A DNA stretch of 64,000 nucleotides from Sipunculus nudus (lineage: Eukaryota; Annelida; Sipuncula; Golfingiida; Sipunculidae): positions 50,135,340 through 50,199,339 of the forward strand of contig CM049322.1 in assembly GCA_026874595.1 (NCBI GenBank), in the 5' to 3' direction. The notes beneath the pieces were generated by a model that saw only the letters and a list, made by a program, of their open reading frames with translations, was not told the origin of the DNA and searched no databases. The position numbers and the translations under genes were made by a program. Positions within the stretch are counted from its first letter, which is position 1. Each line of letters opens with the position of its first letter. Below are positions 1 through 64,000 of the stretch, piece by piece.

Positions 1-138
1 AATCATCTAATTGATTATCTCGTACACCACCATTCTACACAATTTATTTTTTCAATACATCTGCCTTATTTCACATGAAGGTTCTTAACTCTGAGGATTT
101 GAACATGTGACTATGATTATGGGTGACAGTTGCAGTAC

Positions 139-346
139 CTCTGTATAATGTTGCGTACTCGGTCATACTGGCCTATGCTCGAAGCAGTGTGAAGGTCAAG
201 GGCAATGGGAGCATAATCCTCCTTCCTCTCGAGGGTGCTCCATCCTGTCCACACAGAGAGACTACGATCCAGAAGCTCACTTTCTGAGGCCTCGTCAGAC
301 GCCTCATACTGGCAGTCAAATTCAGCGCCAGACATTGTTGATACAC
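139..346 (-). CDS. ANKS3: First coding exon of an ANKS3-like gene (ankyrin repeat and SAM domain protein)
   Basis: The minus-strand exon runs from an acceptor (TTTGTTTCAG, ending at 347) to a donor (AG|GTACTG, intron starting at 138). The ATG is at 335-333 after 11 bases of leader. The 65-66 encoded residues contain SDEASESELLDRSLS and then LDLHTASSIGQYDRV. These resemble, as I remember it, the N-terminus of vertebrate ANKS3: an acidic stretch, an RSLS motif, then the first helix of the first ankyrin repeat. The exon ends in phase 2 right after that helix (IIQR). ANKS3 proteins carry N-terminal ankyrin repeats and a C-terminal SAM domain and associate with ciliary proteins such as ANKS6, NEK8 and BICC1. 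All of that downstream part would lie at lower coordinates, outside the window. Upstream exons and the promoter should lie above 347, but I could not find them. The family call is fairly safe; the exact ortholog is less so. Confidence 0.8.
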
Positions 347-1540
347 CTGAAACAAAATTTATTAAAATTCTGCAATGAAATTACAATTAAATATCATAAC
401 TTGATTACAACTACACCCTGTAATAAAATTACAGATGTAACATTTCTTGTATTATAATACTAAGAATTTATATTCTTCTATCAGGAGATGCCCTGACTCA
501 CTTGGCCTGTAAAATGTAATACATGTTCCCGCTGGCTGAAAAACCTTTTATTGCAGCTTGTGATCAGATCTCCCATCACACGGCCTTGTTATTGTAATCA
601 GGTAAACGTGGACTGTGTTTACCAACACTCACAGCCATAACAAGGTGTTAAACATCATATGGGTGGTTCTGAGACCATGTACTGGAATGTTTTTACTAGG
701 AAACTTTTGTTTAAAGCAAAGCTCAACTGATAGTGTGAAAGAATTGCTTCTGATTATGTCCCTTTAATATGGGCTGCAGTATAACCATCATTTTCCTGTA
801 CAATTATGGGGATTATCAGATATTTTTACATGAAGGCAAGTGTGAGTTTTGTCTGAATTGAGGTAAAGCTTGCTACATTCCTCGAGTGAAAGATCCTGGC
901 ATTAATTTGAACCAACTGTTGTCTCAGTTTCATATTGATCATTACGAGAAACAAATTGCTAAGGGGTGGCACAGACGCCTCAACAGCCAGGCCACCCAAA
1001 CGTTGATGATTAATTAACTGAAGATATTGAGGTGGCATACTAGTCTATTCTGTGGTGACATCTTACAACCAATTTAGGAAATTAACATGGTAGGGAACAG
1101 TGATAATCTCATTCCCTTCAAATCTGCCTATATATTATGCTTAATATAAACTCAGTAAAGCGGACAACTCACTATCCCAGAAAACTGGACAAACTTTCTC
1201 ATCCCGTCTGCATATCTGCCAAATATTACAACCCTCTAAAGTGTACAGACATCGCAAGTTCTATTTTTGTTCATACATCTGAAGGTATATGGTGCTCCGA
1301 GGTCATAAGCTTGTGTGACATAAAATGGTCACAGAGGTAGCCAGGGAACCAGCCTGATATGGTGAACCATCGGGATGTTATATGTAATTATACAATCAAA
1401 ATTGTTGTTCATTTCAAGAAATTTGTAGTATCACATAGAAACCTTATTCTGTTAAGAATTGGGCAGTCTATCATATAAAAACTAAGCCTTTAAACAGCAC
1501 CTAGTCTAACATGAACTACCAGTAAATATCAGAAGTCACC
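347..1540. other. Upstream or intronic DNA of the ANKS3-like gene, no recognised content
   Basis: This is AT-rich single-copy-looking sequence. It immediately precedes the acceptor of the ANKS3-like exon on the minus strand, so it is probably a 5' intron. No exon with good splice sites, long repeat or RNA gene was recognised. Short reading frames here lack coding character. Confidence 0.5.
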
Positions 1541-1612
1541 TGAATCGGGAATCGAACCTGCAATCTCTAGACCAGGAGAGCTTTACTAACACCTTTACTA
1601 ACTGAACCATGA
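1541..1612 (-). repeat. tRNA-derived SINE head or tRNA pseudogene
   Basis: Read on the minus strand, this has an A-box-like stretch (TGGTTCAGTTAG) and, at the usual distance, a B box (GGTTCGATTCC). The pairing expected of a functional tRNA is poor, so a SINE promoter head is more likely than a tRNA gene. Confidence 0.55.
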
Positions 1613-2090
1613 AAACGAGGTACCAGATGGGGTGATTTTTTTCATTTATAGCTCCGAGTGAAACGCCATCTATCGCGTATATGGGGACCATTTTGTATTT
1701 GAACAGCAGAATTTAGGGTGAGGTGGGGGCTACCACCCCCACATGGTTGCCCCTACACCGCCACCATAACCCAGGTTCCCCAGACCTCTCCTCGTCTAAT
1801 ATAATAAACTCCAGGTATAAGCAAAATGAAATACAGAAATTTCTCAGTAAAATTATATATATGATGCATTGGCCTTTGAAGGGAAACAATATTTCACGCG
1901 ACACCCGTTTTGACTTTGCGGACATGAAGGCCAGATTCTGAACAGCTGCCTTAATTTTTGTTTAGTGTTTGCATCGTCTGAGTGCCAAAAGAAATAACCC
2001 TTATTAAAAAAATAACCCTCAGCGGTTTGTTAACTGCCTGCCACTATAGCGTACTTTGTCTCGCAGTTCAAGGGGACAAGGTTGATTGCT
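1613..2090. other. Non-coding, with a short C-rich imperfect palindrome
   Basis: Around 1,722-1,760 there is a G-run/C-run palindrome (GTGGGGGCTACCACCCCCAC). Nothing else was recognised. Confidence 0.4.
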
Positions 2091-2276
2091 GAGAGCAAGT
2101 ATAGAATCCGGTCTGCATCAGAGAAGGTGGAAAATTAATAAAGTATTTTGGAGTGATCCTGTTTTCTGCGTTATTTTCTATGCTGAGAGCGAGTATAGAA
2201 TCTGGTCTGCATCAGAGAAGGTGGAAAATTAATAAAGTATTTTGGAGTGATCCTGTGTTCTGTGTTATTTTCTATG
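2091..2276. repeat. Tandem duplication, period 94 bp, two copies
   Basis: The block starting GAGAGCAAGTATAGAATC at 2,091 recurs at 2,185 with only a few changes and continues to about 2,276. Each copy carries the AGTATAGAATC motif that also forms the terminal repeat of the surrounding element. Confidence 0.85.
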
Positions 2277-3021
2277 TTCCGTGACCTCCATTCTCTCACC
2301 TTGGTCGTATGTGCAATCTGAAACATGAGATAAACACGTGAAATATTAGTACAATGAGGACATGCAAAGATGTGATGACACAACGGGATTGGAACCACCA
2401 ACCCCATGCCCAGAAATCATCTGCGTAACTAACTGTGCCATGAAGGCAAGTTGCAAGCAAGTGAAAAGCCAGGATATTTAAGTCTATTCAAACTATTGTG
2501 AATGAATAACTCTGAAAATGTCCACCAGGTGTCACTTTGTTTCAGGGGTGGATTCTCAAAGGTGAATAATGCTAAATGTAATGGCGTGTTTCATTTGGGG
2601 GCTGGCTGCCCCCACACCCCCACTAAAAATCTGAAATGGTAAATGAGAATGTGAAGCAAAATAAAAAGCAGAAATGTGTGGTAAAAGACAGTAGGAATAG
2701 ATGAAATGGGGGCTGGCTGTCCCCACACCCCAGCTAAAGTCACCCCGTTTGGATTATTGTGTATGATGTCAGCATAGTTTGTGCACAAGGGAACACAACA
2801 TGGAGATACATAAACAGTGATGGATGGATACGTTACGTCGTTAGTTGAAGTTGAGGTGACAAGAAACAGCAAGTATATGAAGTTCACATTTTAAGGACAG
2901 GACTGATTACATTTAAGTTTAAGTTGTTGATATTCTTTGATGGCTTATGGCGATTATTATATGGTTTCAGCCAGTTTAGTCCCATTCTTGTCAGATGCAA
3001 ATGCAGACCGGATTCTATACT
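2098..3021. mobile_element. Putative non-autonomous DNA element with 21-bp perfect terminal inverted repeats
   Basis: AGTATAGAATCCGGTCTGCA plus one more base at 2,098-2,118 is repeated perfectly in reverse complement at 3,001-3,021. The 924-bp interval has no convincing coding capacity. It contains two similar G/C-rich segments near 2,596 and 2,706 (GGGGCTGGCTG) and a tRNA-like head. No clean target duplication was seen. Related termini occur at 5,697-5,904 and 51,315-52,042. Confidence 0.55.
2374..2447 (-). repeat. tRNA-derived SINE head
   Basis: On the minus strand an A box (TGGCACAGTTAGTTACG) is followed by a B box (GGTTCCAATCC) at tRNA-like spacing. The flanks do not form a clear acceptor stem, so it is scored as SINE-derived. 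Confidence 0.55.
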
Positions 3022-4079
3022 CGTGCCAATCGCTCATGTATTTGTATACCATAACCCTTGAAATACACCAAATATACGTGAAGCATGTGCATACAAATGC
3101 TTGGAGGGCGCAAGACAAATGATGAGCAGGGTTGGCAGTTTTATCCGCAGTCGGATTAATCCACTGGATAAATCGGGATTAATCCAGATCGGATAAAACA
3201 GGTTTTATCAGTTTTATCTGAAGTTTGGGAATATACTGTCTGTGAAGAAGATATTTTTTATATTAAGTTTAGCTTTTCACTGCAAAAAAACCCTAGTTCT
3301 TATATGGAACATTTATGTCTAGTAAACTGAATTATTATGTGACCAACTGACCATATATTTATACATAAAACTCATTGTTTTGTCACCGATAGTCATGCCA
3401 CAATTAAAATAATAATTTTGAAACTTGAAATTATTTATCTTCTTTAGAGAGGTCAGTTAGAGTATGACATTAAAACATCATCACCTTTTTTTGTACATTT
3501 CACTATAAAAAAGCTAAACAACTGCAGTTCACACATGTTCAGTCAAACTCCACAATCAGTGGTACTATAGAATATCATATATTCACAGAAAAGCATCTAT
3601 TCTTACATCTGAGAGAGATGTACATAATCCAGTCATTTATTGCATAAATGACTTAAGATATACAGTGACATCAGTCACTATATCAATAATTTTGTAGGGA
3701 AGACCTTTCAAGAAGCAGATGATAAAATACTTGTAAAGCTATCTTGCCCAAGTAGGTTTCTCTGAATGTGGGGTAGTAGTGTGATTCCTTGACTCTTTTG
3801 CGACTGGTAAGGCATGTTTACACAAGCAGCAACAGTGGGCTACCTTTTGACAACCATTAAGTCATGACAGCCTGAGAGGACATACCTCCATTGGATCAAA
3901 GTCATTCAGGCATCCTCCTCCACAGAGTCTCTATAATTAGTTGTTGATAATTGGGCTGCAAACATCACTCTATAAGTCTGCCCTGTGACAATGAGTAAAT
4001 ATTTGATGGCTATTGAGGATAATGCTATAGATAAAGGTGATACATCCTATTGAGAAATTGACTACCAGCCAGTAAAGTA

Positions 4080-5473
4080 CCGTAAAATCTCCACTTAAAA
4101 CCGCACTTCCGATTAAAACCGCACCCAGACTTCGCCGAAATTCCAGGTGAGACATCGCGAGGGTCTCAAATACTAAGAACCCCCCTTTAAAACCGCACCA
4201 ACTTTCGCTACTGAATGATTTAACAAAAGACACAATCAAGCTATCATCTAGAAATGAACACGCGTAGGTTGCGACTCGGCCATTTCTGTCCACTTTTAAA
4301 TTCCTTGGGCATTTTATTTAAACACATCATAACACTTGTTCAGGGTCACTCAAGCAAGAAGTTTGGGAAGACGTAAGGGCCGATGTACCTCTGCCTGTTT
4401 ATACAGATTTTATATTCCGTGCCGTATTCTTGTTTGCTACCGATTTGTCATTATATTTTGAAAAAAAAATATATTCTGCTGATCCATTTCAAGTCACTGT
4501 ATATTTTAATTCTAAAAATTTTTGATGAAAATTCCATTTTCTGGAATTACTCGGAAGATTCAAATCATTTTCATACCGGTTACTTCGGTATTATCATCGT
4601 CACATCGTACGTTGACATCGCTCCATGTCACAATTTGCTGGCGCGTTTGAAAACATCGCTGGTCAATTTAACTAAATATCAAAGTAACTGAAGTTACCTT
4701 GTCGAGATACGCACGTATAGGAAACATGACGCTTGATAACGAGTGATTTTAAGGTAAAATTAAAGTGGCCAGTCGGGGTAAGCAAGTTTTTTTCCTGAAG
4801 AAAGTTTCCGTGTGGGGAGTCATTTTGTCAAGGCAGTGTTCACGCAAGGCACGCTGGGACGAAATAGGTGGCTGTTCTGTTTACCACCCACCGCGTACAG
4901 CCGTTCAAAATATTCTTAGCAGAATACCAGGGCGTTTCAGCACATGGCGGCACTCAAACTTGATTTTAAAACGATCGTCTGCCATTGTGTGACTCTTTAC
5001 GATGTCAGCTTTTTATTCATTTTACGTTTTAAACAAATAATCATTGCTAAATAATGGCGCAAATGGGTTTAAAGTAGGCTTTTATTTCATTTTGCTTGAC
5101 CATGCCCAACGAAGTGGGCCGCTGTGTGTTACAGCAGGGTTGTTGTAAACGTATTATTTGGCGACAATTACCAAAATTTTATAACGAGTTATATATCACA
5201 CTAAAACTAATCAGCAATATTTAATTTATAAATAACAAATAATCGTAAATAATACTTTTATACACGGCTCCCATGCATGCGAGACTGCTGCTAAGAACGG
5301 CCTACGAAAGTTGCAATATTATCGCCCACTCGCCGGCCCCAAAACGATGTCTGTTAGGAAGATATTCAGGAAACCCTTCTAGTATAAACCGCACAGTGTT
5401 TTCAGGAAATCAACCTGATTTCAAGATTTTGAATTTCTTGATTAAACCGCGGTTTTAAGTGGAGATTTTACGG
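4080..5473. mobile_element. Tc1/mariner-type non-autonomous element, TA target duplication
   Basis: The element begins CCGTAAAATCTCCACTTA (4,080) and ends with the perfect reverse complement (to 5,473), giving terminal repeats of about 25 bp. It is flanked by TA on both sides (4,078-4,079 and 5,474-5,475). The opposite arm (near 52,905) has the uninterrupted site with a single TA, which proves the insertion. Short TTAAAACCGCAC repeats lie just inside both ends. No transposase was recognised in 1.4 kb. A segment at about 4,560-4,960 is related to one inside the hAT at 15,650-17,375. Confidence 0.85.
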
Positions 5474-5696
5474 TAACATAGAAGACAAAGTGATAGCTCC
5501 TCATTCTGGTGTGTGTTGAGCATCAGCTAATAGTAGATGCTGACAACAGTGAAACATGAACTGGAGGAAATTGCCAATTGCATATAAAAACTTATATATT
5601 GTTAATAAATTAATAAACCTTCTAAACTTATTCATCCAGATTATCATTTATGTTAATTTAATTATATCTTACAAGATGATTCTAAGTTTGGGAGCA

Positions 5697-5904
5697 AGTA
5701 TAGAATCCAGTCTACATGCATGGACGAGTTAATGGGTGTATATGGACGGACGTAATGATGTTTAGGATTCATGTAATGGAGAAGTAAGAGGCATTTTGAT
5801 GTCATATCATCAGGCATGTCATGGCTTATGTTGATTACTACTTATATGAGACGATCCTGTCAGTTTAGACCCATCTTGGAAATAAAGACTGTATTCTATA
5901 TATT
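5697..5904. mobile_element. Small element with AGTATAGAATCC-type imperfect terminal repeats
   Basis: AGTATAGAATCCAGTCTACA at 5,697 faces a degraded inverse copy ending at 5,904. It has the same terminal core as 2,098-3,021 and lies inside the hAT-like unit. A counterpart is present in the opposite arm at about 52,484-52,690. Confidence 0.35.
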
Positions 5905-6034
5905 GGGGCCTAAGTTTGATCCAGTTTAATCCTGTATAATCCGGATAAAACCCAGTTTTATCCATTGTCCTGGATTTAACAAGTTTTATCCGGATAAAAC
6001 CCAACCCTGCCAGATGAGGTGCATGAGATGATCT

Positions 6035-6330
6035 GGGGGGGGGGGGGGGGGGGGGGGGCCAAGGCCAAAAGAGGTATACGCTCATCAAGCAGCTACAGGT
6101 TGCTGCGGTCAAGACCTCAGCCCTGTGCGCTCCTTAAGCATGTTCTCTGAGCCAACAGTCGCAGTGCCACGCCAAGCCAAGCAAGGAGCCATAGAGGGCG
6201 CCATGGCACTTCATCCCAAGCCGTTGTCCTTTTCGGAAAGCTACAGCATCCACAGCCACAAAGCCCGAAGCAACCTACATTCCCTTCACCGATCCCAGCA
6301 GTGGGAGACCCAGCCATGTCGCTCGAGAGC
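6035..6330 (+). other. G homopolymer followed by a GC-rich conserved block, possible exon or promoter remnant
   Basis: A run of about 23 G precedes roughly 270 bp that is markedly more GC-rich than its surroundings. It is conserved in the opposite arm (about 52,052-52,330, where it is interrupted next to a 0.75-kb insertion). A frame from 6,125 stays open for 91 codons (MRSLSMFSEPTVAVPRQ...). In the other arm the same frame has a 3-base insertion and a CGA-to-TGA stop. I do not recognise the peptide. It could be a former first exon, a CpG-rich promoter or a repeat core. Confidence 0.35.
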
Positions 6331-6939
6331 CGAACTCGATCTTTTGAACGACATTATTTCGAGATTCATAGCCCTTGTACTTGCGTTTTCGGCCATTTAG
6401 ACCTTATTAACCAGCTTTCCGGTTATGCAAGTTTTGCAAGTTTTTTCGTCATCGGCGGGGGGGGGGGGTTATTATTATATTCTGGGATCAGATCTCAGTA
6501 TATTCAAGTCAAGAATCATTTTCTACACACAACAGTTGGGTGTGCATGCAATTTCAGCGTCATGCACTTACCGTGTTATTACTGTTAAGCGCTTGTTCTA
6601 GTTATACACAGATATGTCCCTAGTTCTGGGGTATGTCGATGTGATCCATATAGATTTCTATTGTTGACATGTGTACGCCAGGTTTATGTACATGTATGTG
6701 AATGTGGCGATGATGGCTATTAAAACTCAGAAGGATCGCTGAAAATACGGAGAGTATATGCCAGCTGTCAAATGCAGGCAGTAAATAATATTTGGAAGTC
6801 GAAGGTCGGAACCTGTCTTATTTTTCAAATGTTCAAAATACCGTAATAGACAAACCCATGCATTTTAACTTAAAGTTGATTTTTTATACAAATTGGTGAT
6901 GTGATATTGTTATTTTATAAGTGATGTGATATTGTATGT
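6331..6939. other. Arm sequence with a G tract, no gene recognised
   Basis: Contains a G11 run near 6,458. The orthologous site near 6,410-6,420 is where the Merlin element sits in the other arm (between 38,968 and 51,194). No coding signal was seen. Confidence 0.5.
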
Positions 6940-7850
6940 AAAAATGATAATAATAATAATAATAATAATACTTTTAATTACTTTGAAGTGTAAAATCCAT
7001 GATGAAACATGTTTTAAAACGTTGTTACATAACCAGAATACAATCAGCCATTATTATACGTACAATTATAAGAATATTAAAGGATTGGCTTAAAAATTAC
7101 ATTCACAAGGTTTCAATATTAAATGAGTCATCTAAAAATCAATATTTCAATTATCTACTAAAGCTGTCAAAATTCCACTAAAATGTTCAAACATTTTTCA
7201 TAAAAAAATATTCCAAGTACAAATATGTTTTTAGTTTACCCTTAAATTATGAGAGACTGCATGATGGCGTCTCCTAGAGTGTCTGGTAGGTCTTTCCGTC
7301 TTAGGGCAAACAACACCGAATGTCTGATTTCGGGAAAACAACACTGAATGGCCGATTATGTACATAGGAAGATTTGGTAAAGTGCACGACCAGTAAGTTT
7401 TAGCTCCTCAGCGAGAATTCTTGATGGGGTGTAAGAGTGATTAAGGTTCTGCAGGTAATGAGGAGCTAATTATTTGTTGCCTTACTCTCAAGAAGTAAAT
7501 CTTTAAATTTTACCCTCTGCATATAACGGGCAACCAATGCAGATAATACGAAATTGGTGTAATGTGATCTGATTTTCAAGCACCCATAATGATTCTTGTC
7601 GCAGCATCCTGTAAACGTTGCAGTTGATTTATTAATGATGAGGTAATTCCACACAAGAGTGATTTATAATAATCTAATTTTGAAGTTATAAAAGGATAGA
7701 CTATTAATTTGCTCCAAAGACTCACAAACTTTCTTATTTTACTGATATTACGAATATATATGTATGAAGCCTTACAGAATACCATTACATTGGATTCCAT
7801 GGGTGCATGTCAATAAAAAAATAACACCAACATTTCTTACTTTCGATAAT
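6940..7850 (-). mobile_element. 3' end of a degraded CR1/L2-like non-LTR retrotransposon
   Basis: The minus-strand frame at 7,800-7,576 reads SKIRKFVSLWSKLIVYPFIT, SKLDYYKSLLCGI and LQRLQDAATRIIMGA. This matches the C-terminal reverse-transcriptase/thumb pattern of CR1/L2-type elements (FITSRLDYCNSLL...LQRVQNAAARL). After a frameshift come KSDHITPISYYLHWLPV and RVKFKDLLLESKA, again family-typical. The unit ends with an (ATA)n microsatellite at 6,943-6,970, as expected for a CR1/L2 3' tail. The upstream ORF is missing, so it is a dead 5'-truncated copy. A mirror copy lies at 37,540-38,435. Confidence 0.8.
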
Positions 7851-8210
7851 GGTGTAATTTGATTTAAGCCAATGCATGTGAAGTATTGGTAATCCAATTT
7901 CTCTTAACAAATTTTTTTTGTGCCATTAACATGGCTTCTCCTTTGTCATAATTCTTTTTCATTTGATGCTGACTTATCACTTTTGTACAATCGAAACAAT
8001 GCGAATGGAAAGTATGAAATAGGGTGGTAGCTATTTTTTTTTAAAATTTCTGCATCTAAATTACATTTTTAATCAGAGGATTTACCAATGCTATCCTGTA
8101 ATCCTCTGGAAACTTCCCACTAGCTAACGACCTGTAAATGATTACATTTACCAATGAACAAAGCAATTATACACCCCACAGGCAATTTCACATTTGGGGT
8201 GTAACACAGT

Positions 8211-8531
8211 CTAAGGGGCCTTGATTATCACGTTCGCGTTTGTCATTTGATCAGCAGCCGTGTTCTCGTGTGTAGTGCTCATGCAGGAGTAAACAGGATT
8301 TTGTGTGATTATATGGACTCTGGTGATCATCGATACATTTTTCTCTTTTAGTACATCAGCCAGAGGGTTCACCAGTACCAAACAGGTGACAATTGCTATC
8401 AATATTTTTTTCGAAAGGTTTAGTGTGTAGGTTTTAAAAATGCCTGATATCAGTATGAAAGTTGTTGCTTTCTGTAAAACATCAGCCTGTTTGAAATGCA
8501 CTTGCACGGAAATTGCAATTTTGCGGTACAT
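8211..8531 (-). other. 106-codon open frame present in both palindrome arms, unknown
   Basis: The frame starts MYRKIAISVQVHF and contains two hydrophobic stretches (ILISGIFKTYTLNL and ILIAIVTCLVLVNPLADVL). It follows a plausible acceptor (TTTTTTACAG). The copy at 36,840-37,160 is also open. I count about ten substitutions between the copies, about eight of them changing amino acids, which argues against purifying selection. A stretch of about 60 bp (CTGCTATCAGGCATTTTTAT) is shared with 23,690-23,750. It is probably non-coding repeat sequence. Confidence 0.3.
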
Positions 8532-9254
8532 ACTGTAAAAAAATAATATATATTATTTAGTTATTATATCCTATATGATGGCTGTTTTGATGCCAGTTGA
8601 TAGTAGACATCTTTATCTTTCTTCTGTGAGTTATTCATGTCAAATTCAAAAGATATGAACACTTTTCCTAACCCTCTAACATGGTAATTTGTAAAATTTT
8701 AGCTAATTTATTAAAAAGAACACACACACAAGGTGTACGTAATTCTGATATGACAAACCGTGATCAGTTTGGTTTTATGAAATGATTAATGAAGTCTGAA
8801 GTCTTTCACTAAAAATAAAAATAAATAAACATGTCTGACACCTAACTTCAACTTGTGGATTTTGCCGTGGTCACAGAAAGGTGTTATTCCGTTTTTAAGT
8901 TAGCCGATACATGTCCAATTGTAGCCTTGACAGACACGACTCAGTTAGGGCCCCCTACTGAGTCGTGACACAAGCCAAATTTAGAACCGCCCTGCAAGTC
9001 CACGCCACGCTTTATAAACGTATCTCCGCATACAGTCAGCAGGCCGACCGCAGGCAGAAATCTCCCATACATGCAGAACAATATACGAATATATTGGGTT
9101 ATAACGGAATATTTCACACACATGTTAGGTGTCGTTGGAGAGATAAGAAACTTATTAAAAGGTCTAGTGGGTTTATTTGAAGTGACACGATACTTGTCAG
9201 CAATGAGGCGTTGTCAAAAATGACGAAAATATTTGCATCCTCATGGGGCCTTAT
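8532..9254. other. Arm sequence, no gene recognised
   Basis: This is inverted-repeat sequence with a counterpart at about 34,520-36,840. At 9,023 the opposite arm carries the 1.6-kb ATAGGC-ended insertion. No supported coding region. Confidence 0.5.
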
Positions 9255-10588
9255 AATGCGATCCTCAGAGTTAGATGTCCAGGCACTCTGGCAGCCAATA
9301 ATCTTGGCCATAATGTCAGAGGGCCGATCTGGCGCTAGTCCCATTGCCACCAACTGTCAGCGGAAACAGTTAATGGGTGGATGTTTTGGGTACTTTTGTG
9401 TCGCATACCCACGCACTTATCGAACCCTGACTGGTTAATCATCCCATTAATTCCACATGACTGCTATCGGGGGCCGATATATAGTCTAAAACTCGGATGT
9501 CGCAAGCCGAATGTCAGACATGACATGTATGCAGGCACGGGTATACTAGGCTAGTAGTTGAAATATATGTTTTTGTATGTCTCCGGTTGAAAAAGTGCGA
9601 CAATTCATTTTAAGCAGTATATTTTTATTTGTAAGTTTTTGTTTATTGGTGCCTAAGTCGTTTGTTATATCGTACAAAATAGGCTGCCGTATCTGCACTT
9701 CTGGCCAAATTCGCTTTCTTACACAAAATATACAAGAGCCTTCTGCTGAGAGAGGGCTAATTGCCAAATATTTCCTACAAAAGTAACATATAAATTCAAG
9801 GAAAGAGCAGTAAATGTACCTACAACATTTTGCTTGGATTGCACCATAAATAAATATATATTGCAGTTTGCCTTTGTGTCAGGACTAACTGTGAAGCAGA
9901 GCTGTATGTTATTCATTCTGAGTTGCCTCCGTTTTATACTGTTAACATATCTGACATGAGAGAGATTTCTATATAAATACCACTTGCTGTAACGGAACCT
10001 AGATGTTTATTTGAACCGTGGGGCAAACAGAGTTTTAACATGAATTTATACCAGTTTGCTGTATTGCCAGTAAGTTCTATGACTCATACTGTTCCGGTTT
10101 TTTGTTAATACAAAGTCTAGTAAATGCTAGTCTTGCTCAAATTAATAAAATCTGCTGTTGAAGTTGAACAAATCTAATTTAATTCTAACCTGCTTTGACT
10201 CAGGAGTTCAGGGATATGTCTCAAACAAAACCTTATCAGTCCAGTGTCAACTTACTTTACTGGATTGGAAGACATACAAGGTTCCCCTTGGGCTATGTAC
10301 TTACACCATATAGAGTGCCATTAAGATCCTTTTTTAGTTTAATCTTTAAAATGCAATTTTTCACTAAACGGTCAAAGCAGCTTGTGTCCCTGTCATTCCT
10401 CCGGTTTGACGGAGATCATGTTAACCACTGACTGTTTTACTGGCCGAACAATTATAATATCAATGGGGTTTATGGTTTTGCCCTTATAAGAGAATACCAT
10501 CTCTCGCTTAGTAGGATATAATTGTAACTGTTAGATCACAAAATAGAGATAAATATTCTAAAAAAGTTTCGTTTTCATATTATTTTCT
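9255..10588. other. Segment present only in the left arm (about 1.33 kb), probable deletion in the right arm
   Basis: The right arm passes directly from the match of GGGGCCTTAT (9,247-9,256) to the match of TTAAATATTTCACTAG (10,593 onward). Both junction sides in the left arm carry TTAT. There are no terminal inverted repeats, so microhomology deletion in the other arm is likelier than insertion here. No gene recognised. Confidence 0.6.
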
Positions 10589-12568
10589 TTTATTTAAATA
10601 TTTCACTAGAAAAACATATGATAAAAAACATGAAAATAACTGGTTTGTCATTCTTCTGGTGATTTCTTTTTCAATTCCTTGCAAGTGCTAACTTTCTCAA
10701 GAGTTGATTTGGAAAGGTAGCCGGGCTTGAAATAACTCTGAGATATAATAGACTTATAAAAGCCTCTGGGATAATCCAAAATAAAAATGACTAAATGTTT
10801 TTTATAATCCTCTCGGTGTTATCTTTTAAACCATGCAAAATAGAGCTCATCAGATTTTATGGGTTTTTTTTCTGTTAGAAAGTGATTGTATATTTATATA
10901 ATTATGAACTTATAAACCTAAATTCGTATTTTCTCCATAAAAAAACCAACATTGAATATTACTTAGTTTTATTTTGGAATATGAAAGTTCAAAATACAGA
11001 AGGGCCTAGTTGTGAAATAATCATTGTAACAAACAATTCTTTCAGGAGTCTTTATCACACAGCTAACATTCACGCTGAACAGTGAAACTTTACATAGTTA
11101 AACAAACTCTATATCTTAAATACATTATAATCTGTTACCTTTGCTGCTGATTTTATATGTTTAACTTTACTAAGTGCCCACTGGTCATAATGCTCTAATT
11201 CTTATCTACTAAGGAGAGTTCAAGAGAACCTGTATATACACAATGTCTGAACAACCCAGGTCTAGCGATAGCGAGTTGTGCATTGATATATATCACACTG
11301 ATAATGGCAGTCTGTTATTCACCAAAAGAAACTTAAAAGTCTTAGATTATCTTTTTGCATTGTTCATAATCGCGAATAATGATGGAAAAATAGAAAAGGA
11401 AACTAAGAAATACCATTTCAGCTCTAGCCCATAATAATCGGCAAGCTACATATAGATTAAATTTTCTTACCATTAAGAAAAAAACCCCAGAAATATACCG
11501 CAGAAGATAGGTAAACATAAATGGTGCCATCTGTAGTTTATATACTCTTAAAAGTCACATGATCAATGTTTGGTAAAGCACATTACAAACTGTAGGTAAA
11601 ATCAAATATAAATTACAACACAATAAGCCAATATAAGTTTCACTACGCTAAGATAACGCTATCCCTCACATAAAAGCTATTTTTTTATTTCCTGACTTGA
11701 GTAGAAAGAACCGAAAAAAATTGACAATTTTCGATACTTGAAACTAACACTGACATACCAGTCATGGGATCATCGTGCTGGGAAACTGGTCAAAACATGA
11801 ATACAAACACTTGTGATCAACAAAGTTGAAATAAAATCTTATCTATAAAATCTTATAAGAAAAATCCTATAATAATTCAGCACACCTCATACGTATTTAG
11901 TCATCCTTTGATCATCCCCAATGAATAAGCCATGGAACGAAAAGAGTTTCTTGGCTTGCACAAGTAAGGACTACTTATAGCTCTCTAACCAATTACAAGT
12001 CCAATGATCAATATTACCACAGAACTTGGAGCTGACAGTTGCGGCAGTTCCTGCTGTATTTTGTTACGGACATAACGTTTTATCTGTCGACGTATTCTAT
12101 ATATATATAGGAGTATTTTTCTTAAGGATGAGGCCGAAGCGGGGGGGGGGGGGGGTCCATGAGGTCCGCTCCCCTCCCCCTTTCCAGTCGCCACAATTTT
12201 TTTTAAGAGTTTCAGACTAAGTTTTGTGTCCTGGACCACCCCCCCCCCCCGCTTCCGGACCTAGGGACATAAGAAAGTATAACTGTAGGTGCATACACCT
12301 ATTGATCATAAATGATACATCATTGATAAGATTATTTTGCTGGATATAAGTTTGGCATATAATATTGTATGAAGTAAATTTAAATAACCACTCCTTTGTT
12401 GTTTTATCTAGGGGTGAGTGTAACTATAAGAATGTATTAATTGAGCAGTATACACCCAGTGGTTATAAATATAGCATGTCATACTGAAACATATGGTTTA
12501 AGCTATCATTTGAGACCAAATTTAACTGTATACGTTTTGCATATTAAGTAGTATGGGGCTTATAACAA
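10589..12568. other. AT-rich arm sequence with G and C tracts, no gene recognised
   Basis: Matches 32,764-34,519 in reverse complement. A stretch of about 260 bp (12,169-12,427) that includes a C-run is absent from the other arm. G runs occur at 12,139-12,155. No coding region. Confidence 0.5.
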
Positions 12569-12830
12569 CACTCTAAAAACGGATTGGTTGAAACAGCTAC
12601 CAATTTAATTGGTTGAAGCAGATATTGGTTAAAATCAACCAAATATTGTTTGAGTAGAGCCCAGAATATTGGTTGACACCGACGGTTGCCCGCAAACTGA
12701 TAATCTGATACAAAGTAACATTTAGATTTGTTTCTGACACGGGGGCACGTGCGCGATTGCCTTTCCTTATTGGACGCTGCATAGGAGCTGTGTGTTTGTC
12801 CACGTGTTTTGTAGCGTCTTCTAGTTCAAC

Positions 12831-12918
12831 ATGGACAAATTTGTGAAGAAGATACTTGAAAAGTTGAAGTTGAAGCAGGAGCAAGGGACCTGGGTGTTTT
12901 TCACATGTCATATAAAGG
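12831..12918 (+). pseudogene. Exon 1 of a decayed gene carried by the CACTA-like element
   Basis: ATG at 12,831 (context TTCAACATGG) opens 29 codons plus one base: MDKFVKKILEKLKLKQEQG, then TWVFFTCHIK. The donor is G|GTAAGG (intron from 12,919), so the exon ends in phase 1. Joining that G to exon 2 (ATCCAG...) gives GAT CCA GAC (Asp-Pro-Asp) in the frame that stays open downstream. The N-terminus is short, basic and probably helical. Family not recognised. Confidence 0.6.
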
Positions 12919-13500
12919 GTAAGGCTTATTTTTCTGGTTAGATTTCACTGGCTTTGGTATTTAATTTGGCTGTAAAGTATTTTCAGAACTGACTTTAACC
13001 AGTGCATTTAGTTTTAAACCGACACGCTAAATTCATTGCCGTCATGATCGATTGATGATGTAAAAAACATTAGATCACTTCATTAGGATCCAATAACATC
13101 TTGCAAGTCATCCGATTCTAAAAATGTTCATATTCCAAAGAGAAAATGTTCTTTTATTTTTTTGTACCCTTCTTAATTTTTCTTATGAATATGAAGCAGT
13201 GTTTTGGTGTAAATAAAAATTAATGGCTGACTGTTCTGCGACAGGGAGCACGATACGAAGGGAAACCATGCATACTGTCAAATAGTGCGCATGCGCAGAC
13301 TAAATTTATTTGTTTGACAGATGTTAGAAGAAACATAGGCGTGGCCCGTGGGAACATCATTTCTTTAAAATATATATATAATATATAATCCTATAGGAAA
13401 TCTTTACAGAAGGACACTAACCTTGGGCCAAGTTGGCCCATACAAAATGTTTAAGAAAAAATAAAGAGATTTCAGGTAATTTTACACAATTAAAATTTAA

Positions 13501-13534
<34 letters not shown>

Positions 13535-13874
13535 GCATATGGGCAAAACTATTCCATTAAATTGCCCCCACCCCAACTTTCAATTTATGTGTGGGGTGTG
13601 TCTGTGTGTGTGTGTGGGGGGGGGGGGGGGGCCTTCGGTTCCAATGCCTTTAATATGTCATATGCCCCTTCTAATAAATATTTAAATGTTTAATATGAAT
13701 AGAAATTAAGTACAAATAAAATGAAATATTAAAAACATGTTTGTGTGACGTCACAGGAATATAAAACAAATATATTCCTTTATAAAATAACATTAAAACA
13801 GTAACATCTTCAAAAGATATTTTAAAGAATATATATTTATATATATATATGCTTTATAAGTATATACTAAATAA

Positions 13875-13916
<42 letters not shown>

Positions 13917-15079
13917 TTACATATATATATTATAGTGTATATATAATATTAATATGTGTGTTTATATATGTTTATATTGTCATATATAGTGTCTTTTCAC
14001 AGGCTTTCTTATTAATTGTTGGTGTGGTCCAATTTAAGTTTCATCATTTTACACAGCATGTTCATTTCTTTCGGGTCACCCTGTGTTCTGTGTGCAGGAA
14101 AACCCTGGCCGCTTGGAATAAAAGGGTCAAGGCCAAGAAGTCATGTGTCAGATAAAACCCAAATCATGTCTTTTTCAGTGCAAATGTAAACCTGACTCAA
14201 ACGACTTACAAGAATAATGATTTACTTACCTAGAACATGATCAAGGTAAGAGGAGGCAGGTTTTGCCTATATTTTATTGGAGACCCAACAGGATTTAATC
14301 CAATTCCAGTGAGAATATCAACTTGTCAGCTTCTCAGTGCCATACAATTTATTCCTTTCATTCTTTATCAGTGGAACTTGAACATCATTGCAGTGGCATA
14401 AGACCAGTTAAATAGTTACATGGGCCAACACACCTTTGGTGCAGAGAATACCAAGTGCGAGCGTACATGTTTGGTCTGAAAGAGCATGTCACGCATAACT
14501 GAGCAGGGGCTGAAGTGCTGGACATGCATGCACCGTCATGTTTTTTTTCATAAATTATCAAACATAGGTAGGGCAATTCAAATAAGGAAACTTACAACGG
14601 TATTAAAAAAATATACCGGTATGTGTATTTAATATATATATATATGTGTGTGCATGTGTATTATATATATATATATATATATATAATTATATATATATAT
14701 AATCACTTAAATTACAAGTTGGTGCAATATGACATGAAGCCTAGTTGTTTTCCAAGTGTGCACAATGTGATCAAAAATAAAAGGTTCCCCTTCTTCTATT
14801 AAACAGTACAAAATTGTTTTCCCCTTTAAAGAAAAAATGTTCCATTTCTTGAAAAATAGAATAACTCTTGGTAGTAAGTATTAAAACAGAACATTTCACT
14901 GGTAAAGAGGAAACTGTTATTTTAGTAGAAGTAGTTTTAATAAGTAGTTATTCTGACTTGTTTTCCTGCAAAAAAAATGCAAATTGAATCCCAATGAATC
15001 AGCTCTGCCTGGGGCCTGCTTAATACAGATTCATACGGTATATATAGTATTTCTGAGTACCGGTAATTTTATGTTACAG
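12919..15079. other. Putative intron 1 of the CACTA-borne gene, rich in TA microsatellites
   Basis: Holds (TA)n tracts at about 13,502-13,532, 13,877-13,916 and 14,630-14,703, and a G tract at about 13,616-13,631. A possible extra exon starts after TGTGTGCAG at 14,098 (KTLAAWNKRVKAKK), but it is not needed for the exon 1/exon 2 join and is only a weak candidate. Confidence 0.4.
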
Positions 15080-15229
15080 ATCCAGACACTGCCTCCATCA
15101 AGCTCGAGACCAAGTGGCTCCAGCATTAATATCAGAAACTGAGAGAGAGGATGCACGAGTACATGGCAGAGACAGGGTGTCGAGGTTACCCTGGATTTGT
15201 GGAGAAGAAGGCCCATGTTTGGATATAAA
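15080..15229 (+). pseudogene. Exon 2 of the decayed CACTA-borne gene
   Basis: The acceptor is TTTTATGTTACAG and the donor AAA|GTAAAT, giving exactly 150 bases (50 codons, class 1-1). The frame set by exon 1 reads DPDTASIKLETKWLQH, one TAA, then YQKLRERMHEYMAETG and CRGYPGFVEKKAHVWI, and a second TAA at the exon end. Both stops could be CAA-to-TAA changes. Composition and frame retention look like former coding sequence. No family recognised. Confidence 0.6.
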
Positions 15230-15300
15230 GTAAATGAGATATCTAAGGTTTGCTAATCCTGACAGCCAGTGGCGTCAATTTATCTTGAAGTTCCAGCACT

Positions 15301-15331
<31 letters not shown>
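15301..15331 (+). repeat. Long G homopolymer
   Basis: About 31 consecutive G, one of many such tracts in the window. Confidence 0.9.
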
Positions 15332-15335
<4 letters not shown>

Positions 15336-15649
15336 CAGACACACACATAAGGGTCTGTATGACACATTTTCTAAATCCTGGATCCGCCCTTGTATATGGG
15401 TAATTACTTCCTGATTTTCTATTAAAAAATCTATATTACAATCACCAGTCCTACCAGTGAAAATACTCTTTCAGATGATACTATAATCCCAATGGATCTT
15501 TAGGCTAAAGGTAAACAAGTTACTAGTGACGTGTTGCATGCATGATCCTGTTTACAATGTACAGATTCTTCAACCTGAGAATAACAAGTCTCCTACAATA
15601 ATAATATGAAAAGCCAGAGGCACCCAATCTTTTTCATCATGTAAATGAT

Positions 15650-17375
15650 CAGGGCCCGACAAAAATTTTTTTTGCTGACTAGCCCATGGGCTAGTCAAGT
15701 TTGATTTTTGACTAGCCCACAGAAAAATTTCACTAGCCCAGTATGTTTCAACAAAATTAAACTTAAAATTAAATATCATAAAAATAATCTGATGAAAATG
15801 AGACATTTTGGCCATGATGGCGTCCAGGGAATTCAAATAGACAAAATATGTGAATTCCTTTATACATGCATTCATGTTTGTGTCTTGTATTAACACTATT
15901 CATGAGATGTATTCATTTGTTTTGATGTTTGCAAAATAGTGAAAACAAGACCTTTATTATTAAAATTTAATGGTGTCACCAGTATTGAGAAAACATGAAA
16001 AATGTGTACCCCTTCCCCACCATCCCGGATTTAGAATTTAAAATTGCCCAAAATGTATCTTTTGATTACAAAAATGCAGCGTGCACCTCAAGGTTGCAGA
16101 GAAAATCTTGTCTCCTGATCTGCTCGTCGTTGTTTCCATTTTTTTTTTATTTTGCAATAAACCAGTTATCTTAAAATATCTCAACAGATTCATAACAAAC
16201 TGCCTTTGAGGTATTCAAAAATGTTCCTTGACTTATACAATTGTCAGTCTATTCTAAATCTTAATCTTGGCTGAAAATTGTTACTTTCTGGAATTTTCAA
16301 GAAAATATCAAAATATTTTCACCAATTACCTGTGATCATAATTGTTAATGTCATGTTCGTTGCCCCTATGCTCATTTGAAAATCTCGCTGGTCAACTGAA
16401 TTGATTTCGAAAAATTCGAAGGTACAACGTGAACATGTGCCCGTTTTGGATAAAAATAACATGAAAACAAGTGATTTTCGTTTTAAACTGAGGTGGGTTG
16501 ACGATCGGTGATCTGCCAGAGAAATCTCGTGACTCGTTTTGATCCCGTCGGCTGTCATGAAGAGCTCACGCAAAACAGATTGAATGGGACAAGTGGCTGT
16601 TCCTTTTACCGTACACTGCGCACAGCTGTTCAATTTAATTTTTAATAGATGAACAGGGAAGTACAGCACAGAACGGAACAGCTTACTGGAGCGCCACCGT
16701 GTGTTTGTTTAAGAGACTAAGTCCATGTTCTATGTGAAAACGCACGCAACCGCGTATTACATCGGATTTGTTCCCACTGGCAGTTTGACATTTTGGTCTC
16801 TACAGTTCATCAAATAGTAGAAATATTACTGCTGAAATGAATTGTGTTATTATATTATACTGTGTAAGATAAAACAAGCCAAATATCTTTGAATAACTTT
16901 TGAGACCAGCTAGCATAAAAGTCAGTACTACCAACCGTGTCCATCAACAAGTTCTGCTGCTGGCCTCGCGGTTCACTACAGGAAAAATGTCAAAGTTGAA
17001 AGAAAAGAAACTGCAGGGGACAGTATCGACGCTAATTGTAGCACGAAAGTGGTCCCAAGGAAGGTGGAAAGATGATATTCAGACATTTTGGCAGCAAGAA
17101 TTTTCACACATTTTGTCATCGAAATTTTGGCGCGAAGGAAAAATCGTTCGCGCAAGAAGCATTTTGCCTAACCTTCGCCGAATGAAACGATCCTCCTCGC
17201 AGTTGATCTGTTCAAATTTTAATGTCATTAGATCCCTGTTGGGGTTTTAGAGTGTGTGTAAGGATTAACTCGTTTATGACTAGCCCATCGGACTTACCAG
17301 CCTAGACTTTAGGGTAGTCCGATGGCGAAACTTGGGTAGCCCCGGGCGTCGGGCTATAGGGTTTGTCGGGCCCTG
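15650..17375. mobile_element. hAT-type non-autonomous element nested in the CACTA-like element
   Basis: The ends are CAGGGCCCGACAAA and its exact reverse complement TTTGTCGGGCCCTG. Flanks are GTAAATGAT (15,641-15,649) and TTAAATGAT (17,376-17,384), an 8-9 bp duplication with one difference. That duplication size and the CAGGG ends identify hAT. Subterminal palindromes of CTAGCCCATGGGCTAG type lie inside. The 1.7-kb interior shows no transposase. Part of it (about 16,300-16,690) is related to the interior of the element at 4,080-5,473. Confidence 0.85.
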
Positions 17376-17495
17376 TTAAATGATTTCATTATTTTACTTT
17401 GTGTAGGTGAATTCAAGGTTTTATATAATACCTGATCTATCAGTAAACTATTCCAAGCAAACTGATTCTTGATTTGGCTAACTTGACATTCATAG

Positions 17496-17663
17496 GTAGA
17501 GGGATACTTCTTTGGAATATATCTGGATGAGGAGGCATGATGGAGTTGATGGCTGAATGAGATGACATGGCAGCCATCCTGAAGGATAAGAACCAGGTGG
17601 CAGTGAAATACCCAGACAGCATGAAGATGTTAGCTGGTTTGAATTCATCTGAGCCAGCAGAAG
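17496..17663 (+). pseudogene. Exon 3 of the decayed CACTA-borne gene
   Basis: The acceptor ATTCATAG and donor AAG|GTAATC bound 168 bases (56 codons, class 1-1). In the frame inherited from exon 2 it reads RGILLWNISG, a TGA, GGMMELMAE, a TGA, then DDMAAILKDKNQVAVKYPD and SMKMLAGLNSSEPAE. Both TGA codons are what CGA would become by CpG deamination. The acidic, coherent peptide and preserved phase support a former exon. Confidence 0.6.
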
Positions 17664-17918
17664 GTAATCTTGGACCACCTTATAAGTAGCTGTATAGTTC
17701 TTTTTGAAATATTGTACATGATTTTAATCTGTCTGCTAATCAGTTGAGTACGGTGGTACAAGTTTCAGTATCTTGTCCATCTTCTGTAACAATCATGGCT
17801 TTCATGGCCCGTCCAAGACAAGCACACTACTTCTAGGCTATGATTTTAACTTTCCACCTCCCAGGTATAAATCATGTGTTCTACCTGTTAGACTACAGAA
17901 GCTGCCTAAATTTTTTTT

Positions 17919-18520
17919 AGCTCAGCTGACTATACGTTATCTGAGCTATAGTCATTGTCCATTGTCCGTCGTCTGTCCGTCTGTTAGATTGGCACATTTT
18001 GAAATCATTAGACCTATGAATCCAAAATTTGGCATACTGTTAGATGTCCCCAAAATCTCCTACCAAACCGGAAACTGGGTCACTGCGACTTCATTCCTTC
18101 GAGAAATTAAGGAAAAACCTCAGGTTTCCATTAAAAACCTACTATCACACTTCAGGACTGCCTTATATCAAAACCACTGATCTGTCTGTTTTTCTTTCTT
18201 AATATTTACCAGAAGTACTGGTATTCTCCTATATATTTTCCATATACATGCTGGAAATTAAGTCTTTTAGTGTAATTTCTTCAAGTTGTGGGCCCGAATA
18301 TAATTGACTTTGTAAATTAAAAATTCAGGAAATTTACTCACCCTGCATGAAAATTTTGGAAGGTAGTGACCTTTCGTTCAAGTATATAACTTTGTTTAAA
18401 TTAAGATTCAATTGTATACCCAAGATTAGATCTGAATTATTAAATTTTTTTAAATTATTAGCATAAAAATAGAATCAGTACCTTCAATTTGACCATGGCA
18501 CGGTTTTTTTTTTCCTGTGA
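17919..18520 (+). repeat. Dispersed repeat with an AGCTCAG hairpin end, copy 1
   Basis: Begins with the hairpin AGCTCAG...CTGAGCT (17,919-17,946), then GTCCGTCGTCTGTCCGTC, then a body shared with 44,850-45,425 (reverse orientation) and 21,106-21,440. Shared phrases include CCAAAATTTGGCATACTG and GTTAGATGTCC. The hairpin-at-one-end design suggests a Helitron- or Helentron-associated repeat, but this is unproven. Confidence 0.7.
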
Positions 18521-19453
18521 GTACTGTTGATTAAATTTTCACAGCATGTAAACTTAAGTATTTAATTTGTTTAAACCTGAAATTAGAAAATAAAAGCTAA
18601 AAATTTAGGCTAATAATTGAATTTTTTTTGTTCAGGCTCTTATTATAGTCACATGCTTTGTCCAGATGCAGGCAGCCCACTCCTGGTCACTTAAGTTAAG
18701 TTAGCTATGCCAGAGTTCCTCATTTGTTACAGGTCACTGGGGGAGATCCCCTGCTGTGACAGGTGTACAGTTATTCTCATATCAACTCCACCCTCCACCC
18801 CCCCCCCCCCCCCAACCCTACCCACCAAGTGTTATGCAGTAATTGTTATTGTTTGCCCTGTATTTCCTCAACTGTAATGCTGTTTCCACTCCAATATACA
18901 AAACTTTCCTTGAATGAGTAATTCATTGAGTAATCCAGAAGAAGCCATTTGGGTTAATGTAGCCTTTCTAAAGAAATGCCTTTCTAAAGAAATCAATTTC
19001 CTTTTAAATGATTTTAAAATATTAAAATTAAACCCATCAGTATGCATAAATTTATAAAAAATGAAGCAAATTACAGATAAATAAAGGCACAATTAAAAAT
19101 TGTGAAATCTGTATTATATGAAAGTATTATTTTTAGATATTTATTGTTTTGCAAATTTAAGAAATATATTTGTGTGGTTAAAAAAATAAATATGCATTTG
19201 TATGCATGATGTGGGGTTATCTGACAAGATTGAGATATATGATGATGCAATTTAGAATTATGAATTTACTTTTATATTCAGATATATATGTTACATTGGG
19301 AATGTATAGAAATATATACTTAAAATTAAAAAAAATTGATGTGATAAAAAAAATGAGGATCTAATACAAACATTTGTTCATTATTTTCCTGCCTCAGCAG
19401 AACTGGAGATCAGGCTTTGTTTGCCCTGTATGTATATGCAGAAGTGTTGTTAA

Positions 19454-19499
<46 letters not shown>

Positions 19500-20878
19500 C
19501 TACCATTGATTCCTTTGCACCTGTGCAAGTGTGTAAAATTTATTTCATTTAAAAAACAATTGGATTAGAAAAAATTAAGATCTAATTGAAACACATTCTT
19601 GCTTCAGGAGAATGGAACATAAAGTGATCAGCTCTGTCTGTCCATCATCTCTCTGTTATCATTAAATATATATTTATTATGATATTTTTCCTATAAAGCA
19701 CTGTTGAAATAACTTTCATATGCTGTATGTGTATGGATTTAAGCTATTAAAGTCTGAAATTTTAAAACAACTTATATACTCAATTGTGTAATATTTCAGA
19801 TGTTAAACTTTAAAAAAAAAAGATATAATAAAAAATTAAGAAATAATTGAAACATATATTATCAGTCTGTCCTTTTTTAAAATATAAGCAATTGTGAATG
19901 AACTTTTTTATTCTGTAAGCTTTGTTGATTTAAGTGAAAATCCTATGTCTATACACTTTGATAATACAGAGTTGTTGTTACTCCGATCATACCACCCCCA
20001 CACCACCACCAAGTCCTTACACCTGTGGACTGGGAACATAAGTTATATTTCAACTGTATACATTTAATAAAAAAAAAATACATATATTTAATAATATAAA
20101 AAAATATAAATAAAAAAATAGACCCAATCGAACAAATGTGTAAACTACTGTACTGTCATCAATTTATCAAAAAGCCAACCAATGATTATGGTAATAATAT
20201 ACATCTTATGTTCACAAACTGCTCACATGCTTTAATTTTAACATTAGAAAACACATGGTCAGGTCACAAAATATTATTTGCAACAATTTCTTACTCATCA
20301 ATACAAACCAATCATATCATCCAGCCATGGTCTATATTACCTCTTCTTATCAGACATTACCTCCATTTTCAGATTATTACCTCAAGGTCAGCTTCAGCTG
20401 AGCACTGTGACTGATGGATCCCTTGTTGTTTATACAGAGGTTCCAGATGGATTTTTTAAGAGTGACATGTATGTGCCTTTTTATAAATCTGCTCTCTTAC
20501 ATCTTTATATATGTATAATAAAGCTGATGTAATGGTCTCTTTTAAACCTGTTTCTGACTCATCATTAACATTTTAAACAGTTTTAAATGCATTTCATGGA
20601 GAAAAATGAATAATGGACACATTTAACTTTTAAATAGTCCCTTTATCAATCACTCCATATGACCACTCATGTGTTATGGTATATATATCTACAAGGAAGG
20701 TTATCAAACCAGTTTGCTTCAAAATCTTGACCACTGCATGATCAGCAGGATCATGATTTTCATAATGCCTGTGGACATTCCATGAAATTTGTTTATTGGT
20801 CGAGAAACTAATTTTTTCGTAGTAAATCTGTTATTGTCCTACAAGTTGACATTCTGTTATATTCCTGGTTTCTTTCAG
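18521..20878. other. Putative intron 3, with degenerate tandem copies of a 230-260 bp unit
   Basis: Phrases such as TTCAGCAGAA...GGAGAT...AAAGTGATCAGCTCTG recur near 19,390, 19,605 and, outside this interval, 22,675. A C homopolymer of about 42 bases lies at 19,456-19,498 and another at 18,798-18,814. An open frame at 20,278-20,532 has no recognisable product. Confidence 0.45.
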
Positions 20879-20992
20879 GTGCCATTAGTGCTATGATGCT
20901 TCGTTTACTGCCAAAACTGATTCCAGCGCAGGGGAAGAAATGCCAAGCCCACCATAGCAGAAGCAAAGGCAGCATTTATTGATATTCAGAAG
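20879..20992 (+). pseudogene. Exon 4 of the decayed CACTA-borne gene
   Basis: A strong acceptor (GGTTTCTTTCAG) and donor (AG|GTATAT) bound 114 bases. Entering in phase 1 from exon 3 gives AISAMMLRLLPKLIPAQGKK. After a one-base frameshift the natural reading continues AKPTIAEAKAAFIDIQK to the donor. The total over four exons is about 173 codons. Protein family not recognised. It could be a captured host gene or the element's own accessory ORF. Confidence 0.6.
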
Positions 20993-21105
20993 GTATATAC
21001 TGATTTAGGCTTTTAGATTCCTTACAATTCTAGAAATAAGAGCTATCATTCAATTGAGAATAATCGATATTGTGTTAAAGGGAATATTTATGTAGCACCA
21101 TTTTT

Positions 21106-21440
21106 AGCTCAGATGACTACCTGTATATACATTATGGTCAGATATAGCTATGGTCATTTGTCCATTATCGGTCTGGTTGTCAAGCTCGATCTCCGTTTAC
21201 ATGCCACGTTTCAAAACCACTGGGACCAGTGAATACAAAATTTGACATCCTGGTAGATGTCCTTATTTTCTAACAAATCTGAATATTAATTTAAGGAGAG
21301 AAACCTCCATTTTTTCAGTAAAAGCCAATTGTTGCACTTTAGAGTCAAAAATTGGGTCAAAATTGTACAATTTGTAGCAGTTATTTACCCAAATAAAATG
21401 TATCTTGTGAAAACATCAGGAAAGATATCGACTTACTTTA
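21106..21440 (+). repeat. Dispersed AGCTCAG-hairpin repeat, diverged copy
   Basis: Starts AGCTCAGATGACTAC and shares AAAATTTGACATCCTGGTAG and the following block with the copies at 17,919 and 44,850. Confidence 0.55.
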
Positions 21441-21469
21441 CATGATAGATGTTGAAGATAAGAGTCGTT

Positions 21470-21640
21470 ATAGCGTATAAGAGCGTATAACATATTTTTT
21501 TATAAAAAAAATTTTCAAACATATAACAGATTTTTTTATAAAAAAAATTTTCAAGCATATAACAGATTTTTTTTTTTAATTTTGTTCAAGCATATAACAG
21601 ATTTATATTTTCTAGCATATAACAGATTTTTATAATCTTT
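21470..21640. repeat. Short tandem repeat, CATATAACAGATTTTT units
   Basis: About five copies of a 35-50 bp AT-rich unit containing AGCATATAACAGATTTTT. Confidence 0.75.
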
Positions 21641-22330
21641 TTAAGTTATTGTCATAAAGGTAAAATCAGAACTTTAAATTTTGTCCAACCTTGGCCATTG
21701 CACATTTGCTTTCCTGTCAGCACTGTTGACATTTTGTATGTACAAAATGCAAAGATTAAAACTATTATAATATGAAAATTCGATAGCAATTTGTCAAAAA
21801 CTGTAGGACATTGTGATCTTTATTCTGTGAGATACGGGCCGAAAACATAATTTTGAGCAGCCTGAAAGACTGACAGGGCATATATTTAACCATTAGGCCA
21901 TTCATACTCAATATCTAGGGAGGTCTCCTTTGAATCCCTGAAGTTTGGACACTATGACTAATGTTCTGTCAACTCTAAGAAAGTACATGGTTTTAGCATT
22001 GAAATTCAGATAAGCAAAACAAATGGTTTGGAACTTTCTAACTTTGAAATTTTGGAAATTGGGCAAATCTCCATCACCTGAAATCATGTTTATGATGACC
22101 CATATTCTGTTGTATTTCTTCTTGTATTATTGTACAATTGCAAGATATGCACAGATCGACTAATTTAATATCCATTGATGATAGGTAGTCTATCATCATC
22201 ATGACAAACTGTTATCATGTAATTGCATGATTTGTCACTGTTTAGGTCTCGCCCTCTTGTACTTCCTTGTGCATGAAGTAGGCCTATATCACAAGCAGTT
22301 ATAAGGGGTTGGATTAAAATTGTGTGTGTG

Positions 22331-22335
<5 letters not shown>

Positions 22336-22378
<43 letters not shown>
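22336..22378. repeat. (TA)n microsatellite
   Basis: About 21 uninterrupted TA dinucleotides. Confidence 0.95.
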
Positions 22379-22382
<4 letters not shown>

Positions 22383-23317
22383 GAACAGTATTAACACCAA
22401 CACATATTTTCATCTTTTATTATTAATGTGCAATTTCATGTATTTTCATATCTAGAAATTCAGTTTCTAAATGTTTGATGAAGATCAACAGTGACTGAGT
22501 TCAGTGTTGCTGTGTTTCTCAGACACCATGATGCATGCAGGCATATGGAATGAAGACAGTCATCAGGGAACAGTATTGACTGTAGACTCTTGTTTCATCA
22601 TTTTATGAGTCAGGTATCCATGACACTGCACTTCCAGTGTACTTCAAAACATATGTTAATCATTTTCCAGCTTCAGCAGAAAGGGAGATAAAGTGATTAA
22701 CTCTGTTTGTCTACCCTGTCTATCTGTCCATTTTTAAATTATCAGTAATTGTGAATTCAATTTCCTGAAATTCAATTTTTAGCATTGGACTCTAGAATAT
22801 CTTACTTGTATATATATGTTTTTAAATGGAGGCTTGTGTCGCCAGTTGTGCAGTTACAAGTTGTGTACTGCATGCATGATTTAATTATATGTTACATTGG
22901 TTATTTTACTGGACTTATTAAACAATTATTTTTATAAATATAATGCTCTTGTTTTGTGTCTACCATTTCAGACAAAAGATTGATGTATGAATGCAAGCTG
23001 GTTATCAGAGCACTTGTACTGCCACACAGTGATATTCCAATTTCATTACATTTCTACAATCAGAGGAACAGCAGTATCCATGCAAAGTGCAAATTGTGTT
23101 TTATTTTGTTCATTTGACTGGCTGAGGAATATTCCTTGACATTACTTGGTACAAAGGTATATTTAATTTTTTTTCACCATGATATTTGAGCACACTGCAT
23201 CACAATTTTATGCAAGTTTTTTTTATGTTAGTTGTTTTCAGGCAATTGTGGCTGAATTCAACCTGCATTTTGTAACCATTTCATATTTTGCTAGGGTATT
23301 CAGTTGGGTTCCTTCTT

Positions 23318-23590
23318 AACCAATTTTCTTGGTTGATTTTAACCAATATGGTCATCTGAATCAAATTGGTTTGATTCAGTATTGGTTGTTTTCAACCATT
23401 ATTGTTGGTTGATTTCAACCAATCACATGGTTGATTTCAACCAGATCACATGGTTGATTTCAACCAAAAAAATTGGTTGAAAAATCAACCAATAGGGGAT
23501 CGGTTGAATCAACCGGTTAATTGGTTGGGACACATATCAACCGAGAAGACCCGGTTGATTTCAACCAATTTTTTGGTTGAATTTAACCGA
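23318..23590. repeat. Subterminal repeat array of the CACTA-like element
   Basis: At least a dozen copies, in both orientations, of a 17-18 bp near-palindrome of the form TTGGTTGATTTCAACCAA. They are packed within 270 bp of the right terminus. Subterminal repeats of this kind bind transposase in characterised CACTA elements. Confidence 0.85.
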
Positions 23591-23825
23591 TCCATTTTTA
23601 GAGTGAACATTAAAGTCGGTGTCCTAGCTGAAAAGGAAAAAAAATATATACGTCATCCGACATAAAACATCCATTTATTGACCGAAAGCTACCACTTTCA
23701 TACTGCTATCAGGCATTTTTATTACCTACACATGTATACCTGTCAAGCTATCAAGCACACATGGGTGAAAATTTGTCACCAAAATGGTACCAATGGTCCA
23801 AATTTTTGGGTCTAGCTGAAGTACT

Positions 23826-24487
23826 AACCCCCCCCCCCCCCCCATCGTGACAAACAATAATGAACGTTACTTAATATCACCCCCCCTTTTCTATATTGAC
23901 GATCAAAATGTATGTTGTTGAAGATCGTTCCCCCGTCATGACGATCATAAAGAATATTACTGAATATCATCCTCGATCCCCATCCCCCCCTCCATCCTTA
24001 CAATCATAATAAATGTTACTTGATAACCCTCTCCGGTCGTAACGATCAAAATGAATGTTATTGAATATCGTCCTCCTGTCGTGTCGAATCAAAGTGAATG
24101 TGCGTCCCCCATCGTGACGTTCATAATGAATGTAACCTGGTACACCCCTCCCCCCCACCCCCCCCCCCTCCCCCCCCCAGTCGTGATGATCATTATGAAT
24201 GTCACTGAATATCGCCCCCCCCCCCCATTGTAACGTTCATAATGAATGTGACCATGGAACCCCCCCCACCCCCCCCCCCCCCCGTCGAAACGATCATTAT
24301 GAATGTTACTGAATAGCGTCCTCCATCGTGACGTTCATGATGCATGTAACCCCGTCCCCCCCCCCCCCCCCCCCCCTTCCCGTCGTGATGATCATTATGA
24401 ATGTCACTGAATATCGCCCCCAATCGTAACGTTCATAATGAATGTAACCTGGTACCCCCCCCCCCCCACCCCGTCGTAATGATCATT
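23826..24487 (-). repeat. C-tract tandem array (mirror of 31,936-32,545)
   Basis: Units of about 60-65 bp each hold a long C run followed by a CGTCGTGACGATCATWATGAAT-like core. About ten units. It is the reverse complement of the G-tract array of the other arm. Confidence 0.85.
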
Positions 24488-25424
24488 GGGTATTTCTACA
24501 GAAAACGTCGCATTTCAAGGGTTTTCTTGGTGATTTTTTTTTAATCTTTGTTTTAGATATAACAAAACTTAATATGTAAAAAAATGTCGTTAGAATTGTA
24601 AAAATAGGCCTATAATGCAAGTATAGTGCACTTTTCAGTTTCCTCTTCTTATAAATAGTCCAGGTGAGGGGAAAATATGAACCTTTTTCTCGACACCGTG
24701 ACACGCAGTAAAATCTCACTTGCACATTTCAGAAATTGTTTTGACTAGATTTTTTTTTGTGATTTTCGATAAAATTAAAATTAATAGCCTTTGATAAAAT
24801 CAAAACATAAATTTCAGTTATGAATTTAACAAAAAAAAAGTGTGTAAAAAGAACATATTTTCTTCTTTTTAATTAACTTTTGAAAACAAAAATTGGTCTC
24901 TACTCCTATTTTTGCTTCCAGAGGGGTGCATTTGCAGGGATTTACCGGACAAGGTACTTTGGTACATCTACCTTCAGAATTTGAGTCGAAATACCTTGTT
25001 AATTTTTTTGAATGCACAGAAAATAAAATTTAAACATGGTTTTAAATCCTCTAGGTAACGGTGTTGAGCATAGATAACGGTGTTGAGCATAAAAAACGGA
25101 GTCGAGCTTCTGACGTAAAAAATAACCGTTGTGACTAGTTGAATACCAGTATTATGTATTAAAACAAGCAAATGCCTGTTTGAATAGAAGAAACGTAAAT
25201 GTTTTAAAATATTTAGCCCAAAAATATGTTTCAAATTCTATTTTAATAATTTGGATTTAATACCAAGTTCTCGACAACCCGTTTCCTTGCTCTCGATACC
25301 GTTATTCTTCATGCAGGTAACGGCTTCGAGTGGTAACGGTGCTGAGATTTTTTCATCTATACGTCAAATGCAGGACAAAAATTACTTCCATACCGTCCCT
25401 AAGAGGGCCAGCACCAATTATCAC
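24488..25424 (-). mobile_element. Truncated copy of the GGGTATTTCTACAG-ended element, cut by the assembly gap
   Basis: Starts with GGGTATTTCTACAGAAAACG after CATT (the 4-bp duplication as seen on this strand). It is co-linear with 31,931 down to 31,004 of the complete copy. It includes several AACGGTGTTGAG motifs (reverse of CTCGACACCGTT). Its other half is missing because the contig ends. Confidence 0.75.
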
Positions 25425-25924
25425 NNNNNNNNNNNNNNNNNNNNNNNNNNNNNNNNNNNNNNNNNNNNNNNNNNNNNNNNNNNNNNNNNNNNNNNNNNNN
25501 NNNNNNNNNNNNNNNNNNNNNNNNNNNNNNNNNNNNNNNNNNNNNNNNNNNNNNNNNNNNNNNNNNNNNNNNNNNNNNNNNNNNNNNNNNNNNNNNNNNN
25601 NNNNNNNNNNNNNNNNNNNNNNNNNNNNNNNNNNNNNNNNNNNNNNNNNNNNNNNNNNNNNNNNNNNNNNNNNNNNNNNNNNNNNNNNNNNNNNNNNNNN
25701 NNNNNNNNNNNNNNNNNNNNNNNNNNNNNNNNNNNNNNNNNNNNNNNNNNNNNNNNNNNNNNNNNNNNNNNNNNNNNNNNNNNNNNNNNNNNNNNNNNNN
25801 NNNNNNNNNNNNNNNNNNNNNNNNNNNNNNNNNNNNNNNNNNNNNNNNNNNNNNNNNNNNNNNNNNNNNNNNNNNNNNNNNNNNNNNNNNNNNNNNNNNN
25901 NNNNNNNNNNNNNNNNNNNNNNNN
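25425..25924. other. Assembly gap, 500 N
   Basis: Exactly 500 N, a conventional placeholder for a gap of unknown size. It coincides with the inner end of the left palindrome arm. Confidence 0.99.
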
Positions 25925-26314
25925 AATGACGGGCTAGTCATAGTCGTGCTTATCGTGTGTATAAGGAGAGTGAATATGTGGAGCAAGCACTTATCTAGGA
26001 TTTTTTTCTATTGCAGTAAGTAAAGCGTAGACAGAGTGAGGAGACCGAGCTTGTACTGGATTACATCAACGGTTTTCAAAACCTATACCAATGGGTGTCA
26101 AAATCTAATTTCACAAGATTGTATAATTAAGAAAATTTATCAAGAAAAATATTTCCCTTTGTTACATTATTTGTGTATTTAATTATATATGGCAACTAGT
26201 AAGGAAATCAGAGACCTCGGTTCCATTTAAAATGATACATTATGAACTCTTTGATAGGTATATATGTGAAGAATAAAACTTGTACAGTGTACCTGGATCT
26301 TTGTAATTACCTGA

Positions 26315-26352
<38 letters not shown>

Positions 26353-27171
26353 CAGAGGGAAGGAGAGAGAAAAAAAGTTGTTCGTCCGGACTTCTGTGAG
26401 CACATGCATAATGATAAATATATTATACGTATAACGATACCTTAAGGCCCGTAATGAGAAATACTCAATAACGGCTTATATTCCTTGGATACAAATCTGC
26501 GCCTTGTCCAGTATGAAGCCCCCCCCCCCCCCCCCATTAGTGAGACACTTGGCCATGATGGGTGGAATTATCTTGTAAACTTCAGTCCCAAGTGAAGAAT
26601 TTTGTCATACTGGAAGATTTTATTACGATGTAATTTTTCCTTGCTTCTAAAAATGTAAACATTTATGCAGAAAAAAACAATTCCACTTAACTGCCTGTTT
26701 TATATCAGCTCCTCATATTTGATACTTTAATCATCCATTTTTTAAAAATATTTTAACGTTTTATACACCGTGAGATGGGGACTTAGATAAGCACTAAAGT
26801 TTAATGCCCCCCCCCATATATATATATATAATCTGGCATTGATTTTTAGTAATAAATAATATAAATTATTATAAGATTATGGAGATACTGGTACGGTTAG
26901 GTCATTTAAAACACATCGTTATTATACGACAATATGTGCATGCACACTCACCACGTTATTCCTGCGCATACCTTTTTGAGGACACCCCCCCCCCCCCCCC
27001 CTCCCCCAACCTTCTTTCCAATGGTCTGTAGCGACATCTCTTGGAAAGCACGATCACTATATATTCTATGTCCAAAGACCTAAATAGGTGAAAAAAAATA
27101 AACAAAATTCATAATTTTCATATGTTGAAAATATATTAAGTAATATTAATAATAATTATTATTATAATATA

Positions 27172-27223
<52 letters not shown>

Positions 27224-27829
27224 TCCGTGTATATCAACCTCTAACCAAGTATTAGCCCCATGTATACCCCCATTCGTGTTCTCGAATTTCTGGATTAGTC
27301 ACTGTGTCAAACATACATGAAATATTGTTTTCTCTCTATATAATGTGGTATCTGACAAATTTCTTTCTGCAACGGTGTGCTTACTCCTTTATACAAACAG
27401 GAATAAGCAATTTCACCGGACTCGGCCATTAGCGAATGACAACATAGTGCGCCATCTGTTTATTCTTTCATGTTCCATCTTCTCTGCGCAGACATACGTG
27501 AGCTGTGTGACTGTGTCTGATGTTTAATCACACACAAATATCAGAATGTATAAATCAGGTGAGGGACTATGTCCGTGTGCAGGGATGGTTTTCCTGGGGA
27601 AACTTTCGCATTCAGCCAAAATGAAACAAGATGACCAGAGGTCACGCGCTTGCCGGAAAATGGAAATGATAGAGACAGATAGACAGAGAGTGCATGAAGA
27701 AACAGTCATATGAATGAGCAACATTGTGGGGGGCAGCAGAAACGGATAATATGTTTATTTATCCATGCTGACCTTTAACAGCTGCATATCTTTCTAGTGT
27801 AAAAGGGAACCAAGTTCAAAACTTTTTTC
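25925..27829. other. Non-coding, microsatellite-rich
   Basis: Contains (GA)n at 26,319-26,345, C tracts at about 26,519-26,535 and 26,985-27,002, and (TA)n at about 27,176-27,220. No gene, and no counterpart elsewhere in the window. Confidence 0.6.
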
Positions 27830-28975
27830 ATGAAATCCCGTTAATCTCGTTTGACAAGAAGCAGTGACACGTTTTCAGGTTTGTCATGTCAAGCTGGCCA
27901 AATGATATGAAATGCCGAAAACTAGACCTGTCTAGCTATAAAAGCCGCTGAGTTATAAGCATTTGCATGAAATCTCGTGTTTTCTCGTTTGACGGGAAAT
28001 GGTGCGAGCTTGTGCCTGACTTGGAGTTCTGTCATGTCAAGCGGATCATGTGGAACTAAATGCCGAAAACTAGACCTGTCTAGCTGCAGTTCCGTGAAAT
28101 CTCGTGTTTTCTCGTTTGACGGGATACGGTGCGAGATTTTGCCTGACATGCATGTCTGTCGTCGTCAAGCTGGTCTAGTGAACAAAATGCCGAAAACCAG
28201 ACGTGTCTACTCTGTAACACTCGCCGAGTTATAACCAATGCCGTGAAATCTCATGTTTTCTCGTTTGACGAGATACGGTGCGACATTCGGCCTGACTTTC
28301 AGTTCTGTCATGTCCAGCAGGACATGTGAAACAAAATGCCGAAAACTAGACCTGTCCAGCTGTAAAACTCGCCGAGTTATAAGCATTTCCGTGAAATCTC
28401 GTGTTTTCTCGTTTGAAGAGATAGGGTGCGAGATTTGGCCTGACTTGTACATCTATCGTGTCAAGCTGGTCATGTGGAAGGAAATGCCGGAAACCAGACG
28501 TGTCTAGCTGTAAAACTGGCCGAGTTATAAGCATTTCCGTGAAATTTCGTGTTTTCTCGTTTGACGAGATAGGGTGCGAGATTTTGCCAGACTTGCAATT
28601 CTGTCGTGTCAAGCTGGTCTAGTGGAACTAAATGCCGAAAACCAGACGTGTCTAGCTGTAAAACTGGCCCAGTTATAAGCATTTCCGTGAAATCCCGTGT
28701 TTTCTCGTTTGACGAGATACGGTGCGAGATTTGGCCTGTCTTGCAGCTCTGTCGTGTCAAGCTTGTTTGGTGGAGCGAAATGCCGAAAACAAGACCTGTC
28801 TAGCTGTAAAAGTCGCCGAGTTATAAGCATTTCCGCGAAGTCTCGTTTTTTCTCATTTGACGAGATATGGCGCGGAGATTTGGCGTAACTTTAGTTCTGT
28901 CGTTGTCAAGCTGGTCATGTGGAACAAAATGCCGAAAACTAGATCTGCCTAGCTTAAAAACTGACAAAGTTACAA
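27830..28975 (+). repeat. 148-bp satellite, about eight tandem copies
   Basis: The phrase CCGAAAACTAGACCTGTCTA recurs at about 27,913, 28,060, 28,189, 28,338, 28,487, 28,634, 28,783 and 28,934, usually 147-151 bp apart with one shortened unit of 129 bp. Each unit also has TCTCGTTTGACGAGATA, an inverted repeat. Overlapping open frames on both strands are by-products of the periodicity. Confidence 0.9.
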
Positions 28976-29769
28976 AAAAATGGTCGTGTTATTTCCAATT
29001 TCCATGATTTTTGCCCCAAAAAATGTAACCATGGTAACGGCAAATTTAAATAAGCTACATGTCAAAAGAAAGGCCAGGTGATGACGAAAAAAATGAGCTA
29101 TTGCAGAAGTGGATACGCCTATTTATGGCGAAGTTATAGTGCAAAAACCGTTAACCATACCTGTCGTGACCTTGACCCTTGACCTTGGAGCAATGTTGAC
29201 CAAAACAATAGGGCACCTAGAAATCAGTTTGTCAATCAAGCCTGTAAGTTTCAAGTTGATTGATGCAAAAGTGTGACCTGGAGAGTCGTGACAAACAAAC
29301 AAACAAACAAACAAACAATCAAACAAACAAACAAACAAACAAAACAGACAAAGAGACAAACAGACATACGCAACTGACGAACATGCTTGCCGAAATCGAA
29401 GATTTCCGGCAAGCAATAATAAAGGGACATACCACACACACTATTACAATTATCTATATGTACCCTCAAATAAAACTTTCCCAGGAGCATGCGCAATGAG
29501 TTCAATGCTGGTCTGCTGTGATCTGGTGAACTGAGCCACCACCGTAGGGTTAGTTAAATGAACTTAAAATGAACTTACTCGGACGGCAACAGCACTGTTA
29601 GTATATAAACTAGGTTCTTCATTTGAAATTTGTGAACAGAATTTTCCTGATGAAATTATGGATCAGAACACAGTGTCAGTATAGCGGCATGCAGTTACGT
29701 GAACCCTTATGTGATGGAAATGGCCTGTACGCAACATGTCTTTAGTAACACGTCACGTGATTTATGTTC
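28976..29769. other. Non-coding, with an (AAAC)n microsatellite and an AGGTCA-rich stretch
   Basis: (CAAA)n at 29,290-29,343. At 29,163-29,190 the minus strand carries AAGGTCAAGGGTCAAGGTCA, a cluster of AGGTCA-type half-sites. No gene. Confidence 0.6.
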
Positions 29770-30316
29770 GTCACGATGAGGAATAATATTCAGAGACAAA
29801 TAATGATCACCACGACCTGAGGGTGAAGATGTTCAGTAATGTTCGTCACGATGGGGACGAAAGGGGTGGGATGGTATTCAGCAACAGTCATTATGATTGT
29901 CACGATGAGTATGTGGCGGGGGGGGGGGTGGGGGTGATATTCAATTACATACATAATGATCGTCATGGGGGGGGGGATATTCAGTAACAGTCATAATGAT
30001 CGTAACGGGGGGGGGGGTATGATATTTAATAACATTCATTATGTGGGGGGGAGGGGTATTCATTAACATTTATTATAATCGTCAATATTGGGGGGAGGGG
30101 GGATGATATTCAATTACATACATAATGGTCGTCACGATAGGGGGAGGCGAGAGTGGGGGGGGGGGGGGGGGGGGTCCATATTCAGTAACAGTCATTATGA
30201 TCGACATGATGGGGGGGGGGGGGGGTGATATTCAATAACATTCATTATGATCGTCATGACAGAGTACGATATTCGGTAACATTCATTTTGGTTGGTATTC
30301 AGTGAGATTCATAATG
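29770..30316 (+). repeat. G-tract tandem array, inner part
   Basis: Units of about 50-70 bp with cores like ATATTCAGTAACATTCATTA, then TGATCGTCACGATG and G runs of variable length. Same family and orientation as 31,936-32,545. The two are one array split by the element at 30,317-31,931. Confidence 0.85.
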
Positions 30317-31931
30317 GGGTATTTCTACAAAAAAATGTCGCATTTCATGTCCCGAAACTATATTTGTTACTGAGAAATTAGCAAATGCTAAAAAATGACA
30401 TGAATAATCATTCAGATTGTTGCTAAAGATATAACCATTATTATGAGATAAAAGTATTTTTAAATCGGTGCAGAAATACATACAGAAAAAAAGCTGCAAA
30501 TGTTACAATACCCTTAAATTTCCGTTGTCCCTTTCTCTCGGATCTTAAATTCAAAACAGCGTTTTTCTGTAACCACTGTTCCATTTATATAGATTTTGTT
30601 TTCCCACGTTGTCACAGCGGTGAAAGTTTATTAAGATGATAATTTTGCTTGATTTTTCCTGACCGTCTTGTTTTTAATACAAAAAATTTGGATATAAAAA
30701 GTATGTCTCCCAAAATATACTCGGCACCGTTACCTGACCTTTTGACCTTGCAGCGTCAGTGAACAGAATTAAACCACTTTCCTGATGCAGGGGAGCAGCG
30801 TTTTATTAGAGTTCAGGATATTTTGTACACATGCATAATCCACAGATTAACTTTAGTAACTGTCATATCAGCGTTCCCTGTTAATCATGAAAGGGTTAAA
30901 AAAAATCACCGTATGTTTATTTGGACTCGACACCGTTACACCTGCGACAAATTAACCGTCACATATAACACTTCGAAAATGGCTTCCTCTTGTTGTTCAT
31001 GTAGTGATAATTCGTGCTGCCCTCTTAGGGACGGTATGGAAGTAATTTTTGTCCTGCATTTGACGTATAGATGAAAAAAATCTCAGCACCGTTACCACTC
31101 GAAACCGTTACCTGCATGAAAAATAACGGTATCGAGAGCAAGGTAACGGAGTCGAGAACTTGGTATTAAATCCAAATTATTGAAATAGAATTTGAAACAT
31201 ATTTTGGGCTAAATATTTTAAACATTTGCGTTTCTTCTATTCAACAGGCATTTGCTGGTTTTAATACATAATACTGGTATTCAAGCAGTCACAACGGTTA
31301 TTTTTACTTCAGAAGCTCGACTCGTTACTATGCTCAACACCGTTATCTATGCTCAACACCGTTACCTAGAGGATTTAAAACCATGTTTAAATTTTATTTT
31401 CTGTGCATTCAAAAAAATTAACAAGGTATTTCGACTCAAATTCTGAAGGTAGATGTACCAAAGTACCTTGTCCGGTAAATCCCTGCAAATGCACCCCTCT
31501 GGAAGCAAAAATAGGAGTAGAGACAATTTTTGTTTTCAAAAGTTAATTAAAAAGAAGAAAATATGTTCTTTTTACACACTTTTTTTTGTTAAATTCATAA
31601 CTGAAATTTATGTTTTTGATTTTATCAAAGGCTATTAATTTTAATTTTATCGAAAATCACAAAAAAAAAAATCTAGTCAAAACAATTTCTGAAATGTGCA
31701 AGTGAGATTTTACTGCATGTCACGGTGTGTCGAGAAAAAGGTTCATATATTTTCCCCTTACCTGGACTATTTATAAGAAAAGTAAACTGAAAAGTGCACT
31801 ATACTTGCATTATTTTTTACAATTCTAACGACATTTTTTTACATATTAAGTTTTGTTATATCTAAATCAAAGATTAAAAAAAAATCACCAAGAAAACCCT
31901 TGAAATGCGACGTTTTTCTGTAGAAATACCC
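30317..31931. mobile_element. Unclassified 1.6-kb element inserted in the G-tract array, 4-bp AATG duplication
   Basis: The terminal repeats are about 30 bp (GGGTATTTCTACARAAAAAY...). AATG flanks both ends (30,313-30,316 and 31,932-31,935), and the array consensus contains CATAATGATCAT as the natural empty site. The interior carries about ten copies, both orientations, of CTCGACACCGTTACC or close variants. No transposase recognised. A truncated copy lies at 24,488-25,424. Confidence 0.75.
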
Positions 31932-31935
31932 AATG

Positions 31936-32545
31936 ATCATTACGACGGGAGTGGGGGGGGGGGGGGGGTACCAGGTTACATTTCATTATGAACGTTACGA
32001 TTGGGGGCGATATTCAGTGACATTCATAATGATCATCACGACGGGAAGGGGGGGGGGGGGTTACATGCATCATGAACGTCACGATGGGGGACGCTATTCA
32101 ATGACATTCATAATGATCGTTATACGACGGGGGGGGGGGGGGTTCCAGGTCACATTCATTATGAACGTTACAATGGGGGGCGATATTCAGTGAAATTCAT
32201 AATGATCATCACGACTGGGGGGGGGTGTACCAGGTTACATTCATTATGAACGTCACGATGGGGGACGCACATTCACTTTGATCGACACGACAGGAGGACG
32301 ATATTCAATAACATTCATTTTGATCGTTACGACCGGAGAGGGGTATCAAGTAACATTTATTATGATTGTAAGGATGGAGGGGGGGGATGGGGATCGAGGA
32401 TGATATTCAGTAATATTCTTTATGATCGTCATGACGGGGGGAACGATCTTCAACAACATACATTTTGATCGTCAATATAGAAAGGGGGGGGGGGGGGTGA
32501 TATTAAGTAACGTTCATTATTGTTGTCACGATGGGGGGGGGGGGG
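31936..32545 (+). repeat. G-tract tandem array, outer part
   Basis: About ten units, most ending in 5 to 15 G after a CATTATGAACGTTACGATG-like core. Mirror of 23,826-24,487; run lengths differ between arms. Confidence 0.85.
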
Positions 32546-34752
32546 TTAGTACTTCAGCTAGACCCCAAAATTTGGACCATTGGTACCATTTTGGTGACAA
32601 ATTTTCACCATGTGTGCTTGATAGCTTGACAGGTATACATGTGTAGGTAATAAAAATGCCTGATAGCAGTATGAAAGTGGTAGCTTTCGGTCAATAAATG
32701 GATGTTTTATGTCGGTTGACGTATATATTTTTTTCCTTTTCAGGACACCGACTTAATGTTGTTATAAGCCTCCATACTACTTAATATGCAAAACGTATAC
32801 AGTTAAATTTGGTCTCAAATGATAGCTTAAACCATATGTTTCAGTATGACATGCTATATTTATAACCACTGGGTGTATACTGCTCAAGTAATACATTCTT
32901 ATGGACCTCATGGACCCCCCCCCCCCCCGCTTCGGCCTCATCCTTAAGAAAATACTCCTATATATATATAGAATACCGTCGACAGATAAAACGTTATGTC
33001 CCGTAACCAAATACAGCAGGAACTGCCGCAACTGTCAGCTCCAAGTTCTGTGGTAATATTGATCATTGGACTTGTAATTGGTTAGAGAGCTATAAGTAGT
33101 CCTTACTTGTGCAAGCCAAGAAACTCTTTTCGTTCCATGGCTTATCCATTGGGGATGATCAAAGGATGACTAAATACGTATGAGGTGTGCCTGAATTATA
33201 ATAGGATTTTTCTTATAAGATTTTATAGATAAGATTTTATTTTAACTTTGTTGATCACAAGTGTTTGTATTCATAATGTTTTGACCAGTTCCCAGCACGA
33301 TGATCCCATGACTGGTATGTCAGTGTTAGTTTCAAGTATCGAAAATTGTCAATTTTTTTCGGTTCTTTCTACTCAAGTCAGGAAATAAAAAAAATAGCTT
33401 TTATGTGAGGGATAGCGTTATCTTAGCGTAGTGAAACTTATATTGGTTTATTGTGTTTGTAATTTTATATTTGATTTTACCTACAGTTTGTAATGTGCTT
33501 TACCAAACATTGATCATGTGACCTTTAAGAGTATATAAACTACAGATGGCACCATTTATGTTTACCTATCTTCTGCGGTATATTTCTGGGTTTTTTTTTT
33601 CTTAATGGTAAGAAAAATTTAATCTATATGTAGCTTGCCGATTATTATGGGCTAGAGCTGAAATGGTATTTCTTAGTTTCCCTTTCTATTTTTCCATCAT
33701 TATTCGCGATTTTGAACAATGCAAAAAGATAATCTAAGACTTTTAAGTTTCTTTTGGTGAATAACAGACTGCAATTATCAGTGTGATATATATCAAGGCA
33801 CAACTCGCAATCGCTAGACCTGGTTGTTCAGACATTGTGTATATACAGGTTCTCTTGAACTCTCCTTAGTAGATAAGAATTAGATCACTGACCAATATAG
33901 ATTCAGCTGAGCATTATGACCAGTGGGGCACTTAGTAAAGTGAAACATATAAAATCAGCAGCAGAGGTAACAGATTATAATGTATTTAAGATATAGAGTG
34001 TTTAACTATATATGTAAAGTTTCACTGTTCAGTGTGAATGTTAGCTGTGTGATAAAGACTCCTTAAAAAATTGTTTGTTACATTGATTATTTCACAACTA
34101 GGCCCTTCTGTATTTTTGAACTTTCATATTCCAAAATAAAACTAAGTAATATTCAATGTTGGTTTTTTTTATGGAGAAAATACGAATTTAGGTTTATAAG
34201 TTCATAATCATATAAACATACAATCACTTTCTAACAGAAAAAAAAACCCATAAAATCTGATGAGCTCTATTTTGCATGGTTTAAAAGATAACACCGAGAG
34301 GATTATAAAAAACATTTAGTCATTTTTATTTTGGATTATCCCAGAGGCTTTTATAAGTCTATTATACTCAGAGTTATTTTAAGCCCGGCTACCTTTCCAA
34401 ATCAACTCTTGAGAAAGTTAGCACTTGCAAGGAATTAAAAAAGAAATCACCAGAAGAATGACAAACCAGTTATTTTCATGTTTTTTTATCATATGTGTTT
34501 CTAGTGAAATATTTAAATAAGGCCCCATGAGGATGCAAATATTTTCGTCATTTTTGACAACGCCTCATTGCTGACAAGTATCGTGTCACTTCAAATAAAC
34601 CCATTAGACCTTTTAATAAGTTTCTTATCTCTCCAACGACACCTACCATGTGTGTGAAATATTCCGTTATAACCCAATATATTCGTATATTGTTCTGCAT
34701 GTATGGGAGATTTCTGCCTGCGGTCGGCTTGCTGACTGTATGCGGAGATACG
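32546..34752. other. Right-arm sequence, no gene recognised
   Basis: Matches 9,030-9,256, 10,588-12,568 and 23,606-23,830 in reverse complement. The uninterrupted site of the CACTA-like insertion is at 32,755-32,770, and the deletion junction is at about 34,519. No coding region. Confidence 0.55.
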
Positions 34753-35440
34753 CATAGGCTTCGGAACAGGTTGGGGGGGGGGGGGGGCGAGGGGGGCGCG
34801 CCCCCCCCCCCCACTTTTTGGTCACAGGGGGGCACAGGGGGGGCAAAACTTCTGTAGAAGAACCCATGCATTTCCACTGCTCATGAGTCAACAAGATTCG
34901 TACTTAACTATGCATTGAAAAAATACTGGGATGAGCAGTGCTGGTGTTGGTGGTGGGGGGGGGGGGGTATATTATGATATTATGTGTCCTGTTGGAAATA
35001 TAATACTCTACAGAGAAGCTGAGACCTGTGAAACTCATGCAGATTAAATAGCATCTGATTATATATCCAGGGGGGGGGGGGAGGGAGAGAAGAATAAATT
35101 TGTTTTCTAATTTTTCTCCTCAAAGTATAACATTTGTCAGAAATAACATCTGTCACTGCTGTGCATGAAACTGGAGTTGCAACAAAATGTGTGCAAGTTT
35201 TTATATGATTATAAATGAGGCTTTGACGCGATGATTTGGCCCTCCTCCTTTTTCATGTAGGCAAACTTAATTGAAACAATTTGGGAAAACTTGACTTCAC
35301 TAGACTGGCGTAAACAGTTTTCTTTTAATCAGCTCTTTAAATCAGTAACAAATTCACTCTAATTCTCACCCATAATAATTACCTCCTCCGTTCGGGCGCT
35401 TTGTGCCCTCAGTACTTGTTCTACTCTTGCCCCCCCACAA

Positions 35441-35491
<51 letters not shown>

Positions 35492-35504
35492 AGCATAGGC
35501 TTTA

Positions 35505-35535
<31 letters not shown>

Positions 35536-36249
35536 TTTTGGCCCAGTGGTGGAGGTAGGTGTGATCTTTCTGTTTGAAATTATGTAAGTTCCATTATTTG
35601 GATGGAAAATCCATTGTATTTCTTCTGGTCTACATGCCTCACATGAAAACAACTGTAACTTAATTTCTTAATTTAGTGTGTAAAGTAATATTGGTCATTA
35701 CTGTGTAATTTTTACAGATAAGGGAATTGAATATAATGTAATTCATTTAAGTGAGAACAGTTGGAAATTTAGACTGCTTGTATGCGTAATTATTTTTTTA
35801 TACTGATAACCTTATAGACAGGTCTGCTTTGGAATATATCAATATTTTTTTGTATTGCTCAATGTTTAATAATATATGACTGACATGTGTTCAGTTTTCT
35901 GTAAATTAATTATTCATGGTAATATTTATTTGATAATTACAACTTAAACATCAAGTAAGTTTGAAAATGTTATATATCCTTTGCCTATTTGTTTCGTGCT
36001 TTATACCTTACACACCAATGGTGGAGTAAAATTAAAATCCCAGTAACGGATCTGAAGTTTTTATTACGATTTGACGAAGACTATATATTATGGTATAAAT
36101 ATTATCAATTTGGCACACATGATTCTGTAAATTAAATATTTAATCATTTTTTGTGTGGTGCAGCATGTGATTAAATATAGGAAATTGGTCAAAATACTGC
36201 ACTGAAAATGCATTTTTTATGTTTTATTTTTTCAAAATTTTCCAAACTG

Positions 36250-36283
<34 letters not shown>

Positions 36284-36350
36284 GCCTATTTACTCAAAGT
36301 GCGCAACCCCCCCCCCCCCCCCCCACTTTCAAAACTATTCCGTAGCCTAT
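34753..36350. mobile_element. ATAGGC-ended non-autonomous element, right arm only
   Basis: The ends are ATAGGCTTCGGAACAG and the reverse complement of ATAGGCTACGGAATAG. GATACG flanks both sides (34,747-34,752 and 36,351-36,356), possibly 7 bp with one mismatch. The opposite arm is uninterrupted near 9,020. G and C runs and CACTTTTTGG motifs sit just inside the ends. (TA)n tracts lie at about 35,443-35,487 and 36,250-36,281. No transposase seen. A second member is at 39,554-40,310. Confidence 0.75.
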
Positions 36351-36839
36351 GATACGTTTATAAAGCGTGGCGTGGAATTGCAGGGCGGTTCTAAATTTGG
36401 CTTGTGTCATGACTCAGTAGGGGGCCCTAACTGAGTCGTGTCTGTCACGGCTACAATTGGACATGTATCGGCTAAATTAAAAAACGGAATAACACCTTTC
36501 TGTGACCACGCCAAAATCCACAAGTTGAAGTTGGGTGTCAGACATGTTTATTTATTTTATTGTTTAGTGAAAGACTTCAGACTTCATTAATCATTTCATA
36601 AAACCAAACTGATCACGGTTTGTCATATCAGAAATACGTATACCTTGTGTGTGTTTTTTAATAAATTAGCTAAAATTTTACAAATTACTATGTTAGAGGG
36701 CGAGGAAAAGTGTTCATATCTTTGGAATTTTACATGAATAACTCACAGAAGAATGATAAAAATGTCTACTATCAACTGGCATCAAAACAGCCATTATATA
36801 GGATATAATAACTAAATAATATATATTATTTTTTACAGT

Positions 36840-37160
36840 ATGTACCGCAAAATTGCAATTTCCGTGCAATTGCATTTCAAACAGGCTGATGTTTTACAGA
36901 AAGCTACAATTTTCATACTGCTATCAGGCATTTTTATTACCTACACACTAAACCTTTCGAAAAAAATATTGATAGCAATTGTCACCTGTTTGGTACTGGT
37001 GAACCCTCTGGCTGATGTACTAAAAGAGAAAAATGTATCGATGATCACCACAGTCCATATAATCACACAAAATCCTGTTTACTCCTGGATCAGCACTACA
37101 CACGAGAACACGGCTGCTGATCAAATGACAAACGCGAACGTGATAATCCAGGCCCCTTAG
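36840..37160 (+). other. Mirror copy of the 106-codon open frame
   Basis: Same frame as 8,211-8,531 with about eight amino-acid changes and no stop. Unknown and probably not coding. Confidence 0.3.
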
Positions 37161-37539
37161 ACTGTGTTACACCCCAAATGTGAAATTGCCTGTGGGGTGT
37201 ATAATTGCTTTGTTCATTGGTAAATGTAATCATTTACAGGTCGTTAGCTAGTGGGAAGTTTCCAGAGGATTACAGGATAGCATTGGTAAATCCTCTGATT
37301 AAAAATGTAATTTAGATGCAGAAATTAAAAAAAAATAGCTATACCACCCTATTTCATACTTTCCATTCGCATTGTTTCGATTGTACAAAAGTGGATGAGT
37401 CAGCATCAAATGAAAAAGAATTATGACAAAGGAGAAGCCATGTTAATGGCACCAAAAAAATTTGTTAAGAGAAATTGGATTACCAATACTTCACATGCAT
37501 TGGCTTAAATCAAATTACACCATTATCGAAAGTAAGAAA

Positions 37540-38435
37540 TGTTGGTGTTATTTTTTTATTGACATGCACCCATGGAATCCAATGTAATGGTATTCTGTAA
37601 GGCTTCATACATATATATTCGTAATATCAGTAAAATAAGAAAGTTTGTGAGTCTTTGGGGCAAATTAATAGTCTATCCTTTTATTACTTCAAAATTAGAT
37701 TATTATAAATCACTCTTGTGTGGAATTACCTCATCATTAATAAATCAACTGCAAAGTTTACAGGATGCTGCGACAAGAATCATTATGGGTGCTTGAAAAT
37801 CAGATCACATTACACCAATTTCGTATTATCTGCATTGGTTGCCCGTTATATGCAGAGGGTAAAATTTAAAAATTTACTACTTGAGTGTAAGGCAAAAAAA
37901 TAATTAGCTCCTCATTACCTGATGAACCTTAATCACTGTTACACCCCATCAAGAATTCTCGCTGAGGAGCTAAAACTTACTGGTCGCGCACTTTACCAAA
38001 TCTTCCTATGTACATAATCGGCCATTCAGTGTTGTTTGCCCGAAATCAGACATTCAGTGTTGTTTGCCCTAAGACGGAAAGACCTACCCGACACTCTAGG
38101 AGACGCCATCATGCAGTCTCTCATAATTTAAAGGTAAACTAAAATCATATTTGACTTAGAATATTTTTTTGTGAAAAATGTTTCAACATTTTAGTGGAAT
38201 TTTGACAGCTTTAGTAGATAATTGAAATATTGATTTTTATATGACTCATTTAATATTGAAACCTTGTGAATGTAATTTTTAAGCCAATTAGACTTTCATT
38301 TAATATTCTTATAATTGTACGTATAATAATGGCCGATTGTATTCTGGTTATGTAACAATGTTTTAAAACATGTTTCATCATGGATTTTACACTTCAAAGT
38401 AATTAAAAGTATTATTATTATTATTATTATTATCA
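37540..38435 (+). mobile_element. Mirror copy of the CR1/L2-like retrotransposon 3' end
   Basis: SKLDYYKSLLCGI, then DAATRIIMGA, then in another frame KSDHITPISYYLHWLPV and RVKFKNLLLECKA. An LPDTLGDAIMQSL stretch corresponds to the usual LP...SLDSFK end of the ORF. A (TTA)n tail lies at 38,411-38,434. It is the same insertion as 6,940-7,850. Confidence 0.8.
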
Positions 38436-39553
38436 TTTTTACATACAATATCACATCACTTATAAAATAACAATATCACATCACCAATTTGTATAAAAGT
38501 TCAACTTTAAGTTAAAATGCGTGGGTTTGTCAATTACGGTATTTTGAACATTTGAAAAATAAGACAGGTTCCGACCTTCGACTTCCAAATATTATTTACT
38601 GCCTGCCTTTGACAGCTGGCAGATACTCTCCGTATTTTCACCGATCCTTCTGAGTTTTAATAGCCATCATCGCCACATTCACATACATGTACATAAACCT
38701 GGCGTACACATGTCAACAATAGAAATCTATATGGATCACATCGACATACCCCAGAACTATAGGACATATCTGTGTATAACTAGAACAAGCGCTTAACACG
38801 GTGAGTGCATGACGCTGAAATTGCATGTACACCCAAATGTTGTGTGTAGAAAATGATTCTTGACTTGAATATACTGACTCAGTAACTGAGATCTGATCCC
38901 AGAATATAATAATAACCCCCCCCCCCCCCGCCGATGACGAAATAAATTGCATAACCGGAAACCCGGTTGGCTCCACTATAAAAACCGGGCTACACCCAAA
39001 ATCATACTAAGGCAAGGCTAATTCATAAAAATAACGTCTCTTGGTCTTTTGAAATGTATTACATGATAAATGAACAACATATACACATCTACCTTCATGG
39101 TTCATGTTACATCTTTCCAAATATCCTGTCAACACCGATCTTGTCGGTCGGCATTAAATAGAGTACGGCTACTGTAGTCATGAATTAATGAGACCTTAAA
39201 TGACATCAGGTAGCCCATACATATCGTAACTACACCAATAAACCCTTCACGGAGCCGGAGACTTTCTGTTTACTTGGCTTTATCTTTTATTGACGGAGAG
39301 GAGTGATTATTCTGTGAATCTGTTGACAAAATACTTACCCTTGATTATTGTTTACCGTACAAAAAAGCACCGAATATTTTTTCCTCTAAAAATAAATCAT
39401 ACTAAACTCTCCCAATAGAGGGCAGCACAAGCGATAGGTTATTTTAAACTCCCCCTGATTTTTTGTTGTTGATATTAGAATGATGATAATAATAATAATT
39501 ATAATAATAACACAATATATAGCCCCATACCTTATATATCAGGTGCACTTTTC

Positions 39554-39645
39554 ATAGGCTCTGGACCGTTTTCAAAAGTGTAGGGCGGGGCGCATTCGGG
39601 GGGGGGGGGATTGTATATATATATTTATATATATATAAATATATA

Positions 39646-39678
<33 letters not shown>

Positions 39679-40310
39679 TAATGAGGGGGCGCATTCTGCA
39701 GGTGTAGCCAGATTTAGGGCGAGTAAGCGCATGAAAGCGACTGGGAGTGGCAGGGGGTATCCCCCTGATACGGTTTGGAAAAATTGAATTAAAAAAAAAA
39801 CAAAACAAAAAAAACATGTATTTTCAATGCAATATTTTGACCATTCTCTGACTTTTAATCAAATGCTGCATCACACGAAAAATAACAAAATATTAAATAC
39901 TGAATTTACATATAATCATGTGAACCAAAGTAATAATATTCATACCCTAATTAATATGGTCTTCTTCAAATCTTAAGAAATATTCAGATATTATACTTGG
40001 TTTTTAACATTACTTAAAACCGTAGGCGTGCAACGGTATAAAACACGAAACAAACAGAGGCATACTTTAAGGCAAAGGACATACCATTTCACTCAAATGA
40101 ATTGCATTTTTAATTCCTTTATCTATAAAAATACACAGTTATGACCTATATAACTAAAAACACCAAATAACTTGTGTCCCATTTTTTTTGTATCTGAGGA
40201 TGTAGATTGAGAAGAAATACAGTGGAATTTAACTAATTTCTCAAAGAAAGATCACACTAACCACCACCCTTTGACCAAAAAGTGCCCCCTCCCCCGGCTT
40301 CAAAGCCTAT
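39554..40310. mobile_element. Second ATAGGC-ended element
   Basis: ATAGGCTCTGGACCGTTTTC at the left end and the reverse complement of ATAGGCTTTGAAGCC at the right end, each followed by G-rich stretches and, at the right, CACTTTTTGG. The pattern is as in 34,753-36,350. Contains a (TA)n tract near 39,614-39,680. No exact target duplication found. Confidence 0.45.
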
Positions 40311-40343
40311 ATGCTTTTACAGGGGATCTCATAAGATGCAATA

Positions 40344-41952
40344 CACCTAGTGTAGTAGCCCTCTAAATCCCATATATAACATGCAGTACGGATACTGTAG
40401 TAGCCCTCTATATCCCATATATAACAAGCAGTACGCCTACTGTAGTAGCCCTCTATATCCCATATATAACATGCAGTACGCCTACTGTAGTACCTCTCTA
40501 TATTCTATTTATAACATGAAGTACGCCTCTCTATAACCTATACATAACATGCAGTACGCCAACTTTAGTACCTATCTATATCATATTTATAACATGCAGT
40601 ACACCCGCTATAATATGGCTCTAATGAGATGCAGTACGCCTGCTTTAGTAGTCCTCTATATCCCATATATAACATGCAGTTAGGCTACTGTAGTGGATCT
40701 AAATAGATGCAGTACACCTATCCTATTTATAATATGCAGTACCCCTACGGTAGTACCCATATATATCTTGCAGTTTGGCTACTGTAGTAGCCCTCTATAT
40801 CCCCTATATAACATGCAGTACGCCTACTGTAGTGGCTCTAAATAATGCAGTATTTCTACTGTAGTAGCCCTCTATATCCCGTATATAATATGCAGTACGC
40901 CTACTGTAGTGGTTCTAATTAGATGCAGTAGGCCTATTGTAGTAGCCCTCTATGACCCATGTATAACATGCAGTACGCCTACTGTAGTAGCCCTCTATAA
41001 CCCATATATAACATGCAGTACGCCTACTGTAGTAGCCCTCTCTATCATATATATAACATGCAGTACGCCTACTGTAGTGGTCCTAATTAGATGCAGTACG
41101 CCTATTGTAGTAGCCCTCTATATCATATATATAAAATGCAGTACGCCTACTGTAGTGGCCCTCCATATCATATATGTAACATGCAGTACGCCTATTGTAG
41201 TATCCCTATAAATCATACATATAACATGCAGTACGTTTATTGTAGTAGCCCTCTATAACCCATATATAACATGCAGTACGCCTACTGTAGTACCCCTTTA
41301 TATCCCATATATAACATGCAGTACGCCTACTGTAGAAGCCCTCTATATCCAATATATAACATGCAGTACGCCTACTGTAGTGGTTCTTATTAGCTGCAGT
41401 ACGCCTATTGTAGTAGCCCTCTATAACCCATATATAACATGCAGTACGGCTACTGTAGTAGCCCTCTATATCATATACATAACATGCAGTACGCCTACTG
41501 TAGTAGCCCTCTATATCTAATATATAACATGCAGTACGCCTACTGTAGTGGTTCTGATTAGATGCAGTACGCCTATTGTAGTAGCCCTCTATGACCCATT
41601 TATAACATGCAGTACGGCTACTGTAGTAGCCCTCTAAATCATATATATAACATGCAGTACGCCTACTGTAGTGGTTCTTATTAGATGCAGTACGCCTATT
41701 GTAGTAGCCCTCTATATCCCATATATAACATGCAGTACGGCTACTGTAGTAGCCCTCTATATCATATATATAACATGCAGTACGCCTACTGTAGTAGCCA
41801 TCTATATCATATATATAACATGCAGTACGCCTACTGTAGTAGCACAAATGAGATGCAGTGCGCCTACTGTAGTAGCCCTCTATATCATATATATAACATG
41901 CAGTACGCCTACTGTAGTAGCCTTCTATATCCCATATATAACATGCAGTACG
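40344..41952 (+). repeat. Forward array of 45-bp and 33-bp units
   Basis: About 36 units of consensus CTACTGTAGTAGCCCTCTAT + ATCCCATATATAACATGCAG + TACGC (45 bp), interspersed with a 33-bp variant (CTACTGTAGTGGTTCTAATT + AGATGCAGTACGC). The leftmost third is degenerate. Both periods are multiples of three, which keeps frames open on both strands (TCSTPTVVALYIIYI on one, GYYSRRTACYIYDIE on the other). Confidence 0.95.
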
Positions 41953-43012
41953 GTTTCTTTGTTAAAAAATATAGCCTGATCCCCAGTTAGCACAAACATT
42001 TTGTGAAACTGTTAAGAAACTGTTCTTAAAATTTTTCCAAACAGTATGTGGCTTAAAAGTGTAAAATTAAAGATGTTTTCCGGAATCATATAAATTAATA
42101 ATAGAACAGAAATATTTCCTTCCTACATAAATTATTTTGATTAAGCTAAAATTAAAATTTAAAGATACTGTTATAAACTATATCAATGTTTTTGAAACAT
42201 CACATGCCTTATTTTCAATCTTTCATAGTTATGCAGTTTTACCTTTTTTTAATTTTTGAAATATTTTGAAAGTGTTTTTATAATGTTTTAGGCAAATTGT
42301 TTGTGCAATGTTCCATATAGGCCTATACGTTAGGCGATCAGTATTCAGCAAGCCTTGGAGAGTTATATGCGTTGAATATATAGCACCCTATAATGCATGG
42401 ATAAAAATAAGTTTCATTATTTTTGTATGTAGTACCTTAATGGATATAAAAAATAGTTTTATTAATACAAAACCTAATAGACATTAAATTATTTTGATAA
42501 AATTACGAAATTTTAAATGCTTTTATATTATATTTATGAAATAACATTCGATATTAAAATATTACGTCACAATATGATATATAATGTATTACATTTGAAT
42601 GTACATTTCAACATTTATTTATTTATTTTTTTTATATTTTATATATCATTATGTTATATTAGTTATATACATTATGATTTTATTCAAAATCATAAATATT
42701 ACTTAAATTTAAATTTGGAATGATGCAAGACTTTTTCTGTGTCATTGTTGGTTGGTGCTATTGTCTAGATTTCCGCATTTTATGCATTTTGAACATCATC
42801 TGTCACTTCAGGATGACTTCCGAGAGGCTTCCGACGCATAAAAAATGCTTTAATTTTCATATATGGGAATATACGTTTGTGAGACTTTCCGGTTTTACCA
42901 AGGGGGCCGATATCTTCAATATTAACAAAAAAGTCTTGGTATGATCGTCATTTTTTTTTTAATTATACCAAAAATTGAAATGGCTTCCGACTTCCGAGTT
43001 TTATTTATTGCC
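41953..43012. other. AT-rich spacer after the forward array
   Basis: About 1.06 kb, very AT-rich. The last array unit breaks off in CAGTACGGTTTCTTTG. No gene or RNA recognised. Confidence 0.5.
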
Positions 43013-43218
43013 CTACAGTAGTTTCCTCTCTGGACTGTTAAAGCGGGAGAGAAAAAATATATACTTTTTCACTAAAAAAAAAGAGAAAAAGTGCTGTGCA
43101 TGTGCTGCTAAAAAACAGATTGAAAGAAGCGATATGAATTAGCATCGTTTTCAGTAACTCCAAAAATAAAAGAGTGACTATTTTTAAAAAGAGTGATTTG
43201 GCAGGCCTGCTGACATTC
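43013..43218 (+). repeat. 206-bp inverted repeat, left copy
   Basis: Reverse complement of 48,155-48,359 with only a few differences. In the right copy one end abuts the array; in the left copy it does not. Confidence 0.9.
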
Positions 43219-44849
43219 AACGATTAGTAACAAAATATCAAATATTGGCAAGGCTTAATCGTGGAAAATATTATGAAATGAAATTAAAACAAAATTCAAT
43301 CATCAAAATATTAGTGTAATATGAGAACCCTGTGGTTTTTTTTTTTTTTTTTTTTTTTGCAGCTCACAAGCTACACATATAAAATCTTGTTGATAACATT
43401 AATGGTGTTGTATGGTCGATCCACAAGGTTTGGATATATATTTTCATATTTTACCCACAAAATCAGTAGGCCTAAATCTAGGAAATAATAATACTTTAAA
43501 GTTAAATTAAACGGATACTGTTCAGAGCAAAAAAAAAATATTTAAAGAAACAACAACACATGCAGTACACGTTTCGAGTAAAACGTCTGATTTCATTTTA
43601 GAGAAATCGGATTATTTTGTCACAGTATAGTTTACCGAACTGACGGTTTTTGAACTGCAAGTTTCGGACTAGGACATTTTAAAACCAGAATATGGGTAGT
43701 CAACAAGCCACTATGTGTATCCGCAGAAATCAGAGTGGGACGGGTGAAGTGAGGCATGGATTAAGTGGCAAGGGAAATGGAGCGTGGTGTGTTGCATATT
43801 AGCATGGATGTCTGCAGCTTAAACATGAATGTAGGTGGTGCCATCTGTCATAAAATCAAGAAAATTGTCCAGGATGTATAAACCTGCAAAATTTCAGGTG
43901 GATAAGTCAACCCCCTCCTGAGATATGAGTGATTTTATCCCAAGGCAGATCACAGATTGATGCTGTGCATAAGCGGTTGCAGGTGGCGCCACCAGTTTTG
44001 TCTATGATGAAGAGCTATGTGAGATCTATACACAAGCAAAATTTTGGCCCAATCGTGAATGCATATTATGCAATTTAAAAGAAGATAATGCCACAACATG
44101 GCATCTTCAAGATTATTCCTTGAATCACTATTAAAAATTTTGAAATTTGGAGTTTTATGTACATGCTTAATTTTATTCACCGAAATGAAAAATTCAGTAA
44201 ATTTGATAAAATAAAAACATCTTTTCAAATAAAGTTTACACACTGTTGGCCGAAGGAGGGACAAACAAGATCATTGTGCTAATTACTATCTCAGCTATAT
44301 TTTATTACTGGAATTAATAGTCAATTTCACACCTGGTGAAGTTTTTACTCTTCTGAAGTAAGGAATTACTTATCTGAAGAACATCCACACTTTCATAGCA
44401 ATACACCACTTTGTGGACACAATTAAATGTGCACTTCTATAATTGTAATCCTGATCTAAAATGCAGCATAGTCTAGAATAAGAATGAATCAAATACAGAA
44501 AATTATACCATTCATCTAGTTTATGCACCAGCTTGGGGCACCAGCTTGGGGGGGGGGGGGGAGTGCAGGGCAGAGGGGAAGCCCGCTGGTAGTGGCCAAG
44601 CTGAGCCAAGGCAAGCTGTCTGGAGAGGGTTACATAACACAAGTGAATGCTGTACTACTAGGTGGGCTTGATGTAAACAACACTTGACATGGTGTATGAA
44701 AACTTGAATAAAAGCTTTCCTTTTCATTCAATTCCTTTGAAATTTCAGATTTTAAAAGATTAAATCCTTATGTATATATGCTGTAAAAATTAAATCAACA
44801 GTGCTTACCTGGAAAAAATGTGCCGTAGCCAAGGATGGACAAAATTTAT
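43219..44849. other. Loop region of the foldback-like element
   Basis: Contains a T22 run near 43,337-43,358, two related stretches with GGTGGYGCCA (about 43,835 and 43,984), and a G tract at 44,548-44,561. No coding region identified. Confidence 0.5.
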
Positions 44850-45425
44850 GGTATTGTTTTTTTTATTTATGCTAAAAACTTAAAAAATTTGCAAAAGTCA
44901 GATCTAATTTTAGGTCAACAATTGAATCTTGATTAAAAATAATTAAAGTTATATCCCTGTAAAAAAGTTTCCAGCTTAAGCAATTCTCATGTTAAGTGAA
45001 TAAATTTATTTCCTGAAAAAACTGCAAAATATTTGGGCCCATAACTTAAAAAAATATGCAATACTGACCTAATTTTTTGTATGTTCATAGAAAATGTATG
45101 AAAGAATACGAATACTAAATATGATCAAAAACAGATAGGTGGTGTTGATATAAGGTAGCCTTGAAGTGTAACAATGGCTTTTTTTATGGAAAATGGAGGT
45201 ATTTCCTTAATATTTCGAAGGAACGAAGTCCTAGTGACCCAATTTTCAGTATGGTAGGAGATTTGGGGGACATCTAACTGTATGCAAAACTTTGGATTCA
45301 TAGGTCCAACAGTTTTAAATGTTCCCATGTTAACAGCCGGACGGCCGGATGGCCAAATGGACGGATGACGGACAAAGTACCATGACTCTAGCTCAGATGA
45401 CTTAGCTATGATAGTCAGCTGAGCT
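44850..45425 (-). repeat. Dispersed AGCTCAG-hairpin repeat, minus-strand copy
   Basis: Ends TAGTCAGCTGAGCT at 45,425. Its body matches 17,919-18,520 in reverse complement, including the CCGTCCATTTGGCC region and the GACATCTAACTGTATGC block. Confidence 0.75.
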
Positions 45426-45744
45426 AAAAATGCCAACTTGTGACCACGACAACATGCTGGTGTGTTTCAGAATATACAGAGGATCCACTTTTGCAGAAAG
45501 ACAAAATGAAAATAATAATAGTTAATACCTACAATTTCTAAAAAAAAAATCTGTTTACTTTGAATTTGTTACACTTGAACTGCGTTTGGGAGTTAACCAT
45601 TTAATAAGCATAATTTGTAGACAAACATACATATAAAGTTAAAGGGAATTGACTATTTACCTGAACTGACCGTAACTAACATGAAGCTAAATGAAGTAAA
45701 CATAAAATTTGATTACACCGAGGCAATAATCAATTTTACAAAAA

Positions 45745-48147
45745 GGCTACTACATCTAATTATAACCACTACAGTAGCCGTACTGCATGTTATATATATG
45801 AAATAGAGGGCTACTACAATAGGCGTACTGCATCTAATCAGAACCACTACAGTAGGCGTACTGCATGTTATATATTGGACATAGAGGGCTACTACAGTAG
45901 GCGTACTGCATGTTATATATATGATATAGAGGGCTACTACAATAGGCGTACTGCATCTAATTAGAACCACTACAGTAGGCGTACTGCATCTAATTAGAAC
46001 CACTACAGTAGGCGTACTGCATGTTAAATATGGGATATAGAGGGCTACTACAGTAGGCGTACTGCATGTTATATATGGGATATAGAGGGCTACTACAGTA
46101 GGCGTACTGCATGTTATGTATATGATATAGAGGGCTACTACAGTAGCCGTACTGCATGTTATACATGGGTCATAGAGGGCTACTACAATAGGCGTACTGC
46201 AGCTAATAAGAACCACTACAGTAGGCGTACTGCATGTTATATATTGGATATAGAGGGCTTCTACAGTAGGCGTACTGCATGTTATATATTGGATATAGAG
46301 GGCTTCTACAGTAGGCGTACTGCATGTTATATATGGGATATAAAGGGGTACTACAGTAGGCGTACTGCATCTTATAAAATGGATATAGAGAGCTACTACA
46401 GTAGCCGTACTGCATGTTATATATGGGTTATAGAGGGCTACTACAATAAACGTACTACATGTTATATGTATGATATAGAGGGCTACTACAATAGGCGTAC
46501 TGCATCTAATTAGGACCACTACAGTAGGCGTACTGCATGTTATATATATGATATAGAGGGCTACTACAGTAGGCGTACTGCATGTTATATATGGGTTATA
46601 GAGGGCTACTACAGTAGGCGTACTGCATGTTATACATGGGTCATAGAGGGCTACTACAATAGGCCTACTGCATCTGATTAGAACCACTACAGTAGGCGTA
46701 CTGCATATTATATACGGGATATAGAGGGCTACTACAGTAGGAATACTGCATTATTTAGAGCCACTACATTAGGCGTACTGCATGTTATATAGGGGATATA
46801 GAGGGCTACTACAGTAGCCAAACTGCAAGATATATATGGGTACTACCGTAGGCGTACTGCATATTATAAATAGGATAGGTGTACTGCATCTATTTAGATC
46901 CACTACAGTAGCCTAACTGCATGTTATATATGGGATACAGAGGACTACTAAAGCATGCGTACTGCATCTCATTAGAGCCATATTATAGCGGGTGTACTGC
47001 ATGTTATAAATATGATATAGATAGGTACTAAAGTTGGCGTACTGCATGTTATGTATAGGCTATAGAGAGGCGTACTTCATGTTATAAATAGAATATAGAG
47101 AGGTACTACAGTAGGCGTACTGCATCTTATAAAATGGATATAGAGGGCTACTACAGTAGCCGTACTGCATGTTATATATGGGCTATAGAGGGCTACTACA
47201 ATAGGCGTACTGCATGTTATATGTATGATTTATAGGGATACTACAATAGGCGTACTGCATGTTACATATATGATATGGAGGGCCACTACAGTAGGCGTAC
47301 TGCATTTTATATATATGATATAGAGGGCTACTACAATAGGCGTACTGCATCCAATTAGGACCACTACAGTAGGCTAACTGCATGTTATATATATGATATA
47401 GAGGGCTACTACAGTAGGCGTACTGCATGTTATATATGGGTTATAGAGGGCTACTACAGTAGGCGTACTGCATGTTATATATATGATATAGAGGGCTACT
47501 ACAGTAGGCGTACTGCATGTTATATATGGGATATAGAGGGCTACTACAGTAGGCGTACTGCATGTTATGTATTTGATATAGAGGGCTACTACAGTAGCCG
47601 TACTGCATGTTATATATTGGATATAGAGGGCTACTACAGTAGGCGTACTGCATCTAATTAGAACCACTACAGTAGCCGTGCTGCATGTTATATATATGAT
47701 ATAAAGGGCTAATACAGTAGCCGCACTGCATGTTATACATGGGTCACAGAGGGCTACTACAATAGGCCTACTGCATCTAATTAGAACCACTACAGTAGGC
47801 GTACTGCATATTATATACGGGATATAGAGGGCTACTGCAGTAGGAATACTGCATTAATTAGAGCCACTACAGTAGGCGTACTGCATGTTATATAGGGGAT
47901 ATAGAGGGCTACTACAGTAGCCATACTGCAAGATATATATGGGTACTACCGTAGGCGTACTGCATATTATAAATAGGATAGGTGTACTGCATCTATTTAG
48001 ATCCACTACAGTAGCCTAACTGCATGTTATATATGGGATATAGAGGACTACTAAAGCAGGCGTACTGCATCTCATTAGAGCCATATTATAGCGGGTGTAC
48101 TGCATGTTATAAATATGATATAGATAGGTACTAAAGTTGGCGTACTG
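45745..48147 (-). repeat. Reverse array of 45-bp and 33-bp units
   Basis: About 55 units in the opposite orientation to 40,344-41,952. Higher-order structure: a degenerate segment at about 46,690-47,075 recurs almost unchanged at 47,795-48,147 and corresponds to 40,520-40,930 in the forward array. The longest frame (324 codons, 46,687-45,713) is purely repeat translation. Confidence 0.95.
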
Positions 48148-48154
48148 CATGTTA

Positions 48155-48359
48155 TGAATGTCAGCAGGCCTGCCAAATCACTCTTTTTAAAAATAGTCAC
48201 TCTTTTATTTTTGGAGTTACTGAAAACGATGCTAATTCATTACGCTTCTTTCAATCTGTTTTTTAGCAGCACATGCACAGCACTTTTTCTCTTTTTTTTA
48301 GTGAAAAAGTATATATTTTTTCCCTCCCGCTTTAACAGTCCAGAGAGGAAACTACTGTA
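48155..48359 (-). repeat. 206-bp inverted repeat, right copy
   Basis: Partner of 43,013-43,218. It directly follows the last array unit (ACTGCATGTTA). Confidence 0.9.
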
Positions 48360-48904
48360 AGGCATACTTAAATATGCAACTGCTTGGAGGATAGGCAAGT
48401 ACCGATAAGTTGCGAGTGCAGCGACCGCTGATTGGTTGGTGGTTATTAATAATTCATGACTACAGTAGGCGTACTCTATCTAATGCCGACCGATCTTGTC
48501 TCACATGACGCCATCTTGAAACAACAGTGCGCAGCATAGTCTCGTGCAACAACTTGGAATATCAACCCAATATCTGAAGAATCAACGAGAAATAATGAAA
48601 AAACACATTTACCTATACATCCCTGCTTTCCATTTTTTCGGTCAAACACCACTTTTATTATGAAATATAGCTACACCCTTATCAAGATTATTTCTAATTT
48701 ACATTATGTACCCTGGGTGCATCTCACGAAAATATGGATGTCGAAAGTCAAATGTGACATGTCTTATTGCATCACCTCAATTTATCATCCTTTTCTACTA
48801 TATTACTATCTTGTCATATTATCTATTTCATGTACGTTTCATGTTTTATTTTTACTTACCTTAATCTACAATATAATACACTATGTACACTTGGTCATTA
48901 TGCT

Positions 48905-50191
48905 TCATTTAGTACAAAATTTACACGCGGCGTTTGAACATTGTCCGTTGTATAAACCAGCCGCGTCCCGCATGAATTGCACAAAAATGTCATTGTTCAC
49001 ATTCCGCTCCCTCCACATGTACACACTTAAATATCCCGACAACATCTCAGGCTTCACTCCCAATTTGGGCATCGTTACACCATGCTTTACATTTTGCCAA
49101 CACCCCTCAATACCATTCGTATGGCAGCCGGTTACCGGGTCTTTAAATGTTTCACTATGGTTCACCGTCAGATGACCATAGCCCATCTCTTTCAATTGAC
49201 TGTATGCTTTCCAACAGTCCGAGTATATCACAGAGCCTCGAGCGACGTGTTTTTTTATAATCGGGAGTAAGGTATTTGCACTCCTGTCCGGAACTGTACA
49301 CATGAACAGTTTCGATTTATTTTCCCTTTCTCACCCTCCCAGAACCCATCCGCCCCTCACCTGATGGTCACGGTGATACTTTCTTTGGGCAAATTTACTT
49401 TCGTCGATTTCTACAATGATTCCCGGACCTCCGATCTGTGCACCTAGCTCAGTCTCTCTTAACAACACCTCCTCGCAAACCTCGCGACTAAAGCTGGCCC
49501 AGTCCACAATTATATTAGGACTCAAGCCAGTCTGGTAACGGATTTGGTTGTGCGTTAACCCTATTGTCCAAAAATACGTGAGGTCCAGAATCTCCTCAAT
49601 ACTGAGCTTCGACATGGCAAACCAGGTGCCATGTCGAACTGATAATTTCATGTTATGCTTTGGCCGTCTTTTTTGGCAGCGCCATTGGTAGCCATCACCA
49701 CAGTCTTTTGTGTTCACCGATACAAGTTTCATTTCACTTTGACAAACAGGGCAGGTTCTTCTTTTCGGTACTAAACATTTCTCCATTAGCCAGGTTAAAC
49801 ACGACTCTTTTGACGACAGTACATTGCGCACTAGGAAGGTATGCGAAATGTGACATGAGGATGTCACTGCATCACCTTTACCGAAACTTCCAACAGTAAA
49901 ACTACATTGGGTCGTACTATCTTTCTGATTCACCCCATCTGTGTTCAAACCCACAGACCTGACGGAGGGGCCCCCACAAGATGGCAAACACCTCGTTTGG
50001 CTTTCTTCTGTTGCTTTTTCCAATCTTCGTTTCTGTAACATGAGTCTAATCGCTCGGGGACCTTTAAACTTTTTCGCTCTTTCGGCCTCATTATCCTCCA
50101 ACTTGCGTTTAGACGGTATCGATGCCATCGTTTCATTTACAACACCTTGGATCTTGTCCCTGACAGACGTGTTACCTGTAGGTTTATCCAT
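48905..50191 (-). pseudogene. Merlin transposase (ISXO2/IS1595-type DDE), one in-frame stop
   Basis: The minus-strand frame starts at 50,191 and runs 286 codons, then TGA (49,333-49,331), then continues in the same frame (ERENKSKLF) into 132 further codons, about 428 in total. The N-terminal 140 residues are basic and low in recognisable features. A zinc ribbon follows: CPVC at 147-150, C164 and C172. WFAMSKLSIEEILDLTYFW is typical of IS1595 relatives. The catalytic triad fits: D263 in VEIDES, D325 in IYSDCW and E362 in NGIEGCW, a D-62-D-37-E spacing as in Merlin. It lies 1.0 kb from the right end of the Merlin element and would mobilise it by cut-and-paste. The TGA makes this copy probably dead unless it is read through; a sequencing error at one base would also explain it. 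No other lesion was seen. Confidence 0.9.
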
Positions 50192-50860
50192 GGCTGCTAT
50201 GCTTGTTCATTAGTTACAACGGTATCTCAGTAAACAGTTAACACAGGTCATGTGATATTTTAATTACCAAAACAATAACAAGCTCACCCACATGTCAATG
50301 ATTTACTTCATGTGCACGTGTATTTTTTTCATTGTTAATAAAGATATTATACCTATTTTCTGACACTTATTATATTATAAGACATGCTAATATTCATTAT
50401 TAATCTATAGATATATTTATAAAGTTAATGAACACCTACTCAACTCAGCTTAATGTAAAAACCCCCCTAACTGTGATATTTGTGAGCTAGGTAAAACCCG
50501 CACCCCACATGCTCATAGTTTAGCTGAATATTTCACACTATACGTCAAAAAGACACACCACACATTGCTTTTTATTTCCATCTATTTTCGTCTATACACT
50601 AGTAACACGGTTTTATTTATTAGCATTAATCATGGATAATCTGTTGATTTATTTCTGGGGTCACGGATCCGGACTTCGTTACGTCTCGCTTTAAGTCACA
50701 GCCTCATTTATGCATATTCATGAGAGATTTCTCAATGGACAGTTTTCCCTTATATTATTGGCTTACATCACAGAGGGTGGCGACACCTTCTGTATTTTTG
50801 CCACATTACTTTACAACAATTGACTTAAATACCTCGACAAATCATTGCCCTGCAACTTGA
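50192..50860. other. Upstream region of the transposase, no further gene
   Basis: AT-rich sequence where promoter and leader of the transposase would lie. No clear TATA or initiator could be assigned. Confidence 0.4.
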
Positions 50861-50935
50861 CTTCCTGGCGCAGTTAGATAAGCAGACGGCTACTGGGAGT
50901 GCGGTCGGTGGTTCGAGACCCGTTCGAGGATCATG
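50861..50935 (+). repeat. tRNA-derived SINE head inside the Merlin element
   Basis: A box TGGCGCAGTTAGATAAG and B box GGTTCGAGACC at tRNA spacing. Stem pairing is incomplete. Confidence 0.6.
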
Positions 50936-51303
50936 TCATTGTATGTTACTATGTATTTATAGTAATCGGTTCTCTCTCACATTTCAGACGTCCATAGACA
51001 ACATTCCTATGTAAACAGACATACATAACGGCTTCAATGAGACAAGAACACAGTGTTTATAAATATGTTTATTCATATAATGTACGTAACCCCCAAAAAA
51101 ACTATACCCCATTTTTTCTCTATCCCCATCAAATATATCGCCCTCTTTACCTTGTTCCTCATAGAAGCGTAGCCCGGTTTCTATAGTGGCTCCACCCGGT
51201 TAATAAGGTCCAAATGGCCGAAAATGCAAGTACAAGGGCTATGAATCTCGAAGTAATGTCGTTCAAAAGATCGAGTTCGGCTCTCGAGCGACATGGCTGG
51301 GTC

Positions 51304-52051
51304 GGCCAAACTATACTATAGAATCCGTCCTACCATGCCTGTCCAACTATGATTCACAGGGCACCTCAGTTGTGACAAAACCTGCATGTACCACTCCTAT
51401 AAGATATGCTTGTATGATTCCTATCTCCATAGAACTTGTTTTTTTTTCCTGGTGTATCAATATTTCCTTCATTAACACTGTCTCATTCTAACACTTTTTA
51501 CAGCATGTCCTCCATTTTTGAGGTGTTGCATAAAATATTATTTTTAAGATTTTTTCTCCCTCTCCCAAAATGTCATCCTTGCTTTTATCGCTAAGCGGGG
51601 GTTTGGGGTGCGGCCACCAATTTAAAATAAATATATATGTTGAATAATTAAACCTGGGTTACTAACCAAAGCGGGGGTTTCGGGGCGCGGCCCCCAATTT
51701 ATAAAAAAATATTTATTGACCAAAACATTAATTTCACAATTAACCGTCAGGTGGCGCTACTGTAAAACAGAGTTACAATGATCAGGAAACCCCAGTTTGA
51801 TATCTCAGCAAGTTAGCTCAGATAGTTAGAGTGCAAATTGTCAGAAATCAAGAGATTGCAGGTTCAAACCTAGGTAGTGCCAGATCAGTTTATAGTTGTA
51901 TCATGTGTTACCAATGAAAATAAGACTTATAGGCAGGCAGAAAAATTGAAAATGAGTCTGAGAAATGCTTGAGAGGGGAAATGGTAGGAGGAAAGGTGAA
52001 AGGGATTTTTTGTTCCTAAACCGGTAGGACAGATTCTATAGTCGCTCCGTA
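51304..52051. mobile_element. 0.75-kb non-autonomous element, right arm only
   Basis: ACTATAGAATCCGTCCTACC at 51,315 and its near-perfect inverse at 52,023-52,042. GGGTC is duplicated outside (51,299-51,303 and 52,052-52,056). The left arm is uninterrupted at about 6,310. The TATAGAATC core matches the termini at 2,098 and 5,697. A tRNA-like head and two GCGGGGGTTT direct repeats (51,594 and 51,671) lie inside. Confidence 0.65.
51810..51885 (+). repeat. tRNA-derived SINE head inside the 0.75-kb element
   Basis: A box TAGCTCAGATAGTTAGAG and B box GGTTCAAACC at the usual spacing. It could be an old tRNA pseudogene. Confidence 0.6.
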
Positions 52052-52056
52052 GGGTC

Positions 52057-53668
52057 TCCGCTGCTGGGATCGGTGAAGGGAATGTAGGTTGCTTCAGGCT
52101 TTGTGGCTGTGGATGCTGTAGCTTTCCGAAAAGGACAACGGCATGGGATGAACAAGTGCCATGGCGCCCTCTATGGCTCCCTGCTTGGCTTGGCGTGGCA
52201 CTGCGACTGTTGGCTCAGAGAACATGCTTAAGGAGCGCACAGGGCTGAGGTCTTGACCGCAGCAACCTGTAGCTGCTCGATGAGCGTATACCTCTTTTGG
52301 CCTTGGCCCCCACCCCACCCCACCCCCTCCCCCCCCCCCCCCCCAGATCGTCTCACACACCTCATCTGGCAGGGTTGGGTTTTATCCAGATAAAACTTGT
52401 TAAATCCAGCACAATGGATAAAACTGGGTTTTATCCAGATTATACAGGATTAAACTGGATCAAACTTAGGCCCCAATATATAGAATACGGTCTTCATTTC
52501 CAAGATGGGTCTAAACTGACAGGACCGTCTCATATAAGTAGTAATCAACATAAGCCATGACATGCCTGATGATATGACATCAACATGCCTCTTACTTCTC
52601 CATTACATGAATCCTAAACATCATTACGTCCGTCCATATAGACCCATTAACTCGTTCATGCATGTAGACCGGATTCTATACTCGCTCCTAAACTTAGAAT
52701 CATCTTGTAAGATATAATTAAATTAACATAAATGATAATCTGGGTGAATAAGTTTAGAAGGTTTATTAATTTTTTAACAATATATAAGTTTTTATATGCA
52801 ATTGGCAATTTCCTCCAGTTCATGTTTCACTGTTGTCAGCATCTACTATTAGCTTATGCTTAACACACACCAGAATGAGGAGCTATCACTTTGTCTTGTA
52901 TATGTTACTTTACTGGCTGGTATTTAATTTCTCAATAGGATGTATCACCTTTATCTATAGCATTATCCTCAATCAGCCATCAAATATTTACTCATAGTCA
53001 CAGGACAGACTTATAGAGTGATGTTTGCAGCCCAATTATCAACAACTAATTATAGAGACTCTGTGGAGGAGGATGCCTGAATGACTTTGATCCAATGGAG
53101 GTATCTCCTCTCTGGCTTTCATGACTTAATGGTTGTCAAAAGGTAGCCCACTGTAGCTGCTTGTGTAAACATGCCTTACCAGTCGCAAAAGAGCCAGGGA
53201 ATCACACTACTACCCCACATTCAGAGAAACCTACTTGGGCAAGATAGCTTTACAAGTATTTTATCATCTGCTTCTTGAAAGGTCTTCCCTACAAAATTAT
53301 TGATATAGTGACTGATGTCATGACTGGATTATGTACATCTCTCAGATGTAAGAATAGATTCTTTTCTGTGAATATATGATATTCTATAGTACCACTGATT
53401 GAGGAGTTTGACTGAACATGTGTGAACTGCATTTGTTAAGCTTTTTTATAGTGAAATGTACAAAAAAAGGTGATGATGTTTTAATGTCATACTCTAACTG
53501 ACCTCTCTAAAGAAGAGAAATAATTTCAAGTTTCAAAATTATTATTTAAATTGTGGCATGACCATCTGTGACAAAACAATGAGTTTTATGTATAAATATA
53601 TGGTCAGTTGGTCACATAATAATTCAGTTTACTAGACATAAATGTTCCATATAAGAACTGGGTTTTTT
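52057..53668. other. Outer part of the right arm, mirror of 3,283-6,310
   Basis: Contains the GC-rich block (to about 52,310), a C tract (52,326-52,344), the right end of the hAT-like unit, and the empty TA site of the Tc1-type insertion near 52,905. No gene. Confidence 0.6.
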
Positions 53669-53669
53669 T

Positions 53670-54900
53670 AGCTCAGCTGACTATAAGTCATCTGAGCTAT
53701 AGTCGTGGTCCATTGTCCGTCGTCCGTCCGTCTGTCTTGCCGTCCGTCCGTCTGTCCGGGCATATGTGCATGCCTTAGGGGCTAAATGATTTGTCCATCT
53801 GTAACCTAGGGGTTAATTCTGACTTAGGGGCTTAAGCCCCTAAGAATTTTCAGAAGTGTGTTCAAACGATACTTGAGGGGTTTTCCTGTCTTTTGAACAC
53901 CTATCTTAAATTACCCCCTAAGGAACGGACTTCACTATTTTGTCCGTTGTCCATATTTTTGCAATTCCACATTGTACAGTTATGCCCCCTGGTGATTCTT
54001 GTTGTTATTAGTTGCCAAACTCATCTCCTATCCTTAGGGGCTCTTTTTGGTACGCGGACACATTTCCAATACCTTGGGGCTTTTTTTTTGACAAACACAT
54101 CTTCAGTTCCTGAGTGCTTTTGTTTATGGACAAAAACACATCTTCAGTACTTAGGGGCTTTTTACTTTGGACATAAATACATCTTCAGTACTTAGGGGCT
54201 TTTTTTACAAAAACCTATCTTCAGTGCTTGGGGGCTTTTTTTTACAAAAAAACACATCTTCAGTACTTGGGGGCTTTTGTTTTTGGACATAAACACATCT
54301 TCAGTACTTAAGGGCTTTTGTTTTTGGACATAAACACATCTTCAGTACTTGGGGGCTTTTTTTTTTGGACAAACACATCTTCAGTGCTTGGGGGCTTTTT
54401 TTTGGACAAACACATCTTCAGTACTTGAGTGCTTTTTTATGGACATAAACACATCTTCAGTCCTTGGGGTTTGTTATATTAGAACATAAATACATCTTCA
54501 GTATTTAGGAGCTTTTTTTCTACATAAACACATCTTCAGTACTTGGGGGCTTTTTATTTTTGACATAAATACATCTTCAGTACTTAGGGGCTTTTTTTTA
54601 CAAAAACATATCTTCAGTACTTGGGGGCTTTTTTTACATAAACACATCTTCAGAACTGGGGGGCTTTTTATTTTGGACATAAAAACATCTTCAGTGCTTA
54701 GGGGCTTTTTTTACACAAACACATCTTCAGTTCTTTATTCATTTTAACATGACACACCTTCAGTACTTGGTTTTTATTTTTTTGGCTACTTAAACACATC
54801 TACATAACTTGGGGGGCTTTTTTCGGTACTAAAACACATGGATTTTGGATGCACATCTTCAGTGCTTTGGGGCTTTTTTGGGAACTTAAACACATGGATA
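53670..54900 (+). repeat. AGCTCAG-hairpin repeat running into an array of about 42-bp units
   Basis: The hairpin AGCTCAGCTGACTATAAGTC... is followed by CCGTCCGTCC runs. From about 54,040 there are some 20 units of ACACATCTTCAGTACTTGGG + GGCTTTTTTTT, each 36-60 bp. The T-run length varies between units. Confidence 0.85.
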
Positions 54901-55454
54901 ATTTAATCATAAATTTTATTACCTGACTTTTTTACACTAGCTGTAAAGCGATGTGTAAATCAGTAACACAGTTTTATGTCATGTGACTATGCTTGGTCCA
55001 TATGACCCTGCTTGACGTATAGGGTCCCAATATGGCAGCTTCTGAGCTTTGCCAAATTCCAATCGTTGGTCACTCTACTAAGTATGTCACAATGTCTTTC
55101 TGTACCGAGCTCCATGATGGCCATTCTGCTCTAAGCCAATCATAGATTTGGTTAGGTGGAATAGAGCGGGGTACCAGTCTATCCTCAGCCTGCCCTAGCA
55201 CAACTCCGAGGAGCAAATTTACCATCAGTACCTACATTTGGGACATTTGGAAAAAATAATACTCCAACCTGAAGTCTTTTCTTTTATTTCTTACTGTGGC
55301 ATTATCAGTTGATGAAGCATGTAGTGTTGTATACAATAAATGTGTCAGTACATGTACATGTATAATTTATAAATCATGAAAGAGCACAGTTGGGGGAAAC
55401 TATGGTTTAGACTAGGTTGTTCCGTTGTTTTCTCCACAGCTGCTGCAGAGAATC
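54901..55454. other. Spacer between two arrays, nothing recognised
   Basis: About 550 bp with no repeat structure, open frame or RNA gene that I can support. Confidence 0.4.
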
Positions 55455-58434
55455 TGTCAAGTTCCTAATCACTGGACAATAGCAGAGTATAATAAAGCCC
55501 CCTAGATACAGACGAACAAAGGCCCTTTATTATGGGACCATTAGTATGTTGATTATTCAGTATGATAGTTTACTTGTGATTAGATTAGGCCCTAATTATT
55601 AGGCAATACCAAGATATATAAAAGTTCCTTAAATACATGCAAACACACAAAAGCCCTATATTATTGGCACGTTTATAATGTTTATTATTCAGTGTGATAG
55701 TCTTACGTGATATTAGATTAAGCCCCTAATTATTTGACAGTGCCAGTGTATAATAAAGACCTTTAGATACAGACGCACAGAAGACCTTTATACTAGGACA
55801 CCTAGTATTTTGATTATTCAGGATGATAGTTTTACTAGTTATCAGATTAAGCCCCTAATTATTAGACAAAACCAGGATAAAATAATGCCTCTTATATCCA
55901 TGCAGACACACAAAAGCCCGTAATTCTTGGACCCTATTTATGTTGATTATTTAGTATGACGGTCTTACTTGTTATAAGATAAAGCCCTTTATTATAAGAC
56001 AATACATGGTATAATTAAGCCCCTTAGATACATGCAGACACACAAAAGCCCTTAATTCTTGTACCCTATTTATGTTGATAATTCAGTATGGCAGTCATAC
56101 TTGTTACTAGATTAAGCCCCTAATTATTAGACAAAACCATGATTATAAAAGCCCCTTAGATATATGTAAACACAAAAGCGCTTAATCCTTTGACCCCATT
56201 TATGTTGATTATTCAGTATGACGGTCTTAATTCTTATATGATAAAGCCCCTCATTATAAGACAATACCATGGTATAATTTAGCCCCATAGATACATGGAG
56301 ACACACAAAAAGCCTTTATTTTGTTGGACCCTAAGAATGTTTATTATTCAGTATAGCCGTCTAACTTGTTTTTAGATTAAGCCCCTCATCACTGGACAAT
56401 GTCAGATTATAATAAAGCCCCCTATATACAGACGAACAAAGTCCCTTATTTCTTGGACCTTTGTTGTTGATTATTCAGTATGATAGTTTTACTTGTTATT
56501 AGATTAAGCCCCTAATCACTGGACAATGTATGAGTATAATAAAAACCCCCAGATACAGACAAACAAAAGCCCTTATTTCTTGGACCTAAGTATGTTGATT
56601 ATTCAGTATGATAGTTTTACTTGTTATTAGAATAAGCCCCTAATCACTGGACAATGTCAGAGTATAATAAAAACCCCTAGATACAGACGACAAAGGCCCG
56701 TAATCCTTTGACCCTATTTATGTTGATTATTCAGTATGATGGTCTTACTTGTTATAAGATAAAGCCCCTAATCACTGGACAATGTATGAGTATAATAAAA
56801 ACCCCCAGATACAGACAAACAAAAGCCCTTATTTCTTGGACCTAAGTATGTTGATTATTCAGTATGATAGTTTTACTTGTTATTAGAATAAGCCCCTAAT
56901 CACTGGACAATGTCAGAGTATAATAAAAACCCCTAGATACAGACGACAAAGGCCCGTAATCCTTTGACCCTATTTATGTTGATTATTCAGTATGATGGTC
57001 TTACTTGTTATAAGATAAAGCCCCTTATTATAAGACAATACCATGGTATAAAAAAGCCCCTTAGATACATGCAGACACACAAAAGCCCTTAATTCTTGGA
57101 CCCTAAGTATGTTTATATTTCAGTATGACAGTCTTACTTGTTACTAGATTAAGCCCCTAATCATTGGACAATGCCAGAGTATAATAAAGCCCCTTAGATA
57201 CAGACACACAAAAGTCCTTTATTATTGAATTCTTAGTATGTTAATTATTTATAATGTTATAGATTAAGCCCCTTAGATACAGGAGGACACACAAAAGCCC
57301 TTAATTCTTGGACCCTAAGTAAGTTTATTATTCAGTATGACAGTCTTACTTGTTACTAGATTAAGCCCCTAATCATTGGACAATACCAAAGTATAATAAA
57401 GCCCCTTAGATACAGACACACAAAAGTCCTTTATTATTGAATTCTTAGTATGTTAATTATTTATAATGTTATAGATTAAGCCCCTTAGATACATGGGGAC
57501 ACACAAAAGCCCTTAATTCTTGGACCCTAAGTAAGTTTATTATTCAGTATGACAGTCTTACTTGTTACTAGATTAAGCCCCTAATCATTGGACAATACCA
57601 AAGTATAATAAAGCCCCTTAGATACAGACACACAAAAGTCCTTTATTATTGAATCCTTAGTATGTTAATTATTTATAATGTTATAGATTAAGCCCCTTAG
57701 ATACATGAGGACACACAAAAGCCCTTAATTCTTGGACCCTAAGTAAGTTTATTATTCAGTATGACAGTCTTGCTTGTTACTAGATTAAGCCCCTAATCAT
57801 TGGACAATGCAAAAGTATAATAAAGCCCCTCAGATACAGACGTACAAAAATTCTTTATTATGGGACCTTTATTATATTGATTATTCAGTATGATAGTTTT
57901 ACTTGTTATTAGAGTAAGACCCTAATTATAAGACAATACCATGGTATAATTAAGCCCCATAAGATACATACAGACACACAAACTCCCTTAATTATTGGAC
58001 CCTAAGTGTGTTTATTATTCAGTATGACAGTCTTACTTGTTACTAGATTAAGCCCCTAATCATTGGACAATGCCAGAGTATAATAAAGGCCCTTAGATAC
58101 AGAAGTACAAAAGTCCTTTACTAAGGGACCCTTATTATGTTGATTATTCAGTATGATAGTTTACTTGTTTTTAGATTAAGCCCCTAATTATAAGACAATA
58201 CCACGATTATAGAAGCCCCTTAGAGATATGCAAACACACAAAAGCCCTTTATTTTTTGCACGTTTATAATGTTTATTATTCAGTGTGATTGTCTTACTTG
58301 ATATTAAATTAAGCCCCTAATTATTTGACAGTGCCAGGGTAAAAGAAAAGCCCCTAAGATACATATGCACAAAAGACCTTAATACTTGGACACTTATTAT
58401 TTTGATTATTCAGTATGATAGTTTTAATTTTTAT
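55455..58434 (+). repeat. 130-bp tandem array, about 23 units, with higher-order repeats
   Basis: The phrase ATTAAGCCCCTAATCATTGG and relatives recur about every 128-134 bp. Two higher-order blocks are visible: a 256-bp pair at about 56,515-57,020 and a 214-bp unit repeated at about 57,150, 57,363, 57,575 and 57,790. Confidence 0.92.
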
Positions 58435-58435
58435 T

Positions 58436-59812
58436 AGCTCAGCTGACTGAAAGTCATCTGAGCTATAGCGATCACTCTTTGTCCGTCGTCCGTCTGTCCG
58501 TCTGTCCGTCCGTTAACCAGGCACAAATCGTAACCGCTGGACCTAGAACCTTGTAACTTGGGATTCTGAGAGGTCCATAAAAAATCTCCTTGGAAACCAG
58601 AAATTAGGTCTCTGTTACCCATATCCTTTGAGCTATGTGGCCCCAAAGTACCCCCGAGAGTATTCAAAAATTTCTACAAAAACTTCAATATCTCAATAAC
58701 TATCTCACTGATGGTCATGATTTTTGGCATACATATTGATCATGAGATGTTCGATCAGTTTCTGCAGACTGGTGGCGCCACCTATATTGTTTGATTTTTT
58801 ACGATTTTTTCTTTTATTTTTGAGACCTTTGAGGATGCTGTCAACTGTTAGCGTGACATAAATCGTAACGACTGGACCTAGAATCTTCATTTTCCACACA
58901 TTGAGAGACCTATGAAAAGTCTCCATGGAAACCAGAAATTAGGTCTCTGTTACCCATATCCTTTGAGCTATGGCACTCCAAGGTACAGCTCAGATTAATG
59001 GAAAATTTGATAAAAAAGCTAAAGTATCTGAACAACTAATGCAGGGATAACCATAATTGTTTGCATGGATATTGATCATGGAGTGTTTCATCAGTTTCTG
59101 CAGACTTTTGGCACCACCTGTATTTGTTCAGTTTTTATGAATTTTTTCTCTATTTTTGAGACCTTTAAAGATATGAACATCTGTTAACAGGGCACAAATC
59201 ATAAAAACTGGACCAAGAATCTTCATTCTTGACACACAGGGAGACCCATGAAAAGTCTCCATGGAAACCTGAAATTAGGTATCTGTTACCCATATTCTTT
59301 AAGCTGTATGGCTCCAAAATAACCCCCCCCCCCAGAATAATGGAAAATTTGATACAAAAACTGCAGTATCTCAATAACTACAACACTGATGGTCATGATT
59401 TTCGGCATACATATTGATCATTAGCTGTTCCAACAGTTTCTGCAGACTGGGTGCGCCACCTCTATTTTTTTTTCCAAATTTTTACGAATTTTTTCTCTTT
59501 TTTTGAGACCTTTAAAGATGTGGTTAACTGTCAACAGGGTACAAATCGCAACAACTGGACCTAGAATCTTCATTCTTGTCATGCAAGGAGGCCCATGAAA
59601 AGTGCCTGTGGAAACTTGAAATTAGGTCTCTGTTACCCATATCCTTCAAGCTATAGGACTCCGAAGTATCCCTCAGAATAATGGACAATTTGATACAAAA
59701 GCTGAAGTATCTGAACAACTAATGCAGAGATCACCATGATTCTTTGCATAGATATTGACCATTAAGTGTTTTTATTAGTTTCTGCAGACTGGTGGAGCCA
59801 CCTGTATTTTTG
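58436..59812 (+). repeat. AGCTCAG-hairpin repeat with four copies of a 335-bp core
   Basis: The hairpin at 58,436 and GTCCGTCGTCCGTCTGTCCG lead into four units starting near 58,537, 58,872, 59,206 and 59,552 (CTGGACCTAGAATCTTCATT). Each includes TTTCTGCAGACTGGTGG and a CGCCACCT motif. A terminal hairpin followed by tandem core repeats resembles the bivalve pearl/HINE design, but that assignment is tentative. Confidence 0.85.
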
Positions 59813-60450
59813 TATCCGCCTAAACGAAGTTTTGCGGATACTATGTTTTTGACCTGGTTCCTCCGCCGCGGCGGCATTCGTTTCCAGAGAGCTCCTCGGA
59901 GACTAATGGACCGATTTTTCCGAAACTTACACCAATTATTGGGTCACATGTGAAATGGTGTCTAACCAATTTGCGTTGACCTCTGACCTCTGGCTAATTA
60001 GCTGTAAAGGGGGAAGGGTATGGTACTTCCATTGAGATTTAGAATGAGACTCTCCATGGAACTACAGCGGGAATCCAGCTATTATACAGGTGTACAAAGA
60101 GATAGATATTAAAAGAGCATGGCTTGTTGCATGCAGTGTTTGCCCATGTAGTGCTCTAAACCAGCCATTGGTCTTTGGTGGATCCATGAGGAGAACACCT
60201 CAGGCTTTGTAGGTTGTGTAAAGCTAATTCAAGCCAGTAACAAAGCCAGATGCAGCTTATATTAAGTCACAGGTAATCATGCTGTTGCTCTGTACTCAGG
60301 GCCATGTCATGTAATATTTGAGACTGGCCAAAAGTATAAGCCTACAGTACTGAACAGTCTAAACATACAACATTTTGGCCAGGTACATTTGTACAACATT
60401 ATGTCCAGTATATATAAGTGTACATGTATGTGTTATAATTTTCAGATCAC

Positions 60451-60483
<33 letters not shown>

Positions 60484-60719
60484 ATATATATTCTATTATA
60501 TTGTATTAATAGAAATAGACACGAAACTCTTGAACAAAAAAATCAGGCTAATTAACCAGCTGGTTTCTGATTGGGGTCTCTACAGCTAAAGTTATGCAAT
60601 AAAAAAGATCATAAACAAATATAATACTTGCCATTAGTATAAAAATATAAATGATACAGTAGTACTTTAAAATCTTTAGAAAAACATTTTAAAGTCATTT
60701 AATTTTATATTTTAGTCAA
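59813..60719. other. Interspersed repeat with a TATCCGC/GCGGATA hairpin, then unique sequence
   Basis: TATCCGCCTAAACG...GCGGATA (59,812-59,839) forms a short hairpin followed by a GC-rich stretch (CCGCCGCGGCGGC). The remainder is AT-rich with a (TA)n tract at about 60,451-60,473. No gene. Confidence 0.5.
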
Positions 60720-60795
60720 GGGTGGGCTTTTGTCCAGGTCTGCATTTTTAGGGGTGGGCTTTTGTCTTGGTGGGCTTTGTTAGGGTGGGCTTTTT
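60720..60795 (+). repeat. Short tandem repeat GGTGGGCTTTTGTC
   Basis: Four imperfect copies of GGTGGGCTTT with following TGTC or AGC. Confidence 0.75.
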
Positions 60796-60969
60796 AGCAA
60801 ACCTGTGAGCTAATGCGATGGTGTGGCGGTGTCGCAACGTCTGTATGTTAACCCATACTATTTCAAAAACGACTGGAGCTGAAATTAAATGCAAAAAATT
60901 AGCCATCTGAAAAACTCTCCTCCGAAAAGGTAAAGCCAAATTGTTCAATATTACACAGAAATAATCTTT

Positions 60970-61640
60970 TAAACCATCTATCTCAAGTTTGTTTGAATGG
61001 TTGAAGTTCGGTGAATTTTGGCCGAGTTACAGGAAGTTGAACTTAGTCATCTGTCAAAAAAGCATACTAAAATGACTGTCTCAGAAATAGCCGGAGCTAT
61101 CATCACCGAATTTTATGCCAGTGTTGGTCACATGAGTCATATATGAAATTCAGATATTGGTAGCGCCACCTGCATTGACCTTTTTTTGTACGGGAGTCAC
61201 TGGTCATCTGTACATTAACCAATAATTTCTCAGGAATGGCAAGAGCTACCATCCCCAGATTTTATGCAGTAATCTGTCACATATCAAATGTTGTGGGATT
61301 CAGCTTATTTTTTTGCTATCTGCGTTTACTTAGATTTTATAGGGAAAAAAACTGAAAAAAAATTTTAAAGTCTTGTAAACAGTTCAGCTAAATTGTTCAA
61401 TATTTTGCAGAAATGATCCCAGAGGCAAGCCCTCTCAAGTTTGTTCAAATGGTTTGCATTTGATGAATTTTAGTGGAGTTACATGAATTTGAACAGTCAT
61501 TTGGCCAAGTAAGCATACCTACATAGTAATCTCAGAAATGACAGAAGCTAGCATGACCAAGTATTGTGCTAATGTTGGTCACATGACTCGTATTTGAAGT
61601 TGCAGATTTTTTGGTGCTACCTACATTGACTGGTTTATTA
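60970..61640 (+). repeat. Degenerate tandem duplication, period about 440 bp
   Basis: CTCAAGTTTGTTYRAATGGT, CTCAGAAATRRCNGRAGCTA and GTTGGTCACATGA occur in the same order at 60,980-61,190 and 61,425-61,640. Confidence 0.75.
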
Positions 61641-62140
61641 TGGGCAAAAACCTCATAATTTTAGCCTTTTCAGTTTAAAATGTTTATGATGAAATTGTCA
61701 AGTTGAATCATTCAATATTTCTAAAGAATTATCCTAGGACATGGTTCTTTCAATCATATCAGGAAAGCTTAAGTTGGTCTTATGGCCATTATTATGTCTA
61801 TTTCAAACTGAGGATTGCAAAACTGTTCTTCTACAAAATTATTGTTTCAATTATAAATTCTGTAACATTTCACAAAAAATTATTCTTAGATGGCCTTTGT
61901 TCAAGTTTACTTGAACAATGAAAGAACTGCATCTTTTATTATTTTAGATATTTTGATAAAACGTTTATGAATATGTCAGCTTGAAAAAAAAGCATTTTAG
62001 CCGAAGTCTTTCAATATGTGTAAACAGATTCACCAACACTCCAAGATTGTGTCTGTATCTTTAAATAGGTTGAGAAATTGCCTACTGTTTCAGATTTGGC
62101 AACAGATCAAGAGTTCATTCATTGCAGCCAAGCACAAGGC
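61641..62140. other. AT-rich, nothing recognised
   Basis: About 500 bp without supported features. Confidence 0.4.
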
Positions 62141-62222
62141 ATGTGATCACCTCATGGGTGACATGTGATCACCTCATGGTCGACATGTGAACACCTCATG
62201 GGCACCATGTGATCACCTAATG
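62141..62222 (+). repeat. Tandem repeat of ATGTGATCACCTCATGGG
   Basis: Four imperfect copies of about 20-21 bp. Confidence 0.85.
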
Positions 62223-62539
62223 GGTGTCAAGCCCCTCAGGGCAGGGCCTCTGCATGAGCTAATGCAATGGTATGGCTACTATTTCAGACTTGGCAACAGG
62301 CCAGAGGTCAGTCTCGATCTATTTATAGCTTTGGCAGACTGACAACTGTATCAAACTAGGCAACATGTCAAGAGTTCACTCAGGGCAGTAGCCTGAGCCA
62401 GCAAATTTGTCACAGTTCACTTGGAGCAACTGCCTTTCTCACCTAAGCCTCGTCAGCCCCATTTATCAGACTCAAGGTAAGTTTGATGTATTGGCCTGAT
62501 ATTTTGACCTGTCTATGTGTCCTTGATGGCTTTCTCGTT

Positions 62540-62840
62540 CACAAGACAGGTGTCACCACCTACAATGATTTTTGCACAGTGTATGTGCCTGCTTATTTTT
62601 ACAGAGGAATTTGATATATCAGCCTGAATTTGGGCATATATATACTTATTGAATAGCTTTGTCGTAAACAAGACTGGTGGTGCCACCTAAAATAATTTTT
62701 GTACAGTGTGTGTCCCACTTTATTTTCAGGAGGGGTTTGATATATCTGTCTGAAATTGGGCATATGTATATATCTCTGATAGCTTTGTTGTATACAAGAC
62801 TGGTAGTCCCAGCTACAATCATTTTTGTGTTGTGTGCACC
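62540..62840 (+). repeat. Tandem repeat, period about 126 bp, 2.3 copies
   Basis: ACAAGACTGGTGGTGCCACC, ATTTTTGTACAGTGTGTGT and TTTGATATATCTGTCTGAA recur in order at each period. Confidence 0.8.
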
Positions 62841-63251
62841 TATGCCAGAATTTCAGCAGTTATGTTGTGTAATTGTTTCTTATTCAAAATGTTTAGTGTT
62901 TGCATTGTTCATATACATGAGAAGTAATGGTCCAGCATTGAAGCATTATACCTGGTGTATTTCCAATGCACAGGTTTGCATTAGGCCTGTAGGCCTTGTT
63001 TTGTGTCCCCCCCCCCCCCCCCCGCCCCCACCCCACCCCACAGTTGAAATTTCTTTGACCCACCCTCCGAAATCATATATCAAGACTTTGGTTCATAAAG
63101 TGCTACAAGCATTTGGAATGATATTAATCATTTCTAGTTATTCTTCAGTCACTACTTTATCTATCTCATTTCTTGATAACACTAACTACTGGATATGTAT
63201 ACCCTGTAAGTTTTCTTTTCTATGATGCATTTGTATAAAGTTAAGAGTATA

Positions 63252-63528
63252 TGTCACAGGACAAACTCCGATCCAGTAGAATCGTTGATCCTACTAGGAC
63301 AAATTCCAATCGGACTTTCTACGACTACTAGGAGAAACTCCGATCAGACTTTCTACTAGTAGGATCGGCGATTCTACTAGGACAAACTCCAATCATAGCC
63401 TCTACTAGGACAAACTCCGATCAACCAGAGACCACAACATAATTAGACTTTCTACTAGTAGAATCGGCAATTCTACTAGGACAAACTCCGATTGACGATT
63501 CCACTGGATCGGAGTTTGTCCTGTGACA
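63252..63528. mobile_element. 277-bp MITE with TA duplication and internal copies of its terminal motif
   Basis: TGTCACAGGACAAACTCCGA at 63,252 is mirrored at 63,528, giving about 32 bp of terminal repeat. TA flanks both sides. Inside, ACTAGGACAAACTCCGATC-like segments recur five to six times in one orientation. Too short to code. TA duplication suggests Tc1/mariner-type mobilisation. Confidence 0.8.
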
Positions 63529-63699
63529 TATGTCATATACATTTCTTGTATAGCCTTTTAACAATATTAAGTTTTGTAATCGTGGCCGTAATCATAATGG
63601 TTTATTTTCAAAGTAATCGTAATTGTAATTGATTACCTATATCAAGTAATCACCCCATGTCTGGTAAGAGTACAAAGCCTATTTAAAACCGGGTCATAA

Positions 63700-64000
63700 C
63701 CTTTACATGGAGAGTGGCCTTGACCTTGAATAATTCCATTTTTGCTTAAAATCATACACCTCTTATGATATCTCAAGTTTTGATGGACATATGGATTTGA
63801 AACTTGAATTATGTATGGCCCTCCGCTAAAGAAAGAACTCTATAGGTTCTAAGGTCATGAGGTCAAAGGTCAAGGTCACAATACACATTTTAAGCCAAAA
63901 TTTTCATCCCAGATCTTCCATCTTGAATATACAGTTCCCCTGCCAATAATGGATGATCCCTGTAAATTTTGAGGTCACAAGGTCAAAGGTCAAGGTCACA
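63700..64000 (+). repeat. Tandem repeat, period 120 bp, carrying AGGTCA clusters; runs off the window
   Basis: AGGTCATGAGGTCAAAGGTC and AGGTCACAAGGTCAAAGGTC, each continuing AAGGTCACA, begin at 63,852 and 63,972. Spacing of the half-sites is DR2, DR1, DR0. These match nuclear-receptor half-site consensus by eye; no function is claimed. Confidence 0.6.

Follow-up and report, generated by a model that had tools for sequence, protein, structure and literature searches.

A probably non-autonomous DNA transposon family of Sipunculus nudus with a probable gene relic near one end

Short repeated motifs near the ends are a trait of CACTA transposons. Plant CACTA elements are reported to duplicate 3 bp of their target (PMC4158355), and TRC elements (SmTRC1 and its relatives in animals and fungi, which belong to the CACTA superfamily) 2 bp (PMC1636069, PMC4298943). 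Transposons with additional genes have also been described: Kolobok carries KolX (PMC9587614), and the enlarged En/Spm elements of Chondrus have 4-5 ORFs (PMC6431247). We analyzed a stretch of 64,000 nucleotides of the Sipunculus nudus genome (contig CM049322.1, hereafter the window), where a first-pass annotation had proposed a decayed four-exon gene inside a CACTA-like transposon.

The window contains a transposon copy of 11,037 bp with exact ends (12569-23605, + strand), which encloses all four exon-like pieces. Its limits are given by the empty site that lies at 32757-32760 (- strand), within the second, inverted arm, by terminal inverted repeats (TIRs), and by 19 long genomic copies that align out to the same ends wherever the fetched stretch extends that far. 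The empty site holds a single AA and the element is flanked by AA on the left (12567-12568) and on the right (23606-23607), indicating precise insertion with target duplication. The left TIR, which begins with CACTCTAAAAA (12569-12594, + strand), and the right one (23580-23605, - strand) are identical in their outermost 11 bases and match at 21 of 26 positions overall. They are adjoined by subterminal GGTTGA/TCAACC repeats, at 12586-12676 on the left and 23331-23580 on the right: counting both strands, GGTTGA occurs 4 times in the left 300 bases, 16 times in the right 300, and 3 times across the whole interior. The element is a mobile DNA transposon, given the empty site in the inverted arm and the presence of 2-bp duplications in all eight copies with both ends read (seven elsewhere and the one in the window). 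The possibility of a gene with an adjoining transposon was rejected, because the empty site places all four exons within the mobile unit. Intron 2 of the window copy, and of this copy only, contains a nested hAT-like element with CAGGGCCCGAC ends (15650-17376, + strand): in each of the 19 long copies, 15649 runs directly into 17377, and the 8 bases by which the two sides overlap correspond to the 8-bp target duplication of the nested insert. The two arms of the window, which lie within 3284-53669 and may represent either a true inverted duplication or a pair of haplotypes set next to each other, differ at 183 of 7,031 sites (2.6%), and searches of the window for Rfam families and tRNAs gave no matches.

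The exon-2 region (query 15000-15500) has at least 40 copies in the genome, including the one in the window, and the other 39 are 90-98% identical to it. This count is a lower bound, as it corresponds to the 40 matches scored out of 61 candidates. Full-length reading covered 19 of the 39 copies outside the window, and at seven loci the copy could be followed from end to end, with sizes from 8,745 to 9,517 bp. The target duplication is TA in six loci (L009, L016, L017, L019, L025, and L026, although at L017 a surrounding TA run weakens the evidence of duplication), CA in L013, and AA in the window. The family has moved recently, since L016 and L017 occupy separate sites, on different contigs and with different flanks, and yet are only about 0.2% divergent (0.23%). 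We regard these copies as probably forming a family of non-autonomous DNA transposons of about 8.7-9.5 kb without the nested insert, where the term non-autonomous is based on the 40 or more places, on the seven copies with both ends, and on a domain scan of the window copy.

The decayed, gene-shaped structure described by the first-pass annotation lies wholly inside this transposon, is also borne by other copies, and its coordinates hold. The four pieces are all on the + strand: the first (12831-12918, 88 bases) starts from an ATG, 262 bases inside the left end of the element, and has 29 open codons plus one base; the second (15080-15229, 150 bases) has two in-frame TAA; the third (17496-17663, 168 bases) has two in-frame TGA, which brings the stops of the chain to four; and the fourth (20879-20992, 114 bases) has a frame break near 20941. 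Beyond it, the structure ends without a recognisable terminus. All seven borders are canonical (GT or AG), as had been reported. When they are ranked with a generic weight matrix among all such sites of the element, four stand higher (exon-1 donor, 3 of 624 GT; exon-4 acceptor, 1 of 558 AG; exon-3 donor, 12 of 624; exon-4 donor, 30 of 624) and three are mediocre (exon-2 acceptor, 48 of 558; exon-2 donor, 53 of 624; exon-3 acceptor, 69 of 558). The three junctions are in phase 1 in the frames originally assigned, but these phases are not secure, as exon 2 and the head of exon 3 score better in other frames. An alternative, stop-free frame of exon 2 outscores the assigned one (12.9 vs 8.5), and the first ~40 bases of exon 3 look more coding-like in another frame (5.5 vs -2.0). 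Hence, a second frame break is likely, in addition to the single-base shift that had been considered the only one.

The exon-like structure exceeds what is expected by chance only moderately. Codon score alone stays within chance, the best segment of the element scoring 19.9 when the best segments of 100 shuffles average 16.2 and reach 29.2. When exons are chained on the + strand with stops tolerated, the score is 27.4, where none of 100 shuffles exceeds 19.4, and it rises to 40.3 when weaker splice sites are admitted (shuffle maximum 29.9, n=100). With a higher exon cost it is 15.4, a value reached by one shuffle in 100. Among 14 other strand-stretches of the window, the score of the element is matched by one in the base setting, and by none and one in two variant settings. 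The best-scoring chains differ from the four-exon model: the one scoring 40.3 has 11 exons and includes exons 1-3 with both borders, entering exon 2 in a different phase and using another acceptor for exon 4, and the one scoring 27.4 begins within exon 3. The 156 codons up to position 20940 contain 4 stops, where resampled chains have 9.9 on average (P 0.024; P 0.085 for the best of three frames). One may ask if this is a gene at all, or a fortuitous series of open frames and sites resembling splice signals, in transposon DNA without coding function, that transposition has multiplied. The codon score, the competing frames of exon 2 and the head of exon 3, the modest stop depletion, the lack of selection in the family, and the lack of a homolog in the collections searched are all in line with this reading. 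We nevertheless find it rather unlikely, since two of the three settings give an exon-chain score higher than any of the 100 shuffles, the donor of exon 1 and the acceptor of exon 4 rank near the top of all sites in the element, and G+C content is higher in exons 1-4 (0.386, 0.487, 0.458, and 0.456) than in the three introns (0.317, 0.383, and 0.325), with the smallest excess in exon 1.

The first stop of exon 2, the first stop of exon 3, and the frame break of exon 4 are common to all 19 long copies. The second stop of exon 3 is present in 18 of them and that of exon 2 in 15, the other four being shifted by an indel. None of the 19 has an intact reading frame, and a genome-wide search for stop-free exon-2 or exon-3 matches found none among the 150 scored of 312 candidates, where exon 4 has no entry. 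Because the copies share the same stops and frame break, the exon structure had in all likelihood been disabled by the time the family amplified, or had never been coding. Decay after the insertion in the window was also considered and rejected: the divergence between arms leads to an expectation of about 0.26 stops, against the four that are seen, and other copies have the same lesions. Compared in pairs, the copies differ by 0.0241, 0.0187, and 0.0215 at codon positions 1, 2, and 3, and by 0.0263 in the 40-base intron flanks. The differences are about even across codon positions and introns, and lack the third-position excess expected of a selected coding gene. Among the pieces that diverge more, position 3 varies most in three of seven for exon 2 and in none of seven for exon 3. 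The divergence of the family is near-neutral. Given the shared stops and the lack of concentration of differences at third positions, the initial suggestion of a real protein of this transposon group is not upheld.

The 17 other copies that extend to exon 1 all have it open, although one of them (L014) has lost the ATG, and all scored genome matches over its residues 1-31 are free of stops. This is what one would expect if the structure still had a functional product, either the spliced transcript acting as RNA or a short peptide or regulator made from exon 1 alone (~38 codons before a stop is met). Such a product is very improbable, since chance alone keeps 30 codons open in recent copies, the divergence of exon 1 from the window copy (2.67% of sites) is as high as that of most introns or higher, and L016 and L017, which are among the youngest copies, have lost an exon-3 acceptor.

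Homology searches gave no relatives other than copies of the same element among the 150 scored of 312 genome candidates. Against Pfam, the spliced read-through and three exon pieces matched only Poxvirus_B22R (E 0.1, 12.6 bits for a cut-off of 25), which we take as chance; a translation of the window element in all six frames, with X in place of stops, had no domain above the cut-off and no transposase domain; the alternative frame of exon 2 and three further open stretches had no match. Three PDB matches (E 0.19-1.5) were judged to be chance. Pattern stretches were found in viral contigs (7, then 4 in a second search) and in contigs of prokaryote genomes (33), none of which was confirmed, and the TIR pattern had zero occurrences in either set. 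Phage records gave no match at E up to 1. We found no description of the element in the literature, though one may be in print. A possible resemblance of exon 4 to transposon-associated "SAMD3-like" fish proteins served as a lead only; a literature search on this likeness listed nothing relevant. Within this scope, with only copies of the same element as relatives, the outcome is the absence of homologs that the first-pass annotation had itself regarded as contrary to its proposal, and the intact homologs it envisaged, in other copies or at a host locus, did not appear for exons 2 and 3. These searches also bear on the idea that the ancestor of the element captured exons and introns from a host locus, which then decayed before amplification. 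The introns and splice sites do resemble a piece of a genomic gene, the structure stops past exon 4 without a recognisable end, and it has no Pfam domain typical of transposases. Yet, no host locus is found among the 150 scored of 312 candidates, even if the parent may be too divergent or among the unscored, and the ATG is near the left end, as expected for a gene of the element itself. We therefore see capture as an unlikely origin.

Taken together, the best explanation, which we consider probable, is that 12569-23605 is a copy of a non-autonomous family with a four-exon gene relic near its left end; by the time the family spread, the relic had been inactivated or had never encoded a protein. 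The copies would have been mobilised by a transposase supplied from another place in the genome. This enzyme would recognise the CACTCTAAAAA ends, and probably also the adjoining GGTTGA repeats, and would excise the element and reinsert it with a 2-bp duplication, mostly of TA, by cut and paste. The genome has seven Transposase_21 places, but they were rejected as proven partners because none of the seven matches has CACTCTAAAAA ends within 3.4 kb; at the three of seven extended so far, these ends are also absent within 9.9 kb. We favour a relic derived from the 5' portion of a gene that belonged to the autonomous ancestor of the family, because the ATG is 262 bases from the left end. As to origin, such an own gene is slightly better than an even bet, chance or non-coding structure is considerably less likely, and a captured host gene a little less likely again. 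The lack of an autonomous partner, the full-length reading of 19 of the 39 other copies, the third-position maximum in three of seven divergent pieces of exon 2, the open exon 1 in 17 of 17 copies, and exon-chain scores above those of shuffles are points against the best explanation, and the last two could hint at a longer-lasting function. TnpA of maize Spm binds subterminal repeats. By analogy, the four exons might be the relic of a new accessory protein of this lineage, possibly a GGTTGA-binding helper, of which an autonomous partner, either here or in the genomes of relatives, would retain an intact version that moves the dead copies in trans, a scenario that we find improbable.

If the best explanation holds, this offers a clear example of a large family of transposons that amplified with an intron-containing gene which had been disabled beforehand. 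Identical stops recur from one copy to the next, and therefore conserved exons and splice sites at many loci do not imply a functional gene family. Dozens of false "uncharacterised" genes could arise from the family when gene prediction is applied to this genome. Should an intact version of the protein turn up, it would identify the missing helper or transposase of the family.

The terminal sequence of the window element may resemble that of animal EnSpm families (Repbase) with CACTRTAAAAA-like ends. The CACTA-like assignment made initially stands in part: the element is a TIR transposon with subterminal repeats, but it departs from strict CACTA (En-Spm) elements in having CACTCTAAAAA ends that read CACT and then C, a 2-bp duplication, and no Transposase_21 or other DDE transposase in the six frames of the window copy, although a non-autonomous copy needs none. 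It shares with plant CACTA (En/Spm) elements the CACT ends, the short motifs near the ends (here GGTTGA), and, presumably, non-autonomous copies moved in trans. It differs from them by a fifth terminal base that is C instead of A, by the window element having no detected transposase, and by the duplication of 2 instead of 3 bp (PMC4158355). TRC elements have in common with it a TIR transposon in an animal-type genome, the 2-bp target duplication, and the terminal C; they differ in having ends that begin with CCC instead of CACTC (the TIR core here is CAC) and in encoding Transposase_21, not found here (PMC1636069, PMC4298943). Like Kolobok with KolX (PMC9587614) and the En/Spm of Chondrus (PMC6431247), it is a transposon with a gene other than a recognised transposase; the genes there are intact and the elements autonomous, whereas here a dead relic is found in a non-autonomous family. 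Overall, this looks like a fairly ordinary transposon family with a gene relic inside.

The transposon copy that holds the four exon-like pieces has its exact ends at 12569 and 23605 (11,037 bp). The terminal bases are identical at both ends over 11 positions and at 21 of 26 overall, and GGTTGA/TCAACC repeats cluster there, with 4 and 16 per terminal 300 bases and 3 in the interior. Comparison of the window with itself revealed that 3284-25424 recurs inverted at 53669-31004, a repeat missing from the first-pass annotation, and that this second arm lacks the element. The empty site shows that the element arrived with a 2-bp duplication, AA. Pieces of the two arms are 92-99% identical, with 2.6% substitutions over 7,031 compared sites, and the first arm stops exactly at a 500-N gap (25425-25924). 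Either the region was duplicated in inverted orientation not long ago, or the assembler set two haplotypes side by side. Around 12 kb (38956-51197) is confined to the second arm. It includes two inverted tandem-repeat arrays, at 40329-41953 and 46405-48157. It also encodes, on the minus strand, an ISXO2-like (Merlin-type) transposase split into two open pieces (49331-50191 and 48905-49303), the latter matching PF12762 (E 4.9e-18). Both arms have tandem repeats rich in poly-G/poly-C, with ATTCAATAACA..CATAATGATCGTAACG-like units (23831-24487 and 29863-32543).

The exon-like pieces total 520 bases (12831-12918, 15080-15229, 17496-17663, and 20879-20992). These positions agree with those of the first-pass annotation, every border being GT or AG. 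Of the seven splice sites, three score strongly and the rest are ordinary. Whether the structure stands above chance depends on the measure used. The codon score by itself gives no excess over chance for the element. Its stop-tolerant exon chains score higher than every one of 100 shuffles under two settings, and higher than 99 of them under a third, but under two of these settings the score is also reached elsewhere in the window, and the best-scoring chains differ somewhat from the proposed exons. The frames of these exons are not as tidy as claimed: exon 2 has an alternative frame, free of stops, that scores higher, and the start of exon 3 also scores higher in another frame.

We searched the genome (1.43 Gb, 153 contigs) for copies of the element. 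At least 40 places, that of the window included, resemble 15000-15500 (40 scored of 61 candidates), and among these scored matches the other copies are 90-98% identical. We read 19 of these 39 other copies, 8-10 kb each, and all match the element end to end as far as the fetched stretches reach. Seven stretches contain both ends (element lengths 8,745, 8,863, 9,373, 9,448, 9,483, 9,506, and 9,517 bp), with target duplications of TA in six and CA in one. A hAT-like insert in intron 2 (15650-17376), with CAGGGCCCGAC ends and an 8-bp target duplication, is found only in the window copy and is absent from all 19 others.

All 17 other copies that extend to exon 1 have it open, one of them having lost the ATG. 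In all 19 long copies, exons 2 and 3 have their first stop and exon 4 its frame break; the second stop is found in 18 copies for exon 3 and in 15 for exon 2, the remaining four being shifted by indels. An additional 4-base insertion in exon 3 is common to five copies, and the exon 3 acceptor is missing in two. Among eight further pieces with 90-98% identity to the window, exon 2 has its first stop in 6/7, and exon 3 has its first stop in 5/7 and its second in 7/7. A protein search of the genome with the exons, in which 150 of 312 candidates were scored, gave no match to exon 4 and no stop-free match to exons 2 or 3, counting any stop inside the matched stretch, not necessarily the same ones, and with some stretches exceeding the exon. 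Between copies, differences per site are 0.0241, 0.0187, and 0.0215 for the first, second, and third codon positions, compared with 0.0263 for the flanking intron sequence; divergence from the window copy is 1.5-3.6% in exons and 0.7-3.7% in other parts of the element. Codon position 3 varies most in 3/7 of the further pieces for exon 2 and in 0/7 for exon 3. In the ancestor from which the copies read descend, the relic was already dead or had never been coding.

The copies have nevertheless moved recently, as two of them (L016 and L017) differ by ~0.2% and lie on separate contigs with unlike flanks. Two others, ~1.3 Mb apart on one contig (L019 and L021 on C15), are close in sequence and have an identical right flank, which may reflect a duplicated region or an assembly duplicate. 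Since the relic was disabled or non-coding ancestrally and copies moved recently, we infer that the family is mobilised in trans, without a product of its own. Transposase_21 occurs at seven places in the genome, four of them stop-free with frames of 549-973 residues, but the CACTCTAAAAA ends are absent from the surrounding sequence read at all seven, and no partner was found. Three open frames (L035, L036, and L037 on contigs C5, C12, and C8; 897, 549, and 973 residues) lack recognisable CACTCTAAAA ends and are possibly domesticated or differently ended elements. Short pieces of a dispersed repeat of the window (17914-18584, 44741-45430, and 53663-53735, the two long copies ~71% identical) also lie near the Transposase_21 loci L028, L033, and L034.

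The four-exon structure has no relative in Pfam, PDB, viral contigs, prokaryote genomes, or phages. Because its ATG is 262 bases from the left end of the element, we lean slightly towards a remnant of the transposon's own gene. As a gene, it mostly loses interest; what remains valuable is a clear example of lesions common to many copies and a pointer to a putative autonomous partner of the family. The family itself is large, non-autonomous, and active until recently, has TIRs, and carries a dead passenger gene, a kind already known. The first-pass term CACTA-like is reasonable in the sense of working like a CACTA. However, the element is not filed as one in the strict sense, since its ends read CACTC, its duplication is of 2 bp, whereas that of plant CACTA is of 3 bp (PMC4158355), and a six-frame domain scan found no transposase in it, nor any other domain above the cut-off. 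The 2-bp duplication resembles that of the animal TRC branch (PMC1636069, PMC4298943), whose ends start with CCC, whereas those of the element start with CACTC.
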